From Gammaproteobacteria bacterium (GTDB lineage Bacteria; Pseudomonadota; Gammaproteobacteria; Ga0077554; Ga007554): a stretch of 64,000 nucleotides of DNA. The stretch is from assembly GCA_040183005.1 (NCBI GenBank), contig JAMPIW010000007.1, positions 62,001 to 126,000 on the forward strand, read 5' to 3'. Below are positions 1-64,000 of the stretch, piece by piece. The first letter of the stretch is position 1. Each line of letters opens with the position of its first letter. Below the pieces are notes generated by a model. The model did no database searches, was not told the DNA's origin, and was given only the letters and a program-made list of their open reading frames with translations. The position numbers were made by a program, and so were the translations under genes.

Positions 1-1
1 G

Positions 2-859
2 ATCAACTACGAGCGCACCAACCGCCTCGCCAACGGCGGTGCGGGGGCGAGCGGCAAGACCGACCTCACCCAGGTGATCCCAGGTATTGGCGCCACCTAC
101 AACCCGGTCAAAAACACCACGCTGTTCGCCGGCGCGCATCGCGGCTTTGCACCGCCTCGTACTGAAGATGTCGTCAGCAATACCGGTGGTACGGTCGATC
201 TGGGTGCTGAAAAGAGCTGGAACTATGAGTTGGGTGTGCGTAGCCAGCCGCGTCCCGGCGTGAGCGCAGAAGCGACACTTTTCCGCATGGACTTCCAGAA
301 TCAGATCATTCCTGCCAGTGTGGCCGGTGGCGCCGGGGCCGCTCTCACCAACGCCGGTGAGACCCTGCACCAGGGTGCAGAGTTGGGGCTGCGTCTGAGC
401 AGCGGCGAGGTGATGGATTCGCCGCACAACGTCTATCTGCAAGCGGCCTATACTTATTTGCCCACCGCCAAGTTCACTGGCACGCGCACCAGCAACATCA
501 CGTCAGGTGTAAATGTCAGCGGCAACCGTCTGCCCTACGCGCCGGAAAACCTGCTGACCACGACGCTCGGCTATGCCCATGCGTCGGGATTCGATGCGCG
601 TGTCGAGGCGGTGCATGTTGGCGAGCAGTTCAGCGATGATTTGAATACTGTCGCGCCCATCGCCAACGGACAGCGTGGACAGATCTCCGGGTACACCATC
701 TGGAACGCGGCGGTGAATTATCTGGTCAAGCCGATCAACACCACGGTGTTTCTGACAGTTAAGAATCTCACCGACAAGACCTACATCGTCGACCGCACGC
801 GCGGTATTCTGCCCGGTAGCCCCCAGTTGGTACAGGCAGGGTTTAAATACACTTTTTAG
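2..859 (+). CDS. TonB-dependent outer-membrane receptor, C-terminal part (5' end outside window)
   Basis: The reading frame is open from the left edge, so this is the 3' end of a longer gene, about 285 codons. The visible part resembles the second half of the 22-strand barrel of TonB-dependent siderophore or metal-chelate receptors: alternating hydrophobic/polar strands, segments such as HRGFAPPRTEDV and NYELGVRSQP, and the typical ending LTDKTYIVDR...GFKYTF with the terminal aromatic residue used for barrel assembly. Such receptors import Fe-siderophores, cobalamin or similar ligands across the outer membrane using TonB energy. The plug domain and TonB box are not in the window, so the ligand cannot be inferred. 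A hairpin with a T-run follows the stop codon, so the receptor probably ends its transcript here. Confidence 0.85.
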   Translation: MNYERTNRLANGGAGASGKTDLTQVIPGIGATYNPVKNTTLFAGAHRGFAPPRTEDVVSNTGGTVDLGAEKSWNYELGVRSQPRPGVSAEATLFRMDFQNQIIPASVAGGAGAALTNAGETLHQGAELGLRLSSGEVMDSPHNVYLQAAYTYLPTAKFTGTRTSNITSGVNVSGNRLPYAPENLLTTTLGYAHASGFDARVEAVHVGEQFSDDLNTVAPIANGQRGQISGYTIWNAAVNYLVKPINTTVFLTVKNLTDKTYIVDRTRGILPGSPQLVQAGFKYTF

Positions 860-906
860 TTTTGCGCAGATGGAGCTGTACTGCCACGGAAGGCAGTGAC
901 TGACAA

Positions 907-939
907 GGGGCGCCTCCCTCTCCCGGCGCCCCTTTTTTT
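907..939 (+). terminator. Rho-independent terminator after the TonB-dependent receptor
   Basis: A perfect 8-bp stem, GGGGCGCC / GGCGCCCC, with a 10-nt pyrimidine-rich loop is followed directly by seven T residues. It lies 48 bases after the receptor stop and before the Shine-Dalgarno of the next gene, so the next gene probably has its own promoter or depends on read-through. Confidence 0.85.
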
Positions 940-967
940 GTTTATTGTGATATGCACAGGAGGAGTT

Positions 968-1450
968 ATGAAGGTCAGATGCATCTGCGCAACCCTTATA
1001 GTCAGTCTGTTCGCGGGCATGGCGCCTGCTGGTGCCTCCCAGGATTGGCGCAAGACGGGATCGGCTGACAAAAAAATCGCAAACCTCGTGGAGGTCATGC
1101 CTGCCACAGGCAATGTCATGATCGAGATGGGTGAGCGCTACAAGAATCTCTATTGGGCGGCCAAGCAAGGACAATGGGAATTCGCCGCATACCAGGCGGA
1201 GGAGATGGAGGAGTTGCTCGATAAACTGAAAATCGTGCGCCCGGAGTTGGGCAAGACGGCGAATGAATTTCTTGGCAGCATGTATCCGCGAATGCCAAAT
1301 GCTATAAAAACCCGCAACTGGGAAAAATTCGCCGCAGCGTTTGAAGATCTGCGCACCGAGTGCATGGCATGCCACGGTAAAAATGAGCATGGCTTCATCA
1401 CTTTGCCCGTCCCGAAAAAAGCGTCCAGTCCGGTGTTGGATATGGAGTGA
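968..1450 (+). CDS. Small periplasmic mono-haem c-type cytochrome
   Basis: The product is 160 residues with a signal peptide (charged MKVR, hydrophobic core, cleavage near GAS-QDW). A single haem c motif, CMACHGKNEH, sits near the C-terminus after predicted long helices. One C-terminal CxxCH after a helical bundle is the layout of cytochrome c' and related four-helix cytochromes; the exact family is not certain. The start at 968 was chosen because AGGAGG lies a few bases upstream and the signal peptide begins there; the frame is open further upstream but without signal or ribosome site. It would act in the periplasm as an electron carrier or sensor of small ligands. It follows a terminator, so it is probably transcribed separately from the receptor. 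Confidence 0.75.
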   Translation: MKVRCICATLIVSLFAGMAPAGASQDWRKTGSADKKIANLVEVMPATGNVMIEMGERYKNLYWAAKQGQWEFAAYQAEEMEELLDKLKIVRPELGKTANEFLGSMYPRMPNAIKTRNWEKFAAAFEDLRTECMACHGKNEHGFITLPVPKKASSPVLDME

Positions 1451-1791
1451 TGGGCTGATAGGCTTTTACCCCAGATTGTCCATTAGCCCAAATCCGCGCG
1501 CTTACAAGGTCGAGTCAAGGAGCGCAAGCTCCGGACCCAACAAAAATCATTACCTCAGGCTGGTCGATATGGATGAGATTGTAAGGGATGTCGTGCTTTT
1601 CCAGTATATGTTTGATTTTGGATGGTGATTGACACGCTGCGATAGCTATACCGGCCTGACCGAATCGAGCCTCGCGCAAAGAAGCGACGACCCAAGAACC
1701 TTCCGCTGTTAACCGTGACACGTCAAGTCGCGCGTGACCTCATTTATGCTCAGCGATTGCTTAACCGAACGCCATGAGGGTCGGAGCCCTT
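1451..1791. other. Intergenic stretch, no supported gene
   Basis: These 341 bases separate convergent genes. A 68-codon frame on the minus strand (1515-1721) reads like protein in places but has no recognisable family and no clear ribosome site, so it may be a gene remnant. No terminator with a T-run, no repeat and no RNA gene was recognised. Confidence 0.4.
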
Positions 1792-2514
1792 TCACCTCAA
1801 GGGCTTGATGCCATCCGGGGCGCCGCCAGCCCTCAGCACCAGCTCGACCCGCCGGCGCAGGCGTTGCGCCTCGGCAGCGTCGCCGCCGAGCTCGGCGTGA
1901 CGCGCCTGCACCTGCAGCCAGGCCAGCAGCGGCCGGTTCCAGCCCTGGCTCGATGCCGTCTCCACGGCCAGCGCCATCACAGCCGGATGCGCCTGCCCAG
2001 CCCGAAACCACACGCTGGCCGCCACCAGGCGCGCCAGCGGGTCGGCGATCGCCGAAAGCGTGGCCGTATCGCCGCTAGTCATCGTCCCGCCCTCCAACAG
2101 GTGCGCGGCAGCAGCCCGGTGCTGCGGTGGCAGCAGAACCACGTCCTGCGGCCGCAGCCGACCCGCGAGGTAGTCGGCATACGCACGCTCGGGCGTGGCG
2201 GCGTCAGAGCGTAGTGCTTCGAACGCGGCGCAGTCTTCCAACACCAGACTGGCGACGCGCGTGGCGCAGCGCAGCAACTCGGCACGCGCCATCAGGTTGA
2301 TATCACCGGTGCGCGCGATTGCCCGGCGCATGCGATCGAACTCCAGAACCTCCACGTGGGTGTCGCCTGTAAGGTAGGCTGTTATGGCGCTTTCCGAGGC
2401 ACCTTTGGCGTTCATCTGCCAATCCGGCGGCGGGGGGTGGCTGGCGCAAGCGCCCACCAGCGCGGCAAGCCCGGCCGCGGCAAGCACCTTGAGATAACAC
2501 GTTGCGATCGTCAT
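1792..2514 (-). CDS. Lipoprotein of unknown function in the Mla-like operon
   Basis: The product is 240 residues beginning with a lipoprotein signal: hydrophobic stretch then LVGAC, a lipobox whose Cys would be lipidated. The rest is rich in Ala, Leu and Arg and looks all-helical, with no family I recognise. Start at 2514 was chosen because it overlaps the stop of the MCE-protein gene as ATGA, a sign of translational coupling; an in-frame start 36 bases upstream has less support. Being last in an operon with MlaE-like and MlaD-like genes suggests an envelope lipid-transport accessory lipoprotein, comparable in position to PqiC or Mla auxiliary proteins, but this is context, not sequence evidence. 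Confidence 0.65.
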   Translation of the reverse strand: MTIATCYLKVLAAAGLAALVGACASHPPPPDWQMNAKGASESAITAYLTGDTHVEVLEFDRMRRAIARTGDINLMARAELLRCATRVASLVLEDCAAFEALRSDAATPERAYADYLAGRLRPQDVVLLPPQHRAAAAHLLEGGTMTSGDTATLSAIADPLARLVAASVWFRAGQAHPAVMALAVETASSQGWNRPLLAWLQVQARHAELGGDAAEAQRLRRRVELVLRAGGAPDGIKPLR

Positions 2515-3473
2515 GGCAGCTTGATCTCCGTATCCCGCGCAAAAGGCCACTTGCGGTTGATCTCGTTGACCAAGTGCTCCACCTTGCGCAGGCTGCTCTC
2601 CACCTCAGCGCGCAGCGCCCCCAGATCGGTCGTGTTCTCGCGGATGTTGGTCGCGATCGCCTGGGCATCCATCAGCACTGCATCTACCTTCTTCAGGTTG
2701 GCGCGGGCGTCGGTTAGCAAGGCGTTGAGCTGCGCCACAGTGGCACGGGTCTCAGGCATCACGCCTTGGTCGCCAAACACCTGCGAATCGGCCTTTGCCG
2801 CCAGCGCATCCACCCGCGCCAGTAGCGCGTTGGTGCGGTCCAGCAGGGTGACCACCTTGCGGGCGTCGGCCTCGTTCCCCATGAGCGCACCGAGTGCCCC
2901 CTGCGGACCCTTGAGCTTGTCGGTCATGATCTTCGCATTGGCCAGGCTGAGGTTGAGCGGCGAATTGCCCGCCGTCATTGCTTGCAGGTTGGCCAGCAGG
3001 TTGCGCGCCTCGTTCAGCAGACGCTGAATATCGGCCGTGGGGTCGCCGACGAGTACTTTGCGCTCAGCCCCCTCGGGCAGTGGGGGGTCCGTCAACACGC
3101 CGCTGTAGGCCCGGATCCGCGTGCCGCCCAACAGGCCGCGTTCCATGATGAAGATGCTCGACTGGCGTAGCCAGTGCGCGTCCTTTTTCGGCACATCTAT
3201 CACGATGCGGGCGCTGCCCTCGGGCGAAAGCTCGATGCGGCTCACTCGGCCGAGCGGGAAGCCGGAAAACGTCATATCCATGCCGACCGCCACGCCTTCT
3301 GAATCATCGGCGAGCAACACCACTTGCTGCGTGCGCTCGAACACGCCGCGCGCGTAGAGCAAGTACGCTACCGACGCGCTAATCAACAAACCCACCAGCA
3401 GCATCAGCAGCGTCGCCTTGAACTCAAGCCGTGGGGTTTTTGAGAGAGCCTCGTGTGCGTTTTCCATGGTCAT
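2511..3473 (-). CDS. MCE-domain protein (MlaD-like substrate-binding subunit of a lipid ABC transporter)
   Basis: The product is 320 residues: one N-terminal transmembrane helix (about residues 20-45), one MCE domain (about 48-125, with GVAVGMDMTFSGFPLGRVSR typical of the family), then a long helical tail probably forming a coiled coil. MlaD-type proteins assemble as hexameric rings in the periplasm bound to an MlaFE permease complex and pass phospholipids between membranes. It lies 5 bases after the permease gene and overlaps the lipoprotein gene by 4 bases, so the three are one operon. Only one MCE domain is present, so it is MlaD-like rather than PqiB- or YebT-like. Which lipid is moved cannot be seen. 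Confidence 0.85.
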   Translation of the reverse strand: MTMENAHEALSKTPRLEFKATLLMLLVGLLISASVAYLLYARGVFERTQQVVLLADDSEGVAVGMDMTFSGFPLGRVSRIELSPEGSARIVIDVPKKDAHWLRQSSIFIMERGLLGGTRIRAYSGVLTDPPLPEGAERKVLVGDPTADIQRLLNEARNLLANLQAMTAGNSPLNLSLANAKIMTDKLKGPQGALGALMGNEADARKVVTLLDRTNALLARVDALAAKADSQVFGDQGVMPETRATVAQLNALLTDARANLKKVDAVLMDAQAIATNIRENTTDLGALRAEVESSLRKVEHLVNEINRKWPFARDTEIKLP

Positions 3474-3478
3474 GATGG

Positions 3479-4249
3479 TCAGTAGTAGTTACCCACGAGC
3501 GAGACAACCTCGATCAGCAGGATCAGTAGAAACATACGTATCAGACTCTGCATCTCGGGCAGAGACTGCGCCTTGTGCGGCGGCGGGTCAAATAGGCTTG
3601 AAACCGCCGGGATGAGCGACACAGCCAGACTGAAGGCTGCCGTTTTCAGGACAAAGATGAGCGACACGGCAGGGGTAAACACGTGACCGACCTTGCGCGT
3701 GTATGTGGCAAACGCTGAGAGCGTTAATCCATGCACAACCAGATACGCCAATACCAGCGAAATCACGCAGCTTACGGTGGCCAACGTCACCACCGCAAAC
3801 ATGCCTGCCAAAATCCGCGGCACCACTTCAGTCACGAGCGGGTCGATGCCACGCTGGCGCTGGGCATCGAATTCGCCCCGCCTCTGCAGCACGCTCAACT
3901 CGACCCCGCCCGGCACGGTGCAGCGTACCGCGACGAACAGGGCGGCCGTCAGCGGAATGAGCTCCAACACCAGCACGCGTACCACCATCTCCAGCGCGTA
4001 CTGCGACAGGCCGTAACTCGTGGCCGTGACCACCACAATTCGGATCATCACGAGACTGACCACCGCGAGCAGCACCGTGAAGCAAGGAAGCAGCGGCGCC
4101 GTACCAAGATAAACATGGCGCGCCAAGCCCGCCCGGTACTCGCGCCGATAGCTCGACGGCGATAGCACGAGGGCCAGCAGCAGCGCCCCCGTGTGCAGCC
4201 AGCGGCTGGTGGCGCCCGGCCAACCCTGCGGTGAAGTTGTGGGACTCAT
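3479..4249 (-). CDS. MlaE-family ABC transporter permease
   Basis: The product is about 256 residues with five to six hydrophobic membrane segments, for example LLPCFTVLLAVVSLVMIRIV and the C-terminal LLILLIEVVSLVGNYY. The pattern, length and the adjacent MCE gene identify it as an MlaE/YrbE-type permease of a phospholipid transporter in the inner membrane. Two starts are possible, 4309 or 4249; neither has a strong ribosome site, and 4249 gives the more usual N-terminus. The ATPase partner (MlaF), normally the preceding gene, is absent: the next thing upstream is the distal end of a CRISPR array. An ATPase encoded elsewhere would be needed for function. Confidence 0.8.
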   Translation of the reverse strand: MSPTTSPQGWPGATSRWLHTGALLLALVLSPSSYRREYRAGLARHVYLGTAPLLPCFTVLLAVVSLVMIRIVVVTATSYGLSQYALEMVVRVLVLELIPLTAALFVAVRCTVPGGVELSVLQRRGEFDAQRQRGIDPLVTEVVPRILAGMFAVVTLATVSCVISLVLAYLVVHGLTLSAFATYTRKVGHVFTPAVSLIFVLKTAAFSLAVSLIPAVSSLFDPPPHKAQSLPEMQSLIRMFLLILLIEVVSLVGNYY

Positions 4250-4434
4250 CAGTTCATAATAGCGGCGCGAGACGCCCTGCGCCAGTGTTAAAACGCTCCG
4301 ACAGTCCATTCACGACCCTGAGCGACCAGTCAGGTTTGCTTGTTGAATGTCTGTTGCGCCTGCGTTTGCAGACCTTCGGCCCGTAAGTCGTTCGGCTTAT
4401 CTGACGTCCTTGTTCCGTCGCTACCAATACAGTC

Positions 4435-4471
4435 AATACACAACTCACCCGGCGCGAAGGCCGGGTGCTGT
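4435..4471 (-). repeat. Degenerate leader-distal CRISPR repeat
   Basis: This copy keeps the complete stem-loop half of the repeat but has lost the handle: the bases that should read GTTTCAATC on the plus strand read AATACACAA. Terminal repeats only need the stem for processing of the last crRNA, so decay of the handle is the expected pattern for the oldest end. Confidence 0.9.
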
Positions 4472-7400
4472 CTGCGTTTGCCTCGTCTACGTCTTTCGCA
4501 TTGGCCCGTTTCAATCCTCACCCGGCGCGAAGGCCGGGTGCTGTCCGGCGCGCACTGGCACGGCGTATGATACCGGGAGCGTTTCAATCCTCACCCGGCG
4601 CGAAGGCCGGGTGCTGTTCGTGGTGCTGCTGTTATCGGAGTCATCACTGCTGTTTCAATCCTCACCCGGCGCGAAGGCCGGGTGCTGTTATGACCTCTAA
4701 CATCGCCAGCTATCGAAAAAACAGTTTCAATCCTCACCCGGCGCGAAGGCCGGGTGCTGTAGGGATTGGAGAGTAAAATGAAAGCCACGGAAAAGTTTCA
4801 ATCCTCACCCGGCGCGAAGGCCGGGTGCTGTAGTCTGCATCGTTCACCCACGTTGATTTTGCCCTTGTTTCAATCCTCACCCGGCGCGAAGGCCGGGTGC
4901 TGTTCTCATTGAGGATGGAGAGGTCTACCCTGCAACAGTTTCAATCCTCACCCGGCGCGAAGGCCGGGTGCTGTGTATGGAGTAAACCAATACTCGCCGG
5001 TGTCCGTGTGTTTCAATCCTCACCCGGCGCGAAGGCCGGGTGCTGTTTTCCACCTGTCCGGCCACCGCAAATGTAATAGGGTTTCAATCCTCACCCGGCG
5101 CGAAGGCCGGGTGCTGTTGCGTTTGTCCGCAAGCACAGCCGGGCAGAACGCGTTTCAATCCTCACCCGGCGCGAAGGCCGGGTGCTGTCAGCCCTTGATC
5201 GTAGGCGTCCCGCCGATCAGCTCGTTTCAATCCTCACCCGGCGCGAAGGCCGGGTGCTGTTTTCAACGATATCGAGTTCGCCATATTTTTGTCGGTTTCA
5301 ATCCTCACCCGGCGCGAAGGCCGGGTGCTGTCAAAGCACAACCGGCAACAAAGGAGAAGTAAAATGTTTCAATCCTCACCCGGCGCGAAGGCCGGGTGCT
5401 GTGCAGTCACGCTTAGTGGGACGAGGGAGCGATTATGGTTTCAATCCTCACCCGGCGCGAAGGCCGGGTGCTGTGATTTGGGGGCCGACGCCAGCGCAGA
5501 CGAGGTATGTTTCAATCCTCACCCGGCGCGAAGGCCGGGTGCTGTTTGATGTTGCCGCTAATGCGGCTCGCGTGGGACTGGTTTCAATCCTCACCCGGCG
5601 CGAAGGCCGGGTGCTGTGCCAGTTTTCGTTTGCAACAGGAGTCAGATTCTGGTTTCAATCCTCACCCGGCGCGAAGGCCGGGTGCTGTCGCACATTTCCG
5701 TCAAGATAGCTGTTTATAAAGTGTTTCAATCCTCACCCGGCGCGAAGGCCGGGTGCTGTGCCAGAGTGTCGCGTGGTTGTCAACAGGTTCGAAGTTTCAA
5801 TCCTCACCCGGCGCGAAGGCCGGGTGCTGTAAGAGCAGGCTCAAGCAGCAGGCCGCTCAATCCTGTTTCAATCCTCACCCGGCGCGAAGGCCGGGTGCTG
5901 TATGGGGAAATGAGGACGCTCTTGGGTGCAAATATCGTTTCAATCCTCACCCGGCGCGAAGGCCGGGTGCTGTGCCACCCACAAAAGCCAACTTGCCCAA
6001 CAGCAGCGCGTTTCAATCCTCACCCGGCGCGAAGGCCGGGTGCTGTGCGAGACAAAAAATAGCGCGACGCCCGCATAGATGTTTCAATCCTCACCCGGCG
6101 CGAAGGCCGGGTGCTGTACCATATCCAGTCACTAACTACAACCAGTCACTAGTTTCAATCCTCACCCGGCGCGAAGGCCGGGTGCTGTGTTCCAACAGGT
6201 CTTGAACCAGCTTCGATTTACTGTTTCAATCCTCACCCGGCGCGAAGGCCGGGTGCTGTATAAATTTTCGCGGGCACTCTTGACAGACGAAATGTTTCAA
6301 TCCTCACCCGGCGCGAAGGCCGGGTGCTGTAGTCAGATTTTTGGATTGCCAGGATTGAAAAAATGTTTCAATCCTCACCCGGCGCGAAGGCCGGGTGCTG
6401 TGCGGAGTCTGCGAGGGGAGGGATGATGCGCTCATATGTTTCAATCCTCACCCGGCGCGAAGGCCGGGTGCTGTCACACGGGCTCTGCAAACACTGCGGC
6501 GGGGATCTGGTTTCAATCCTCACCCGGCGCGAAGGCCGGGTGCTGTATGAGCGGATTATGCTCCACCTATGTGGGCGCAAGTTTCAATCCTCACCCGGCG
6601 CGAAGGCCGGGTGCTGTCCGAAACGCCCAAGCGTGGGATCAAATTTAAAGCGTTTCAATCCTCACCCGGCGCGAAGGCCGGGTGCTGTATGCTAGGGCTT
6701 GCTGGGACGACGGCCCGAATAACTGTTTCAATCCTCACCCGGCGCGAAGGCCGGGTGCTGTTTGCCACACAATAGGCGGAGATGATGGCCGAATCAGTTT
6801 CAATCCTCACCCGGCGCGAAGGCCGGGTGCTGTGAGGCAGCGCGTGATCCACTGTGGACCGCCTATCAGTTTCAATCCTCACCCGGCGCGAAGGCCGGGT
6901 GCTGTGCTTTGTTGTAGTGGGTTATGCTCCGTTTTTCGGTGTTTCAATCCTCACCCGGCGCGAAGGCCGGGTGCTGTGGATGCTATTACGGTATTATCAG
7001 CCTGGGCAACTGTTTCAATCCTCACCCGGCGCGAAGGCCGGGTGCTGTCTCGATGATTAACTTATATCCACCTCCGGTGAACGGTTTCAATCCTCACCCG
7101 GCGCGAAGGCCGGGTGCTGTCCGTCACAACTACGGAGTCACCAAAGCGCTGACGGTTTCAATCCTCACCCGGCGCGAAGGCCGGGTGCTGTCTCGAACTG
7201 TAGGCGGGCGTTGGTCACATGGTCCTTGTTTCAATCCTCACCCGGCGCGAAGGCCGGGTGCTGTTAACTGGGGTAGTCATGATTAACGATCCTCAATGTG
7301 TTTCAATCCTCACCCGGCGCGAAGGCCGGGTGCTGTCGGGATGCAAGCGGCGCATCACACGTGCTGCGGCGCGGTTTCAATCCTCACCCGGCGCGAAGGC

Positions 7401-9270
7401 CGGGTGCTGTATTTTCGTATCTCCTTTGGTTAATGTGATGCTAGTGTTTCAATCCTCACCCGGCGCGAAGGCCGGGTGCTGTAGGAGGCACGCGCCCCAC
7501 TGGACGCCACCTATCGGGTTTCAATCCTCACCCGGCGCGAAGGCCGGGTGCTGTACCCCACCCCTTATACGTGCTCAGTCCGGCCACCAGTTTCAATCCT
7601 CACCCGGCGCGAAGGCCGGGTGCTGTACCCCTGCGCCAACTACAGCAGTTCGATACCGCCGTTTCAATCCTCACCCGGCGCGAAGGCCGGGTGCTGTTTG
7701 TCAGTATCCAAACATATAAATCACGATTACCGTTTCAATCCTCACCCGGCGCGAAGGCCGGGTGCTGTTCGCTAAAGGGCGGCAAGTCTTTGCATGGTAC
7801 TTTGTTTCAATCCTCACCCGGCGCGAAGGCCGGGTGCTGTGCACGCACTATCAAATAGCCGATACGTGGTTAAAGTTTCAATCCTCACCCGGCGCGAAGG
7901 CCGGGTGCTGTATCTATCGGGCTTGAGTGGGCTGGGCGGTGGACTGGTTTCAATCCTCACCCGGCGCGAAGGCCGGGTGCTGTAAGTCAACCCCTACTGG
8001 TTAAAGGCTACCCGGTTGTTTCAATCCTCACCCGGCGCGAAGGCCGGGTGCTGTCTTATAAAATGACTTTAAAACGCAAAGCAATAAGAGTTTCAATCCT
8101 CACCCGGCGCGAAGGCCGGGTGCTGTGATTGGCGCCGGTGCGCTTGTCATTGTTTTGCTAATGTTTCAATCCTCACCCGGCGCGAAGGCCGGGTGCTGTA
8201 TAAATGTCCGCCGGGGTATCTCCATTATCGTGCGGTTTCAATCCTCACCCGGCGCGAAGGCCGGGTGCTGTGATTCCGATCCGAATTTTGCTCCCGCTGA
8301 TTATCGTTTCAATCCTCACCCGGCGCGAAGGCCGGGTGCTGTTTACGTCAAGATTACCGAGCGCCTCACAAGGGTTGTTTCAATCCTCACCCGGCGCGAA
8401 GGCCGGGTGCTGTAGGGATTATTGATGGTAGGCAGTTATGTTGCACAAGTTTCAATCCTCACCCGGCGCGAAGGCCGGGTGCTGTGCGTATGAAAGCGCA
8501 ATCGGATTTTCTTTGAAAAGTTTCAATCCTCACCCGGCGCGAAGGCCGGGTGCTGTTGTGTCAATAGACTTTTGACAGATTCTAATGCGTGTTTCAATCC
8601 TCACCCGGCGCGAAGGCCGGGTGCTGTCATTTTTCAACACCTTTAATTTAACGGCCGATGCGTTTCAATCCTCACCCGGCGCGAAGGCCGGGTGCTGTCG
8701 TGCTTGTTATATTGGCGAGTAATCCATGATTTGTTTCAATCCTCACCCGGCGCGAAGGCCGGGTGCTGTATCACTGACCGCCGGAACACATTTTCATGCG
8801 GCTGTTTCAATCCTCACCCGGCGCGAAGGCCGGGTGCTGTAGGCATAATCACGGATTGCTTTATCAACGGGTTCGGTTTCAATCCTCACCCGGCGCGAAG
8901 GCCGGGTGCTGTTTCATGATTGTTCCTGTTTATTTTAGTCAACAAAATGTTTCAATCCTCACCCGGCGCGAAGGCCGGGTGCTGTAAATGATTGCCAGCT
9001 CAAAGAACATTCAACATATGTTTCAATCCTCACCCGGCGCGAAGGCCGGGTGCTGTAATAGGTAATAAATGGATTGTGCTTGAAACGACTGTTTCAATCC
9101 TCACCCGGCGCGAAGGCCGGGTGCTGTGCATCTCAACACTACATGATTGACCAGTTAAAGGTGTTTCAATCCTCACCCGGCGCGAAGGCCGGGTGCTGTA
9201 TTTTCCGCATCAATGACGATCAAGCCGCGTAGGGTTTCAATCCTCACCCGGCGCGAAGGCCGGGTGCTGT
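4435..9270 (-). CRISPR. CRISPR array, 68 repeats and 67 spacers, subtype I-C associated
   Basis: A 37-bp unit recurs every 71-73 bp; I counted 68 copies, the leftmost one degenerate. Spacers are 34-36 bp. Read on the minus strand, the repeat consists of ACAG, an 8-bp stem strand CACCCGGC, loop CTTCGC, stem strand GCCGGGTG, and AGGATTGAAAC. Direction is shown by three things: the ATTGAAAC 3' end, the degenerate copy at the far left, and the cas genes at the right. The leader is therefore at 9271-9451 and the newest spacers are at the right. Cleavage at the 3' base of the stem would leave an 11-nt 5' handle, the length reported for Cas5-processed I-C crRNA. In reading the internal copies I saw no variant. 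Spacer targets cannot be identified without a database search. Confidence 0.98.
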
Positions 9271-9451
9271 AGTACAACTGCAAGATGATGATACACCGAA
9301 AAAAATCGCTCAGAAAGCGCGAACCTATGATATTTCAGCGTTGCTGATGGAGAGTGGTTCAAGTGCCGGAGCAATTTCATCATATTTCACATAGTGTTAG
9401 ATTGAGCGCGAACATCCCCGGGATTTGAGCATCACTATAGGTTCGCGCATT
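9271..9451 (-). promoter_or_regulatory. CRISPR leader with a 12-bp inverted repeat
   Basis: This 181-bp AT-rich stretch lies between the leader-proximal repeat and the cas2 stop, which is the leader position. It contains the arms GCGCGAACCTAT (9317-9328) and ATAGGTTCGCGC (9437-9448), exactly complementary and 108 bases apart, plus another GCGCGAAC near 9395. The leader should hold the pre-crRNA promoter and signals that direct spacer integration; IHF-type sites were not resolved by eye. Confidence 0.7.
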
Positions 9452-9742
9452 TCAGATAATCAGCGGTGCTTCAAAATCGATGGCCTGGAAATTTCCATAC
9501 TCTTTTACGTGTAACTCAGTCGGCTCAGTTAACCGATACAGTCGCAGATTGTCTTCCTTTTCATCAATCTCAGCCAAAAGCCTGCGCACAAGATCCTCGT
9601 ATTGCATAAGATTTACGCGGCACTCAAACACCGATTTCTGCACGCGCTGACCGGTACTTTCGCACACTTTGGCTACCCGCCGTAATCTCTTCCTGCCCGC
9701 AGCGGTTTCGGTGGATACGTCATAGGTGACGATAATTAGCAT
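9452..9742 (-). CDS. cas2: CRISPR-associated endonuclease Cas2
   Basis: The product is 96 residues, normal for Cas2. It starts [20 protein letters not shown]; the Asp after the first beta strand is the conserved acidic residue, and the strand-helix pattern with [11 protein letters not shown] is the ferredoxin-like fold of Cas2. Cas2 dimers bridge two Cas1 dimers in the spacer integration complex. It begins 3 bases after cas1 ends and is the last gene of the cas operon before the leader. Confidence 0.97.
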
Positions 9743-9745
9743 GAT

Positions 9746-10780
9746 TTACCTCGTCAGAAAAGGTACATAGCCTTCCATCTCACCACGGATAGTTCTTGCC
9801 ATGAACCGCGCCTGGAGTTGGGGCAACAGGCCGATAGGAACTTTTGTTTCCAGGAGGGGGTGAGCAATTTGTTCTTGTTTACGTTCTTGATAGGCTATAA
9901 CAACGGTTTTTCGAGCGTCATCACCGAGATAAACCGCGCCTCCTTCTCGCTCCAGAAAATCTTTGGCGCTGATTTGGGCGCGATTGATGAGCGTAAGTGC
10001 AAGGCGATCCGCCAAAATGGCACGAAACTCTTCCATCAAGTCGAGGGCTAGCGCCGCCCTGCCCGGCCTTACGGCATGCAGAAACCCCAGCTGAGGATCA
10101 AGGCCGACAGACTCCAGGGCTGAACGGCAATCGTTCATTGTCATTGAGTAAAGAAACGACAGCAACGCATTAAACCGATCCCGGGGTGGCCGACGTGAGC
10201 GGCCATTCATGGTAAAAGCTTCCCGCGCATCCGTGCGCAGGAGGCAATGCAGGGAAGAAAAATACACCTTCGCTGAATCGCCCTCGATGCCGCGCACCAC
10301 GTCCAAATCACCCGAGATGGCAAGGTTTCGTAAGGACCCTGCAAGAGAATCAGCAGCACGGCTCAATTGCTGCTGGTCTGCAACGTTACCCGCTTCGCGC
10401 GCGCCCCGCATTAGCACCTGCCGGGCATTTTTTATTTTTCCGGCAATCACGGCGCGCGACACATCAACAGCAAACCCTGAGTTTTCGGAGGCGCGATGCT
10501 GGGCCTGACGCAGCAGGATATTCCCGCTCACGGCCCCTTCCAGTCGCGCCTTAAAGCGCCCGTTGCGATCCAGTAAGACAATACTGATACCCTCATCCGC
10601 ACAGCGGTGCATGATCGCGGGAGACAACATGACGTCACCAAAGCACACCACCGCTCCGATATGATGCAACGGCGCCTGCATTTTCTTTTCGCGCTCCACG
10701 TCGATACGAATGGTATCGTTCTCCAGATGCAGGTAGGCGTTTGGTGTCATAACGTAAAGCGTATTGAGGATTTGTTGCAT
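9746..10780 (-). CDS. cas1: CRISPR-associated integrase Cas1 (type I-C)
   Basis: The product is 344 residues, the usual size. The conserved metal-binding residues are visible: Glu in RGIEGDSAKVYF, His in LGFLHAVRPGRAALALDLME, and acidic residues in that same segment. Cas1 with Cas2 inserts new spacers at the leader end. The start is preceded by AGGAG with good spacing. The first 20 bases of this gene and the region just upstream are duplicated 1060 bp away (11821-11933), so the cas4/cas1 junction was rearranged; the cas1 gene itself is intact. Confidence 0.97.
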   Translation of the reverse strand: MQQILNTLYVMTPNAYLHLENDTIRIDVEREKKMQAPLHHIGAVVCFGDVMLSPAIMHRCADEGISIVLLDRNGRFKARLEGAVSGNILLRQAQHRASENSGFAVDVSRAVIAGKIKNARQVLMRGAREAGNVADQQQLSRAADSLAGSLRNLAISGDLDVVRGIEGDSAKVYFSSLHCLLRTDAREAFTMNGRSRRPPRDRFNALLSFLYSMTMNDCRSALESVGLDPQLGFLHAVRPGRAALALDLMEEFRAILADRLALTLINRAQISAKDFLEREGGAVYLGDDARKTVVIAYQERKQEQIAHPLLETKVPIGLLPQLQARFMARTIRGEMEGYVPFLTR

Positions 10781-10873
10781 AGAGCTCCTATTGAGAGTTT
10801 GGCAATGTCATGTGTCACACTTCATCAGGCTCAAACAGCCCACTTCTCAGGTTATGTATTTTCCTGGTGGCGG
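10761..10873 (-). repeat. Direct repeat copy A: duplicated cas4-3'/cas1-5' junction
   Basis: This 113-bp stretch matches 11821-11933 with only four mismatches seen by eye (10800, 10803, 10852, 10863). It covers the cas1 start codon and first codons, the intergenic AGGAG region, and the last codons of a cas4 gene (ending RSGLFEPDEV). The two copies are exactly 1060 bp apart and bracket the MNT-HEPN pair. Confidence 0.9.
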
Positions 10874-11009
10874 AAGTTTTCAGGATTTGAATCAAGGTAC
10901 GTATGGCCGCAACGGTAAAATCTCCTTTCAGATAAATTAGCCCACAACGGCGCGGACAGGAGGTGTGTTGGTTAAGCGCAGATATGGGAATGGGTTCAAC
11001 GTCAACCAC
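10815..11009 (-). pseudogene. Internally deleted second cas4 (64-residue remnant)
   Basis: A GTG-started frame of 64 codons with AGGGA upstream. Residues 1-30 (with PISALNQHTSCPRRCGLIY) match the N-terminus of Cas4 proteins, including the first iron-sulfur Cys region. The rest (TVAAIRT... then KIHNLRSGLFEPDEV) matches the C-terminus of the intact cas4 at 11875. About 140 residues are missing, including the RecB-like nuclease core and the C-terminal Cys cluster. The N-terminal half is clearly diverged from the intact cas4, while the last 15 residues are nearly identical, so the remnant probably came from a different cas4 and had its 3' end homogenised or duplicated. The frame stays open across the deletion, so a short protein could still be made; the nuclease function is lost. 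Confidence 0.8.
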
Positions 11010-11019
11010 GGGTCTTTCC

Positions 11020-11409
11020 CTATACGGCGATCATCTGTTCGACATGGGCCAGCAATACACGCACGTTCTCGACCTCCTCGGCGCGGTTAATAGGCTCATC
11101 CAGCTCGGTGACACCTTCTTCATAGCGCGCCTGAACCGCGAACATGGTGTACTGAACCAGTGGCCAAAATTTTTCAACCTCCGCCCCCTGGTTCTCCAAT
11201 AGGGTAAACAGTCGTGTCAGATCGTGCGTCATTGGATAGATGGCGTCTCGAGTACAGAGCCATGCCTTCAGCGCCTTTTCCACTGCTTGCTGGACGTGAA
11301 AGCCAAAAATTTCATCGGCAAATAACGGATTTTCCCGCATTCCGACGAGTGCGTTGAAGTCCTTATGCGCCATGCGCAACATGGAGCGGGCATGTTCAAG
11401 GTCGGCCAT
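11020..11409 (-). CDS. HEPN-domain protein, partner of the MNT nucleotidyltransferase
   Basis: The product is 129 residues. The segment FHVQQAVEKALKAWL followed by IYPMTHDLTRLFTLL is the signature of the HEPN family of helical proteins (Pfam HEPN, PF05168-like). Such proteins are encoded with MNT nucleotidyltransferases and many pairs act as toxin-antitoxin systems, the HEPN partner being an RNase in HepT-type cases. The classical R-x4-6-H RNase motif is not obvious here (RDAIYPMTH has seven residues between Arg and His), so toxicity is uncertain. Start 11409 was chosen for the strong AAGGGAGGG six bases upstream; an in-frame start at 11448 lies inside the MNT gene. It overlaps the MNT 3' end by 14 bases. 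Confidence 0.8.
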   Translation of the reverse strand: MADLEHARSMLRMAHKDFNALVGMRENPLFADEIFGFHVQQAVEKALKAWLCTRDAIYPMTHDLTRLFTLLENQGAEVEKFWPLVQYTMFAVQARYEEGVTELDEPINRAEEVENVRVLLAHVEQMIAV

Positions 11410-11743
11410 GAAGCACCCTCCCTTCACGATGAGCCCTTCCAACGACATGGTTCAAGGAATTTTTCCAGTGGTCGAATTCATCCCGGCTGTACAGGAGAAT
11501 ATCCTTGGAAATCGCCAGCCCCCTTAACGCCATGTACAAGCGTGCCGCTTCCTTGCGACGGCTGCGCTGGGGCGAAAACGGTTCTTTTTCCACCACGAGC
11601 AAGTCAACGTCGGAGTCAGGCCTTGCATCGCCCCGCGCGCGCGAGCCGAAGAGGATGATGGCTTCCGGGGCAACCTCGCGGACGATGGTTTCCACCATTT
11701 GCCGTAGCAGAGTTTCTTCGTTACTGGAATGGATTTTGGTCAT
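11396..11743 (-). CDS. MNT-type minimal nucleotidyltransferase
   Basis: The product is 115 residues, typical of minimal nucleotidyltransferases. The active-site motif GSRARGDARPDSDVDLLVV is complete: Gly-Ser, then the Asp-x-Asp that binds metal and nucleotide. In MntA-HepT pairs this enzyme is the antitoxin and adenylylates the HEPN toxin. The start has an excellent ribosome site, AAGGAGG, seven bases upstream. A 21-bp palindrome lies 46 bases upstream of the start and may be its operator. The pair sits between cas4 and cas1 in the same orientation, bracketed by 113-bp direct repeats, so it looks like an insertion in the cas operon. Confidence 0.85.
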   Translation of the reverse strand: MTKIHSSNEETLLRQMVETIVREVAPEAIILFGSRARGDARPDSDVDLLVVEKEPFSPQRSRRKEAARLYMALRGLAISKDILLYSRDEFDHWKNSLNHVVGRAHREGRVLHGRP

Positions 11744-11840
11744 GTCGTTCCTCCTTATTATTCGTGCCTTTTGTGCAATCGTACACCTTTCGGTGGATTA
11801 TCCACCGAATGACATAGCGTGTATTGAGGATTTGTTGCAT
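11721..11840 (-). pseudogene. cas1 5' fragment left by the junction duplication
   Basis: The first seven codons (MQQILNT) and the ribosome site are identical to those of cas1; after 20 bases the sequence diverges and the frame stops after 39 codons, overlapping the start of the MNT gene. It shows that the intact cas4 was once followed directly by cas1 and that the MNT-HEPN block separates two copies of that junction. The 39-residue product is unlikely to do anything, but its translation could influence MNT translation. Confidence 0.75.
11789..11809. promoter_or_regulatory. 21-bp perfect palindrome upstream of MNT-HEPN (candidate operator)
   Basis: The arms TTCGGTGGAT and ATCCACCGAA flank a single central base. 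A perfect 10-bp dyad 46 bases before the MNT start suggests a binding site for a dimeric regulator, as in autoregulated toxin-antitoxin operons. No other copy was noticed in the window. Confidence 0.55.
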
Positions 11841-11933
11841 AGAGCTCCTATTGAGAGTTCGGTAATGTCATGTGTCACACTTCATCAGGCTCAAACAGCC
11901 CACTTCTCAGGTCATGTATTTTACTGGTGGCGG
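11821..11933 (-). repeat. Direct repeat copy B: duplicated cas4-3'/cas1-5' junction
   Basis: This copy includes the true 3' end of the intact cas4 and the aborted cas1 start. About 96 percent identical to 10761-10873. Together the two copies define a block of about 1.06 kb containing MNT, HEPN and the cas4 remnant. Confidence 0.9.
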
Positions 11934-12513
11934 CCACAGCTTCTGGTTGGCAAGTTTCTTTCAGCGAGCACTCCTTGCAGCGGGCATCATTAACGGGCGG
12001 GGGGAGTTTGCCGGATGCGAATAAGGTACGAATAGCCGCTACGGTTTCCTCAACTTGATAACGCAGGGTATCGGTGATTTCAACTTCACGGCGGCGGCGT
12101 GAGCTGTGATGATAAATCGCGCCACGATGAATCGCTTTGCCGGTCATCTCCTCCAGGCAGAGTGCTTGGGCAGCAAGTTGCAGATCGTCATGATGTTTCT
12201 GCCGCTTTGGCCCGTGTTTATACTCCACGGGATAAGGCGTGCCATCGGGTAAAAACTCCACAATATCGGCTTTGCCGACCAAGCCCAGGCGATCACAATA
12301 AAGCGGCAGGGCGCGTTCAGTACGCGCACCACCGTTTTCCGAAAACCCAGGATCATCCACCCGTTCATGTACGGCATTACCGCGCATGGTATGCACATTT
12401 TCAGCGAATGCCTGCTCTATGTGAATCAGCGCATACTGACGCGGACAATAGCTATAGTGCTGGAGGGCCGAGAGCATAATGGGTTCAATTCCCTGGCCGT
12501 CCATGCCAATCAT
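11875..12513 (-). CDS. cas4: CRISPR-associated exonuclease Cas4
   Basis: The product is 212 residues. It has the first Cys in YSYCPRQYALIH, the RecB-like nuclease core (GKADIVEF with the metal Asp, then VEYKHG as the E-x-K motif, then QLAAQALCLEE) and the C-terminal cluster CKECSLKETC that completes the 4Fe-4S site. Cas4 trims and selects PAM-containing pre-spacers for Cas1-Cas2, a standard member of I-C systems. The start ATG overlaps the hicA stop as ATGA, so its translation may depend on ribosomes finishing hicA. A second start three codons later is also possible. The gene ends inside a 113-bp direct repeat. Confidence 0.95.
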   Translation of the reverse strand: MIGMDGQGIEPIMLSALQHYSYCPRQYALIHIEQAFAENVHTMRGNAVHERVDDPGFSENGGARTERALPLYCDRLGLVGKADIVEFLPDGTPYPVEYKHGPKRQKHHDDLQLAAQALCLEEMTGKAIHRGAIYHHSSRRRREVEITDTLRYQVEETVAAIRTLFASGKLPPPVNDARCKECSLKETCQPEAVAATSKIHDLRSGLFEPDEV

Positions 12514-12752
12514 CCAAATAACCGTTGCAACAGTTCCTCGCGCGACACATGATGGTGTGCAGCCACATCGGCAAGAATCGCCGATAAGGTGCCGATGCGC
12601 AAAGGAACATGGTTAGGTATTGTTACGTGGTGCTGCACCGGAGAATCGCATGTGAGGCGGACATGACTACCGCTCTGGCGCGACACTCTGTAACCGAGTT
12701 TCTCCATTTTCATGATCAGTTCCGCACTCGTGAGGCCGCGCGGCAATCTCAT
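12510..12752 (-). CDS. hicA: HicA-type mRNA interferase toxin
   Basis: The product is 80 residues with the double-stranded-RNA-binding-like fold typical of HicA. Key features are LTSAELIMKMEKLGY, then SGSHVRL with the catalytic His, then HVTIPNHVPLRIGTL. HicA cleaves mRNA when not bound by HicB. Its start overlaps the hicB stop by four bases, and its stop overlaps the cas4 start by four bases. The frame is open upstream but the start at 12752 fits both family length and coupling. Finding it inside a cas operon, between cas7 and cas4, is unusual. Confidence 0.88.
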   Translation of the reverse strand: MRLPRGLTSAELIMKMEKLGYRVSRQSGSHVRLTCDSPVQHHVTIPNHVPLRIGTLSAILADVAAHHHVSREELLQRLFG

Positions 12753-12955
12753 ACGGCGATAACCTCTTCTCGTGTAAAGTGGAGGCGGATCATGCGCGGC
12801 TCTTTTCCTTCTTCGAAATGACAACGCACAGCATCCCGCACGCGCGCGTGAAGGGTTTCGATATCATCGGCTTCTGTAAAGATGGATTCGCCTAAAGCAC
12901 GCGCGGTATACCCCCCCTCTGGGGCGTTCTCAACTAAAAACAGGATTTCGTTCAT
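12749..12955 (-). CDS. hicB: HicB-like short antitoxin
   Basis: The product is 68 residues (MNEILFLVENAPEGGYTARALG...). It is the short HicB-type partner that usually precedes hicA; database entries of this kind are often mislabelled as an oxoisovalerate dehydrogenase subunit. It contains only the partial RNase-H-like fold that binds HicA and has no visible DNA-binding domain, so it may not autoregulate transcription. GAGGAG lies upstream; ATG at 12955 or GTG at 12958 could be the start. The 4-bp overlap with hicA is normal for this module. Confidence 0.8.
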   Translation of the reverse strand: MNEILFLVENAPEGGYTARALGESIFTEADDIETLHARVRDAVRCHFEEGKEPRMIRLHFTREEVIAV

Positions 12956-12985
12956 CACTATTCACTCCTCGTTTATATCTACACT

Positions 12986-13117
12986 TTAGCCTATTTTGCG
13001 TTCGAGCGTTATTCCCTTATGTGCCAGCGCATGGCCGAGTTTAGAAGCATACTTGAACACATAAAGCCTGCGCGTGGTCATCTTGGTGTGAGGGGTGGAC
13101 TGCGCGCCGATTTCCAT
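12986..13117 (-). CDS. Possible 43-residue small ORF between cas7 and hicB
   Basis: A short frame with ATG at 13117 and GGTGG eight bases upstream encodes a basic peptide (with RRLYVFKYASKLGHALAHKG). No family was recognised. It occupies most of the 195-bp gap between cas7 and hicB, and its composition looks plausible for a coding remnant, possibly the tail of a lost gene. It may equally be chance. Confidence 0.25.
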   Translation of the reverse strand: MEIGAQSTPHTKMTTRRLYVFKYASKLGHALAHKGITLERKIG

Positions 13118-13150
13118 ATTTTTACCACCCGCCAGCACAATATTCCTTCG

Positions 13151-13996
13151 TTAAAATCCATCAAGGATTTCTGGGGTCAATCCATTGAGCGGATCAAGCT
13201 TGATATTACCATCAGGCTGCACTGTTAGCGTACGGTGAACCTTGGCGGAGGAATACTGCCCTGATTTACTGTTATGCTGCCACCAGAGCACTTTTAGCAC
13301 TTCCATACTTCCTGCCGGTCTGGCGGATGACTCATCGTTTTCGAATATCTTCGGAAGCAACTGCTTGATCGCTCCAGCGTCGGCGTCGCTGAACCCTGTT
13401 CGTTCGGCCAACTGTGGATTCATACTACCGAAGAAAACGTAAACTCCCTTATCCACGCGGTGTTTCATGCCCATTGTGTCGGAGCCGCGCTTGCTGCCGT
13501 CTCCCTCGCCGCTAACACTTTTGGTGATCTGTGTGCTGCTGACATCGACTGGCTCTACGCTGAATGCAGACTGAACAGTGACGGGGCCACGAATGCCAAT
13601 GGACACGCCGCTATCTCCTTCGCTGTCCGCTTCTTTTTTGCCCTTCTTGTCAGCTTTGAACGCAAAAAGTTGACCAAATGCACGAACGTCAAACCATTGT
13701 TCGCAAGCCAGCTTCGCTGTTTCGCTTGAGCCAAGTTTTTTGCCAAGCGCTGCATCTGCTCTTGCTTTGAGGCTCTTGAAATCGTCTTTTTTTCGATCAT
13801 CAGACTGTACAAAAATACTTTGACCGCTCTCCAGCAGTCGATCTCTGAGCTTACGTTTAATGCAAACGTCAGTAATTTCACCATGCCCGTCATAGTCCGC
13901 GCGTGGGCGATTGCCGTTAAGCGGATCGCCGTTGGGGTTGGCGTGCGTGACGCGAAGGACAACGGCAAAGTCGATTTTGTTTTGTAATGTGCTCAT
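13151..13996 (-). CDS. cas7: Cas7 (Csd2), Cascade backbone subunit, type I-C
   Basis: The product is 281 residues starting MSTLQNKIDFAVVLRVTHANPNGDPLNGNRPR, the conserved N-terminus of Csd2/Cas7c. The start at 13996 was chosen for AAGGA seven bases upstream and the family N-terminus; the frame is open much further upstream inside cas8c. Several copies of Cas7 bind the crRNA spacer along the I-C Cascade. Ten bases separate it from cas8c. The C-terminal half keeps the family pattern (GMKHRVDKGVYVFFGSMNP, LKVLWWQHNSKSGQYSSAKV). Confidence 0.95.
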   Translation of the reverse strand: MSTLQNKIDFAVVLRVTHANPNGDPLNGNRPRADYDGHGEITDVCIKRKLRDRLLESGQSIFVQSDDRKKDDFKSLKARADAALGKKLGSSETAKLACEQWFDVRAFGQLFAFKADKKGKKEADSEGDSGVSIGIRGPVTVQSAFSVEPVDVSSTQITKSVSGEGDGSKRGSDTMGMKHRVDKGVYVFFGSMNPQLAERTGFSDADAGAIKQLLPKIFENDESSARPAGSMEVLKVLWWQHNSKSGQYSSAKVHRTLTVQPDGNIKLDPLNGLTPEILDGF

Positions 13997-14006
13997 GATG
14001 TTTTCC

Positions 14007-15983
14007 TTAAATGGTTTCGGTAGAGGTGGCTTCAGTATTCTCGTCTTGTTCCGTTTCAGGTTTTTCTCGGAGTTTTTGTCGCTGGCAGTGGTAGCCCAGT
14101 AAAAACTCCCCGGATAGCTTTCTTTCATCAATGAAGTCGTCGCCCTGAAACAAACAAATGACTTCATCAAGCTGCCTTTCCCTTGTATATAAAAATCCCG
14201 GCGCTCTTGAACGGAGGCGCGACTTGTAAGGCGCCAATGAAAGCTCAATATTTCGCCATGTCGGGTTCGGGTGGTCGGCGAAACGTTGCATGAGTTTTGC
14301 AGCCGATGTATCGCGTGACTCTTTTGTCATATCCAGCGCAAATTTCTCGATGTTTTCCGCAATCGCTAAAAGTCGGCCATACAAATAATCGCGTGTGGTT
14401 CGATTCAGTTCTAATGCCATTTGGTAACCCCTTTTTTTGTGATAACCCCTAGATAAAGCACAGGCAATGCCCAACACTTTTTCCCACTCATCCTCATACA
14501 TCTTGCCGTTGCGCTTTTTTCTTTCCATCCCTAATCTGTTGCAAGCCCTTCGGGTTACTGATTCAACCAAATCACGAGGAACTAATTGCCCATCAATAAT
14601 ACAGGGCAGTAAACGCTCCACTGTTGCATTGCGTAGCTTCTCGTTCAATCTGCGACCGAAGGCAGCTTCTGCAATATCCTTAGGCGCGGGTGCACCGATG
14701 AACTTCACTTCCTTGCCGAAGTCCTGGCCATAGTTTTGATACCAGGCATGATCTTTATGCCATGCTTCAATTCTCTCAAGAAATTCAGCGCAACCAGGTT
14801 CCCGATAGTAGGTCATCGCCATGCGACCGGGGGTGGCCGAATCCAGGCCCATCACCACAATCTCATTGGTGGAGCCGAGTTCTGCCCGATACCCGGCAAG
14901 GAGCTTTGCAAGTCGCTTACCAAAGGCTTGCCCTGCATCACCTTGAGGCACATGCTCAGGCACTTGTTCGGTTTCTGACTCATCTGTTGCAACACCAAAT
15001 AGCTCAAAAGAATTGTCCGTCGGGGCGGGTATCCTTTTGCCGGACACAGCCCACGCAACAATAGCTTGATCGCCATTTCGATATGCCTGTCGCGCAATCA
15101 GCCAACGCAAAGCGTTATGTGCTTTTTGTGTGACCTCGAAGCCCACCCCACATGCTTGGTCAGCATCAATAAATCTCCCGCGAAACGTAAAGCCGCTGGT
15201 GTCATTGGATGAAATGAATTTTGCTTTATCCGCGCCATGTCTGAGTTTGGCGGGATGTTGCTCTGCCAAATTCAGAATATCACCTGTGACCAAACAAAGC
15301 CCTTTGCTATCTTTTTGGCTGCTGTAGAAGCCAATCCAAGCATCCATCAAACCCTGATCTTTCCAAGTTTCCGGCAAAGGTTCACCAGGGATTTCCACTC
15401 GCCAACGAATGACTGCACCATCGGGGGAATTGCCGTTAGGCATGATGCCGAAAATCGCGGGCGCTTCTTTTTTGTCGCCTATCCACTCCGCCAGCAACTG
15501 TCCATCCTCATTGATGGGCAAGATTTTTTCTCGCACAAGATCGCCAACTAAATTCCCGTTCTGCACATAAGTTTGAATCGCGATTATTTTAGGATGCGTG
15601 AAAGATGAATTCGCCCAGTCGGACAAAAGAGATAGGTAAATCTTATGAGGTTCTGTTGGCTCGCCTGCAAACCCTGATGTTACCACACCGCCAAATTTGA
15701 GAAAGTCACCCGCGAGGTATTGCAGCTTGTCGCATAGTGGGTGATTGATGGGCTTGCTTCCAGCCCGACCAACAGATGCTTCTGTGCATGGCACAAGCGT
15801 CACGCCTTGCCCTTTTGGAATTACATTGGCACGTAAGAAACCACCTTTTCCGTCAATACTCACCTCGATGTGCGCTTGTTGGGAGGTATGGCATATTGGT
15901 TCCAGCGAAGTCCCGGTATTCGACAAGTCAGCTTGACCAGCACACTGCTCATAAGTCTCATAGAGTTTCTGAATCCAGCTCAT
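14007..15983 (-). CDS. cas8c: Cas8c (Csd1), large Cascade subunit, type I-C
   Basis: The product is 658 residues, at the long end for Csd1. The N-terminus ([13 protein letters not shown]), the segment [29 protein letters not shown] and the C-terminal part with [35 protein letters not shown] are characteristic. Cas8c recognises the PAM and starts R-loop formation; in I-C systems a small-subunit protein (Cas11c) is often made from an internal start in the 3' part of this gene. Its start overlaps the cas5 stop as ATGA. This gene defines the system as subtype I-C. Confidence 0.95.
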
Positions 15984-16711
15984 GTCAACTCCTCTAACGA
16001 CAAAGGCTCCTCATTTTCTACATCAAGAAGATTCTGCCCACGCTCAAATTTCTTCATGGTCATTTCCCTGACGAACTTACGAAGTTTGCAGTCCTCGGGG
16101 CGAGTAAATCGAATCACCCCATTCACCATCGTGGGTTGCCAAAAGCGAGTATGGAGATTGTTGTCACCAGTTTCATCGGGATAATCAAACCCGTGAAACA
16201 TGAGTCCGTAAGCAAGTTCACCATCATGATCGTAAGCCCCTTCCCCAGAACCAAACTTGCAAGCTTCGACATAGCCTTGGCAATCACGGGTGCCAAGAAA
16301 AATGTCTTGGCGACCGCCACGTTCCAGCATTCGCTTGGCGACGATGTGATGCTTGGATTCGTTGCGGTCTTCCACTAGTTCAGGCCGGTGCATATTCCAT
16401 TCAAAATGCGCTTTCACCTGATATTCAACATCCGACAGAAAAGTGTAGATCGCCAAGGTGTTGCCACCGCAATACTCCCGTGGCTTGGTGCCTTTGGTCT
16501 GAGTGCGAATGCGCTTCATCACCCGAACTTCGTCAATCACCCAAACAATGGTGGGCTTCCAGTAGATCGACTTGGCAACGCCCTTGAGAGCCTCGTAAGT
16601 CGGGATATGGTATGAACACTTCTCGCCGCCGATTTTTGTCAACGGGTCGGTGAACAGGGCAAATCGCCCCCACACCTTGAATTCAATGCTGCTTCTAGCT
16701 GGAACAGACAC
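15980..16711 (-). CDS. cas5: Cas5 (Cas5c/Cas5d), crRNA-processing Cascade subunit
   Basis: The product is 243 residues. In I-C systems Cas5 is the catalytic pre-crRNA endonuclease that replaces Cas6. The motif [16 protein letters not shown] contains the Lys-His pair reported as catalytic in this branch. The start is a GTG with a strong GGAGG six bases upstream, giving a 17-bp overlap with the cas3 end. It also overlaps cas8c by 4 bases, so cas3-cas5-cas8c are tightly coupled. Confidence 0.95.
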
Positions 16712-19196
16712 AAAGAGCCTCCATTATTCCTTTGGGCTCTAAACTCAGCCCAAAATCTTCGTTGTAGTAGCGGGCATCTGATAGATAAAGAATATCCACC
16801 CCCGTTTGTATTTCATGCAAGGCATTCTCCTTTTGTAGCTTTTCCAACTGGTGAGGAAATACGTTGACGGTATATTGCTGCGCCCGGCGCAAGAGTTTAA
16901 ATTGCTTTTCAACCTCGAATGCCCCGCAAAGCTCACCAATCAATTTTTTTCCCGCACTTCCGTAGGGAACGATAACACCCCGAGTCGGCGCATCAATCGA
17001 GTTGAACGCCTTGGCAGCAGCCATGAATGACTGACGAAGATACAGATTGAAAGGCGTGCCATGACAACGGTGAAATTCCTCTGCTGCATTGGCATTGCCA
17101 GCAAGCAGATTTAACAACGTGTCGTCATGTCCCAATACTTTACTGCTTACCGGGTAATCCATTTCGCCGCGTCGCTCCGCAAAATAGTAGTTGAAGTAGC
17201 AAGCTATAGCAGACGGACTAAGCAAGTCGTTGTCAAATTGGGCGGGATCTTTTTCAAATTCGTCGAGAAGCCGCTCTGTAACACGCTGCCCACAAGCGAT
17301 GTCCACGAGCATATCCACTCGCTCTTCGCTGAGGTTGACGACATGGACATGCCCAATATCACGCAGTCCATTCCGGTTGCATCTACCCGCTGCCTGCGCA
17401 ATGGAGTCCAGTCCTGCAACTGAGCGGATAACCGCACCAAAATCCACATCCACGCCCGCTTCAATCAATTGGGTGCTGACGCATAGTATTGCCTCCTGGG
17501 CTTTAAGGCGTTGCCGAATTTCCGCCAGAATTGCACGTCGGTGAACTGGACACATGCTCGTACTCAAGTGATATATCGGCATGGCTGTCTTCTCATCGCG
17601 GCACAACTGAAATATCGCTTGAGCCGATTTCTTGGTGTTGACGATCACTAGGCAGCTATTAGCTTTTCTGGCTTCTTCCATTGCAAGAGTTGCAACTTCC
17701 TTATCTGACCAACCTCCGGGTTTTCTCCGATTGAGAACTTCGACCCGTTTGAGCTTTCTGAAAAGCTCACCCACATCAGGCATGATTTCATTGCTCGGTG
17801 GAATGCGTAGCGCACCTTTGGATTGCTCGACCATATCCATGAGTGGTTGTGTGGCTGTGCATAACACGACTGTCGTGCCGCAATGTTCAACGAGATAATT
17901 GATAGCGTTGCAGAAGAGGTGAATGCAATTGACGGGTAGTGTCTGGATTTCATCAAATACCAATACGGCATTGGCTAATTGATGCAACCGCCGTGCTCCG
18001 CGTGTACCCGCACCGAACAGCGTTTCTAGCATCTGTACGTTGGTGGTGTAAATGACTGGTGCATCCCAATTTTCGACCAATATCTTGGTTATCCAATTTT
18101 CCTCTTCCGGCATAAGGTTGGAATGATGCTCAAGCACAACGCTGCCGGTTTTCACTCCATCCGGTTCAAGAATTTTCAGAACCACGTCGGCATTCTGGTC
18201 GATAATAGAGGTAAAAGGAATGGCATAAATCACCCTATCCATTTTGTGTTTTTTAGCGTGATGCAGAGCAAAGCGCAGGCTGGCGAGAGTCTTGCCGCCT
18301 CCCGTTGGAACCGTCAAGGTGTAGATACCTTTGCCCTTCTCTGCTTTGTCCCGGCAATGTTGAGAGATGCTGAGACGCAGTTCGTCGATGGGATGTTTGG
18401 CAACAAAACTTGATAGACGCATATCAAGCCGATTTATCAAATGCGTCCAATTGCCATATTGTCCATGTCTCCTAGCCTTTGCGGCGTGTGGTTTTTCAAA
18501 GTCAGCACTGTTGATACGGTCGGCATCAATCAGGCAACTGAACATATATCGAACAAGCAGCCCAACCTTGAATCGGATAATTCGTTCATCGCCACGGCTT
18601 TCTCCACGTACAATTTTTCCAATGGATTCTTTGATGCCGTTAATAATCTCTTCTGGACTGTTCACTAATTCATGAAAGCGAGCCTTAACTGTATCGTCCA
18701 TTTTGTCCATAGCTTCCCGAAGATGGGTGCGATCATCTGATTTTCTAATTCTCCTGGTGAAGTTATCTGCCCCTAAGCTTTTAGTGTCCGAAGACAGGCA
18801 ATCAATCAAGCCTGAATGGTGGGATGCGATGCACAAGGCGAGTATCTGACCAACGACTTTTCCAAGCTCGCCGTGCTTAGAAAATTCTTGCCAAATTAGC
18901 TGCGCACCAGCTGTGGAATGGTCTACCTTTCCTTTCTTGCTCTTCGCATCAACATAATCATCTTCGTCTTGGTCGATCAAACCCACGGCCGATTTCAGAT
19001 AAATCTGAAACTCATCGCTGTACTTGCCCAAGTCATGGAGCAGACCAATCAGCTCGCCTTGATTCTGCAAGCCAATCTTGGCTGCCAGTGACTTTGCAAT
19101 TATCGAAACCTCAAGTAGATGAGCCTCTAAACTTTGCTCTTTTCCATCTGACTTTCGTTGATGTGCAATGTAGGTCATCGCGTCGCTATTGTCCAT
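16695..19196 (-). CDS. cas3: Cas3 helicase-nuclease, type I-C
   Basis: The product is 833 residues with an N-terminal HD nuclease ([26 protein letters not shown]) and an SF2 helicase: Walker [14 protein letters not shown], the DEIQTLP box, motif III CTATQP, and motifs V-VI in [13 protein letters not shown] and [11 protein letters not shown]. All key residues are visible, so it should be active in unwinding and degrading target DNA after Cascade binding. It is first in the cas operon. The start may be 19196 or six codons later; neither has a clear ribosome site. Confidence 0.96.
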
Positions 19197-19382
19197 TGGT
19201 TGATAGCATAGATGGGGTGCTCAATTCATTCGCCAGACGTACCCGGCCGAACATGAGCCAAAAATGGGTTTCCGGGGTTTTTCATAACTCACTCAAATTA
19301 AGGCTGTAGCTTTGTCTTGTTGTTCTTTTTACCATAGGCACAGGCTCAAAAGCTGAGCCTCTGAATGGCCCGTGAAAAATAT
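19197..19382 (-). promoter_or_regulatory. Region upstream of cas3 with a 7-bp-arm hairpin
   Basis: This 186-bp gap lies between the WYL regulator stop and cas3, and should contain the cas operon promoter if cas3 is not co-transcribed with the regulator. It holds the inverted repeat AGGCTCA / TGAGCCT at 19343-19361 with a 5-base loop and no T-run, so it could be an operator or a weak terminator of the regulator gene. Confidence 0.45.
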
Positions 19383-20360
19383 TTATACGTCGCGGCCATA
19401 TCCCTTCAATGCCTCCCATAACCGCTCAACAACCTCCTTCCGTAACCCCTCCGGCCCCACCACTTCCACGTCTGGCCCGTATTTCAGGATATCCATGATC
19501 AATTCACGAGAATCACCGTAGGGTATGCGCAATTCATAGCTGCCGTCTTTCAACCAGCTCCCTTGCTGGGCGGGGTGCCATTGCTCGTCGGCTACCCAGC
19601 GGGCGCGCTCGGGGGTGAAACGGAGTATGGCGGTGTGGGTGGCTTGGCCTGCGAAGATGCCATAAGCGCTGGTGAAGTGAAGGTCGAGTTGGGTGTCGTT
19701 GATGTCTTCAGCGGGGTTGTTTAGTGTGCGGGCGTTTTGAATGCGGTCGATGGAGAAGCTGCGCAGGGCTTGCCGTTGGTGGCACCAGCCGTCTACGTAC
19801 CAGTTGTCGCGGTAGTGGACGAGCCGTTGCGGTGAGATTTCGCGTTCGGTGAGTTGGTTTTTTTCGCGCCCGAGGTAACAGAGATGCAGGCGTTTGCGTT
19901 GCATTAGGGCGCCGGCGACAGTTTGGAAAGATTCGCCTGTGATGCGCCGTGCGGTGCTGTATAGAATGCGTACGCGGCTGGGGAGTTCGCCGCTGCCGAG
20001 GTGTTCGGTTTCGAGGATGGTTTCGATGCGTTTGCGTAATGGGGAAAGATGCGTTTCCAATAAGCCGGGCTGGGTTTGATTCAGTAATTGCTGCACGGCG
20101 AGCAGGGCATAAAGTTCGGAGGCGTTGAACCAGAGGCCAGGGAGTTCGTAGGGATGTTCGCCGCTTTGTGTGTAATGATAGCCGTTGGCTTTGCGATCAT
20201 AGACGATGGGTGCGCCGATGAAATTTCGCATGTCTTCGATGATGCGATTTAACGTGGCGCGGGAGCATTCGAGGCGCTGTTGAAAAATCTGCCCCGGCAC
20301 AGGATAACGTGCGTTACGCAGTTCTTTGTGCAGGGCGTAGATGCGGTCGAAGCGATCCAT
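19383..20360 (-). CDS. HTH-WYL domain transcriptional regulator of the cas operon
   Basis: The product is 325 residues: an N-terminal winged helix (about 1-60, with RATLNRIIEDMRNFIG), a WYL domain (about 145-215, with NWYVDGWCHQRQALRSFSIDRI) and a C-terminal WCX-like region. WYL proteins bind nucleic-acid or nucleotide ligands and are regularly found beside CRISPR-Cas and other defence loci (CapW, BrxR and the Synechocystis CRISPR repressor type). It lies directly upstream of cas3 in the same orientation, so it is the probable regulator, most likely a repressor. Its start lies 85 bases from the divergent MFS gene. Confidence 0.88.
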   Translation of the reverse strand: MDRFDRIYALHKELRNARYPVPGQIFQQRLECSRATLNRIIEDMRNFIGAPIVYDRKANGYHYTQSGEHPYELPGLWFNASELYALLAVQQLLNQTQPGLLETHLSPLRKRIETILETEHLGSGELPSRVRILYSTARRITGESFQTVAGALMQRKRLHLCYLGREKNQLTEREISPQRLVHYRDNWYVDGWCHQRQALRSFSIDRIQNARTLNNPAEDINDTQLDLHFTSAYGIFAGQATHTAILRFTPERARWVADEQWHPAQQGSWLKDGSYELRIPYGDSRELIMDILKYGPDVEVVGPEGLRKEVVERLWEALKGYGRDV

Positions 20361-20445
20361 GAGTTTTTTGTTTTGTTATGAGCCTCATGACGCTACATTA
20401 AGTCATTACCTTGCGCAAGTGTTGATTGGTGAGATTATTGCTACC

Positions 20446-21624
20446 ATGAAAAAGCCCCTTCCTCGCACTGTTGTCATTCTCGGGCTGGTCAGTTTTTTTA
20501 ATGACCTGGCCTCGGAAATGGTGACACCACTGATTCCCATCCTGCTTGCAACCGTGCTCGGCGCGGGACCTGTTGCGCTGGGGTTGATCGAAGGGATGGC
20601 CGATGCGGTGTCGAGTCTTCTCAAGCTCTGGTCGGGCAGATTCTCTGATGTGCTGGGCGGAAGGCGCAAGTGGCTGACATTTTATGGCTACCTGATTTCC
20701 AACATCGCCCGGCCAGCGCTGGGTCTGATTGGAAGTTGGTGGATGATGGCGGGTCTGCGCAGTATTGACAGGGTGGGGAAGGGCATTCGCACGGCTCCCC
20801 GCGACGCCCTTGTGTCGGATGCAGCGGCGCCGGAAATCAGGGGCTATGCCTACGGTTTTCAGCGTGCGCTGGACAATGCCGGAGGTATGGGTGGCAGCCT
20901 GCTCGCTGCCGCTGTACTGACGTTGTCATCCCTGTCATTGTCCCAAGTCATACTCTGGTCAGCCATTCCAGGGTTTGCCGGGGTCTTGCTGATTGCCTTT
21001 GGCATTAAAGAGAAGACCAAGGAGATCGATCCTCCGCAACGAGAGCCTCTCCCGCCTTTGAGCTGGCGGCTGCTTTCGGCGCCGATGCGGCGTTATCTGA
21101 TGGTGTTGGTGATTTTTACGTTCGCCCGTGCTTCCGAGACATTCATCGTGTTGCGCGGCAATGAGTTGGGCATGGGAGTGGTTGAGTTGCTACTGCTGTG
21201 GGCTGCGCTGAATGGCGCCAAGTCGGTATCCTCGTGGCGGGGCGGCAAATTGGCTGATGCCCTGGGGCTGGAAAGGCTGGTGCTGATAGGTTGGGTGGCC
21301 TACTCTGTCGGCTTCTTGTTGTTAGGCGCGGTGTCGCAAACTACCACCTTGTGGGCGGCGGCGATTACCTATGGTTTTCTGGCAGGTCTGAGCGAGGGAG
21401 GAGAGCGCGCGTTGATTGGCGCCTTTGCGGGGGCCGACGAACGCGGCACGGCCTTTGGCTGGTACAACATGGCATTGGGTTTGGCCGCTATTCCCGCAGG
21501 CCTGCTGTTTGGCGGGATCTGGCATTTCTGGGGCGCAGGCGTGGCATTCACCGCCGCAGGCCTGTTCGCGGCACTTGCTGCACTGTTATTGCATTTCTGG
21601 GCGAGGGTTTCTCTGAAACACTGA
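20446..21624 (+). CDS. MFS transporter
   Basis: The product is 392 residues with about 11-12 hydrophobic segments. The loop RVGKGIRTAPRDALVSDAA and LGGRRKWLTFYGY between helices 2 and 3 are typical of the major facilitator superfamily. It would be an inner-membrane secondary transporter; the substrate cannot be told. Start 20446 fits the first membrane segment (MKKPLPRTVVILGLVSFF); a longer frame runs back into the divergent regulator. It stands outside the cas operon and is probably the flanking chromosome. Confidence 0.85.
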   Translation: MKKPLPRTVVILGLVSFFNDLASEMVTPLIPILLATVLGAGPVALGLIEGMADAVSSLLKLWSGRFSDVLGGRRKWLTFYGYLISNIARPALGLIGSWWMMAGLRSIDRVGKGIRTAPRDALVSDAAAPEIRGYAYGFQRALDNAGGMGGSLLAAAVLTLSSLSLSQVILWSAIPGFAGVLLIAFGIKEKTKEIDPPQREPLPPLSWRLLSAPMRRYLMVLVIFTFARASETFIVLRGNELGMGVVELLLLWAALNGAKSVSSWRGGKLADALGLERLVLIGWVAYSVGFLLLGAVSQTTTLWAAAITYGFLAGLSEGGERALIGAFAGADERGTAFGWYNMALGLAAIPAGLLFGGIWHFWGAGVAFTAAGLFAALAALLLHFWARVSLKH

Positions 21625-21631
21625 CGGTCTG

Positions 21632-21997
21632 CTATTTGCCGATGAGCAGGTTGCTAAAAAAGCCGAAAATGGAAATAAACAACGCAACAAAAAAACCGGT
21701 CCAAAACCCATCGATAGTAAAGCCTGGCACCAGCCATGCCACCAGCAACAACATCGACGTATTGATGATCAGCAGGAAAAACCCCAGGGTGAGCACCGAT
21801 AATGGCAAGGTCAGGATGACCAGCACGGGGCGGATAATGGCATTGGCGAAGCCAAGCAGCAGGGCGGACACCCAGAGCGCGCCAGCGCTCGCGAAGGAAA
21901 TGCCTGAAAACAGGTAACTTGCCACCCATAAGGCAAGGGTGATGATCGCCCAGCGCAACAGCAGCGCGAGTACCGGATTGAACGCGGCCGTCATCAT
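21632..21997 (-). CDS. Small membrane protein, phage-holin/YvlD-like family
   Basis: The product is 121 residues with four hydrophobic helices and the motif FANAIIRPVLVILTLPLSVLTLG, characteristic of the bacterial family often labelled phage holin family or DUF360 (YvlD-like). The role of this chromosomal family is unknown; there is no phage context here. GGAGG lies six bases before the start. It follows the HDOD gene by nine bases and is likely co-transcribed with it. Confidence 0.8.
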   Translation of the reverse strand: MMTAAFNPVLALLLRWAIITLALWVASYLFSGISFASAGALWVSALLLGFANAIIRPVLVILTLPLSVLTLGFFLLIINTSMLLLVAWLVPGFTIDGFWTGFFVALFISIFGFFSNLLIGK

Positions 21998-22006
21998 TCT
22001 GACCTC

Positions 22007-22861
22007 CTACGCCGCATCCGGATAGACCAGGCGCAGCGCCTCACTGAATCGCGTCTCCGCCTCGATAACCACCGGTTCGACCACATCCTCCGAAAGGCCG
22101 ACGAGATCCCACGCCACGGATTCAAAAGGCGCCACATGACGGTTGCCGCTGCTGCCGAATTGCACAGCACTCGCAATAATGTTGGCAAGATGGGTTATCG
22201 CCGCGTCCAGCGGGAATTGTGGTGCCAGCAAAGGTGTGTGATGGAAGGCTACCGCCTCTTCCAGATGCGCGGGCAACTTCCATGCGCGCAGCAGTTCTCC
22301 TCCCACAGTGGCATGGTCAAACCCCATCACCGCTCGCTCCGCCTGGCAGAGCGTCTCGCTGCCATGCGATGCCCGCAACAGCGCCTCACGCGCCAGTTCA
22401 GGGATTTTGCGGTAGATCAGCAAGCTGCCCACATCATGCAGCAGTCCTTCCACGAAAAATCTTTCCGCATGGGATTCACCACGCCGCGCCGCCAGTCCGC
22501 GCGCCACTAGGGCGCAGCCAATGCTGTGGCGCCAGAAACTGTCCATGGTGACGATATCATTCGGCAAACCTGAAAACAATTTGACGACCGATGTCGCTAG
22601 AATCAAATCGCGCAATTCATGCATGCCAACGATGGTAATGGCCCGGGACACCGTATCAATCTTGCCTGGGAAACCATAAAAAGAACTGTTAACTATTTTC
22701 AGCAAGCGTGCCGTTAATCCCGCATCCTGGCTGATTACCCGCCCGATGTCAGCAGCCGAATAGTGCGGGTTGTCGATCATCTCATTAACGCGCAGGAATA
22801 CCTCTGGCAGTGACACCAGGCGGAGTGTGCCTGCAACGATCTCGTGTGGGCTAACTGTCAT
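22007..22861 (-). CDS. HDOD-domain signalling protein
   Basis: The product is 284 residues, almost all one HDOD domain: SLPEVFLRVNEMIDNP, ISQDAGLTARLLKIVNSSFYG, GLLHDVGSLLIY, AVAFHHTP. HDOD proteins are degenerate HD phosphohydrolases used in signalling and motility or cyclic-di-GMP pathways. An HD pair (GLLHDVG) is present, but HDOD proteins generally lack confirmed hydrolase activity. The start overlaps the upstream small gene by 11 bases, suggesting that the two work together. Confidence 0.9.
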   Translation of the reverse strand: MTVSPHEIVAGTLRLVSLPEVFLRVNEMIDNPHYSAADIGRVISQDAGLTARLLKIVNSSFYGFPGKIDTVSRAITIVGMHELRDLILATSVVKLFSGLPNDIVTMDSFWRHSIGCALVARGLAARRGESHAERFFVEGLLHDVGSLLIYRKIPELAREALLRASHGSETLCQAERAVMGFDHATVGGELLRAWKLPAHLEEAVAFHHTPLLAPQFPLDAAITHLANIIASAVQFGSSGNRHVAPFESVAWDLVGLSEDVVEPVVIEAETRFSEALRLVYPDAA

Positions 22862-23192
22862 GCCGGCAGGCCCCCGCGCCTGCGTGTCCTACGCGCAGCT
22901 CGCACAGTCGGATAAGGGTTTTGATGAACGGGTGATTGACATTGTTATGCCGGAATAATTCCAGCATGTGGGGTTGCTGGTCAAGGGACTCTGCGAGCGA
23001 GGGTGAATTTTCGCTGGTTTGCCCCGGCGTATCCAGGATTCGAACCTGCTCGATCCCGTGCGCCTTGAGCATGAGCAGGTGTTTGCGCGAAAGTTGGGCT
23101 CCGGCCTCCAGCAACAAGCTGCCGCTTGTGGAGCTTACGCTTGCGGCAAGTATGGCGCCGGGCTGGATCTCATCAATATTTTTATCCGTCAT
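22851..23192 (-). CDS. Small protein of unknown function upstream of the HDOD gene
   Basis: The product is 113 residues. The N-terminal half has the pattern GAILAASVSSTSGSLLLEAG and LMLKAHGIEQVRIL, resembling the small beta domain that precedes the HD domain in many HD-GYP proteins. It has no catalytic motif. Overlap with the HDOD gene suggests a split two-part signalling protein. The C-terminal 20 residues look like a low-complexity tail. Confidence 0.6.
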   Translation of the reverse strand: MTDKNIDEIQPGAILAASVSSTSGSLLLEAGAQLSRKHLLMLKAHGIEQVRILDTPGQTSENSPSLAESLDQQPHMLELFRHNNVNHPFIKTLIRLCELRVGHAGAGACRHDS

Positions 23193-23375
23193 GTGTTACC
23201 CCGTGCTCCTTTTGCTTACGTCTTACTTGTTGTATTTTTTAATTTTTTTGATTTTACACTTTCCCGGTTATCAAGCAAGAGGCGTAAATTACGGCAATGG
23301 CCTGATTTTATGCCGCGTTTCTATTGACCGGCAGAGGCGGTATAAGTACTATACGCAACCTCTAGTTGCAAATCT

Positions 23376-23451
<76 letters not shown>

Positions 23452-23543
23452 ATTTCTTTAAGACTTATTGTCTATAGCTCAAGTGCTTTTGTAACACTTT
23501 GGGTTTGTCCCAAGGTTTTCGAGAGATGCTTTTGAAGCCGGGC

Positions 23544-23600
23544 GCGGACTTTCAGTCCGCTGCCCCCGGCGCCAGAGACCACCGGCTTTAGCCGGTGGTC
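23544..23600 (-). terminator. Two hairpins after the aminotransferase gene
   Basis: GCGGACT-TTC-AGTCCGC (23544-23560) and the strong 10-bp hairpin GACCACCGGC-TTTA-GCCGGTGGTC (23577-23600) lie directly after the aminotransferase stop (minus strand) and between convergent tRNA-Asn and aminotransferase transcripts. Neither has a clear T-run, so they may stabilise the 3' end rather than terminate on their own. Confidence 0.5.
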
Positions 23601-23602
23601 GT

Positions 23603-24790
23603 TCAGGTGTTGACGAAGCCCTTTATCCTCCGCAACGCTTCCCGCAGATTGTCCATATGGGTGGCGAATGACAGGCGCATGTAGCCCGGTGCGCCGAATG
23701 CCGATCCCGGCACCAGGGCTACGCCGGTTTCATTGAGCAGATACTCCGCCAGCTCCACGTCGGTGGTGACCCCATCCAGAGAGTCGATCACACCTTGCAT
23801 GCAGGGGAAGGCGTAAAACGCCCCTTGCGAGGGTAGGCATTTGACCCCATTAATCGTATTCAGCTCCGCAACCACGAAGTCATGGCGTTCCTTGAAGGCT
23901 ACAAGCATGGTCTGGATACACGACTGGTCACCCTCCAGGGCGGCTTGCGCGGCCACCTGGGAGATGGAGGCGGGGTTAGAGGTGCTTTGTGACTGGATGT
24001 TGGTCATGGCTTCTATGAGCGGCGTCGGGCCTGCGGCATAGCCGATGCGCCAGCCGGTCATGGAATAGGCCTTGGATACGCCGTTCAGCATGATAGTGCG
24101 TTCATAAAGATCGGGGCAGGCGTTAAGGATGTTGCAGAAGGGCTCTTCGCTCCACAGGATGTGCTCATACATGTCGTCATTGGCGATCAATACCTGCGGA
24201 TAATCGCGCAGCACTGCGCCCAAAGCCTCCAGTTCGGCGCGGGTGTAGGCAACGCCGGTGGGGTTGGAGGGGCTATTGATGACAAACAGGCGGGTTTTGG
24301 GTGTGATTGCTGCCCGCAGTTGTTCGGGAGTGATCTTGAAGCCTTGCTCGATGCCCGCATACACGATGACAGGCTGGCCATCGGCGAGCAGCACCATATC
24401 GGGATAAGACACCCAATAGGGGGCGGGGATGATTACCTCGTCGCCAGGATTGAGTAGCGCCTGCGCCAGATTATAGAAGCTCTGCTTACCGCCGCACGAC
24501 ACCAGGATCTGATTCGGCATATAGTTAAGGCCGTTGTCGCGTGCAAACTTGGCTATAATGGCTTTCTTCAGGCCGGGGATGCCGTCCACGGCGGTATATT
24601 TGGTGAAGCCATTATGGATGGCCTGGATGGCGGCCTGTTTGATGTGCTCCGGTGTGTCGAAATCCGGTTCGCCCGCACCCAGGCCAATGATGTCGCGTCC
24701 CGCAGCCTTGAGCTGCGCGGCGCGTGCCGTGACGGCGAGTGTGGGTGAGGGTTTAATGCGTTGGACGCGATTGGAAAGTTGAATGTTCAA
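23603..24790 (-). CDS. Pyridoxal-phosphate aminotransferase, class I (aspartate/prephenate type)
   Basis: The product is 395 residues. It shows GAGEPDFDTPEHIK, the substrate/PLP motif NSPSNPTG, the Schiff-base Lys in NGVSKAYSMTGWRIGYA, and the C-terminal Arg in GYMRLSFA. These belong to the subgroup I-gamma aspartate aminotransferases that convert aspartate and 2-oxoglutarate to oxaloacetate and glutamate. The start was set at TTG 24790 because the family N-terminus begins there (NIQLSNRVQRIKPSPTLAV) and AGGAA lies seven bases upstream; the frame extends ten codons further without support. It is divergent from uvrB. Confidence 0.9.
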   Translation of the reverse strand: MNIQLSNRVQRIKPSPTLAVTARAAQLKAAGRDIIGLGAGEPDFDTPEHIKQAAIQAIHNGFTKYTAVDGIPGLKKAIIAKFARDNGLNYMPNQILVSCGGKQSFYNLAQALLNPGDEVIIPAPYWVSYPDMVLLADGQPVIVYAGIEQGFKITPEQLRAAITPKTRLFVINSPSNPTGVAYTRAELEALGAVLRDYPQVLIANDDMYEHILWSEEPFCNILNACPDLYERTIMLNGVSKAYSMTGWRIGYAAGPTPLIEAMTNIQSQSTSNPASISQVAAQAALEGDQSCIQTMLVAFKERHDFVVAELNTINGVKCLPSQGAFYAFPCMQGVIDSLDGVTTDVELAEYLLNETGVALVPGSAFGAPGYMRLSFATHMDNLREALRRIKGFVNT

Positions 24791-24860
24791 GCCAGTGTTC
24801 CTGAATAGTCTGAATCTCAACCCTTAATAATACTTGAATAGCGGCATTACCAAAATCCCC

Positions 24861-26885
24861 ATGAGCAAAACTTTTCATATTGATGTGCCCATGACGCCGG
24901 CGGGCGACCAGCCTGCGGCGATCAACGCGCTTGTTGAGGGGCTGGAGGCTGGCCTGGTGAAGCAGACGCTACTCGGCGTGACCGGCTCAGGCAAGACCTT
25001 TACCATCGCCAATGTCATCCAGGCCGTGCAGCGGCCCACCTTGATTCTGGCCCCCAACAAGACCTTGGCGGCCCAGCTTTATGGTGAGATGCGCGATTTC
25101 TTCCCGGGGAACGCCGTGGAGTATTTCGTTTCCTATTACGATTACTACCAGCCCGAGGCCTATGTCCCTGCCTCAGATACCTATATAGAGAAAGACTCCT
25201 CGATCAACGAGCATATCGAGCAGATGCGTCTGTCTGCCACCAAGGCGCTGCTGCAGCGCAGGGATTGCATCATTGTCGCCACGGTGTCCGCCATTTACGG
25301 CCTGGGTGATCCGCAGGCCTATCTGAGCATGGTGCTGCACGTGGTGCGCGGTGAAACGATCAATCAGCGCGACCTGCTGCGCCGCCTCGCCGATCTGCAA
25401 TACACGCGCAACGACATCGAGCTGCACCGAGCCACTTACCGCGTGCGTGGCGAGGTGATCGACATCTTTCCGGCGGAGTCCGACCGTGAGGCATTGCGCA
25501 TTGAGCTGTTCGATGATGAGGTCGAGTCCCTGGCCTGGTTTGATCCGCTTACCGGTGAGATCCTGCGCCGCGTGCCGCGCGTGACCATCTTCCCCAAGAG
25601 CCACTATGTAACGCCGCGCCAGACCTTGCTCGACGCCATAGAGAGAATCAAGGACGAGCTGCGCGAGAGGCTGGACTACCTGTATGCCCAGAACAAACTG
25701 GTCGAGGCACAGCGTCTTGAGCAGCGCACGCGCTTTGATATCGAGATGATCATGGAGCTGGGCTATTGTTCCGGCATCGAAAACTACTCGCGCTATCTGT
25801 CGGGTCGCCCGGCAGGCGAGCCGCCGCCGACACTGTTTGATTACCTGCCAAGTGGTGCGCTGCTGGTGATCGACGAAAGCCATGTCACCCTGCCGCAACT
25901 GGGCGCCATGTACAAAGGCGACCGCTCGCGCAAGGAAAACCTGGTGAATTACGGTTTTCGCATGCCGTCGGCGCTGGATAATCGTCCGTTGCGCTTCGAG
26001 GAATTCGAGCGCATCGCGCCGCAGACTATTTATGTCTCCGCCACGCCGAGCGCTTATGAGCTGGAACACTCCGGGGCGATAGTCGAGCAGGTGGTGCGTC
26101 CGACCGGTTTGATCGACCCGGAAATCGAGGTGCGTCCGGTGGGCACGCAGGTGGATGACCTGCTGTCTGAGATCAACAAGCGCGCCGCGATTAGCGAGCG
26201 CGTTCTAGTGACCACACTTACCAAGCGCATGTCCGAGGATCTCACCGACTATCTCACCGATCACGGCGTTAAAGTGCGCTATTTGCATTCAGATATCGAC
26301 ACGGTGGAGCGCGTCGAGATCATTCGCGACCTGCGGCTGGGCAAGTTCGACGTGCTGGTGGGCATCAACCTGCTGCGCGAGGGTTTGGATATTCCAGAGG
26401 TGTCGCTGGTGGCCATTCTTGATGCGGACAAAGAGGGCTTTTTACGCTCCGAGCGTTCCCTCATCCAGACCATCGGCCGTGCCGCGCGTAACTTGCATGG
26501 CAGGGCGATTCTCTATGCGGACCGGATCACTGGCTCCATGGAACGCGCCATCGGCGAGACCGAACGTCGCCGCAACAAACAGATCGCCCACAACGAGGCG
26601 CATGGCATCACACCGCGCGGCGTGGAAAAAACTATTTCCGACATTATGGAAGGCGCTTATCCTGGTAGCCCCGGCTCACCCAAGCAATATGCTCAGATAG
26701 CCGATGAAATCGCGACGTATGCCGCGCTCTCGCCTGAGAAGCTGATGCAAAAAATCAAGAAGCTGGAACAGCAAATGTACAAGCACGCCCGTGACCTGGA
26801 GTTCGAAGAGGCGGGCCGCATCCGTGATGAAATCCACAAGATCCAGCAATATGGGTTGGGGATGCCGGATGTGAAGGCGGGATGA
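24861..26885 (+). CDS. uvrB: Excinuclease ABC subunit B (UvrB)
   Basis: The product is 674 residues. Visible are Walker A GVTGSGKT, the damage-binding beta-hairpin region [21 protein letters not shown], the DESH box [15 protein letters not shown], the helicase motif QTIGRAARN, and a C-terminal UVR domain ([16 protein letters not shown]) that contacts UvrC. It loads at damaged DNA in nucleotide excision repair. The ATG at 24861 fits the family N-terminus; the ribosome site is weak. A long hairpin follows the stop. Confidence 0.97.
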
Positions 26886-26904
26886 ATTTCTAGGGGGTAA
26901 AATG

Positions 26905-26943
26905 CTGATATGCCGCCGAAGAATTTCTTCGACGGCATATCAG
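26905..26943. terminator. 39-base hairpin between convergent uvrB and cytochrome genes
   Basis: CTGATATGCCG pairs with CGGCATATCAG and an inner CGAAGA pairs with TCTTCG, giving about 17 base pairs. It has no T-run in either direction but is placed between two converging genes, so it probably ends or stabilises both transcripts. Confidence 0.6.
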
Positions 26944-26954
26944 GTTAAAGACTT

Positions 26955-28184
26955 TTAGAAGGCAAAGAACAGCCGCACACTGGCGTAATCCATTTTCTTG
27001 GAACTCACGGGGGCGGCGCCCTCGACACCGGCTTTCTGCAGCTCTTTGACATAGGCAGCAGTGAGCTTGATGTTTTGGTAGGGGGCGTACACCAGGCCGC
27101 CGGTCATCTGTGATTCGATTGCACTGCTCGAATAACCATTGTCGGTGCGATCAAAACGCGCCATTGCCATCCAGCCACGCTGAATTTTATAGTCTCCCTG
27201 TAACGCAAAGCCGGTGACATTGCCGTGCGCATCATTGCCGGAGTTGTCCCTGGAGTATTGCGCACGTACATCCACGGGATCAAAGCGCCAATTGCCGGCC
27301 ACAGTATACATTTTCACATTTGTATTTCTGTCATCGTAATAGAGCAGGGAGACCGAGTTCTTCTTCAGAATATCCCAACGCCCCATCAGCCAGTAATCGA
27401 GTTTATTTTTGTTGTCGGGATCCGTCTTGGGATTGGCTAAGGCTGCGGCCCAGATGAATTGGTCGTTGTACCCATAATATTCAATCGCCGATCTTGGATC
27501 ATAGCCGCTACCCACTGGCGTGAAACCACGGTCTTTGCCATCGTTGCTGTAGGATGCAATCTTTGGGACCAGGGAATCAATGCCCGCACCATTGCCATAG
27601 AAAGATGTCCATGTAGTCGGATCCAGTGAGCCAACGCGAGCATTTAGCAGAGTTGTGTCATTAAAGTTTGTCTTGCCGATGAAGTAGCGGTCCATCTCAA
27701 CAACGCCGTCGGGGGAGTGTTCCAGTTCCGCCCAGATTGGAACATCCTTGGCGATGGTTCCGGTTGCAAGCAGGGTGAGTTTGGTGGGCTGGCCGATAGT
27801 TTTTTTGTTGGAATCACCTGTCTTTTCTAGGAGAGAGAGATTGCCAGTGACGGAGAAAATTTCCGAAATCCGTCCTAAAAAGAGGTCGTCTGCTACCTTC
27901 TTTTTTTCTTCTCCATCTTTTGATTTGTCTTCGCCTTCAATACCAGTGACAGCCTGTTCTTCAGAGCTGCCCGGCATCTGGAAACCGTTTCTCATAAAGC
28001 GTTCGCCTTTCTCGTTGAGGCGCGGGAAGGAAACGCTGTGACATTTATTACAAGCGGCCCCCGTGGAGCGGGCAAAGGCCGGTGTGGCTTGCGCGGTTGT
28101 GCTCACCATACTCAACATGCCGCCAAGCACTAAGGAAAATAGTAATGCGATTCCCGCCCAGGTGTTTTTGATCTGTACTATCAT
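26955..28184 (-). CDS. Mono-haem c-type cytochrome fused to an outer-membrane beta-barrel (Cyc2-like layout)
   Basis: The product is 409 residues with a signal peptide, a single N-terminal haem motif in FARSTGAACNKCHSV, followed by PRLNEKGERFMRNGFQMPG, then many alternating beta strands and a final VRLFFAF typical of outer-membrane barrels. A haem domain in front of a porin barrel is the design of Cyc2 iron oxidases and of several barrel-cytochrome families; the sequence here is not close enough by eye to decide. It would let electrons cross the outer membrane without a separate porin-cytochrome complex. It is the last of three genes with a haem-binding protein and a NapC-type protein. Confidence 0.7.
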   Translation of the reverse strand: MIVQIKNTWAGIALLFSLVLGGMLSMVSTTAQATPAFARSTGAACNKCHSVSFPRLNEKGERFMRNGFQMPGSSEEQAVTGIEGEDKSKDGEEKKKVADDLFLGRISEIFSVTGNLSLLEKTGDSNKKTIGQPTKLTLLATGTIAKDVPIWAELEHSPDGVVEMDRYFIGKTNFNDTTLLNARVGSLDPTTWTSFYGNGAGIDSLVPKIASYSNDGKDRGFTPVGSGYDPRSAIEYYGYNDQFIWAAALANPKTDPDNKNKLDYWLMGRWDILKKNSVSLLYYDDRNTNVKMYTVAGNWRFDPVDVRAQYSRDNSGNDAHGNVTGFALQGDYKIQRGWMAMARFDRTDNGYSSSAIESQMTGGLVYAPYQNIKLTAAYVKELQKAGVEGAAPVSSKKMDYASVRLFFAF

Positions 28185-28366
28185 AGATATCTCCCTTTAC
28201 ATTGTTGTTGATCCAATTTGGTAAACCCTGAAAAAGTCCATCCCTGGAATTTTTCAGCTCGCAAAGCAGAAAGCAGCCTCGCTGCACGTTTCAAAATGTA
28301 AGTTTTAAAACGTGTCCATTCATCCCTGAACGGCGGGAATCTCTGAGCAAACCGGAGGTCCCTTTA

Positions 28367-29329
28367 TTATTGTTTAACTGCTATAAAATCCGCATTGCCG
28401 CTATCAATAGCTAAATTTCTTCCGAAAGACAGATAGTGGAAGCGTCCCTCGGTATAGTCATCGTGAATCGCGAATCCCACCATATAGGTAGAACCTGGCG
28501 CAAAATCTTCCTGTCCATCACCGGAAGATTTGAGCGGGCGGCTCATCACCACCGTCCACTTGCCGTCCTTGAATGCCGAGGTGGCATCGATGCTCTTTTC
28601 GGGTTTGTGACGCTTTTCGAGAATGTATCCACTGCCAGCCTTCGCGGGCTGTCCTTTGTTCAGTTTGGCCTGCCAATACTCCATAAAGACGCCGCTTTTC
28701 AGAAGCGTCTCCAGTTCGGCTGGAGACTTGAAGTCATCCCCCCCGCCTTGGCGTTTTAGTTTGTTGCGCGAAGCGGGTAGATAGAGGGTTCTTTCTTTTC
28801 CGGTTGTGGCGCTCGCCATGTCGGTGGCATCATCATGACAACCTGCCCAGCAACCGGCAATGGCAGCTTCCTTGACGACCTTGCCGCTCGCGAACATGAC
28901 AGCGAGTTTTACAGCGTTATCGGGATCCATCTTCTTGGGCGCATGGAAATTGGGGTCGGTCCACTCTACACGTACGTAAAGACGTTCGTTATCGCGGGCG
29001 AACTTGGCATTCGCCTTCAAAAAGCCCGATTTGCCACTGATAGGGGTGGGTTCGAGTTTTTTCCCCGAGACGAGGACGGTGCCCATATCCTTTTCTTCAC
29101 CGTCATGGCATTCGAGGCATTTTGTGCCATTTTTTACGCTTTTTGATGCGCTATGATCTGTCAGCAGCCATTCCCATGATGCCTGGCCGGGATAGAATAA
29201 TACAATATCCTGCCCCTTGACAGCATCCCAATTCACTGTCGGGGCTGCGCTTGCGTGCGTGCCAATCATGCAAAAAGCCGAAGCAACAAATAACGAGAGC
29301 AAAGTCCTTGATGGCGGGTTTTTATTCAT
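28367..29329 (-). CDS. Periplasmic cytochrome with ethylbenzene-dehydrogenase-type haem-binding domain
   Basis: The product is 320 residues with a signal peptide. Two haem c motifs are visible: TKCLECHDG (normal CxxCH) and AGCWAGCHDD, which is C-x3-CH and unusual. The second part (LYVRVEWTDPNFH ... YMVGFAIHDD ... RFHYLSFGR) resembles the haem-binding gamma-type domain of ethylbenzene and DMS dehydrogenases and of membrane-bound cytochromes in that family. It probably shuttles electrons in the periplasm between the NapC-type protein and the outer-membrane cytochrome. Gaps of 38 and 182 bases separate it from its neighbours. Confidence 0.75.
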   Translation of the reverse strand: MNKNPPSRTLLSLFVASAFCMIGTHASAAPTVNWDAVKGQDIVLFYPGQASWEWLLTDHSASKSVKNGTKCLECHDGEEKDMGTVLVSGKKLEPTPISGKSGFLKANAKFARDNERLYVRVEWTDPNFHAPKKMDPDNAVKLAVMFASGKVVKEAAIAGCWAGCHDDATDMASATTGKERTLYLPASRNKLKRQGGGDDFKSPAELETLLKSGVFMEYWQAKLNKGQPAKAGSGYILEKRHKPEKSIDATSAFKDGKWTVVMSRPLKSSGDGQEDFAPGSTYMVGFAIHDDYTEGRFHYLSFGRNLAIDSGNADFIAVKQ

Positions 29330-29367
29330 GGAAGCCTCCTGGTTACGCTGATAAATTGCATGATGAT

Positions 29368-29940
29368 TTACGGGGATATAGAAAAGGTGTCTTCTGCGCC
29401 TTCGTTCTTTTTTGTTTGCTCATGAATTGGTTTGTGTGCGATGCCTTTGTGGCAATCGATGCAGGTTGAGCCATCCTTCATTGCATTCTGGTGCTGTTTC
29501 TGTGCCCTAAGGCGTTGGTTTTTGAGTTCCATGGCGCCAAACTGGTGGCAGTTGCGGCATTCTTGTGAGTTATTCGCTTTCATACTATCCCATACGCGCT
29601 GGGCCATCTCCGGCCGCCTGGCTTCAAATTTCTCTGGTGTATCTATGGTTCCGGCGAGATGATGATAAACATCCTTTGCGGCCATGATTTTGCGAATCAG
29701 CGTGGGTCCCCAGCTCCTGGGAATGTGGCAGTCAGAGCAGTCGGCACGGACACCATCTGGGTTATTGTAGTGAATGGTCTTCTTGTATTCTTCATAAACC
29801 GTTGTTTTCATCTCGTGGCAGGAGATGCAGAATTCGGTTTTGCTGGTATATTCAACTGCGGAAGGAATGGCAAGCGCACCGATAACAATGCCACCGGCAA
29901 ATATAAGGCCAAAGATGTACCACTTGGCGTGACGAAACAT
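29368..29940 (-). CDS. NapC/NirT-family tetrahaem quinol dehydrogenase
   Basis: The product is 190 residues with one N-terminal membrane helix (WYIFGLIFAGGIVIGALAIP) and four CxxCH motifs: CISCH, CSDCH, CRNCH and CIDCH. This is the NapC/NirT/CymA layout, which exchanges electrons between quinol and periplasmic partners. Start 29940 was chosen for AAGGA seven bases upstream; the frame runs further back into the insertion sequence that now lies 62 bases upstream. That insertion has probably removed the native promoter. Confidence 0.9.
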   Translation of the reverse strand: MFRHAKWYIFGLIFAGGIVIGALAIPSAVEYTSKTEFCISCHEMKTTVYEEYKKTIHYNNPDGVRADCSDCHIPRSWGPTLIRKIMAAKDVYHHLAGTIDTPEKFEARRPEMAQRVWDSMKANNSQECRNCHQFGAMELKNQRLRAQKQHQNAMKDGSTCIDCHKGIAHKPIHEQTKKNEGAEDTFSISP

Positions 29941-30002
29941 ATCTTTTCCTTTTGTTGAGTTTTCTTCCATGCCGCAGCAGCCATCGCTGACGGGTGCTGC
30001 TA

Positions 30003-30824
30003 GGTTCTGTTGACGTTTCGCGGTTTTGGTAGAATCCGCCGTTTTAGGTTGGCATGGACAGAACCAAAATAAGCGATAGTGAGTGGGTGCGTATATTGTC
30101 ACACTTAACTAAATTGACGGGCGTGCATCTCGGATCGCCCGATAAATGCAGGCGATTTATGGGCGCATCATTGTGGATACTGCGCACCGGCGCGCAGTGG
30201 CGGACGCTGCCGCCAGAGCATGGCAAATGGAATAGTGTCTTCAAGCGATACTCACGTTGGTGTGCGAATGGCGCATGGGATAGATTGCTCACTTATTTTT
30301 CTGAAGATGCTGATTTACAAGATGTTTCTATTGATGGAACGGTGACAAGAGCGCACGCCTGTGCCGCAGGCGCGGCGGGCAGTTCGGCTGAAAAAGAAGC
30401 GCTGGGGCGCTCCAAAGGTGGGTTTAGCTGTAAGATTCATGCGGCCTGTGATGCACTTGGCATGCCGATTGAATTCATTCTGACGGGTGGCCAAACGGCG
30501 GAGTGCACGGTCGCAATACCGCTGCTGGAAGGCATCCAAACATCAGCACTTCTGGCGGATAAAGGCTACGACACAAACGAGCTGCGCGCGTGGTTAAAGG
30601 CGCGTGGGATAGAGGTTGTGATTCCGCCGAAGTCGAACCGAAAAGAGAAAATTGACTGTGATTATTGGCTTTATAAGGAGCGACATGCCGTCGAATGCAT
30701 GTTTGGCAAGCTCAAGCATTATCGCCGGATTGCTACTCGATATGAGAAAAAAGCTGTTAATTACATGGGAATGCTATCTTTTGCGGCGGTACTTTTGTGG
30801 CTGAGATGAAACGTCAACAGAACC
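30003..30824 (+). mobile_element. IS5-family insertion sequence, intact, 822 bp, TA target duplication
   Basis: Inverted ends GGTTCTGTTGACGTTTC and GAAACGTCAACAGAACC are perfect over 17 bp. Each end is flanked by TA, fitting the 2-bp duplication of some IS5 subgroups. It carries one complete transposase frame. It is inserted between the divergently arranged NapC-type and cytochrome b genes. Confidence 0.9.
30054..30809 (+). CDS. IS5-family DDE transposase
   Basis: The product is 251 residues in one uninterrupted frame. The DDE triad is visible: Asp in VSIDGTVTRAH, Asp in LLADKGYDTNEL, and Glu in AVECMFGKLKHYRRIATRYEK. The N-terminal helix-turn-helix (SDSEWVRILSHL) contacts the inverted ends. 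Many elements of this subgroup need a frameshift between two frames; this one does not. Nothing suggests it is inactive. Confidence 0.93.
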   Translation: MDRTKISDSEWVRILSHLTKLTGVHLGSPDKCRRFMGASLWILRTGAQWRTLPPEHGKWNSVFKRYSRWCANGAWDRLLTYFSEDADLQDVSIDGTVTRAHACAAGAAGSSAEKEALGRSKGGFSCKIHAACDALGMPIEFILTGGQTAECTVAIPLLEGIQTSALLADKGYDTNELRAWLKARGIEVVIPPKSNRKEKIDCDYWLYKERHAVECMFGKLKHYRRIATRYEKKAVNYMGMLSFAAVLLWLR

Positions 30825-30828
30825 TAGT

Positions 30829-30915
30829 GTTTAATTGCATTAGCTGGTGATATTACATTCTATATCACACAATTTATTTTTAACTTTGATACGGCATTAG
30901 CTTATGCAATTAAAC
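30829..30915. repeat. Inverted repeat immediately beside the IS element
   Basis: GTTTAATTGCATTAGC (30829-30844) and GCTTATGCAATTAAAC (30900-30915) are complementary with one mismatch and enclose 55 AT-rich bases. It may be a regulatory dyad of the original cytochrome promoter region or a small non-autonomous element. The remaining bases to 31236 hold the leader of cytochrome b and no other gene that I can support. Confidence 0.4.
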
Positions 30916-31236
30916 GCTGGCACAGTATGATAGGCGATCAATATTAATTTAAGATTAAGGCCCCGTTAGTCGCCTGTCACATTCAATGGCATTGGGTGAT
31001 GTGTCTGCGCGGCAGATTTTTTGGGTCGAGAGGGTATGGTTGCTGATCGGCGTTAACCTTGTTTTAAGTGTGGCCGCGTAATATGCACCCCATAGCAAGG
31101 CATGGGGTCTTGCCGGTTTTTGAGACAAGTGGCGATCATGCATACTTCAAGCAAACATGTTCTGACCAATACGGCAACAATGAGCGCGTCTGTTGGCGCG
31201 CGTCCTTCCAAGTCATCGTCAGACGAGATTCGAGCC

Positions 31237-31815
31237 ATGAAATACAACAAATTGACACGCTGGCTTCATGCCGGTATTGCGCTGGGCGTCACCTTGCAGC
31301 TATTGCTTAGTTTGGTTATGGAAACACCAAGGCCGGGCCGGCCTTTCGGCGGCCTGGAAGCTACTGCTTTTGAATCTCACGAAGTGATTGGGTTATTTGT
31401 GTTCGGCGTGTTGCTGTTGCACTGGCTTTTTCTATTGTCCGGCCATATCCGTCTCGGGATGGAGCATTTGTTCCCATGGTTTTCGCGGCAACGCCGCGAT
31501 GCCGTGACAGATGAAATCAAACAGCAGTGGGTGCGGCGCCGCTTGGATGACACGCATCAGATCAGTGCCATTGCCGGTGCAACTCATGGCCTCGGCCTGC
31601 TGGTGACGAGCATCATGGCGATAACCGGCGTCACCGTCTACTTCGGTATGGCGGAAAACGGCGCGATGCCGCCCGCCGTGGATTTCATCAAGGAAACGCA
31701 CAGCTTTTTTGCAACGTTCATGTGGATCTACCTGATCAGTCATGCGGGCGTTGGAATGGTCCATCAGTGGCTGGGGCATCGCACGGTTTCCGATATGTTT
31801 GATTTGCGAAAATAG
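31237..31815 (+). CDS. Di-haem cytochrome b (b561 / Ni-Fe hydrogenase b-subunit type)
   Basis: The product is about 192 residues beginning MKYNKLTRWLHAGIALGVT, the standard opening of this membrane cytochrome family, with four hydrophobic helices and His residues in RWLHAG, FESHEVIG, LLHWLF and LISHAGVGMVHQ as haem ligands. It would pass electrons between quinones and periplasmic cytochromes. In-frame starts exist at 31102 and 31138, which would add an unusual soluble N-terminus. The next element is a cut-off response-regulator gene, as in the cytochrome b561-regulator pairs seen in many proteobacteria. Confidence 0.75.
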   Translation: MKYNKLTRWLHAGIALGVTLQLLLSLVMETPRPGRPFGGLEATAFESHEVIGLFVFGVLLLHWLFLLSGHIRLGMEHLFPWFSRQRRDAVTDEIKQQWVRRRLDDTHQISAIAGATHGLGLLVTSIMAITGVTVYFGMAENGAMPPAVDFIKETHSFFATFMWIYLISHAGVGMVHQWLGHRTVSDMFDLRK

Positions 31816-31827
31816 CAGATTTGGCAT

Positions 31828-31899
31828 ATGCGCATACTGCTGGTTGAAGATGATCAGATGATCGGCGAAAGCGTCCGTCACGGATTGCGCCATGCCTGA
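31828..31899 (+). pseudogene. Response-regulator stub (first 23 codons)
   Basis: ATG at 31828 starts MRILLVEDDQMIGESVRHGL, an unmistakable N-terminus of an OmpR-type receiver domain (QseB/PmrA-like) with the acidic pair EDD, then the frame stops after 23 codons. The rest of the gene is missing and the following sequence is a DUF11 fragment in the opposite orientation. The cytochrome locus has therefore lost its two-component regulator at this point. Confidence 0.75.
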
Positions 31900-31941
31900 C
31901 GTTATTTCCGAACAACGTGGTCTCAATTCTCAACTTGCACG

Positions 31942-32508
31942 CTAAAGTTCACCTGGCCTGGCCTGGCCTGGCGCCGCCGGTGACAGGTTTCCCGTCAACG
32001 TCCATTCGATAGCTCCCTTTGCTCCGGCCGCCGGTTGAGTGGTTACGTTGCAGGCGGTGATGCCCGCCGGTAGCGGTGCGCCGCAGTTTGCCGACAGAAA
32101 TGTGGTGTACGCCGGTGTGGCATCACGGAGGACAATAGCGCTGACAGGGGTGCTGCCATTATTCTGGTAAGTAATTGTGTAGGTGATAGCTTCGCCAAGC
32201 TTGACAGTGAGCTTGTCGATGCTCTTGATGAGCGCCAGCCCCACGCTGCCTACTTGCGTCGTGTCGGTTAACGTCAGCGTGGAGGATAAGGCAGGGCTGG
32301 CATTGGTGTAGCTAAAGCTGGCGCCTATCGTTATCCCGTCCTGCGTGTTCATTGCGGTGCCTGGCGGGATGCTCACCTTGTCGATCAGGCACATTTGCTG
32401 GGCGGCCGTAACACTGATTGCGCCGGGCCGCCGTTTTATATAAGCTCTTGAATCTATTGCAAACTGTCTTGAGGTGCCTCTTGTCCAAGGAGTTTGGGTG
32501 GCCGACAA
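31942..32508 (-). pseudogene. Fragment of a DUF11-repeat surface protein
   Basis: The frame encodes about 188 residues of which most (SYTNASPALSSTLTLTDTT, then GLALIKSIDKLTVKLGEAIT) match DUF11-type beta-sandwich repeats of large secreted proteins. There is no signal peptide and the only start is a TTG, so the 5' part is missing. At the 3' end, the expected strand is lost where four CCAGG units occur and the frame ends in APGQARPGEL, so a slip in that repeat probably caused a frameshift. It overlaps the upstream region of the response regulator on the other strand. Confidence 0.65.
31952..31971. repeat. Four tandem CCTGG units at the end of the DUF11 fragment
   Basis: The pentamer is repeated four times in succession. 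Because five is not a multiple of three, gain or loss of a unit changes the reading frame. It sits exactly where the DUF11 homology of the fragment ends. Confidence 0.85.
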
Positions 32509-32565
32509 CCTGTGTTACTATCGCCACGCAAACAGGGACCCTCACGGTCCAACAGGAAGCACACC

Positions 32566-33255
32566 ATGAATATAGGATTAGTAGAAGACGACTTCGATCA
32601 GGCAGAATTCACCAGGCTGCTGCTCAACTACTCCGGCCACGAGTGCCAGCACTTCGCCAACGCCCACGATTTCATGGCGTCCGAACAGGGCAGGCATTTC
32701 GATCTGCTGATCCTGGACTGGGTGTTGCCTGACTTGAGTGGCATGGAGATTGTGGACTGGGTGCGCAATACCCAACGCTGGACCATGCCCATCATGATGG
32801 TCACCAGCCAGCGCCGCGAGGAAGACACGGTTGCGGCGCTCAAGATGGGCGCGGATGACTACATGATCAAACCGCTGCGCCAGTTCGAATTCCTCGCCCG
32901 CATTGACGCACTGACGCGGCGCGGCCGCGAAAGTGGTTCACCCAAAAAGAACGAAATCACCGTCGGCCCCTTCGTTATCTGCGCCTCGGACCGCACAATA
33001 ACCAAGGACGGAGCGCGCGTCGACCTTTCCCCCAAGGAATTCGACCTGACGCTGCTCTTCTTCCGCAACGTGAACACCACGCTCTCGCGCGTCAACCTGC
33101 TCGATAGCATCTGGGACTACAACACCCACGTCAATACCCGCACACTCGAAACCCATGTCAGCCGGGTACGCAGCAAGCTTGGTCTCGTCCCGGAAAACGG
33201 CTGGCGCCTGTCCCCCGTTTATCAGCATGGCTACCGTTTGGAGAAGGTAGGCTAG
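32566..33255 (+). CDS. OmpR/PhoB-family response regulator, orphan
   Basis: The product is 229 residues: a receiver domain (about 1-118) with EDD near the N-terminus, phospho-acceptor Asp in LLILDWVLPDLSG, Thr in MMVTSQ, Lys in YMIKPLRQFEF; then a winged helix (SPKEFDLTLLFF ... TRTLETHVSRVRSKLGL ... HGYRLEKVG). AGGAAG precedes the ATG at 32566. No histidine kinase is nearby, so its partner is elsewhere. A DUF2220 gene follows after 34 bases and may be co-transcribed. Confidence 0.9.
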   Translation: MNIGLVEDDFDQAEFTRLLLNYSGHECQHFANAHDFMASEQGRHFDLLILDWVLPDLSGMEIVDWVRNTQRWTMPIMMVTSQRREEDTVAALKMGADDYMIKPLRQFEFLARIDALTRRGRESGSPKKNEITVGPFVICASDRTITKDGARVDLSPKEFDLTLLFFRNVNTTLSRVNLLDSIWDYNTHVNTRTLETHVSRVRSKLGLVPENGWRLSPVYQHGYRLEKVG

Positions 33256-33289
33256 CCCTTTGCTGGGGTGCGCCATGCAAGGTGGATTC

Positions 33290-34426
33290 ATGGACGCGCC
33301 GCGCTGGTTGGAAGACGAAAGGGAAATCCTCGAGCTGCTTCACGCCTTTCTTGACAAACTGGACCGCAAACCCGCCGAAGAGTGGCAGCATCCACCGGCG
33401 GTAACACTAAACCAACCCTGTTTTCCCCGCTTGTTTCAGTTCGGCCAGGATGCCGACCGCACGTGGGGATTGTTGCGCGCGCTTGAGCAAGACTTTCACG
33501 TACTTACCATCAAGCTTGACCGCAAACGCGGCCCCTACGAACCTGAATATGCCCGTGCCCGCCTAGTGCTGAATCCTACGATGGAAGACACACTGCGTAA
33601 CTGGCTGGCGCGGCCCAGGGAAACGCCGCTGCTCCGCCAATGGCAGGAGGCCGTTGAACGCGCGCAACACCATTTTCCGGGAGACAGCACCCGCCTCAAA
33701 GCCCGCCCCATCGTCATTCCCGGGAAGTCGCCCGAGGACATCGTCAAGGCGTTCATAGCCATTGCCGACATTGGCCGCAACGAACTCAATCTGCGCCAGA
33801 TCAGCGCGCTTTCTTTCTGGGGGCATTCCAAGATCCTGGATAATCGTGAAGACCTGCTCACCGCCCTCTATCGCCATCTGGCCATCAAGCCTAGAAAGAT
33901 ACTGGTGAATGTCTATTTGCCAAAAACCGTTACCGGCGTTCTTTTTATAGAAAATCAGGACAGCTACACCAGCGCCGTCGAAGGCGCGCCCGCCGCTGCG
34001 GCCAACATGGCACTGGTCTATTGCTCCGGATTTCGCGGCAGCGCACAGCGCATCCGTGATCAGGCAGGGGTTAGCCTGCATTACCAGGGTGAGGGGTATG
34101 GGCGCTGGAGGGAAAGCTGGGAGCAATGGTGGTTATCGAGCAATGCTTATCCATGGCCGACCTATTTCTGGGGAGATCTGGATTATTCCGGAATGGCCAT
34201 TTTGAAGGCTTTGCGGCAGCGCTTTCCCGAGATGCAAGCCTGGCCGCCGGGATACCACGATATGCTCCGTCATCTGCTCGAAGGACGTGGCCACTCCCCG
34301 GAAATGGGGGATAAAGAAGAGCAGATCGACCCTGGGATGACAGGGTGCCCGCTTGCCGACAATGTGCTGTTACCGGCGATCCGTGAACACAAATTATTTG
34401 TGGATCAGGAGATTGTTTTCAGGTGA
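33290..34426 (+). CDS. JetD-like (Wadjet subunit D) DUF3322/DUF2220 protein, orphan
   Basis: The product is 378 residues. The C-terminal half has the TOPRIM-like features of DUF2220/JetD: Glu in VLFIENQDSYTS and Asp-x-Asp in YFWGDLDYSGMAILKALRQRFP. The N-terminal half is consistent with the DNA-binding DUF3322 region. In Wadjet, JetD is the nuclease that cuts plasmids gripped by the JetABC SMC complex. No jetA, jetB or jetC lies in the window, so it is an orphan or part of another system. ATG 33290 has AAGGTGG upstream; earlier in-frame starts at 33260 and 33275 are less supported. It follows an orphan response regulator. Confidence 0.75.
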   Translation: MDAPRWLEDEREILELLHAFLDKLDRKPAEEWQHPPAVTLNQPCFPRLFQFGQDADRTWGLLRALEQDFHVLTIKLDRKRGPYEPEYARARLVLNPTMEDTLRNWLARPRETPLLRQWQEAVERAQHHFPGDSTRLKARPIVIPGKSPEDIVKAFIAIADIGRNELNLRQISALSFWGHSKILDNREDLLTALYRHLAIKPRKILVNVYLPKTVTGVLFIENQDSYTSAVEGAPAAAANMALVYCSGFRGSAQRIRDQAGVSLHYQGEGYGRWRESWEQWWLSSNAYPWPTYFWGDLDYSGMAILKALRQRFPEMQAWPPGYHDMLRHLLEGRGHSPEMGDKEEQIDPGMTGCPLADNVLLPAIREHKLFVDQEIVFR

Positions 34427-34455
34427 AGATTGATGCGATAGGCAAAGCGGCTGGT

Positions 34456-35304
34456 TTAGCGTTTGCCTGATAGCAATGAGTCGAGATAGTCAATAAGTGC
34501 CCGGCGATATTCTTTGCCTTTGAAAGCCTCGATATGGCCGCTTCCCGGAACGACCCAGAGGGTTTTAGGGTCGGCTGCCACGTTGTAGAGCCGTTGACCG
34601 TGCGAAAGCGGTACGATACGATCCCGGTCACCATAGACGAGCAGTATCGGTATCGGCGTGACGCGCGCCACTGTATTCACTGGGCTGTAATCGTCGTTTA
34701 TTGTCCATGACAACGGGTATTGCAAGGGCCATGTCATCCAGAAACCTGCCAGTTTTTCGCGGGTGATGTCGCGGTAACTGGAAAAGGCGCTTTCGACGAT
34801 CAATGCCTTGATGCGTGAACGGTGGCGGCTGTGTGCCACAGTGTAGGTGGCTACGGCGCCCCCCAGGCTTTGGCCTAATACGATAAGCGGGGTGTCACGA
34901 GCCTCGGGCATTTCCGCCACGGCGTCGAGGGCGCTCTCCGCGTCCGCGTGCAGCCCCTTGATTTCCGGTGTTCCCCGCGATGCTCCATAGCCCCTGTAAT
35001 CGGGAAGAAAGACGTTAAAACCCTCTTTGGGCAACCAGTGTACGGCGCCGATATGCGTGCTGATGTTCTCGGCATTGCCATGAAAAAAGACGACTGTGCC
35101 GCGTGCAGTGCCTTGCGCGGGTAGCCACCAGCCGTGCAGGGGCATATTGTCGTGCGACGTGAAAGATACATCACGGTAGTTGAGGCCAATCTGGTCTGGC
35201 GTGCGCACATGTTGCTGCATGGGATGAAAGAACAATCCCGTGCAGCCGGCAAGGGAGGGGAGCAGAAGAAAAAATAGCGCCCGCCATGTTTTCAGAGAAA
35301 CCAT
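34456..35304 (-). CDS. Alpha/beta-hydrolase lipoprotein (BEM46-like)
   Basis: The product is 282 residues with a lipoprotein signal (LLPSLAGCTG). The catalytic triad is visible: nucleophile Ser in VLGQSLGGAVA, Asp in VYGDRDRIVP, His in PGSGHIEAF; oxyanion region FFHGNAENIS. It is a serine hydrolase of the envelope with unknown substrate. It overlaps the preceding DUF4105 gene by 13 bases, so the two are coupled. Confidence 0.85.
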   Translation of the reverse strand: MVSLKTWRALFFLLLPSLAGCTGLFFHPMQQHVRTPDQIGLNYRDVSFTSHDNMPLHGWWLPAQGTARGTVVFFHGNAENISTHIGAVHWLPKEGFNVFLPDYRGYGASRGTPEIKGLHADAESALDAVAEMPEARDTPLIVLGQSLGGAVATYTVAHSRHRSRIKALIVESAFSSYRDITREKLAGFWMTWPLQYPLSWTINDDYSPVNTVARVTPIPILLVYGDRDRIVPLSHGQRLYNVAADPKTLWVVPGSGHIEAFKGKEYRRALIDYLDSLLSGKR

Positions 35305-37262
35305 TGCCAGCTCAACATCAAGTGATGGTAGCGATGATCGAAGTCTTCAATTGTAGCCCAGCGTAAACGCAAGTCATGCGCGGCGTTCAAGGAGTAGCGC
35401 TGCTCTAACGCCCATTCCTGCCGGGTATGGCGTTCGCCCAGCCCGTAGCGCAACACCCGCCCGCTCGCCTGGAGTTTCCAGCGGGGGCTTATGTCAACGA
35501 GTGCGCCGAGTCCCATCCCGGTCCCCAGGCTATAACCCTGATCCAAAGTATTGTGCAAGTCGAGTCCTGTTTCCCAGAGTCCATAGGCAAGCAGTCTTGG
35601 TCCCTTGCTGAAGGTGAGGCCCGCGCCTGCGTTCAGCGTGGCGAGCAATGGGTCGCGGTTGTTTACCCATTTGCGATCCATGCCAAAATTCACTTTCCAC
35701 GATAGCGGCCAGCCCAGCGCCGAAACCGGGCTGAGCGAAACGATGTCTACTGGAATAAAACGCTGTAACTGTACACCATCACCGTGATAACGGCGTGCCG
35801 CAAGCTGGAAAAAGTTGATTTGCGCTCCGCGTACATAACCCTCGTCAGAGTCCAAAAGATCGTGGTACGCGGGCCGCACATTGATTTCCTCGAAATTTTT
35901 CCCATTTTCCCGGCCTGCAGCGAGAGAGATGCGCGCGGTTGCATGTCCTTGATCTGGGCGTGCTGCGGGTGTTGGTACTGGCGCCAAGCCGGTTTGCGTG
36001 GCAAGTTGGCTGCGAGCGGCTAAAAGGGCGTGGCTTGTATTGGTTTGTGTTTCCTCGTTACCGGATTTGGTTTGACGATAATTTGCGTATTCATAGCCTA
36101 GCTCCAGGAGCACGGCTTTTTGCGCGGAAGAAAAACCGCTTAGATGCTCGTCATCGGCGGTGACCTTTCCTGTGGCGAGGGCTTGTACAGTTGTTTGCCC
36201 TGCCTCGCCGAGGCCGATAAGACCGTTCTCAAGGATTTCACGACGTGAAGGCCGGTAGTAAACATTTTTCACAAAGCCATTTTGTGCGACAACGGCACGC
36301 ACGGTATCTGAAGGAATCGCCCACCAATTGAAAGTATCTGTTAAATGTAGGCCGGGCCGCGCCGTTTCCAACAACGAAAGCAGGTGATATGAACAGTTTT
36401 CGTCAAAGAAAAAATAATCGAACCAGATGCCTCTCAGTTCCCAGGCGTGCCGTAACAGCCGATGCACTTCCTCGTCGGTGAGGTTGAGTTGATATTCCCA
36501 GACATCGCGGTTTTCGAGATCGCTGTACTCGCGGACTTTCAGGTAATAGGGTAGCACCGAAAAAAGCCCAGGATAACCGCCAAACAGGCCTTTGGCAGCG
36601 AATGCGATGCCATTGTCGTTGCCGGTTATCGCACCGAAATTCAAGGCGTAAGCAAGTAGGCGAGTACGGTCATTTTGTCCCTGCGCGTCGATACGTAATA
36701 AGGTGTGGCCGAACATCGAAGCTGGACTGTTCATATACGCAGTCGGGAAAATCAGCGTGATGCCCGCAGGGTTGAGCGCCTCCAGCCACTGGGCATAGCG
36801 TGGGCAGGGCTGCTCTGAGAGTCGGATGGGGTCGAAGTCGAGTTGCTGTTTTAGCCACTGGTAGCGGGCAATAAATGCGCATTGCGCATGCTGTGTATCA
36901 GGCTCTGTTGGTAATGGCTCAAAGAAGCGTGCCAACGTAGTTTCAAGTTCGGCCTGTGGATGAGTTTTTCCGACGGGGGAATTAAAAAATGGGGGCGCGT
37001 CAACCTGGCTACGAATGCTCCCTGGCAATAGCCCTGTTTTGTAATGCAGCAAACGTTGCCACTCGTCACGCTCAGCCAGGTGCTTCATGCGTGCGGAGTG
37101 CGTCAATTCAGCAAGATAGGGATTATCAGCGGCATAGGCCGGAAACCAAGACAGTGTCGTTATAAAAAACAAGGTCAGGCTGGTGAATGTTGCTCTATTG
37201 GCAGGGAATATTGAAAGAATGATCCTGAATTTTCCATTTAAGGCATAAGCCGATGGTTGCAT
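35292..37262 (-). CDS. DUF4105-family envelope protein
   Basis: The product is 656 residues with an N-terminal hydrophobic signal and a central DUF4105 domain (TLIFPTAYMNSPASMFGHTLLRID, LPYYLKVREYSDLENRDVWEY, FFFDENCSYHLLSLLE). The Cys and His in the last motif are typical of this family and recall papain-like folds, but no activity is established. The C-terminal 200 residues are beta-rich and could form a barrel or sandwich. Start 37262 fits the signal; a longer frame exists without support. It is in an operon with the hydrolase lipoprotein. Confidence 0.8.
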   Translation of the reverse strand: MQPSAYALNGKFRIILSIFPANRATFTSLTLFFITTLSWFPAYAADNPYLAELTHSARMKHLAERDEWQRLLHYKTGLLPGSIRSQVDAPPFFNSPVGKTHPQAELETTLARFFEPLPTEPDTQHAQCAFIARYQWLKQQLDFDPIRLSEQPCPRYAQWLEALNPAGITLIFPTAYMNSPASMFGHTLLRIDAQGQNDRTRLLAYALNFGAITGNDNGIAFAAKGLFGGYPGLFSVLPYYLKVREYSDLENRDVWEYQLNLTDEEVHRLLRHAWELRGIWFDYFFFDENCSYHLLSLLETARPGLHLTDTFNWWAIPSDTVRAVVAQNGFVKNVYYRPSRREILENGLIGLGEAGQTTVQALATGKVTADDEHLSGFSSAQKAVLLELGYEYANYRQTKSGNEETQTNTSHALLAARSQLATQTGLAPVPTPAARPDQGHATARISLAAGRENGKNFEEINVRPAYHDLLDSDEGYVRGAQINFFQLAARRYHGDGVQLQRFIPVDIVSLSPVSALGWPLSWKVNFGMDRKWVNNRDPLLATLNAGAGLTFSKGPRLLAYGLWETGLDLHNTLDQGYSLGTGMGLGALVDISPRWKLQASGRVLRYGLGERHTRQEWALEQRYSLNAAHDLRLRWATIEDFDHRYHHLMLSWQWFL

Positions 37263-37333
37263 GACAGCGATGAGTTCTAAAGAAAATTCTGATGCGGATG
37301 CCGCGAGGCAGGGAAGAACATTTCTGTGCGGGT

Positions 37334-37370
37334 CAAAAAAACAACCTTGGCGCACGGGTGTGCGCCAAGG
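37334..37370 (-). terminator. Rho-independent terminator after the DUF3015 gene
   Basis: An 11-bp stem CCTTGGCGCAC / GTGCGCCAAGG with a 4-base loop is followed on the minus strand by a run of seven T within eight bases. It lies 20 bases after the DUF3015 stop. Confidence 0.9.
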
Positions 37371-37389
37371 TTGTTGCAGAGATCAAGCT

Positions 37390-37893
37390 TTAGATCTTCG
37401 CGGAATACTGGGCGAGACCGGCATCCGCGCTAACCACTTCTTTCAGCGACGCGCGTATTTCGGCGGCGCTCACATTGGTGGAGGGGAAGATGCGTGCAAA
37501 GTTGGCCTGAGAAACACGAGAAAAGTCAGCCTTGTGCTTTTCGTCGATGCCGATAAGGGCTGCGAGAGCGTCAAGAGTTTCACCCTGGCCAGCGGAAATG
37601 GCCTTAGCGAGGGCTTCTTTGTTGCCATCAATGAACATGGCGGTCTTCCAGGTTGAGCTTACTGTGCCATCCTGGGTGCAGCCGGACGTGCCCGAGGTGA
37701 TGCCGAAGGTTTGGTTGGCAGAAGTGCCATTCGTGGTGACGGCCAATACCTGAGCGAAGATGCCGCTTTCTCCTTCGAACAGCTTGGAACCCCATCCGCA
37801 GCTACCGATGTTGTTTTCCCCGCCAGCCATGGCGAAACCGGGGGCTGCGGTGGCAATAGTGGCGGCGAACAGCAATCCTAGGGTACGTTTCAT
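37390..37893 (-). CDS. DUF3015-family secreted protein
   Basis: The product is 167 residues with a cleavable signal (MKRTLGLLFAATIATAAPGFAMA) followed by GGENNIGSCGWGSKLFEGESG, the conserved start of DUF3015 proteins, and Cys residues that may form a disulphide. Function is unknown; family members are periplasmic or outer-membrane proteins. A good ribosome site (CAGGAGA) precedes the ATG. An IS4-family element is inserted 34 bases upstream of the start, so the original promoter is displaced 1.3 kb away and expression may now be lost or driven from the IS. Confidence 0.8.
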   Translation of the reverse strand: MKRTLGLLFAATIATAAPGFAMAGGENNIGSCGWGSKLFEGESGIFAQVLAVTTNGTSANQTFGITSGTSGCTQDGTVSSTWKTAMFIDGNKEALAKAISAGQGETLDALAALIGIDEKHKADFSRVSQANFARIFPSTNVSAAEIRASLKEVVSADAGLAQYSAKI

Positions 37894-37935
37894 GAAATGT
37901 TCTCCTGAAGTAGTGTGATGATAATTATGTCTGGT

Positions 37936-39256
37936 CAGAAGTGTCCGGCAATTTCGCAAAGACGGCTATATAACATGATGATGTTGAATAGGAAAGTGTG
38001 TGTTTAGGGGTGTCACCGACTTGAACGTGAATTTTTTGGGAAACTGGGGCTTTCCCCCCAGGAGTTTCCGTCATGTATTCAGGCCAGTTGGTGTTCGCAC
38101 AACTCATGGAGCATTTGCCCCTTCACACATTCCGTCGCTGCGTGCAGCGCTACCCTTCCAAATATCCCACCAAGACTTTTTCGCATCTCGATCAATTTCT
38201 CTGCATGGCGTTCGCGCAGCTGACTTACCGCGAAAGCCTGCGCGACATCGAAACCTGTCTGCGCGCCCACCAAGCCAAGCTCTATCACTTGGGCATACGA
38301 GGCAACATCGCCAAGAGCACGCTGGCCGATGCCAACGAGCAACGCGACTGTCGCATCTACGCGGATTTCGCGATGAGCTTAATCCAGACCGCCAGAAAGC
38401 TTTACGCCAGCGACAGCTTTGCGGTCGAACTGGAACAGACGGTCTACGCACTCGATACCACGACCATCGACCTGTGCTTGAGCGTCTTTCCGTGGGCACG
38501 CTTCCGCTCCACCAAAGCTGCCGTCAAGATGCATACGCTGCTCGACCTGCGCGGCAACATTCCAACCTTCATCCACATCAGCGATGGCAAGATGCACGAG
38601 GTCAATGTGCTCGATATCCTGATACCCGAAGCCGGCAGCTTTTACATCATGGATCGTGGCTTCACCGACTTCGCTCGCTGGTTCACCCTGCATCAAGCAC
38701 AGGCGTTCTTTGTCATCCGTGGCAAATCCAATCTGCTCTTTCGTCGCGTCTACTCTCGCACCGTGGACAAGTCCACTGGACTGCGCTGCGACCAGACCAT
38801 TGCATTGACTGCTCGCAAGGCCAGCAAGGATTACCCGCAGCACCTGCGACGCATCAAGTTCTACGATGCCGAACACGACAGGTTTCTGGTCTTTCTGACC
38901 AACAACTTCGACCTGCCTGCGCTGACCATCGCTCAGCTTTATCGTTGCCGCTGGCAGGTCGAGCTATTCTTCAAGTGGATCAAACAGCATCTTCGAATCA
39001 AGCGGTTCTATGGCACCACCGAGAATGCAGTCAAGACGCAAATATGGATCGCCATCGCGGTTTACGTCGTGGTCGCCATCGTGAAAAAGCGGCTCAATAC
39101 CGAGGCTTCGCTTTACACAATCCTACAGATTTTGAGCCTGACTCTTTTCGAGAAAACGCCACTCGATCAATTACTTAAAAATGCGGAGACGCAAATGAGC
39201 ATGCAGAAAGACAATAACCAATTGAATCTATTCAATTAAATTACCGGACACTTCTG
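37936..39256 (+). mobile_element. IS4-family insertion sequence, 1321 bp, perfect 9-bp target duplication
   Basis: The ends are CAGAAGTGTCCGG(C/T)AATTT as 19-bp inverted repeats with one mismatch. The flanks are ATGTCTGGT on both sides (37927-37935 and 39257-39265), an exact 9-bp duplication. The transposase frame is intact. Perfect flanks and ends indicate a recent insertion. Confidence 0.95.
38073..39239 (+). CDS. IS4-family DDE transposase
   Basis: The product is 388 residues. The first catalytic Asp is in YALDTTTIDLCL, the second in YIMDRGFTDFARW, and the Glu in LYRCRWQVELFFKWIKQHLRIK, which also shows the YREK-like signature of IS4 transposases. An N-terminal DUF4372-like region (FSHLDQFLCMAFAQLTYRESLRDIE) is present. 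No stop or frameshift, so it should be functional. Confidence 0.95.
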   Translation: MYSGQLVFAQLMEHLPLHTFRRCVQRYPSKYPTKTFSHLDQFLCMAFAQLTYRESLRDIETCLRAHQAKLYHLGIRGNIAKSTLADANEQRDCRIYADFAMSLIQTARKLYASDSFAVELEQTVYALDTTTIDLCLSVFPWARFRSTKAAVKMHTLLDLRGNIPTFIHISDGKMHEVNVLDILIPEAGSFYIMDRGFTDFARWFTLHQAQAFFVIRGKSNLLFRRVYSRTVDKSTGLRCDQTIALTARKASKDYPQHLRRIKFYDAEHDRFLVFLTNNFDLPALTIAQLYRCRWQVELFFKWIKQHLRIKRFYGTTENAVKTQIWIAIAVYVVVAIVKKRLNTEASLYTILQILSLTLFEKTPLDQLLKNAETQMSMQKDNNQLNLFN

Positions 39257-39520
39257 ATGTCTGGTGTAAATCTTCCCTTGAAAAACAGCCAAGAATTTCC
39301 ACCGCTTACTTATAGCAACCTCCGCTTTTATCCGTCAAGCACTGTTTCCTCCCGATCCTCGTGGCGTCAAATTATGGACTTTGAACGTAGCCCACAGAAT
39401 TACCTTCCGAATTCTGCGGGAAATGTGGTGTGGTTGCTCTGGAGTGGGTTGGTCGCACCTGTTTTTTATGCGCCCCAAGTAACGTATGATGGGCGGACTT
39501 AACCCCAAGGAGATTGCATC

Positions 39521-39988
39521 ATGAGCGATATCGCTGTCGGACAACCCGCACCGGATTTTGAGTTGCCTGCCACAGGTGACAAAACCATCAGCCTTTCGGG
39601 GTTAAAGGGCAAAAATGTTGTGCTGTATTTTTACCCCAAGGACAACACTCCAGGGTGTACCCGCGAGGGGCAGGACTTCCGCGATCATTACAATGAATTT
39701 GGCGCGTTTGATACCGTAATCCTCGGTGTGTCCCGCGACGGCCTGGACTCGCATGAAAAATTCAAAACCGAACAGAATTTTCAGTTCGATCTGCTTAGCG
39801 ACAAGGATGAGGTGCTCTGCAAGCTGTTTGATGTCATCAAGTTGAAGAATATATATGGCAAAGAGTCCATGGGCGTGGAGCGCAGTACCTTCCTGATCGA
39901 CAAAAACGGCATACTGCGCCAAGAGTGGCGCAAGGTGAAGGTCGAGGGCCACATTGAAGAGATATTGCAGGCGCTCTCGGCCTTGTAG
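39521..39988 (+). CDS. bcp: Peroxiredoxin, Bcp/PrxQ type
   Basis: The product is 155 residues, a thioredoxin-fold peroxidase with PKDNTPGCTREGQDFRD carrying the peroxidatic Cys. Bcp proteins reduce hydrogen and organic peroxides. The resolving Cys five residues later, present in E. coli Bcp, is Gln here; the only other Cys is in DEVLCKLFDV. It therefore belongs to the 1-Cys or alternative-Cys form. AAGGAG lies ten bases before the start. The 255-bp gap upstream contains its promoter and probably the displaced promoter of the DUF3015 gene. Confidence 0.9.
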   Translation: MSDIAVGQPAPDFELPATGDKTISLSGLKGKNVVLYFYPKDNTPGCTREGQDFRDHYNEFGAFDTVILGVSRDGLDSHEKFKTEQNFQFDLLSDKDEVLCKLFDVIKLKNIYGKESMGVERSTFLIDKNGILRQEWRKVKVEGHIEEILQALSAL

Positions 39989-40126
39989 GTGGGGCGGTTT
40001 GCACAGAACCTTTTTGTTTTCGGGCGGACTAATTCAAAGCGCCAATATTCATGCGTGGCGCGCCCTGCGCACAATGTGTTTAGCATGGAATAACCTCAAA
40101 TAATCAACCTTGTGAAGGATTGGAAA

Positions 40127-41212
40127 ATGAAAAAAAGCGGCATACTGGTCGCAGGGTTGTGTTTGGTTATTGTTGCCGGGTGCGGAAAAAAGGCTGAAGA
40201 AGAAAAATCGGGCAAACGGCCGATGGGAACCCTTATCACGGTGACCGAGGCAAAAAGCCAGACAGTGCAGCATGTCCAGGAGTCGATAGGCTGGATCGAG
40301 AGCGAGACTCTGCCCCTTGTGGCTGCCGAGGTGGCGGGGCGCGTGGTGCAGCTTGGTGCTGATGTCGGCCAGACGGTGAGCAAGGGCCAGTTGCTGGCTG
40401 AACTGGATACGAAGGATGGGCGCATTGCACGCGAGTCGGTACAGGCCGACATGCAGCGCATCCAGGCATCGCTCGGCAATCAGGAGCGTCTGGTGCAGCG
40501 TTATGAAAAGCTGGTGCAGGACAAATTCGTTTCTGTCACGCAACTGGATGACGCCAAAGCACAGTTTGCCGTGCTGCGCGAGCAACTGGCGGGCGCGCGG
40601 GCGCAACTGAAGGGTGCCGAAAACAATCTTGCCAAGGCGCGGATTCTTGCTCCGGTGGCGGGGCAGGTGGAGCAGCGCATGGTTTCCGTGGGGGACTTCG
40701 TGGCTATCGGCAAGCCGCTCTTCCAAATCACCTCCCAGCAGACTCTGCGAGTGCATCTGCCCTTCCCCGAAGACATGGCGCCGTCGCTGCGTCCAGGCGG
40801 TGTAGTGCGCCTTTCCACAGCGACAGCACCGGGCAAGCCCGTTGACAGCCGTATCAAGGAAATCCGCCCAGCGGTGGACGCCAAGAGCCATTCCGTGGAG
40901 GCGATTGTTGAACTCACCAATCCGGGCGGCTGGAAGCCGGGCGGTAGTGTCAACGGTGCATTGGTGGTGGCAGAGCATGGCCAGGCCGTCACCGTGCCGG
41001 AGCAAAGCGTGGTAATGCGCCCCGCTGGTGAGGTGGTATACGTGATCAAGGATGGCAAGGCCGTGCAGCAGGTAGTGAAGACGGGCTACCGCTCGAACGG
41101 CAATGCCGAAATCATTGAAGGCCTCGCGGCGGGTGCCGTGGTGGCGCTGGATGGTGCGGCGTTTCTCACCGACAAGGCTAAGGTCAACATCAAAAAAGAC
41201 GAAAAGAAATGA
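40127..41212 (+). CDS. RND efflux periplasmic adaptor (membrane fusion) lipoprotein
   Basis: The product is 361 residues with a lipobox (VIVAGCGKK). It has the barrel-sandwich lipoyl halves (VAAEVAGRVVQL and KARILAPVAGQVEQRMVSVGDFV), a coiled-coil hairpin between them (about 110-180) and the beta-barrel and membrane-proximal parts after. It links the inner-membrane RND pump to an outer-membrane channel. AAGGA precedes the ATG at 40127. The stop overlaps the pump start as ATGA. Confidence 0.92.
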   Translation: MKKSGILVAGLCLVIVAGCGKKAEEEKSGKRPMGTLITVTEAKSQTVQHVQESIGWIESETLPLVAAEVAGRVVQLGADVGQTVSKGQLLAELDTKDGRIARESVQADMQRIQASLGNQERLVQRYEKLVQDKFVSVTQLDDAKAQFAVLREQLAGARAQLKGAENNLAKARILAPVAGQVEQRMVSVGDFVAIGKPLFQITSQQTLRVHLPFPEDMAPSLRPGGVVRLSTATAPGKPVDSRIKEIRPAVDAKSHSVEAIVELTNPGGWKPGGSVNGALVVAEHGQAVTVPEQSVVMRPAGEVVYVIKDGKAVQQVVKTGYRSNGNAEIIEGLAAGAVVALDGAAFLTDKAKVNIKKDEKK

Positions 41213-44200
41213 GCCTGCCCGCACTGTCCATTAAGCGCCACGTGCTGGCGTTCATGCTGTCTGCCGTGCTGGTGTTGCTCGGCGTGATCAGTTACGAGCG
41301 GTTGGGTGTCGACCGCTTCCCTCATGTCGAGTTTCCCGTGCTGACGGTGACCACCGTGCTGCGCGGAGCCAACCCCGAGATCATCGACTCCAGCGTTACC
41401 AATGTCATCGAGTCGCAGGTTAACACTGTGCCCGGCATCGATCACATCCAATCCGCGTCTTCGCCTGGCGTGTCGGTGGTCACTATTACCTTCGATCTTG
41501 AAAAGGAAATCAATGTCGCCTTTGACGAGGTGCAGACCAAGGTCAATCAGGTTTTACGCCAATTGCCCACCGATGTCGAGGCGCCCATCGTATCCAAGGT
41601 GGAAACCAACGCGCAGCCTGTCATGTGGCTGGCGTTGCAAGGCGACCGCACCCTGCAACAACTCAATCAGTATGCCCGCAATGTCATCAAAAAAAGACTG
41701 GAGACCATCGACGGTGTGGGCGAGGTGCGCCTGGGGGGGAAGCGCGACCGCAATATCCGCGTAAATATCAAGCCGGATCGCATGGCAGCGTTAGGTGTGA
41801 CCACCAAAGACATCGTTGATGCTTTCAACAATGAGCATGTGCAGGTTCCAGGCGGTTTTCTGGTGGGGAGCACAACCGAGAGCCTGATCAAGCTTGATCT
41901 CGAATTCCACTCGATAAAAGATTTGCAGCGCATGATCGTAGCCTACCGCGACAAGGCGCCGATCCGATTGCAGGATGTGGCGCTGATCGAAGACGGTATG
42001 GAAGACTACCGGCAACTGGCGCATTTCAACGGCAAACCGTCGGTAGGGCTGGGCATCGTCAAGATCGCCAATACCAATACGGTCGCGATTATCGACGAGG
42101 TGAAAAAACGCCTTGAGACAGAGATTATCCCGCAATTGCCGGCAGGTATGACTATCACAGTCTCCTCCGATGATTCCCGCTTTATTCTGGAGATGGTCAA
42201 GACGCTCAAGGAACATCTGTTGCTGGGCACCTTGCTCGCGGCGCTCATCGTCTGGCTGTTTTTGAAGAGCGTCCGCTCCACGCTGATCATTACAGTTGCT
42301 ATACCTGTGTCACTGATGGGCGCGGTGGCGGCGATTTATTTCTCCGGCTTCACCTTTAACTCAATGACGCTGCTGGCGATGCTGCTGCTGGTCGGGGTGG
42401 TCGTGGATGACGCCATCGTGGTGTTGGAAAACATCTTTCGCCACCGTGAGCAGGGCAATGCCGATCCAGTCGGCGCCGCCATCGACGGCTCGCGCCAGGT
42501 GCAGTTCGCGGTATTGGCTTCCTCGCTCACCCTGGTGTCGATTTTCGCGCCGGTAATCTTCATGGGCGGCATTATCGGACGCTTTTTCGAGTCTTTTGCA
42601 GTGGTGGTGACCATCGGTGTCGTGGTGTCGCTGTTTGTTTCGCTGACACTCACCCCGATGCTGTGTTCGCGCTATCTCAAGGTGGCGCAACAGCACGGCA
42701 TCGTTTACCGCACGCTGGAAGCCGCCTTTGCGGGTCTGGACAAAATCTACCGGCAATTACTGGATATCGCGCTGAGATTCCGCTGGAGCGTGATATTTGT
42801 AACGCTGATTATTGTGGCTTCCAGCGCCTGGTTTTTTGCCAACGTGGGCAAAGGATTTGTGCCTGAAGAAGATGAAGGGCGCTTCATGGTGTTCATCAAG
42901 ACGCCGCTGGGCGCGAACATCGACTATACCAACGACCGGCTCGAAAAAATTGAGAAGGTATTGGGTAGCCACAAGGAAATCGTCACTTACTTTACCGCCA
43001 TTGGGCTGGGTCAGGCAGGGCAGGCCAACCAGGGTATCGCCTTTGTGCGAATGCTACCGCGTGGGGAGCGCACCCTCAAGCAGTCCGAGGTGATCGACGC
43101 AGTGCGCAAGGAATTGATGCAAATCCCCGGCGTGCGCGCCTTTGCCGCAGGCGTGCCGCCCATCGGCGGGATGCGTGGTGAACCCTTGCAGTTTGTGGTG
43201 ACGGGCCCCAACCTGCAAGAGGTCGGCAGGCTCACCACCGCCATGCAGGACAAGCTCTCCGCCATGCGGGAACTGGGGCGGCTGGACGTAGATTTGCAAC
43301 TTGATTTACCGCAAATCGAGATGAAACTGGATCGCGCCCGTGCCGCTGATCTTGGCTTGAACTCCAAGGACGTTGCGCAGGCGGTGAATGTGATGGCAGG
43401 TGGCATGGACGTTGCCCGCTACAACGATGTGCCCGGCGATGGCGAGCGTTACGACATCCGTCTCAAGGGTGTCGAAAGTGGCTTCAGGCAGATCGCTGAC
43501 TTTAGCAAGATCTATCTGCGCAACCAGGATGGAAAAATGGTGCGTCTGGACACAGTTGCCAAATTCGAACAAGCGCTGGGTCCGGCGATCATCAGCCGCT
43601 ATGACATGCAGTACGCCGCGAATTTTGCCGGTTCACCCAGCATTCCCCTGGGGGAGGCCGTGAACAAGGTCAAGGATGCCGCGGCGGAAATCCTGCCTGC
43701 CGGCTACACCATCAAATTCACCGGGCAGGCCGAGCAGTTCGGCAAGACCATGGGTTACGCCGCCTTCGCTTTCATCCTGGCCCTGGTGCTGGTGTACATG
43801 GTGCTCGCCAGCCAATTCAACTCGTTCATCCAGCCACTCACTATCATGCTGGCCCAACCGCTGGCGATTATCGGCGGCGTCGCCGCACTATGGTTGATGG
43901 GGCATACCTTGAATATCTACTCGATGATCGGCCTGATTCTTTTGATCGGTCTTGTGGCGAAGAATTCGATATTGCTGGTGGATATGACCAATCAAGTGCG
44001 CGAAGAAGGCAAGGATGTAGACACCGCACTCCGGGAGGCTTGTCCCATCCGTATGCGCCCGGTGCTGATGACCTCGGCAACCATCATCCTGGCGCTGCTG
44101 CCCGCCGCACTGGGACTCGGCGCCGGCTCAGACACCAACGGCCCGCTCGCCGTCGCGGTGATCGGCGGCATGATCAGCTCCACGTTGCTGACGCTGGTCG

Positions 44201-44271
44201 TGGTGCCGTCGGTGTATTCGCTGGTGGAAAATGCCATGGTACGATGGCAGGCGAAGCGGCGGGCGGCATGA
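41209..44271 (+). CDS. RND-family efflux pump, inner-membrane transporter (HAE1/AcrB type)
   Basis: The product is 1020 residues with the family topology: TM1 at the N-terminus, a large periplasmic loop, TM2-6 around residues 335-500, a second loop, and TM8-12 at the end. The proton-relay acidic pair is in GVVVDDAIVVLENIFRHRE on TM4, and the TM10 Lys in GLVAKNSILLVDM. Substrates are probably drugs or other hydrophobic compounds; it is not of the heavy-metal type by motif. No TolC-like channel is adjacent. Confidence 0.95.
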   Translation: MSLPALSIKRHVLAFMLSAVLVLLGVISYERLGVDRFPHVEFPVLTVTTVLRGANPEIIDSSVTNVIESQVNTVPGIDHIQSASSPGVSVVTITFDLEKEINVAFDEVQTKVNQVLRQLPTDVEAPIVSKVETNAQPVMWLALQGDRTLQQLNQYARNVIKKRLETIDGVGEVRLGGKRDRNIRVNIKPDRMAALGVTTKDIVDAFNNEHVQVPGGFLVGSTTESLIKLDLEFHSIKDLQRMIVAYRDKAPIRLQDVALIEDGMEDYRQLAHFNGKPSVGLGIVKIANTNTVAIIDEVKKRLETEIIPQLPAGMTITVSSDDSRFILEMVKTLKEHLLLGTLLAALIVWLFLKSVRSTLIITVAIPVSLMGAVAAIYFSGFTFNSMTLLAMLLLVGVVVDDAIVVLENIFRHREQGNADPVGAAIDGSRQVQFAVLASSLTLVSIFAPVIFMGGIIGRFFESFAVVVTIGVVVSLFVSLTLTPMLCSRYLKVAQQHGIVYRTLEAAFAGLDKIYRQLLDIALRFRWSVIFVTLIIVASSAWFFANVGKGFVPEEDEGRFMVFIKTPLGANIDYTNDRLEKIEKVLGSHKEIVTYFTAIGLGQAGQANQGIAFVRMLPRGERTLKQSEVIDAVRKELMQIPGVRAFAAGVPPIGGMRGEPLQFVVTGPNLQEVGRLTTAMQDKLSAMRELGRLDVDLQLDLPQIEMKLDRARAADLGLNSKDVAQAVNVMAGGMDVARYNDVPGDGERYDIRLKGVESGFRQIADFSKIYLRNQDGKMVRLDTVAKFEQALGPAIISRYDMQYAANFAGSPSIPLGEAVNKVKDAAAEILPAGYTIKFTGQAEQFGKTMGYAAFAFILALVLVYMVLASQFNSFIQPLTIMLAQPLAIIGGVAALWLMGHTLNIYSMIGLILLIGLVAKNSILLVDMTNQVREEGKDVDTALREACPIRMRPVLMTSATIILALLPAALGLGAGSDTNGPLAVAVIGGMISSTLLTLVVVPSVYSLVENAMVRWQAKRRAA

Positions 44272-44299
44272 TCGGACGGTCTTGCGATAAACTCCGCGT

Positions 44300-45079
44300 A
44301 TGCGAATCGCGCTAGGTATTGAATACGACGGCTCGGCCTTTTCGGGCTGGCAGCTCCAGGACGGCGTGCGCACTGTGCAGGGCTGTGTCGAGGCCGCGCT
44401 GTCCAAAGTTGCCAATCACCCGGTGCGCGTAACGTGCGCCGGGCGTACTGATGCGGGTGTGCATGGCATCGGGCAGATTGTGCATTTTGACTCTGAGGCT
44501 GCACGCAGCATGCGTTCCTGGGTGTGCGGCGCCAATGCCAACCTGCCCCAGCAGATCAGTGTCACCTGGGCGCAGCAGGTGGCGGAGGATTTTCACGCGC
44601 GCTTCTCTGCCATGCGGCGGCGTTACCGTTATGTGATTCTCACCCGCCCGGTGCGCCCCACGTTTCTCTCCGGGCGGGTGTCTTGGGACTACCGACCGCT
44701 GGATGTGCAGCGTATGGCCGAGGCGGCTGCGCATCTGGTCGGCGAACACGATTTCTCCTCCTACCGCGCTCTCGCCTGTCAGGCCAAAAGTCCGGTGCGC
44801 ACGGTGCATCGCCTCGACGTAACGCGGCAGGGCGAGCTGATCTTCATCGACATCGAAGCCAATGCCTTTTTGCACCACATGGTGCGCAACATCGCGGGTG
44901 TCCTGATGGCGATTGGCGCGGGCGAGCGTGAGCCGGTGTGGGCGCACGAGGTGCTGGAAATGCGCGACCGTACCCTGGGCGGCGTCACCGCCCCACCTCA
45001 TGGGTTATACCTGATGGAAGTGGGTTATCCCGAACGGTTTGATATTCCGCGACTTTCGCAGACTTCCATGGTCTGGTAA
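44300..45079 (+). CDS. truA: tRNA pseudouridine(38-40) synthase TruA
   Basis: The product is 259 residues. The catalytic Asp is in [37 protein letters not shown] is the second family signature. It converts uridines 38-40 of the tRNA anticodon arm to pseudouridine. It starts 28 bases after the pump gene and precedes trpF by 13 bases, the usual truA-trpF order in gammaproteobacteria. Confidence 0.97.
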
Positions 45080-45092
45080 CCTAACTGCCTTT

Positions 45093-45749
45093 ATGAATCA
45101 GCCATTTTTTACTCAAAATCCCGCCCGTGTGCGTGTTAAAATCTGCGGAATTACCCGCCACAAGGACGCTCTAGCCGCCGTCCGCCTGGGCGCAGACGCT
45201 ATCGGTCTGGTGTTTTACACACCCAGCCCGCGTGCGGTGACGCTTGCGCAGGCCAGGGAGATTGTCCGCACTCTGTCGCCATTTGTAACCGTGGTTGGGC
45301 TGTTTGTGGACGCGTCGCCGGAGGAGATCCGATCTGTGCTAGATGATGTACGTATCGACCTGTTGCAGTTTCACGGCGATGAGGCTCCGAGCGATTGCAG
45401 CGCATACGGCAAGCCTTATATTAAGGCGGTGCGCATGCGGGAGGGGGTGGATGTGGCGGAAACCGCCCGCTGCTATGCGGATGCCAGCGGTTTGTTGCTG
45501 GACAGCTACCGCGCAGGCATGGCAGGTGGCACGGGGGAGACGTTTAATTGGGCGCGTGTGCCCCCTGCTGTGGATAAACCGATTATTCTGGCTGGCGGGC
45601 TCACGCCGGAAAACGTGGCTGATGCTATCGTTCAGGTCCGGCCTTATGCGGTAGACGTGAGCGGTGGGGTGGAATCGGCCAAAGGTATCAAGGATGCGGA
45701 AAAAATTGCCGCATTCATGCGAGGTGTAAACAGTGCCAATGTCAATTAA
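45093..45749 (+). CDS. trpF: Phosphoribosylanthranilate isomerase
   Basis: The product is 218 residues with [12 protein letters not shown] (catalytic Cys), [19 protein letters not shown] and VDVSGGVES, all standard for TrpF. It performs the third step of tryptophan synthesis, converting phosphoribosylanthranilate to its ribulose form. The ATG at 45093 gives the normal N-terminus with a short extension. The 3' end overlaps trpB by 17 bases. Confidence 0.96.
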
Positions 45750-46959
45750 AGCGAAAGCAATTAATACCAATAGTCTGCCCGATGCCAACGGCCATTTCGG
45801 CCCTTACGGCGGGCGCTTTATCCCCGAAACCTTGATGGGGCCAGTGGAAGAGCTGCGGCAGGCCTACGAGGATTTGCGTAATGATCCGGCGTTTCTGGCC
45901 GAACTGGACAGGGATCTTGCCCAGTTCGTGGGCCGTCCTTCGCCGCTTTACCATGCCGAGCGCTGGAGCAAACAGTTGGGTGGTGCCCAGATTTACCTGA
46001 AGCGCGAAGACCTCAACCACACCGGCGCGCACAAGATCAACAACACCGTGGGGCAGGCGTTGCTGGCCCGGCATATGGGCAAGACGCGGGTGATCGCCGA
46101 GACCGGCGCGGGTCAGCATGGCGTCGCCTCGGCTACCGTGGCGGCGCGTTTCGGCATGGAATGCGTGGTGTACATGGGCTCCGAGGACATCAAACGCCAG
46201 GCAATCAATGTCTACCGTATGAAGCTGCTCGGTGCCGAAGTGGTGCCGGTGGAATCCGGTTCCAAGACGCTCAAGGACGCGCTCAATGAAGCGATGCGCG
46301 ACTGGGTGACCAACATCGACAATACTTTCTACATCATCGGCACCGTGGCCGGGCCGCATCCCTACCCGATGATGGTGCGCGATTTCCAGGCCATCATCGG
46401 CCGTGAGGCGCGTGCCCAGATTCTGGATCAGGCAGGCAGACTGCCTGATGCGCTGGTGGCATGCGTCGGCGGCGGCTCCAACGCCATCGGCCTGTTTCAT
46501 CCCTTCCTCAGCGATACTGGTGTGGCCATGTATGGCGTCGAGGCGGCGGGCGAAGGATTGGAGACGGAACATCATGCCGCCACCCTGTGCAAGGGCCGTC
46601 CCGGCGTGCTGCACGGCAACCGCACCTATCTCATTGAAGATGCCGACGGCCAGATCATTGAAACCCACTCCATCTCCGCCGGTCTTGACTATCCCGGTGT
46701 CGGGCCCGAGCATGCCTGGCTCAAGGACAGTGGGCGCGCCAATTACGTCGCCATTACCGACGACGAGGCGCTCGCAGCATTTCATGCGTTGACCCGTACC
46801 GAAGGTATCATGCCTGCCCTGGAGTCCAGTCATGCCCTGGCCTACGCGACGAAGTTGGCGCCCACCATGGATAAGGACAAGATCATCATCGTCAACCTGT
46901 CAGGGCGTGGTGACAAAGACATCCATACCGTGGCTGCACGCGAAGGAATCAAAGTATGA
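45733..46959 (+). CDS. trpB: Tryptophan synthase beta chain
   Basis: The product is 408 residues. The PLP-binding Lys is in [17 protein letters not shown], with [10 protein letters not shown], the phosphate-binding [12 protein letters not shown], and the cation-site and closing segments intact. It condenses indole and serine. GTG at 45733 has GAGGTG at proper distance; ATG six bases later is the alternative. It overlaps trpA by four bases. Confidence 0.97.
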
Positions 46960-47774
46960 GCCGCATCAAAAGCTGTTTCGACGCGTTGCGCCGCGACAAG
47001 CGTAAAGCCCTTATACCCTATGTCACCGCAGGTGATCCACAGCCGGACGTCACTGTCCCCTTGATGCACGCAATGGTGGCGGCGGGCGCGGATATCATCG
47101 AGCTGGGCGTGCCGTTTTCCGACCCCATGGCGGACGGTCCAGTAATCCAGGCGGCCTGCGAGCGCGCCCTGAAGCATCATGTCAGCCTGCGAAATGTGCT
47201 GGGCATGGTGCGCGAGTTCCGCACGCGTAATGACCATACTCCTGTGGTGCTCATGGGTTACCTCAACCCGGTTGAGGTGATGGGCTACGCCGAGTTCGCC
47301 CGTGCGGCGGATGAGGTGGGCGTGGACGGTGTGTTGACAGTTGATCTGCCACCCGAAGAGGCGGAGGTATTGGTGACGGAGCTGCGCGCCCGCCATCTGG
47401 ATAGCATTTTCCTCCTTGCGCCGACCAGTTCCGCCGAACGCATCGCCAGGATCTGTGCGATGGCCAGTGGATTCGTCTATTATGTTTCGCTCAAGGGCGT
47501 GACCGGTGTGGCGAGTATTGATGTGTCGGCAGTGGCAGCCAAACTGCAACAAATCCGCGCACTCACTGATCTCCCCATCGGCGTCGGGTTCGGCATCAAG
47601 GACGCCGCATCCGCCGCGCAAGTGGCCGCCGTGGCCGATGCGGTGGTCGTCGGTAGTGCTTTGGTGAAAAAGGTCGGAGAGTTTGCCGGGCAGCCGGAAA
47701 AAATTGAAAAAGAAGTGGCATCGCTCGTCAAGGAAATGCGCGTTGCAATGGATGGCGACCTCTTACCAAAATGA
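46956..47774 (+). CDS. trpA: Tryptophan synthase alpha chain
   Basis: The product is 272 residues with the catalytic Glu in [20 protein letters not shown], Asp in VDLPPEEAE and the phosphate loop [13 protein letters not shown]. It cleaves indole-glycerol phosphate to indole, which channels to TrpB. It is translationally coupled to trpB (ATGA) and 27 bases before accD. Confidence 0.97.
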
Positions 47775-47801
47775 TAACTATTCAATGATGGCGACGACTA
47801 A

Positions 47802-48674
47802 ATGAGCTGGTTCGGAAAATTAATCCCTACAAAAATCAGGACTGAGGGGCGCCAAAAAAAATCCATTCCTGAAGGATTGTGGGCCAAATGTCCTGCCTGT
47901 AGCGCAGTGTTGTACCGCGCTGAGGTTGAGCGTAATCTTGAGGTATGTCCCAAGTGTACGCACCACATGCGCGTCAGCGGGCGCAAGCGCCTCAACAGCT
48001 TTCTTGATCTCGAGTCCCGCGAGGAAATTGGCGGCGATCTCATTGCCGTGGACGAACTCAAGTTTCGCGACAGCAGAAAGTACCGTGACCGCCTGACGCA
48101 AGCCAAAAAAGAAACCGGTGAAAAAGATGCGTTGACCGTCATAAAAGGCCAGGTCAAAGGCCTGCCGCTGGTGGCGTGCGCGTTCGAATTTGGCTTCATG
48201 GGCGGTTCCATGGGCGCGGTGGTCGGCGAGAAATTTGTGCGTGCCGCGAATGTCTGTATGGAGCACAACATCCCGCTGGTGTGTTTTTCCGCGAGCGGCG
48301 GCGCGCGCATGCAGGAGGCGCTCTTTTCTCTCATGCAAATGGCAAAAACCAGCGCCGCCCTGGCGCGCCTGAGCAGACAAGGTATTCCATATATCTCCGT
48401 GCTCACCGATCCGACGATGGGTGGCGTATCGGCGAGCTTCGCCATGCTGGGCGACATCAACGTCGCCGAACCCGGTGCCCTGATCGGCTTCGCCGGCCCG
48501 CGAGTCATCGAGCAGACGGTACGCCAGACGCTGCCGGAGGGCTTCCAGCGCAGCGAATTCCTGCTGGAGCATGGCGCAATAGACATGATCATCGACCGCC
48601 GTGAAATGCGCGACCGTCTTACCTCCGTGCTGGCTATTCTTACCCACCGGCCCGCGCCTGAGAACGCGATTTAA
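47802..48674 (+). CDS. accD: Acetyl-CoA carboxylase carboxyltransferase subunit beta
   Basis: The product is 290 residues with an N-terminal four-Cys zinc ribbon ([10 protein letters not shown] ... [10 protein letters not shown]) and the carboxyltransferase core ([43 protein letters not shown]). It works with AccA to carboxylate acetyl-CoA in fatty-acid synthesis. The usual next gene, folC, is not present; a polysaccharide region follows instead. Confidence 0.97.
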
Positions 48675-49001
48675 AAGGGGCCTTGTGCTACATCCCTTGA
48701 TCGAGATCTTGAACAGCTAAAATAGGGTGGGTTTACACAAAGGGTGCAAGGGTGCTTTTTGTGTGACCCGCCAAGTGTTGCGTAGCAACGCAATGCATTA
48801 CCTTGAAAACCGAACTTCCCACCCCGTTTAACTGCCTTTTTAGGATTATTTAATTTGGCGGCACATCGGTGAATAACGGTACAAGCCGCGCACCTCTTGT
48901 GCCCTCTGGGCAATCCCACAGTCCATCAAATGTCATAAAAAATCCTGTAGAATGTCGTGTCATCTCTTTATGTGAATCTGGAAACAAATTTTGGAGTGCC
49001 A
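48675..49001. other. Intergenic region with imperfect hairpins
   Basis: The gap between accD and manC contains an imperfect long hairpin around 48726-48772 (GGGTGGGTTTACACAAA against TTTGTGTGACCCGCC) and a short dyad GTTGCGTAGCAAC (48777-48789). No gene was recognised. The first may act as terminator or be a dispersed REP-like element; the promoter of manC must lie in the last part. Confidence 0.4.
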
Positions 49002-50471
49002 ATGAATATCCAGCCCGTCATTCTTTCCGGTGGTTCCGGTAGCCGTTTGTGGCCCATGTCGCGAGAGCATTACCCCAAGCAGTTGTTGCCTCTGGTGGGT
49101 GACAAAACCATGTTGCAGGCTACGGTGCAGCGTCTGGAGGGGCTTCAGGCTTTTCTTGGTGAAAAAGATGGGATGCTTGAGCCAATTGTGGTGTGCAACG
49201 AGGAGCATCGCTTTCTGGTAGCCGAGCAGTTGCGGCAGATCGGTACGAAACCATCTTCGATTATTCTGGAGCCGGTGGGGCGGAATACGGCACCGGCTTT
49301 GGCGCTGGCGGCGATTAACGCGGAAAGTGCTGGCGATCCGGTGTTGCTGGTGATGCCTGCCGATCACGTTATCCAGAATCGTGAGGCTTTCCTGAGGGCG
49401 GTGGCGCAAGGTGCCGTTTTGGCAGGGCAGGGTCGTCTGGTGACGTTCGGGATTCTTCCTGATCGGGCGGAGACCGGTTATGGCTATATTCAGCAAGGCT
49501 CTTCCGTTGGCTTGGCTGCGGCGCCGGATGCGTGTTATATCGGGGCATTTGTTGAAAAGCCGGATGCGGTGACCGCGGAGGATTATTGGACGTCGGGCCA
49601 ATATTTGTGGAACAGCGGCATTTTCATGATGCGGGCTTCGGTGTGGTTGCAGGAGTTGTTCCGTTTCCGGCCTGATATTGTTCAATCCTGCCAGGTGGCG
49701 TATCAGCAGGGCAAGCAGGATCAGGATTTTTACCGGGTGAATAAGGCGGCGTTTTCATCCTGCCCTTCCGATTCCATCGATTACGCAGTGATGGAAAAGC
49801 TCACGTCTGGCGGGTTAGTGGCCGACAACGAAAAGGCTGCGGTGATTCCATTGGATGCGGGATGGTCCGATGTTGGTGCGTGGGCGGCCTTGTGGGAAGT
49901 GAGCGATAAGGATGAGCACGGCAACGTGATAAAAGGGGATGTGTATACGCATGGGACGCGTAACACGCTGCTGATCGCGGAGCACCGTTTTCTGGCCTGT
50001 GTGGGCGTTAATGATATTGTTGTGATTGAAACCCCGGATGCGGTGATGGTGGTTCATCAAAGCAAGGTGCAGGACGTGAAGCAAATTGTTGCACATCTGA
50101 AAGACAAGAAGCGTTCTGAATATTTGTTGCACCGCAAAGTTTCGCGGCCATGGGGAAGTTATGACAGCATTGATAATGGTGAGCGGTTTCAGGTGAAGCG
50201 TATCGTTGTGAGTCCCGGCGGAACGCTTTCCATGCAGATGCACCATCATCGCGCGGAACACTGGATTGTGGTGAAGGGTACGGCGAGGGTGACGCGCGGA
50301 GATGAGGTGTTTCTGCTGACGGAGAATCAGTCGACGTATATTCCTATTGGTGTGACCCACCGGCTGGAAAATCCCGGCACTATTCCACTGGAGTTGATTG
50401 AGGTGCAATCAGGCTCTTATCTTGGAGAGGATGACATCGTGCGGTTTGAAGATACATATGGTAGGAGTTGA
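49002..50471 (+). CDS. manC: Mannose-1-phosphate guanylyltransferase / mannose-6-phosphate isomerase
   Basis: The product is 489 residues: an N-terminal nucleotidyltransferase (ILSGGSGSRLWPMSREHYPKQLLPL; PADHVIQN; FVEKPDAVTA) and a C-terminal cupin isomerase (RPWGSYDSIDNGERFQVKRIV; MHHHRAEHWIVVKG). It makes GDP-mannose from mannose phosphates for surface polysaccharide. Start 49002 has GGAG upstream. It opens the polysaccharide region. Confidence 0.95.
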   Translation: MNIQPVILSGGSGSRLWPMSREHYPKQLLPLVGDKTMLQATVQRLEGLQAFLGEKDGMLEPIVVCNEEHRFLVAEQLRQIGTKPSSIILEPVGRNTAPALALAAINAESAGDPVLLVMPADHVIQNREAFLRAVAQGAVLAGQGRLVTFGILPDRAETGYGYIQQGSSVGLAAAPDACYIGAFVEKPDAVTAEDYWTSGQYLWNSGIFMMRASVWLQELFRFRPDIVQSCQVAYQQGKQDQDFYRVNKAAFSSCPSDSIDYAVMEKLTSGGLVADNEKAAVIPLDAGWSDVGAWAALWEVSDKDEHGNVIKGDVYTHGTRNTLLIAEHRFLACVGVNDIVVIETPDAVMVVHQSKVQDVKQIVAHLKDKKRSEYLLHRKVSRPWGSYDSIDNGERFQVKRIVVSPGGTLSMQMHHHRAEHWIVVKGTARVTRGDEVFLLTENQSTYIPIGVTHRLENPGTIPLELIEVQSGSYLGEDDIVRFEDTYGRS

Positions 50472-50539
50472 TGCGCGCTTTGACATACGATGCAGACTGC
50501 TTCAGTAATGCGACACACAATGAGTGAGTGAGGTATATC

Positions 50540-51160
50540 GTGAGCAGCTCCGTAACAAAAAGCAGTAACGTGGTCTGGCATGAAAGCAAAGTTTCACGCG
50601 AGGATCGCGAGCGATTGAAGAATCACAAGGGTGTGTTGTTGTGGTTTACGGGGCTTTCGGGAGCAGGAAAGTCGACACTTGCGCATGCGGTTGAAGAAGC
50701 CTCTTATAATCGTGGGTGCCATACGTATGTGCTCGATGGCGATAATGTGCGCCATGGATTGTGTGGTGATCTTGGTTTTTCCGCGCACGACCGGACGGAG
50801 AATATTCGACGCATTGGGGAAATGTCGAAGTTATTTGTGGATGCCGGCGTGATTGTGTTGACGGCGTTTATCTCGCCGTTTCGTGATGATCGCGAGCGTG
50901 TCCGGAATCTGATGCCGGAAGGCGACTTTCTCGAGATTTATTGCCAGTCTAGTCTCGAGCGTTGCGAAGAGCGTGATGTGAAGGGGCTGTATCGCCGTGC
51001 GCGTGCGGGGGAAATCCCAGATTTTACAGGCATTTCTTCACCGTATGAGGAGCCGCTCCACCCTGAGCTGATTGTGAATACCGGGGAGTGGTCGATCGAG
51101 GACTCCGCGACGGCTGTTTTAAAAATGCTGGAAGATCGCGGTATTTTGCGTCAGGGTTAG
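50540..51160 (+). CDS. cysC: Adenylylsulfate (APS) kinase
   Basis: The product is 206 residues with P-loop [24 protein letters not shown], and [14 protein letters not shown], all typical of CysC. It phosphorylates APS to PAPS. There is no cysD, cysN or reductase next to it; instead it lies between manC and the rhamnose genes, so PAPS for sulfation of a polysaccharide is a reasonable idea. GTG at 50540 has AGTGAGG upstream. Confidence 0.93.
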
Positions 51161-51207
51161 ACGGCGCAAGTAGATCGGGACTTGGGTGAGCATTACAGGA
51201 GGAAGAG

Positions 51208-52275
51208 GTGATTTTAGTAACAGGTGGTGCTGGATTTATCGGTTCGAATTTCGTGCTCGACTGGATTGCTTGCGAAGGCACGCCGGTTGTTAATCTCGAC
51301 AAGCTTACATATGCCGGAAATCTGGAGAATCTGGCGAACATCAGCAATGATGGCCGGCATATTTTTGTGCATGGCGATATCGGCGATAGCGCGTTGGTCG
51401 GGGATCTTTTAAAAAAATACAAACCGCACGCTATCGTGAATTTTGCTGCGGAGAGCCATGTGGATCGCTCCATTTATGGTCCTGCTGATTTCGTTCACAC
51501 CAATGTTGTGGGGACGTTTAATTTGCTGGAAGAGGTGCGTGCCTACTGGTCATCTCTTGCCGATAATGAGAAAAGTGCATTCCGCTTTTTGCATGTTTCA
51601 ACGGATGAGGTGTATGGCTCTTTGGGGTCCGACGATGCGCCGTTCACAGAAGAAACACCCTATGCGCCGAACAGCCCTTACTCTGCCTCCAAGGCGGCCT
51701 CCGATCATCTGGTGCGCGCGTATCACCATACCTATGGTCTGCCGACGCTGACAACCAATTGTTCCAATAATTATGGGCCTTATCAATTTCCGGAAAAACT
51801 TATTGCGTTGATGATTCTCAATGCGACGAAGGGCCGTTCGTTACCCATCTATGGGGATGGGCAGAATGTGCGTGACTGGCTATATGTCGGTGATCATTGC
51901 GAGGCGATCAGGGTGGTGCTGGCCAAAGGGATTGTGGGTGAAACATACAATATTGGCGGATGGAATGAAAAAACCAATCTTGATGTTGTTCACACTATTT
52001 GCGCCATCCTTGATGAATGTCTCCCTGATTCATCGTTCGCCCCTCATGCCTCGCTCATCACGTATGTTAAGGATCGCCCTGGACATGATCGGCGTTATGC
52101 GATTGATGCCCGCAAAATAGAACGGGATTTGGGTTGGAAACCCAAGGAGAATTTTGAAACGGGTATTCGCAAAACCGTGCGCTGGTATCTCGATAACATG
52201 CCATGGGTTGAGAATGTGGCGAGTGGCAATTATCAAAACTGGCTTGCACAAAATTACGTGGATAGGGGTGTGTAA
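51208..52275 (+). CDS. rfbB: dTDP-glucose 4,6-dehydratase
   Basis: The product is 355 residues, an extended SDR: NAD-binding [12 protein letters not shown], catalytic Thr-Asp-Glu in VSTDEVYGS, and [10 protein letters not shown] with the Tyr-Lys pair. It makes dTDP-4-keto-6-deoxyglucose. Translation starts with GTG after a strong AGGAGG. The stop shares a base with the rfbA start. Confidence 0.96.
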
Positions 52276-53150
52276 TGAAGGGCATTATTCTGGCCGGCGG
52301 CTCCGGCACACGCTTGTACCCGGTGACGTATACCGTCTCCAAGCAGCTTTTGCCGATTTATGACAAACCGATGATTTATTATCCGCTCACCACGCTGATG
52401 CTGGCGGGGATACGAGATATATTAATTATTTCAACACCACAGGATACGCCGAGATTCGAGCAATTAATCGGGGATGGCAGTCAATGGGGGTTGAATGTTT
52501 CCTATGCGGTTCAACCCTCTCCCGATGGTCTGGCGCAGGCGTTCATCATCGGCAAGGAATTCGTCGGCGGGGATGCGTGTGCCCTCGTGCTTGGGGATAA
52601 TATTTTTTATGGCCATGATTTGTCACCCCAGCTTACCGACGCGACAACCAAGGAAATAGGCGCGACGGTGTTTGCCTATCCAGTGCAGGATCCCGAACGT
52701 TATGGCGTGGTTGAGTTTGATGAATACGGCAAGGCGTTGAGCATTGTCGAAAAGCCAAAAGAACCCAAGTCGCGCTATGCAGTGACCGGGCTTTATTTTT
52801 ACGATAACCAGGTTGTCGATATTGCACAAACCATTAAGCCCTCCGCGCGCGGTGAGTTGGAAATCACGGATGTCAACCGCTGCTATCTTGAGATGGGCTT
52901 GCTGGATGTTCAGGTGATGGGGCGGGGTATGGCGTGGCTGGATACCGGAACGCATGAGTCGCTGCTTGAGGCCTCGCTGTTTATCCAGACCCTGGAGAAA
53001 CGACAAGGATTGAAGATCGCGTGTCCCGAAGAGATTGCCTATCGCAAGGGCTATATCAATGCGGCGCAGCTGGAGGCGCTGGCGCTACCGTTGGCGAAAA
53101 ACGGCTATGGTGCTTATTTGTTGGGGTTGCTCCGGGAAAAGATTTTTTGA
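52275..53150 (+). CDS. rfbA: Glucose-1-phosphate thymidylyltransferase
   Basis: The product is 291 residues with [31 protein letters not shown] and [16 protein letters not shown]. It forms dTDP-glucose from dTTP and glucose-1-phosphate, the first dTDP-rhamnose step. Start overlaps the rfbB stop (TAATG). Confidence 0.97.
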
Positions 53151-53188
53151 AAATGGATCACCCATTATGGTGTCGACCCGGAAAATAG

Positions 53189-53242
53189 TAGGGTGCGCCG
53201 TGCGCACCATCCATTTTCACGTGGCGCGTGGAACACACCCTA
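53189..53242. repeat. REP-like nested palindrome between rfbA and rfbC
   Basis: Outer arms TAGGGTG and CACCCTA enclose an inner hairpin GGTGCGC-CGT-GCGCACC. Such elements are common between genes of proteobacterial operons and affect mRNA stability. The AATAGGGTGGG start of the hairpin after accD is similar but not a full match. Confidence 0.55.
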
Positions 53243-53273
53243 CCGCGAAAGATTGAAAATTGAGTAATAATTT

Positions 53274-53819
53274 ATGCACGTACAAAAAACAGCCATTCCA
53301 GACGCGCTGATCATCGAGCCTAAGGTGTTCGGTGATGAACGCGGGTTTTTCTATGAGAGCTTCAATCAGAGAACGCTGGCTGAAGTGGCAGGTATTACGG
53401 ATGGTTTTGTACAGGACAATCATTCCCGCTCCGCAAAGAATGTATTGCGTGGCTTGCATTACCAGATTGAGCAGCCTCAGGGTAAGCTGGTGCGCGTGGT
53501 TGTTGGCGAGGTCTTTGATGTGGCCGTTGATATTCGTCGCTCATCGGCGACATTTGGTCAGTGGGTGGGTGTGCATTTGTCCGCAGAAAACAAGCGCATG
53601 TTTTGGGTGCCTAAAGGCTTTGCGCATGGTTTTCTGGTATTGTCCGATTACGCGGAATTTCTCTATAAAACCACGGATTTCTACGCTCCGGAATATGAAC
53701 GCTCGATACTCTGGAATGATCCCGATCTTGGTATAGCGTGGCCGCTTGACGGTCAACCGGTTTTGTCGGCCAAGGATATGGCGGGTGTGCGGCTCAAGGA
53801 TGCCGAGGTGTTCCCATGA
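53274..53819 (+). CDS. rfbC: dTDP-4-dehydrorhamnose 3,5-epimerase
   Basis: The product is 181 residues with FVQDNHSRSAKNVLRGLHYQ (catalytic His) and FWVPKGFAHGFLVLSDYAEFLYKTT, standard for RmlC. It epimerises the sugar at C3 and C5. It overlaps rfbD by four bases. Confidence 0.96.
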   Translation: MHVQKTAIPDALIIEPKVFGDERGFFYESFNQRTLAEVAGITDGFVQDNHSRSAKNVLRGLHYQIEQPQGKLVRVVVGEVFDVAVDIRRSSATFGQWVGVHLSAENKRMFWVPKGFAHGFLVLSDYAEFLYKTTDFYAPEYERSILWNDPDLGIAWPLDGQPVLSAKDMAGVRLKDAEVFP

Positions 53820-54685
53820 ACAGGAAAATCCTGCTTACTGGAAAAAATGGCCAGGTAGGATGGGAGCTTGAGCGGACGCTTTCGACGCTGGGCCAGGTTA
53901 TTGCGCTGGATCAGGCAGATATGGATCTTGCTGATCCGGATTCTATCAGAAAGGTTATTCGTGCCATCAAGCCGGGCTTGATCGTCAACCCGGCGGCCTA
54001 TACGGCGGTGGACAAGGCTGAATCTGAACCGGAGTTGACCCTGTCCATCAATGGTACGGCGCCGGGCATCATGGCGGAAGAGGCCAAGCGCTTGGATGCG
54101 GCGCTGATACACTTTTCCACGGACTATGTTTTTGATGGTGCCACTACGACGGCTTATACCGAACAGGATGCCCCTAATCCGAAGAGTGTTTATGGTAGCT
54201 CCAAGCTGGCGGGTGAGTTGGCGATTCAGGCTGTCGGTGTACCCCATCTCATTCTGCGCACCAGCTGGGTTTATGGTGTGCGCGGCAAGAATTTCCTGTT
54301 GACCATGCAGCGTCTGGCGCGCGAGCGTCCATCTTTGAACGTGGTCGATGACCAGTTTGGTGCGCCTACATGGTGCCGCTTGCTCGCCGAGGCTACTGCC
54401 CAGATTGTGGCGCAGGGCCAAGGCGATGTGGCGGGGCATATTCAGCAGCGCACGGGTGTCTACCACATGACGTGCGCCGGGCAGACATCCTGGCATGGTT
54501 TTGCCCGTTCCATTCTGGAACGGGAGACCGGCCCGGTGGCAGATCTGCGACCCATTCCCAGTATGGACTATCCTACGCCTGCGGCACGTCCGCATTATTC
54601 AGTGTTGGATAATGCACGATTGGCCGATACATTCGGTATCAAACTGCCGGATTGGGCTGCTGCCTTGGAGATAGCACTGGCTTGA
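53816..54685 (+). CDS. rfbD: dTDP-4-dehydrorhamnose reductase
   Basis: The product is 289 residues: nucleotide-binding LTGKNGQVGWELERTL, NPAAYTAVDKAE, FSTDYVFDG and the catalytic Tyr-Lys in VYGSSKLAGE. It completes dTDP-L-rhamnose. ATGA overlap with rfbC. Confidence 0.96.
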   Translation: MNRKILLTGKNGQVGWELERTLSTLGQVIALDQADMDLADPDSIRKVIRAIKPGLIVNPAAYTAVDKAESEPELTLSINGTAPGIMAEEAKRLDAALIHFSTDYVFDGATTTAYTEQDAPNPKSVYGSSKLAGELAIQAVGVPHLILRTSWVYGVRGKNFLLTMQRLARERPSLNVVDDQFGAPTWCRLLAEATAQIVAQGQGDVAGHIQQRTGVYHMTCAGQTSWHGFARSILERETGPVADLRPIPSMDYPTPAARPHYSVLDNARLADTFGIKLPDWAAALEIALA

Positions 54686-54719
54686 TGCCGCACTTGTAAC
54701 GCGCAAGCATAGGGTATCC

Positions 54720-55070
54720 ATGTTGAGTAAAATTTCTTTGCTGGGCGCAATTATTTTTGTGGCCCTGCTTTTCTGGGGAGGGAGCCAACCGGTGGCCGTT
54801 GGTTTGTTTGAGCCACCGTTCGATAAGGTTGCTCATTTTACTGCGTTTGGTGTGCTTGGTTTCTTGCTGTGGCTGGGATTCCAGGGAAGATGGCCGTTGT
54901 TGATAATTATCCTGGTGGGGTGCGTAGGTGCCCTGGATGAGTGGCGTCAGGCTTTTCTTCCTGGCAGGGCGGTGAGTTTTGGCGATTTTGCGATGGATAT
55001 GACCGCTGTGGTGGTAGTTGTAGGAGTCATGAGTGCGCGAGCAAAACTGCTAAGAGGACGAAGGGAGTAA
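54720..55070 (+). CDS. VanZ-like small membrane protein
   Basis: The product is 116 residues with three to four hydrophobic helices and the family features FDKVAHFTAFGVLGFLLW and GALDEWRQAFLPGRAVSFGDFAMD. VanZ-like proteins are often found with exopolysaccharide genes; the activity is unknown. It follows rfbD by 34 bases and probably belongs to the same operon. Confidence 0.8.
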   Translation: MLSKISLLGAIIFVALLFWGGSQPVAVGLFEPPFDKVAHFTAFGVLGFLLWLGFQGRWPLLIIILVGCVGALDEWRQAFLPGRAVSFGDFAMDMTAVVVVVGVMSARAKLLRGRRE

Positions 55071-55821
55071 AGGAAGTTTTTGTGCATGAGGTGACAGCTT
55101 GTTCAGTTGTGGTGCGGATCCCCCGGTGTCAGGATTGGGCAAACACCAGCTTTCCCTGTATGCATTGAACCACCCCAGGGAAAATTCGGTAGATTCCAAC
55201 ACCTTGAAATCGGTGGCACCCATGAAGATCATTTATTTGTCTTTTATCAGTAGGTTAATTAGGGCTGCACCGGAAATCTCCGGACCGTAGCGTTTTTAGT
55301 TACAAGCTTTATTATCGCTCTGGCTGTAATGTTGTTGTCATGCCCCCGTATTATCGTGGTTTCCACGCATCGCTTTTTTTCGCCTTTCTAGAGAGCAATA
55401 CTTTCCTGCTTCAGTCCGATAAATAAACGTATCTGACTTCTGGCATGTTTTGTGTATTGGTATATCACCAAACTTATGCCGTGCCGGTGCCGGCGCAAGC
55501 TCTTCGGGCGAAGGTGGCGTTATTTGCGGCAGGAACGATATCTGTGCCCAGAGGGAGATAAGTAGAAAATTGTCGTTCACAAGGAAAAGCGTCTCTATTC
55601 GGAGACGGTGCATTACCGGAAATAGTTGTTCTTTGATTTTTTTTCGTATTTTTTTGTGACATTTTTTATTATATTCAGTCGATTATTATCTGTTTTGTTG
55701 AGTATGAATAATGTGAGGGCGCTGTCTCTTTTTGATGATGCATTGTATGTATGGTTATTTTATGAGTGGCGGGTGGGGCCAGGATTGGATTTGATCTAAT
55801 GTTACTTATAGGATATATTCA
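55071..55821. other. Long AT-rich intergenic region upstream of the exopolysaccharide transferase
   Basis: About 750 bases with no convincing gene. Contents noted: T-rich stretches around 55630-55680, a small dyad around GTCTC/GAGAC near 55590, and a 117-base open frame at 55446 with no known family. An intrinsic terminator for the rfb operon is not clear. The size and AT content suggest a complex promoter region for the genes that follow. Confidence 0.4.
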
Positions 55822-57315
55822 ATGCCTTTGATGAAAGCTCTTTTTCTGCAAGCAAGCCAACGGTATTCTTGGCGAACATACGACAACAAGAAAAACCCCA
55901 TGCCTATTGTGCAATCACGTGTTAATGATAGCGCATCTGCCTTAACTGCAATCTTGCAGCGTGTCATTGACCCAGTAATCACGGCTGCTTCTCTCTTTGT
56001 TATCGCCTTCTTATATGGTGTGCCTTTTGAAAAGCCGTATGTAATTCTAGCGGTTATTGCGTTTTTGTTATCTCTAGTCATATTCAAGGAGACGGATCTT
56101 TGCCGGTCTTGGCGCGATGGAGGGTTGCGTGCTCAAAGCAGCTCGCTACTGATTTCATGGCTGGTGATGCTAGGTGTTTTACTGTTTCTTGGTTATGCCA
56201 CCAAGTCTTCCGAGGATTTTTCCCGGCGTGTGCTTCTGACGTGGTTTGCAGTTGTCCCCATACTGATTTTGTTCGGCCATTCCTGGGCAAGGTCGTGGCT
56301 TCGTAAATTTTATGCGGCTGAAAAAAATACCCGTTCGGTGGTGATTGCCGGGATGAGCGATATAGGGCTGCGTTTGGCGCGGCGGATCGCTGAAGATGTC
56401 CATTTGGGTATGTCTGTAAAGGGTTTTTTTGATGATAGAGCGGTTAGGCGCTTGGGTAATGGTGATGGTGCGCACGATAATTCGGTATTAGGGCGGCTGG
56501 AAGATTTGTCAGCATATGTCCATGGGAATAAAGTCGATCAGATTTATATCGCGCTTCCCATGATGCAGGAGGCGCGCATTATTAAGTTGTTGGATGACTT
56601 GCGCGATACGACGGTCTCCATTTACTTTATACCGGATATTTTTTTCTTCGATCTGATACAGGCGCGCGTTAGCGATGTGAGTGGAGTTCCTGTGGTTTCC
56701 GTCTGCGAAACACCTTTCAGCGGTTCACGGGGTCTTATCAAGCGCATGAGTGATCTGGTGGTTGCGAGTCTGATTCTTGTGTTGATCACACCATTGATGT
56801 TATTTATCGCATTGGGTGTAAAGATGAGCTCCCCTGGCCCGGTTTTATTTAAGCAGCGCCGCTACGGTCTGGATGGAGACGAAATTGTTGTGTATAAGTT
56901 TCGCTCCATGTCTGTCTGCGAGGATGGCGATAGTGTCGTCCAGGCGAGCCGCGGAGATGCGCGCATTACGGGTTTTGGCGCATTTTTGCGTCGTACGTCG
57001 CTGGATGAGTTGCCGCAGTTCATCAACGTGTTGCAGGGGCGCATGAGTGTCGTTGGCCCCCGGCCCCATGCCGTTGCCCACAATGAAACCTACCGTAAAC
57101 TGATTAAGGGATACATGGTGCGCCATAAGGTGCGGCCGGGCATCACGGGCTGGGCGCAGGTGAATGGACTGCGTGGGGAAACCGATACACTGGAGAAAAT
57201 GCAGGCCCGCATAGATCATGACCTGGACTATCTCAGGTATTGGTCCATGGCGCTGGATGTGAAAATCATATTCAAGACGATTGTTCTGGTATTCCTGGAT
57301 CGCCGCGCATATTAA
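55822..57315 (+). CDS. Undecaprenyl-phosphate sugar phosphotransferase (WcaJ-type)
   Basis: The product is 497 residues: N-terminal membrane helices, a central CoA-binding-like domain (SVVIAGMSDIGLRLARRI), one more helix pair, and the C-terminal transferase domain (KRMSDLVVASLILVLITPLM; SSPGPVLFKQRRYGLDG; RRTSLDELPQFINVLQGRMSVVGPRPH). It transfers a sugar phosphate onto undecaprenyl phosphate to start exopolysaccharide repeat assembly. Internal starts at 55831 and 55900 are possible. Confidence 0.92.
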   Translation: MPLMKALFLQASQRYSWRTYDNKKNPMPIVQSRVNDSASALTAILQRVIDPVITAASLFVIAFLYGVPFEKPYVILAVIAFLLSLVIFKETDLCRSWRDGGLRAQSSSLLISWLVMLGVLLFLGYATKSSEDFSRRVLLTWFAVVPILILFGHSWARSWLRKFYAAEKNTRSVVIAGMSDIGLRLARRIAEDVHLGMSVKGFFDDRAVRRLGNGDGAHDNSVLGRLEDLSAYVHGNKVDQIYIALPMMQEARIIKLLDDLRDTTVSIYFIPDIFFFDLIQARVSDVSGVPVVSVCETPFSGSRGLIKRMSDLVVASLILVLITPLMLFIALGVKMSSPGPVLFKQRRYGLDGDEIVVYKFRSMSVCEDGDSVVQASRGDARITGFGAFLRRTSLDELPQFINVLQGRMSVVGPRPHAVAHNETYRKLIKGYMVRHKVRPGITGWAQVNGLRGETDTLEKMQARIDHDLDYLRYWSMALDVKIIFKTIVLVFLDRRAY

Positions 57316-57436
57316 TATCGAGAAGGGTGCGTATAAAAACCACGCAATCCCGCACCTGTTTCCTGATGTTTTTAATCCCAGAAGAATAAACCCGCCAGTA
57401 AAATTAATGATAAAAAGTATCTTTGATATACACAAA

Positions 57437-58621
57437 ATGCGTGTGCTGACCCTGTTGTGCGGCATGTTCTTGATGTTGGGCAAGGCAAATGCTGCGCCTG
57501 GTGATACCGTTCAGCCTTATGTATCGGCCAGCGTTGTCCATGACACTAATCTGTTTCGTCTTTCCAGTGGCAGGGATCCACGACTTGTTCTTGGAAGTGA
57601 CAGCAAGTCCGACACGATTAAGCGTGTTGAGGCGGGGGTGGCTGTGGATTATGCGGTTGGCCGCCAGCAGATTGTATTGAAGGGGAGTGTCGTTCAGAAT
57701 TGGTTTGAACGTTTTAATTTTCTGAACTATGATGGCAGTGATGCACGTGCCACATGGAATTGGCAGTTAGGTAACTTGTGGCAAGGTGATCTTGGTTATA
57801 CTCATAGCCGCACTCTTGCATCCTTTAGCCAGATACAGGATCGGCTGCGGGCTATTCAGACCCAGCAGTCGGCTTTTGGCAGCGCTATCTACAAACTTGA
57901 CCCGGATTGGCGTGTTCGTACTGGGGTTAGATGGTACAGCCTCGAATCGGGATCGCCCCAAAGACGGTTTTTTAACCGTGAGGAAACTACCGCTTCAGTG
58001 GGTGTCGAGCATGTCAATGAAGCCAATAATTCTCTTGGTGTGGAAGCAAAATATACCGAGGCTCGTTTTCCCGATCGTGAAGTGACGCCTCTAAGTATCT
58101 TTGATAATGGTTATACGCAAACAGAATTGAACGCGGTTGCGGATTGGCGGTATAGCGGACAATCTCGCTTTCAGGGACGTTTAGGGTATGCCCAGAACCG
58201 GAATAAACATCTTTCCATGCGCGATTTTAATGGCGTCACTGGGCGTCTGGCATATGACTGGTCTGTTAGCGGGAAAACCTTGGTCAACACGGCGTTGTGG
58301 AGAGAAGTTGGTGCGATAGACAATGTCGTCAGCACCTATGTTGTGACCAAGGGCGCGAGTCTTGGCGTCTCGTGGTTTCCAGCCAGCAAAATATTCGTGA
58401 AAGGCGAAACAGCTTATAGGTGGTATGATTTCCTGAGTGGAGTGGGTTCGGGATCGCAGCGCAAAGATACTGTCCGTAGCATCAGCGCGTCGCTTGGTTA
58501 TTCCCCAGTGAGTAATGTACTGCTTTCCCTCGATGGTATCGCAGAAAAACGCGGTTCAACCATTGCCTTCTTCGATTATAGCGACGTCAATATCGCGGCA
58601 AGTATGAAAGTTACTTTTTAA
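57437..58621 (+). CDS. EpsL-like outer-membrane protein of exopolysaccharide export
   Basis: The product is 394 residues with a signal peptide (MRVLTLLCGMFLMLGKANA) and a beta-barrel-like remainder that begins APGDTVQPYVSASVVHDTNLFRLSSG and ends NIAASMKVTF. This fits the EpsL family of exosortase-linked polysaccharide loci, thought to be an outer-membrane barrel. The frame is open upstream, overlapping wcaJ; 57407 is another possible start. No polymerase, chain-length or export genes follow, so the locus looks incomplete here. Confidence 0.75.
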   Translation: MRVLTLLCGMFLMLGKANAAPGDTVQPYVSASVVHDTNLFRLSSGRDPRLVLGSDSKSDTIKRVEAGVAVDYAVGRQQIVLKGSVVQNWFERFNFLNYDGSDARATWNWQLGNLWQGDLGYTHSRTLASFSQIQDRLRAIQTQQSAFGSAIYKLDPDWRVRTGVRWYSLESGSPQRRFFNREETTASVGVEHVNEANNSLGVEAKYTEARFPDREVTPLSIFDNGYTQTELNAVADWRYSGQSRFQGRLGYAQNRNKHLSMRDFNGVTGRLAYDWSVSGKTLVNTALWREVGAIDNVVSTYVVTKGASLGVSWFPASKIFVKGETAYRWYDFLSGVGSGSQRKDTVRSISASLGYSPVSNVLLSLDGIAEKRGSTIAFFDYSDVNIAASMKVTF

Positions 58622-58739
58622 TCGGGCTACTTGGATCTGGCCCGCAACGGGTTAGGCGCCAGCTGCCCCGTTGATTCTCTCTTGTATCCCCCGCTCATTT
58701 GGGGTAGTTTTGGTTTTTTCCGCATTTTAGTTGAATCCA

Positions 58740-59618
58740 ATGAGCATACTGGTCAATAAATACACTAAAGTCATTTGCCAAGGCTTTACCGGGAAGCAAG
58801 GCACTTTTCATTCCGAACAGGCGCTCGCCTATGGCACCAACCTGGTGGGGGGGGTAACCCCCGGCAAGGGTGGTCAGATGCACTTGGATCGGCCGGTATT
58901 CAACACCGTGCGCGATGCGGTGCGGGAGACGGGCGCTGACGCCAGCATGATCTATGTGCCCGCAGCCCATGCGGCAGATGCGATACTGGAGGCGGCGGAT
59001 GCCGGCATCAAAGTTATCGCCTGTATCACCGAGGGGATTCCGGTGCAGGATATGCTCAAGGTCAAGGCGGCGCTACGCGCCTATGATGCGCGCCTGATTG
59101 GCCCGAATTGTCCGGGATTGATCACTCCCGGTGAGTGCAAAATCGGTATCATGCCTGGCGCCATACACAAACCTGGCTCTATCGGTATCGTATCGCGCTC
59201 CGGTACGCTCACGTATGAGGCGGTGCATCAGACCACGCTCAATGGCTTGGGGCAGAGCACATGCGTGGGCATAGGCGGCGACCCCATCCAGGGCATGAAT
59301 TTCGTCGATTGCCTCGCATTGTTTGAACAGGACCCTCAAACCAAGGGCATTATCATGGTGGGTGAAATCGGCGGCAGCGCCGAGGAAGAAGCAGCGGAGT
59401 TTATCAAGTATCACGTTACCAAGCCGGTGGTGGCCTATATCGCCGGCGTCACAGCCCCTCCCGGCAAGCGTATGGGGCATGCGGGCGCTATCATTTCCGG
59501 CGGCAAGGGTACGGCGGCGGAAAAATTTGCAGCACTGGAGGCGGCGGGTGTTGCTGTCGTGCATTCGCCTGCGGAGATGGGGGTGCGGATGCTGGAATGT
59601 GTTGGCCGCCAGCAGTGA
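58740..59618 (+). CDS. sucD: Succinyl-CoA ligase alpha subunit
   Basis: The product is 292 residues with [17 protein letters not shown] (CoA-binding), [20 protein letters not shown] and the phospho-His in [14 protein letters not shown]. It works in the TCA cycle with SucC. sucC, which normally precedes and overlaps it, is not in the window: the upstream gene is EpsL-like. A short hairpin (CAACGGG / CCCGTTG at 58645-58673) lies between. A TTG nine bases earlier is an alternative start. Confidence 0.95.
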
Positions 59619-59685
59619 CTCCATTTCCAACGGTGAAGTTACAGGTCAGATTGATGGACTGTAATGTGGTTTGTATTGACAGGCA

Positions 59686-61332
59686 GTGATCGCATTGAAC
59701 CCACCCTCTAATACCGAGCATCCCCAGCTTCGCATCGTTATGGCCCAGCTCAATATGCGGGTTGGTGATATTGCCGGCAATGCCGCACAAGTTATTGCCG
59801 CCGCATGCCGGGCTCGCGATGAGCTGCATGCCGACGCCATCGTGTTCCCCGAATTGACGCTGACCGGCTATCCGCCCGAGGATCTGTTGCTGCGATCTGA
59901 GCTGCATAAGCGGGTGTTGCGCAGTCTGGAAGAGATCAAGCGCAAAGTTTCCGGCATCGATGTGATCGTCGGTTATCCCAGCCAGGAGTTAAGCGGGTTA
60001 CATAATTCCGCGTCCTTGATCTGTGACGGCAAAATTGTGGCTACCTATCACAAACAACATCTGCCCAATTACAGTGTGTTTGATGAGAAACGCTATTTTC
60101 AGCCCGGCAGCGAGCCCTGTGTTGTGACTATCAAGGGCGTGCCGGTCGGCATCACTATCTGTGAGGACATGTGGCATCCCGGACCGATGAGGCAGTCGTT
60201 TGATGCGGGTGCGCGGCTGATGCTAAATCTCAACGCCTCACCGTTTCATATCAGCAAGGGCCATGAGCGCGAGGAGGTGCTGCGGCAGCGCATCGGTGAA
60301 GGACCCATGCCGGTGATCTATGTGAATCTGGTGGGCGGCCAGGATGAGTTGGTCTTCGATGGTGAATCCCTGGTTATGGATGCCGATGGCAGTGTGGTAA
60401 TGCGTGGGGCGCCCTTTGCCGAAGCTTTGTATCCAGTGGATTTTCGCGTGGATGAAAAGATCACGCCCTTGCCAGGAGTTAATTGCTCACCGCTTCCAGT
60501 GGAGGAGAGCGTTTACAATGCGCTGGTGCTGGGGGTGCGTGACTATATCGAGAAAAACGGTTTCCGCGGTGTAGTGATAGGCTCATCGGGCGGTATAGAC
60601 TCGGCATTAACCCTGGCGATTGCCGTTGACGCAATCGGGGCGGCGCGGGTGGAGGCGGTGATGATGCCGTCGCGCTATACCGCGCAAATGAGCCTGGATG
60701 ATGCGCAGGCGCTGAGTCAGGCGCTGGGTATTGAGCATCATGTGATTTCCATCGAGCCGGTGTTTCAAAGCTTTCTCGATAGCCTCAAAGAGGAGTTCGC
60801 GGGGGTCCCGGTCGATACCACCGAAGAAAATATCCAGGCGCGTTGCCGGGGCGTGATATTGATGGCGATTTCCAACAAAAAGCGCAAAATCGTCCTGACC
60901 ACTGGCAACAAGAGTGAGATGGCAGTGGGTTATGCGACGCTTTATGGTGACATGGCGGGAGGGTTTGCGCCGATCAAGGATGTGCCCAAGACCTTGGTTT
61001 ACCGTTTGGCGGAGTACCGCAATTCAATGTCTCCGGTGATTCCGCGGCGTATTTTCGAGCGGCCGCCTTCGGCTGAGCTCGCGCCCGGCCAGAAAGACGA
61101 GGATTCCTTGCCGCCGTACCCAATATTGGATACGATTCTGGCAATGTATATCGAACAGGATAAATCCCTGGAAGATATCGTTGCAGCAGGGTTTGATGAG
61201 GCTACCGCGCAACGCGTGCTGGCGATGGTGAACCGCAATGAATACAAGCGCCGCCAGGCCCCGCCGGGCGTGAGGGTTACACGGCGGGCATTTGGGCGCG
61301 ACAGGCGTTATCCGATTACCGTTTTTTATTAA
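59686..61332 (+). CDS. nadE: Glutamine-dependent NAD synthetase
   Basis: The product is 548 residues with an N-terminal nitrilase glutaminase (Glu in VFPELTLTGYPPEDLLL, Lys, Cys in ICEDMWHPGP) and a C-terminal synthetase with PP-loop GSSGGIDSALTLAI and the TGNKSEMAVGYATLYGDMAGG signature. It makes NAD from nicotinic acid adenine dinucleotide using glutamine. The start codon is uncertain: GTG at 59686 is the frame start, but family members usually begin close to residue 15. Confidence 0.95.
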   Translation: MIALNPPSNTEHPQLRIVMAQLNMRVGDIAGNAAQVIAAACRARDELHADAIVFPELTLTGYPPEDLLLRSELHKRVLRSLEEIKRKVSGIDVIVGYPSQELSGLHNSASLICDGKIVATYHKQHLPNYSVFDEKRYFQPGSEPCVVTIKGVPVGITICEDMWHPGPMRQSFDAGARLMLNLNASPFHISKGHEREEVLRQRIGEGPMPVIYVNLVGGQDELVFDGESLVMDADGSVVMRGAPFAEALYPVDFRVDEKITPLPGVNCSPLPVEESVYNALVLGVRDYIEKNGFRGVVIGSSGGIDSALTLAIAVDAIGAARVEAVMMPSRYTAQMSLDDAQALSQALGIEHHVISIEPVFQSFLDSLKEEFAGVPVDTTEENIQARCRGVILMAISNKKRKIVLTTGNKSEMAVGYATLYGDMAGGFAPIKDVPKTLVYRLAEYRNSMSPVIPRRIFERPPSAELAPGQKDEDSLPPYPILDTILAMYIEQDKSLEDIVAAGFDEATAQRVLAMVNRNEYKRRQAPPGVRVTRRAFGRDRRYPITVFY

Positions 61333-61336
61333 GGAA

Positions 61337-61484
61337 GCTCTGAATAATTCCATCCAGGAATTCTCAGAGCACGAAAAGCAAAAAATGTGATTTTTGCTTT
61401 TCTTCATTTTTCAATCACTTGCCGTGATTGAAAAAAGTCGGCACGTCCGTGTGCCGGGGAACCTCTGAATGAATCAGAGGTTCC
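61337..61484. other. Chain of five hairpins between nadE and glnB
   Basis: Five stem-loops follow each other: 61337-61370 (GCTCTGA / TCAGAGC), 61373-61402 (GAAAAGCAAAAA / TTTTTGCTTTTC), 61407-61435 (TTTTTCAATCAC / GTGATTGAAAAA), 61439-61456 (CGGCAC / GTGCCG) and 61458-61484 (GGAACCTCTGA / TCAGAGGTTCC). The first or second may terminate nadE; the row as a whole would form a highly structured leader for glnB. Confidence 0.7.
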
Positions 61485-61499
61485 TTAACCATTTTTTAG

Positions 61500-61853
<354 letters not shown>

Positions 61854-61910
61854 TTTTGGATTTTTGCCCCGGTGGCCCGAGAGAGGCGAGTTCTGACAGA
61901 AGCCCTCGGT

Positions 61911-63167
61911 TTATGGCGCCCCGCAACATGGTCGAGAACGTTCGTATTCTTCGCTGATATGTAAAATTTCGGCTACGTCCCTGGGGTGGGCTTCTTCCCA
62001 CTCTTTTTGGCCCTTCTGAAGATTATTCAGATGTTCTTCGATATTCGCAGGTGTGATTTTTACCCCGAAGTCTTGGGGGGCAACACGACCCGTTGCATGA
62101 TAATCCAACACCCGATCCAGGACTAAATCACCCAAAGGTTTCTTGTAGTGTACTGACTCCCAGAACCATCGCATGCGCCCCTTTTCGTCGTTGGGTGCGG
62201 GCACTTCTTCCACAGACAGATCATTGTAACCACTGAAATCCCAGAGAGCGAAAGCGGGCTTGCCAGCCTTTTCCGCTTCCTCGGCATTGATACGCACAAG
62301 CATGCGTTTGATGTGCTCGAACCTGGACCATGCCCCTTTTATCCGTAAAGCTTCCCAGTGCCAGGCATGAGACGGAGAAATCAGTAATCTCAAGTCGATA
62401 TTGTCCCGGTATGCCATCCTCAATAACGTGCGGTAATGATTAAAAGAGGGATGTATGGCTGCTGCGCCAGACGGAGCATGCTCATTATTCTTGGTTGCAT
62501 ATTCATCTAGCCTTGCAAGCGTGCTTTTGGTGTATGCGACAAACGCCTTATGGTGTAAAAATTGCTCGGTTGTTCGATCCCAGCGCCCATCGTCGAACAG
62601 TGCGTCTTTAGTCCAGCCTTGCCGCCGAATGGTGCCAACGCTCGAACCCAGGACATCCCAGGAAAGTAATGTGGAAAGTTGCTGTGTCAGCCGCGCGCCT
62701 AAGTATGCAGTATTTGCGTCGCCGCTCGCCGTGACTGCTAGACGCGATTCAGAGAAAGCGCCGCCTGGTTTTTCAATGTTGAAAGACCGGAAATCCAGTG
62801 CTACTACCGCTAATTTCAGTGGTCGAGTGGCGTTGGCATGCTGAAAGTGGCGCAGTAATTCGTACATTCCCAAATCAGGCAGTGCTAAATTGTAGCACTG
62901 CTCTTTGCCCCACCCCGGGTGTTCGGGGGACAACCCTCGCCCTGATCGAGAAGTGCCGAGGATGACAGCGGTCGGTTTTATCCTTGAAATTTGATAGGCT
63001 TTGGTAAGCCTCAAATGACTAAGAAATTCAACTTTATCAACATTAAGCCCCGAAATTCTCGGACTTTGATAGAGGCTGTATGGGTCGATTAGCCAATTGA
63101 AGCCACTGATAAACGCAATTCCAGTTAGGAGCAGTGTGGCGTATGTCTTTAGGTAAGCTTTCCCCAT
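61911..63167 (-). CDS. Membrane-anchored protein of unknown function, partner of MBOAT acyltransferase
   Basis: The product is 418 residues with one N-terminal hydrophobic helix and a large periplasmic part. It contains AVILGTSRSGRGLSPEHPGW, a GxS-type motif where SGNH-like AlgJ/AlgX proteins carry the catalytic Ser, and WDFSGYNDLSVEEVPAPN towards the end. It lies seven bases after the MBOAT gene, the position of AlgJ/DltD/PatB-type partners, so it probably finishes O-acylation of a polysaccharide in the periplasm. No strict family match could be made by eye. Confidence 0.65.
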   Translation of the reverse strand: MGKAYLKTYATLLLTGIAFISGFNWLIDPYSLYQSPRISGLNVDKVEFLSHLRLTKAYQISRIKPTAVILGTSRSGRGLSPEHPGWGKEQCYNLALPDLGMYELLRHFQHANATRPLKLAVVALDFRSFNIEKPGGAFSESRLAVTASGDANTAYLGARLTQQLSTLLSWDVLGSSVGTIRRQGWTKDALFDDGRWDRTTEQFLHHKAFVAYTKSTLARLDEYATKNNEHAPSGAAAIHPSFNHYRTLLRMAYRDNIDLRLLISPSHAWHWEALRIKGAWSRFEHIKRMLVRINAEEAEKAGKPAFALWDFSGYNDLSVEEVPAPNDEKGRMRWFWESVHYKKPLGDLVLDRVLDYHATGRVAPQDFGVKITPANIEEHLNNLQKGQKEWEEAHPRDVAEILHISEEYERSRPCCGAP

Positions 63168-63174
63168 ATTGCTG

Positions 63175-64000
63175 TTAGAACTGGAAATAGAGGAATTCTG
63201 TAACCCGACCCAAGGACAAGATGCCGCAAAGGGTTATGACCGCCATCAACAGTGCCCAACGGTTGCTGGGTTGCCATGTTGATTTGCGCGTCATCGGGGA
63301 GTTCTCAATACCCGTTGGCTCCTCGTGATATCCCAGCGCGGGGGCATGCTCTGTCATCAGTTGCTGCGTATTGGGAGCTAAAAACGCGATTGCTGCCAAT
63401 GCCACCACCCAGGAATAAGTTGGCAGGAGCTGAATGTCTGCCTCGGTGGTGAATCGCAATGCCGATTGTTCGATCAGCCAGCTGAACGGCCCCATGTAAC
63501 CGGTGATCCCTGCTGGCAGTGTCATGCCATTAGCCCCTACCATTCCTTGCAGAATTTCAAATGCCGCATCCAAGCTCTGCGCACGGAAAAAAACCCAAGC
63601 CACGACAACTGCAATAAAGGTAAGTGAACCAGCCGCACATCGACCGAAGAAGGAGCTTTTGGATAAATCGTGTCCCAATGTTTGGCGTATTGTACGCCAC
63701 GCGTGATTGACGGCGAGATAGCAACCATGCAATCCGCCCCAGATTACAAAGGTCCAGCCTGCGCCATGCCACAGACCTCCTAGCAGCATTGTCGCCATTA
63801 AATTAATATAACGGTGAGCCGGGCCTTTGCGGTTGCCGCCCAGGGGAATGTAGAGATAATCGCGCAAGAACCTCGACAGCGTCATGTGCCAGCGGCGCCA
63901 GAATTCGATGATGTTAATTGCCTTGTAAGGGGAGTTAAAGTTCAGCGGCAGGGACACCCCAAACAGGCGTGATAGCCCAATTGCCATGTCTGAGTAGCCA
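63175..64000 (-). CDS. MBOAT-family O-acyltransferase (AlgI/PatA-like), 5' end outside window
   Basis: The frame is open to the right edge, reading GYSDMAIGLSRLFG at the border, a conserved MBOAT segment. The catalytic region is present: NIIEFWRRWHMTLSRFLRDY, YIPLGG, and the invariant His in GGLWHGAGWTFVIWGGLHG. The C-terminal membrane helices follow. Such enzymes move acetyl groups across the inner membrane for polysaccharide O-acetylation. It is first in an operon with the 61911 gene. Confidence 0.92.
   Translation of the reverse strand, partial: GYSDMAIGLSRLFGVSLPLNFNSPYKAINIIEFWRRWHMTLSRFLRDYLYIPLGGNRKGPAHRYINLMATMLLGGLWHGAGWTFVIWGGLHGCYLAVNHAWRTIRQTLGHDLSKSSFFGRCAAGSLTFIAVVVAWVFFRAQSLDAAFEILQGMVGANGMTLPAGITGYMGPFSWLIEQSALRFTTEADIQLLPTYSWVVALAAIAFLAPNTQQLMTEHAPALGYHEEPTGIENSPMTRKSTWQPSNRWALLMAVITLCGILSLGRVTEFLYFQF

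Follow-up and report, generated by a model that had tools for sequence, protein, structure and literature searches.

Why does a toxin-antitoxin (TA) pair sit inside a CRISPR-Cas operon, and does the way in which it is joined to cas4 mean that the toxin governs spacer acquisition? The question is raised by a 64,000-nucleotide stretch of gammaproteobacterial DNA (here called the window), in which four bases of the minus strand, ATGA at 12513-12510, hold both the hicA stop (TGA 12512-12510) and a possible cas4 start (ATG 12513-12511). The hicB and hicA genes are joined likewise by the ATGA at 12752-12749 (hicB stop TGA 12751-12749, hicA start ATG 12752-12750). Direct reading confirms both overlaps, which an earlier note on this DNA had taken as a sign that hicBA is fused with its neighbours into one reading chain, that cas4 may be translated only by ribosomes that finish hicA, and that the state of the TA pair could change the Cas4 level. 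Our comparison with other loci leads to a wider answer. The finding worth keeping is a seat for TA modules where the adaptation genes begin or join, of which the hicA/cas4 overlap is one case.

The operon is encoded on the minus strand, as are all features of the CRISPR locus described below unless otherwise indicated, and runs in the order WYL regulator, cas3, cas5, cas8, cas7, hicB, hicA, cas4, mntA, hepT, cas1, cas2 and CRISPR array. Both cas7 (13151-13996; Csd2 of type I-C, TIGR02589, 314 bits) and cas1 (9746-10780; Cas1c, TIGR03640, 507 bits) scored above the cut-offs of their families, and these scores, together with the order cas3-cas5-cas8-cas7-cas4-cas1-cas2, identify the system as type I-C. 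The cas3 (16695-19196), cas5c (15980-16711) and cas8c genes (14007-15983, part of a variant I-C effector module) were assigned by similarity to the operon of the sister locus L002, and cas2 (9452-9742) by a search at the NCBIfam level. The cas4 gene (11875-12513, with an alternative start ATG at 12504-12502) encodes the Cas4c of type I-C (PF01930, 93.8 bits; PADLOC Cas4c). In the array (4508-9270, no strand assigned), a 37-nt repeat occurs 67 times without variation, at a spacing of 71-73 nt.

Moreover, a second TA module occupies the joint between cas4 and cas1. It consists of a mntA-type nucleotidyltransferase antitoxin gene (11396-11743; PF01909; PADLOC PDC-S09) and a hepT-type HEPN toxin gene (11020-11409; PF05168; start ATG at 11409 with a Shine-Dalgarno (SD) energy of -11.8 kcal/mol). 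As in MntA-HepT (type VII TA), the MNT antitoxin and the HEPN toxin are adjacent. The score against the MntA-like model NF047752 was 38.4, below the cut-off of 60, and the pair is therefore regarded as a divergent relative of MntA-HepT. Elsewhere in the window, a protein encoded at 33260-34426 beside a response regulator is one that we take to resemble JetD (DUF3322-DUF2220); no obvious Wadjet partners were seen among the open reading frames of at least 250 aa.

The hicA gene (12510-12752) encodes an 80-aa toxin that scored 45.5 bits against PF07927 (Pfam cut-off 27). The 68-aa product of hicB (12749-12955; alternative start GTG 12958; SD energy -8.4 kcal/mol), a compact antitoxin that lacks a DNA-binding domain, had no match at curated levels in Pfam or NCBIfam. 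We therefore used a structure model, built by AlphaFold with 19 aligned relatives from the same slot. The model has a mean pLDDT of 92 and the order beta-beta-beta-alpha-beta, which is that of the HicB fold as presented in PMC10865869, and its best named match in the PDB was E. coli HicB3 (6u0i; probability 0.98, with a weak E-value of 0.26). Position before hicA, the 19 relatives and the modelled fold together argue for the identity of HicB. Judged by sequence and model, the pair would belong to the compact class 2 of hicBA (Gerdes 2024, PMC10865869), described in that paper as having hicB before hicA, a HicB of 60-90 aa without a DNA-binding domain, a HicA of 60-85 aa and genes that are close or overlapping, all of which the window shares; toxicity and its neutralisation are predicted. 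The passages on genetic contexts there do not mention cas genes, and cas4 and cas7 do not appear in that main text.

Compared with L002, dN/dS is 0.058 for hicB and 0.104 for hicA, next to 0.05-0.07 for the cas genes; both TA genes are under purifying selection. A consensus scan gave no sigma-70-like promoter upstream of hicBA, which is weak negative evidence, and since HicB also lacks a DNA-binding domain, hicBA is probably transcribed together with the cas genes. We also considered a HicA lineage dedicated to CRISPR loci and rejected it, as slot and non-slot HicA proteins are intermixed on a tree whose resolution is low for a protein of 80 aa.

To what extent is such an arrangement peculiar to this operon? 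Among 80 cas4 relatives found from the window cas4, cas7 and cas4 are commonly separated by some 400-1300 bp, the content of which varies. Against the bias of a search with one cas4, a second set was assembled from all I-C cas1 genes above the curated cut-off, and their loci were read; it drew on two surveys, in which 32 of 369 genomes of the class and 25 of 398 genomes of the phylum had a cas1 match. Once duplicates had been removed, the effector/cas4 joint held classical TA genes in 68 of 128 I-C loci, or 75 of 128 with TA-like genes, and the cas4/cas1 joint in 18 of 133 loci (19 of 133 with TA-like genes). Other joints were almost devoid of TAs: cas8/cas7 (0/120), cas1/cas2 (0/128) and cas5/cas8 (0/112) add up to 0/360, and cas3/cas5 had one in 104. 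The corresponding Fisher p values, 2e-25 for effector/cas4 and 4e-6 for cas4/cas1, are uncorrected for relatedness, and kinship of the loci inflates the raw counts. Only eight inserts of at least 200 bp in the seat joints carried neither a TA nor a TA-like gene. Gaps of at least 200 bp were present at cas5/cas8 in 11 of 112 loci, some of them with a divergent cas8, where we take the gaps to be putative missed 5' ends of cas8.

In the class survey, which was sampled without regard to TAs, 18 of 32 seats were occupied, the window and three loci of the cas4 search included; in addition to these 18, VapC lies before cas4 at a contig edge in L085. In the phylum survey a TA was found in 5 of 24 loci, always ParE with Unstab, and 19 of 24 were without one. 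The pattern is thus strong in the class of the window and patchy beyond it.

At least eight unrelated TA families were found at these joints. HicA, ParE with Unstab_antitox, PemK with RHH, DUF433 with DUF5615, Gp49 HigB with the HI1420 antidote, MNT with HEPN and PIN_3 with PhdYefM were confirmed by Pfam, and PIN was also found with DUF2281, the latter below its cut-off. Further Pfam matches in the seat were RhuM, DUF4258, KilA-N, and DUF6883 with DUF4926. The same joints are occupied in L019 and L073 (cas4/cas1) and in L096 (cas7/cas4) by small proteins that, from their sequence, resemble retropepsin-type aspartic proteases, while a long protein before cas4 in L043, L045 and L057, adjoined by a HicB relic in L045, looks to us like a DUF1016/YhcG-type nuclease.

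Occupants have changed often. A cas1 tree with 133 rows requires at least 49 changes in the type of occupant at effector/cas4, 16 in the state occupied or empty, and 19 in the occupant at cas4/cas1. Since relics and mixed occupants are among the labels, the 49 are changes of state and not clean swaps. For example, one clade of ten rows with short branches has VapC, ParE, MntA and empty seats together. Tandem TAs were found in L009 (DUF433-DUF5615-HicBA) and L055 (HicBA-MntA), and relics as an orphan HicB in L010 and L013 and as HicB beside ParE in L008 and L058. These tandems and relics show a succession of TAs at the seat.

Some occupants lie on the opposite strand, and two sequence elements were noticed near them. 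In L006, L014, L021 and L029, where an opposite-strand PemK-RHH pair sits at the cas4/cas1 joint, the palindrome TTGTAATACAA lies a few bases upstream of the cas1 start and may be an antitoxin operator. In L006, L008, L016, L023, L026, L027 and L058, which comprise most loci with an opposite-strand ParE-Unstab, the shared stretch ATGATAGCACCACTG(C/A)CATGAACGAA precedes cas4. It contains a -10-like TATGAT in several loci, and is a possible divergent promoter for cas4.

The seam in the window, with two TAs and the relics of swaps, bears the traces of such exchanges. Between cas7 and hicB, at 13016-13102, lies what is left of another Cas7, of the canonical I-C kind, namely its C-terminus (59% identity over 29 aa, E 6e-8). 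The present Cas7 is only about 30% identical to canonical I-C Cas7, and the relic behind a variant effector indicates that the effector module was exchanged ahead of hicBA-cas4. Similar cas7 relics precede the TA in L002, L010, L032 and L057. A second relic, at 10815-11009, was recognised by sequence comparison as a cas4 that retains about 28 N-terminal and 30 C-terminal amino acids and has lost its middle; its N-terminus is nearest to the cas4 of L038, L055 and L070, loci with mntA-hepT or mntA before cas4. Moreover, a 125-nt direct repeat, whose two copies are 93% identical, flanks mntA-hepT and this internally deleted second cas4. One copy (11809-11933) covers the 3' end of cas4 and the 5' end of cas1, and the other (10749-10873) the end of the cas4 relic and the cas1 start. 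L002, which is otherwise 95-97% identical, lacks the mntA-hepT-cas4 cassette. The simplest account is that the cassette came in by recombination at the cas4/cas1 border, which would mean that TA and cas4 can travel together.

We then return to the junction from which the question arose. The hicA/cas4 overlap is retained in L002 (95% identical). In 18 loci hicA immediately precedes cas4, and the distance from the hicA stop to the cas4 start was -4 to +5 nt in all 17 junctions that could be read, the 18th (L047) being masked by Ns. This tight spacing is reached by differing codons (ATGA, TGATG, TAATG and TGAATG). For three hicA genes of the same family that lie outside the slot in other genomes, the next open reading frame begins 134-336 nt downstream, and the closeness is thus a property of the slot and not of hicA.

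The cas4 start itself is less certain than the overlap suggests. When aligned with 13 homologues, the Cas4 proteins of the window and of L002 show three additional N-terminal residues (MIG), and the homologues begin near residue 4 of the window protein, the Met of ATG 12504. As MIG is missing in the homologues, the true start may lie 5 nt after the hicA stop and not overlap it. The start may thus be at -4 (ATG 12513) or at +5 (ATG 12504), and homology favours the latter; ATG 12477 is unlikely, because conserved residues would be lost. A later Met had been named beforehand as a case that would speak against coupling, and such a start is indeed a candidate here, yet a distance of +5 nt still permits re-initiation by the same ribosome. 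It follows that start calls for cas4 in such loci depend on the adjoining gene.

Does cas4 then depend on hicA for its translation? The strict form of the earlier proposal, by which cas4 is translated only by way of hicA, is not supported by two natural situations: L034 carries a nonsense codon in mid-hicA with cas4 intact, and 17 other arrangements have an opposite-strand TA ahead of cas4, which shows that cas4 does not require a preceding cistron. Nor is the close joining peculiar to the toxin. Where loci of the same groups have no TA, cas4 in most cases starts -4 to +12 nt after cas7, and it also lies close behind the ends of VapC, DUF5615, HigA and HepT. Tight packing is thus the default for cas4, and, judged by the I-C loci without hicBA, a coupling would be general and not bound to a toxin.

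The ribosome-binding sites were also compared. In the window, the SD energy of cas4 is -2.4 kcal/mol for ATG 12513, a value matched or bettered by 43% of random positions, or -3.1 kcal/mol for ATG 12504, and those of hicB, hicA, mntA, hepT, cas1, cas2, cas5, cas7 and cas8 range from -5.9 to -11.9 kcal/mol; the predicted cas3 start (ATG 19196) likewise has no SD match. Across 16 hicBA loci, however, the median for cas4 (-2.6) was not different from that for cas1 (-3.1; p = 0.48) or cas2 (about -2.1; p = 0.39). The weak site, although real in the window, was therefore dropped as a proof of coupling.

Natural deletions within hicA are more telling. Two independent events, one shared by L010 and L013 and one in L041, both removed part of hicA in frame and left mini-hicA reading frames of 24 and 28 codons, respectively (L013:5906-5980; L010:5909-5980; L041:5927-6013). 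All three loci have an open frame and keep the two overlaps, in the order hicB-ATGA-mini-ORF-TGATG/TAATG-cas4, and the frame has stayed open even as the peptide diverged between L010 and L013. The chance that two of two deletions are in frame is about 1 in 9, and these remnants, which fit translational coupling, are suggestive only.

Taken with the constant spacing and the weak cas4 site in the window, the in-frame deletions lend partial support to the idea that hicBA has become a link of the reading chain, but not that this is specific to the toxin. It is plausible that translation of cas4 is coupled to hicA, in the same general way as to other genes that precede it. By contrast, the reading of the earlier note, in which the state of HicA and HicB specifically tunes the Cas4 level through translational coupling, seems to us very improbable. 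It has in its favour the ATGA overlap, the 17 tight junctions, the weak site in the window and the mini-hicA remnants, and is opposed by the equal spacing behind cas7 and other TAs, by L034 and the opposite-strand TAs, by the possible start at ATG 12504 and by an SD weakness that is not specific. HicA-specific control of Cas4 is thus unsupported.

Starting from the observed seat, its TA content and turnover, the tight junctions and the purifying selection on hicBA, we consider it most likely, with a probability of roughly 55%, that complete TAs of unrelated families repeatedly fill and replace each other at the joints of the adaptation genes as addiction modules. In I-C operons of beta- and gammaproteobacteria, they would seat at effector/cas4 and less often at cas4/cas1. 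The antitoxin would be needed continuously from inside the operon, so that deletions through the middle of the CRISPR locus would be punished. TAs on the same strand would be inserted tightly, with cas4 starting a few nt from the toxin stop, and ribosomes finishing hicA would probably re-initiate on cas4. Such re-initiation would keep the adaptation genes expressed, and the overlap would represent seamless packing rather than a special toxin signal. The many I-C loci with an empty seat, such as the 19 of 24 in the phylum survey, and seats with an orphan antitoxin or a decayed toxin (L010, L013, L031 and L034) indicate that addiction would not always hold.

The main rival to addiction is hitchhiking at a permissive seam, to which we give a minor but real share of the probability. 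If the border between effector and adaptation genes recombines and insertion is cheapest there, abundant mobile TAs would land and persist for some time with no benefit to CRISPR. Effector modules have indeed been swapped at exactly the border of the seat, as the cas7 relics in the window and the four loci named above attest, and effector exchange in situ around fixed adaptation genes has already been described (PMC6452270). Hitchhiking also explains well why TAs occur in both orientations and why decayed ones exist, and a module border that tolerates insertion could produce this pattern too, were TAs the only frequent arrivals. Against it, the inserts are nearly all TA or TA-like, with hardly any transposase or other cargo, and changes between occupied and empty (16) are far fewer than changes of occupant type (49). 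Moreover, hicBA is under purifying selection, and TA density in the genome is low (4 HicA, 10 nucleotidyltransferase-type and 7 ParE matches in 3.3 Mb).

A different role for the toxins, namely that they slow or kill the cell when CRISPR fails or spacers are acquired, with the expression of Cas4, Cas1 and Cas2 tied to the TA, would follow a hypothesis put forward in general terms by Makarova et al. 2012 (PMC3506569). Every seat touches adaptation genes, and HEPN, HicA, PIN, PemK and ParE are typical dormancy toxins; we nevertheless find such a coupling of immunity to dormancy unlikely, as no sensor is common to eight unrelated families. According to the same paper, typical antitoxins do not seem to be encoded in immunity loci, whereas complete pairs are found here, so that no Cas protein is needed as antitoxin. 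Slightly more doubtful still is the proposal that the adaptation genes are controlled by whichever TA occupies the seat, a change in TA state gating spacer acquisition. On the same strand this would act through ribosomes that pass from toxin stop to cas4 start, and on the opposite strand through a shared divergent promoter and an antitoxin operator at the start of cas4 or of cas1.

Addiction of a CRISPR locus has a precedent in CreTA and CrePA, which guard type I (I-B and I-F) loci by means of an RNA antitoxin and Cascade (reviewed in PMC12737573). There, as here, a toxin module lies within a type I cas locus, and it is thought to hinder loss of the locus. The RNA antitoxin of CreTA derives from degenerate CRISPR repeats and acts via Cascade, whereas in the present seats both partners are proteins and the families vary by locus. 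We looked for a guard of the CreTA type in the window and rejected it: no CRISPR-repeat-like sequence rose above shuffles in 9441-20500 (best 22/37, against 20-23 in shuffled sequence), although very degenerate repeats could escape this search. Numerous TA modules linked to Class 1 and Class 2 systems, which could safeguard cas genes, are reported in the main account of the FLSHclust survey (Altae-Tran et al. 2023, PMC10910872); that account describes no fixed seat, replacement of families at one joint or coupling to cas4, whereas the pattern around the window has both a seat and replacement. Within the open-licence literature, we found no description of a TA seat, be it in I-C operons at large or at the step from cas7 to cas4, an absence that is not a proof. 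TAs near CRISPR loci and guarding by CreTA are thus known, and what appears new is that TAs have a fixed seat bordering the adaptation genes, which is filled again and again.

If the seat holds, it would provide a simple and checkable rule, by which protein TAs of interchangeable families stand at the border of the spacer-acquisition genes, and it would go against the 2012 statement that immunity loci seem to be without typical antitoxins (PMC3506569). It would also extend the addiction of CRISPR loci from the RNA-based CreTA to ordinary protein TAs, and offer a direct test for the question whether toxin modules prevent the loss of CRISPR loci.

Follow-up and report, generated by a model that had tools for sequence, protein, structure and literature searches.

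A candidate three-gene electron conduit between the quinone pool and a single-haem outer-membrane barrel in a gammaproteobacterium

Electron transfer pathways of the Mto and Mtr type reach the quinones but require many haems. Schemes of Cyc2 pathways usually lead to soluble cytochromes and an oxidase, and to our knowledge there is no consensus on a direct path from Cyc2 to the quinones. The Mto pathway of Sideroxydans lithotrophicus ES-1 consists of MtoA, MtoB, ImoA, PmcA, and MtoD. ImoA, the closest characterised quinone-linked analogue of the system described here, oxidises quinol in vivo (PMC9600427). It works at 0 to −400 mV and pairs with PmcA, which has a low potential, rather than with the high-potential MtoD (PMC13390432). 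The haem of one Cyc2 has been measured near +208 mV, and the published signature of Cyc2 is AXPXFAR[Q/K][T/Y] before the haem motif and PXL after it (Keffer 2021, PMC8406198). A cluster of the Ferrovaceae, described in 2026 as 'Mto-like', contains a NapC/NirT protein, a DmsE decahaem cytochrome, MtrB/PioB, and 'another c-type cytochrome' (PMC13390463). In NXR-C, a haem-b subunit with the EB_dh fold, the haem ligands are Met155 and Lys305, and those of EbdC are alike (PMC8387239).

The window analysed here is a stretch of 64,000 nucleotides, and three intact genes lie on its minus strand in the order napC, EB_dh protein, and barrel (cytochrome-porin), with intergenic gaps of 38 bp and 182 bp, respectively. 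They encode a NapC/NirT-type tetrahaem quinone dehydrogenase of 190 aa (29368–29940; PF03264, 7.6e-69), a periplasmic EB_dh-fold protein of 320 aa (28367–29329; PF09459, 5.9e-31, with a structural model), and a monohaem cytochrome-porin of 409 aa (26955–28184; CXXCH, signal peptide, and a predicted 16-stranded barrel). The intact genes, their haem motifs, and their conservation in other gammaproteobacterial MAGs (described below) confirm the three-gene cytochrome set of the original prediction. Like the Mto pathway, the set combines a quinone-linked NapC/NirT protein with a haem carrier in the periplasm and an exit at the outer membrane, and the components are encoded in one cluster, in an autotroph for Mto and in a likely autotroph here (PMC9600427, PMC13390432). 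In contrast, the outer part of Mto is a decahaem cytochrome with a large porin, and its periplasmic carriers are small monohaem cytochromes rather than EB_dh-fold proteins. The window set differs from the Mtr, Mto, and Pio systems in having neither an MtrB/PioB-type porin nor a decahaem partner.

Our main reading, to which we assign a probability of roughly 0.6, is that the three genes form one trans-envelope electron conduit on the quinone pool, with uptake slightly favoured. Electrons would pass between quinone and the NapC/NirT protein at the inner membrane, and the EB_dh-fold protein would shuttle them over the periplasm on its two covalent haems. The single-haem barrel would provide the passage across the outer membrane, with a soluble one-electron donor or acceptor on the far side. 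Such a conduit would be a porin-cytochrome pathway like Mto, Pio, and Mtr, in which one Cyc2-like gene replaces the MtrAB-type decahaem-plus-porin exit. The haem occupancy, partner contacts, and electron flow in this scheme are predicted ones, and outer-membrane electron transfer by the window set is suggested by homologous gene contexts.

The NapC protein matches PF03264 with 231 bits (cut-off 24.1). It has a single N-terminal membrane helix and four CXXCH motifs, the first of which is CISCHEM (helix and motifs were read from the sequence), so the NapC-type tetrahaem membrane protein that had been proposed is borne out. Its match to the NCBIfam model TIGR02161 (napC_nirT; 4.4e-67) reaches 225.5 bits, below the curated cut-off of 310.6, and by this score it is a family-level NapC/NirT relative outside the curated subfamily.

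The start codon of napC is the ATG at 29940, with AGGAAAAGAT just before it, whereas a longer GTG-start reading frame (to 30102) reads into the end of a transposon. This insertion sequence (IS) element of 822 bp (30003–30824, plus strand) has 17-bp perfect terminal inverted repeats with TA on each side and carries a transposase gene (30054–30809), from the sequence of which we judged the element to be IS5-like. It ends 62 bp upstream of the napC start codon, so expression of the operon in this strain is uncertain; the operon promoter may have been cut or replaced by the element. An operon that had lost its promoter in this way, in a lineage that is losing the genes, would be a decaying relic without function in this strain. 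A promoter scan found no sigma-70-like site just upstream of napC, a genome of the same genus (G004) keeps only a barrel fragment, and a NapC/NirT gene is present in none of the seven family relatives searched. However, the scan is weak evidence, promoters can also come from insertion elements, and none of the three reading frames is disrupted, and their haem and signal sequences are kept. We regard such decay as unlikely. It would fit either electron direction in the relatives. In G004 the operon has been deleted, and about 86–89 barrel codons remain between uvrB and a cytochrome b561 gene, which adjoins this remnant. In the window, a cytochrome b561-type membrane protein is encoded divergently from the operon (31102–31815, plus strand; PF01292, 3.1e-18), and its membership of the system is uncertain.

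The EB_dh protein has a signal peptide and matches PF09459 with 108.8 bits (cut-off 33.3). It contains two haem c sites, CLECH (residues 71–75; CXXCH) and CWAGCH (residues 160–165; CX3CH), and both motifs, together with H289 and H298, are invariant in an alignment of 22 sequences. These motifs agree with the periplasmic di-haem protein that had been proposed, although the second site is of the non-standard CX3CH kind. A model built from the 22-sequence alignment (mean pLDDT 74.8) is closest to haem-b subunits, namely EbdC (2ivf_C, Z = 14.4) and NXR-C (Z = 13.7), and both matches stand well above unrelated folds. The protein shares the EB_dh fold and PF09459 with these subunits but differs from them by its two covalent haem sites and by the absence of the haem-b lysine and of a nearby molybdenum partner. 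The lysine position, placed by profile alignment four residues past the conserved Arg (R296), is occupied by Val, Leu, or Thr in all 22 sequences. The CX3CH motif is located near the expected position of the Met ligand, with an approximate placement. The match to TIGR03477 (50.1 bits) is under the curated cut-off of 169.9. A link to ethylbenzene dehydrogenase or another molybdenum enzyme was rejected because no gene for a molybdenum subunit is adjacent and the haem-b Lys ligand is missing. What stands of the proposed 'ethylbenzene-dehydrogenase-type' protein is the fold, and the term is only a fold label for the middle protein. We infer that the former haem-b pocket is now occupied by a covalently bound, histidine-ligated haem, the potential of which should be lowered. 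The covalent haem sites and the absence of the lysine from every sequence fit a low-potential carrier such as ImoA needs (PMC13390432), and a lowered potential would fit the low-potential pairing of ImoA.

The third protein starts with a signal peptide, recognised by eye, followed by ATPAFARSTGAACNKCHSVSFPRL and then a predicted 16-stranded barrel; its sequence contains one CXXCH motif. Its porin match is weak and under the cut-off (Porin_4, 7e-4). The AlphaFold model, calculated from an alignment of four sequences, has 16 strands at a mean pLDDT of 47.8 (mostly 53–78 in the C-terminal half and about 25 in the haem region), and this low-confidence model is nearest to 16-stranded porins, e.g. 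OmpU (Foldseek, 2e-9). A search of solved structures with the barrel sequence gave chance matches only, and no relative was found in the viral contigs searched. The signal peptide, the single CXXCH followed by PXL, and a length within 400–500 aa are shared with Cyc2 (clusters 1–3), and the 16-stranded barrel of the low-confidence model would be a further likeness. The PXL motif occurs four residues after the haem motif (CNKCH-SVSF-PRL), and the 409 aa exceed the 365 aa required of Cyc2. The barrel differs from Cyc2 in the upstream signature, in its tie to NapC-EB_dh, and probably in its separate clade. Its ATPAFARST misses the signature AXPXFAR[Q/K][T/Y] by one residue (Ser for Gln/Lys), and its three clade mates (ATAAFARLT, ATPAFARAT, and ATPAFSRST) likewise miss it. 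In a tree of the four barrels and 21 other cytochrome-porins from the same class, with no reference Cyc2 sequences among them, the four form their own long-branched clade (100/100), and its sister group (96/94) consists of four porins of 500–550 aa. Neither NapC nor EB_dh neighbours occur at the six other cytochrome-porin loci checked. The Cyc2 layout of the original prediction therefore holds only in part: by the published motif, the barrel falls outside Cyc2 despite its likeness, and it may work like Cyc2.

A scan of named genomes for the EB_dh protein yielded 22 loci. The EB_dh–barrel pair is present in three other gammaproteobacterial MAGs (L035, L055, and L036; 42–61% identity). NapC is located upstream of the pair in L035 and L055, while the contig of L036 ends just before EB_dh. 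The recurrence of the pair in three MAGs, with NapC where the contig allows, indicates that the set is not a chance arrangement. The gap between the EB_dh and barrel genes is shorter in L036 and L055 than in the window, only 26 and 39 bp, which supports co-transcription. A class-wide search of whole genomes returned two full-length relatives of the barrel, in G314 (54%, taken to be L035) and G184 (43%, taken to be L055). L035 (nzgw582) and L036 are groundwater MAGs. A response regulator and a sensor kinase follow the EB_dh–barrel set in L055.

Related EB_dh proteins are combined with other partners. In the alphaproteobacterial MAGs L037–L045, the genes after EB_dh encode a DmsE-family decahaem cytochrome in all cases and an MtrB/PioB porin in all except L039, whose contig stops earlier. 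NapC lies upstream at L037 and L040–L044, and none was seen on the locus at L038, L039, and L045. The gammaproteobacterial locus L092 has the order EB_dh-DmsE-MtrB. The Ferrovaceae cluster probably shares the layout of L037–L045, i.e. the MtrAB form of the module; it differs from the window set by its MtrAB-type exit and by the absence of a cytochrome-porin from the cluster as described (PMC13390463). In another set of loci, NapC-EB_dh follows nirS, the gene of cytochrome cd1 nitrite reductase, either as a fused protein of 557–611 aa (L049–L052, L054, L087, L088, L090, and L091) or as separate neighbouring genes (L096 and L098). The fusion in many of these loci suggests that the two domains act together, and these relatives should run from quinol to nitrite. 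A one-haem protein upstream of the fused gene was considered as a Cyc2-like porin and rejected, because it is the cytochrome cd1 nitrite reductase. The window set resembles the NirT–NirS system in that a NapC/NirT protein adjoins a periplasmic partner, but the window genome has no NirS. At L089 and L097, the genes after NapC-EB_dh encode a di-haem cytochrome c and the flavoprotein of a flavocytochrome c sulfide dehydrogenase (FCSD).

A maximum likelihood tree of 32 EB_dh proteins is divided by a split (100/99) into a NirS/FCSD-linked side, which also holds a Desulfuromonadales outlier, and an MtrAB/barrel-linked side, which also holds the Rhodopila copies. Because alphaproteobacterial and gammaproteobacterial proteins occur on both sides, the split tracks the partner and not taxonomy. 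In the best tree the four barrel-linked proteins cluster together, on a weakly supported node (65/53). The sitting of NapC-EB_dh beside NirS or FCSD elsewhere would also suit a barrel that is a haem-tagged solute porin next to a NapC-EB_dh pair serving a different periplasmic reductase, as would three Rhodopila MAGs in which no partner of the pair was recognised within about 7 kb. We consider this very improbable: the window EB_dh clusters with the conduit-linked copies rather than the NirS/FCSD-linked ones, every known member of the barrel clade directly follows EB_dh, and the window genome lacks a cytochrome cd1 gene. This affiliation of the window EB_dh with the conduit-linked copies is our main argument that the operon encodes an outer-membrane conduit. 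The quinol-to-surface route of the original prediction is supported chiefly because related NapC-EB_dh pairs, whose EB_dh proteins group with that of the window, adjoin DmsE and MtrB/PioB conduits. No split of the three genes into separate known pathways was found.

NapC-EB_dh is, in our interpretation, a portable quinone adapter, plugged in the window into a single-haem barrel instead of MtrAB. More tentatively, and with less than even confidence, it may be a general, bidirectional adapter in the Pseudomonadota that has taken on at least three kinds of terminal module by exchange (MtrAB, cytochrome-porin, and periplasmic enzymes), and the monohaem barrel of the window would then replace the decahaem porin complex. 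If so, the operon would be a minimal three-protein route of extracellular electron transfer, with a Cyc2-like barrel possibly running outward.

The window genome carries RuBisCO and at least one haem-copper oxidase. It has no match to the MtrB/PioB porin (PF11854), the operon contains no decahaem gene, and no further cytochrome-porin matched either of two queries. With no other cytochrome-porin, MtrB/PioB, or cytochrome cd1 detected, the genome shows no outer-membrane conduit of these types besides that of the operon. A different cytochrome-porin is present in two relatives of the same genus and in one genome of a third genus. The napC of the operon is the sole NapC/NirT gene in each of the three searchable whole-operon genomes, that of the window included. 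All three have RuBisCO, and the hosts of the whole operon are likely autotrophs. RuBisCO is also found in all but one of the eight genomes of the order searched, including most sister genomes without the operon, and it is therefore not a specific pointer to the direction of the operon.

In an outward-running conduit, NapC would oxidise quinol and the electrons would exit through EB_dh and the barrel to an extracellular acceptor, for which Fe(III), humics, or another cell can be named; the Cyc2-like barrel would then be a terminal reductase or an electron vent. A haem potential near +208 mV, as measured for a Cyc2, would make direct quinone reduction uphill, which favours export or an oxidase branch, and transfer from quinol to a +200 mV haem would be downhill (PMC8406198). 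The NirS-linked relatives also imply quinol oxidation, and ImoA is a quinol oxidiser (PMC9600427). However, the hosts, likely autotrophic, need donors, no extracellular reductase gene is found nearby, the cytochrome-porins of known activity are otherwise oxidases, and the FCSD-linked relatives (L089 and L097) suggest electron input. We consider this outward-running reading less probable than not. By a margin only slightly better than even, we favour electron uptake by the conduit (e.g. from Fe(II)) over export, based on RuBisCO in every searched genome with the whole set, the Cyc2-like exit, and the Mto precedent. Reversed electron flow is plausible.

A search of open-licence papers found no published description of the combination of NapC, EB_dh, and cytochrome-porin, in agreement with the earlier view that it corresponds to no named system. 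The parts are all of known kinds, and the single-haem-barrel variant and the partner-swapping pattern appear to be new. In this operon, one periplasmic protein would connect the single-haem barrel with a quinone dehydrogenase, and if it works, it would be a minimal three-gene route that is transferable to a laboratory host. With such a route one could test whether Cyc2-like barrels serve Fe(II) oxidation only or run in both directions. The partner-swapping EB_dh protein can also be used as a marker to find quinone-linked conduits that are still unannotated in metagenomes.

In the window, the operon's napC gene (29368-29940, minus strand), which encodes the tetrahaem quinone dehydrogenase, has an IS element 62 bp upstream. 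The element (30003-30824) is intact, is 822 bp long and carries 17-bp perfect inverted repeats flanked by TA. In G004, a genome of the same genus, only a C-terminal fragment of the barrel gene remains (L003, 1501-1758, and L101; G004 C72), and it sits between uvrB and cytochrome b561; the operon was deleted there.

Other genes in the window include a CRISPR-Cas set (9746-19196) with Csd1, a type I-C signature, Cas1 and Cas3. The product of 33260-34426, directly downstream of a response-regulator gene, matches the Wadjet JetD C-terminal domain (4e-8). A short ORF with one DUF11 domain (31942-32508) is probably a piece of a larger surface protein gene.

In the Rhodopila MAGs (L046, L047 and L048, 6241-7924), no conduit or reductase gene was found within ~7 kb of NapC-EB_dh. 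At two alphaproteobacterial loci, CcmF lies directly 3' of the NapC-EB_dh-DmsE-MtrB genes (L043, 11631-14219; L044, 11553-14153), with a fused thioredoxin-like domain in L043, and is possibly relevant to maturation of the CX3CH haem.

At nine loci (L049-L052, L054, L087, L088, L090 and L091), nirS is immediately followed by a single fused NapC-EB_dh protein, which is likely the electron donor from quinol to nitrite; we found no description of this nirS-linked fusion in open-licence papers. At L089 (5273-8962) and L097 (3740-7392), the genes after NapC-EB_dh encode a di-haem cytochrome c and the flavoprotein of a flavocytochrome c sulfide dehydrogenase. This arrangement suggests that NapC-EB_dh may pass electrons of sulfide into the quinone pool (or out of it).
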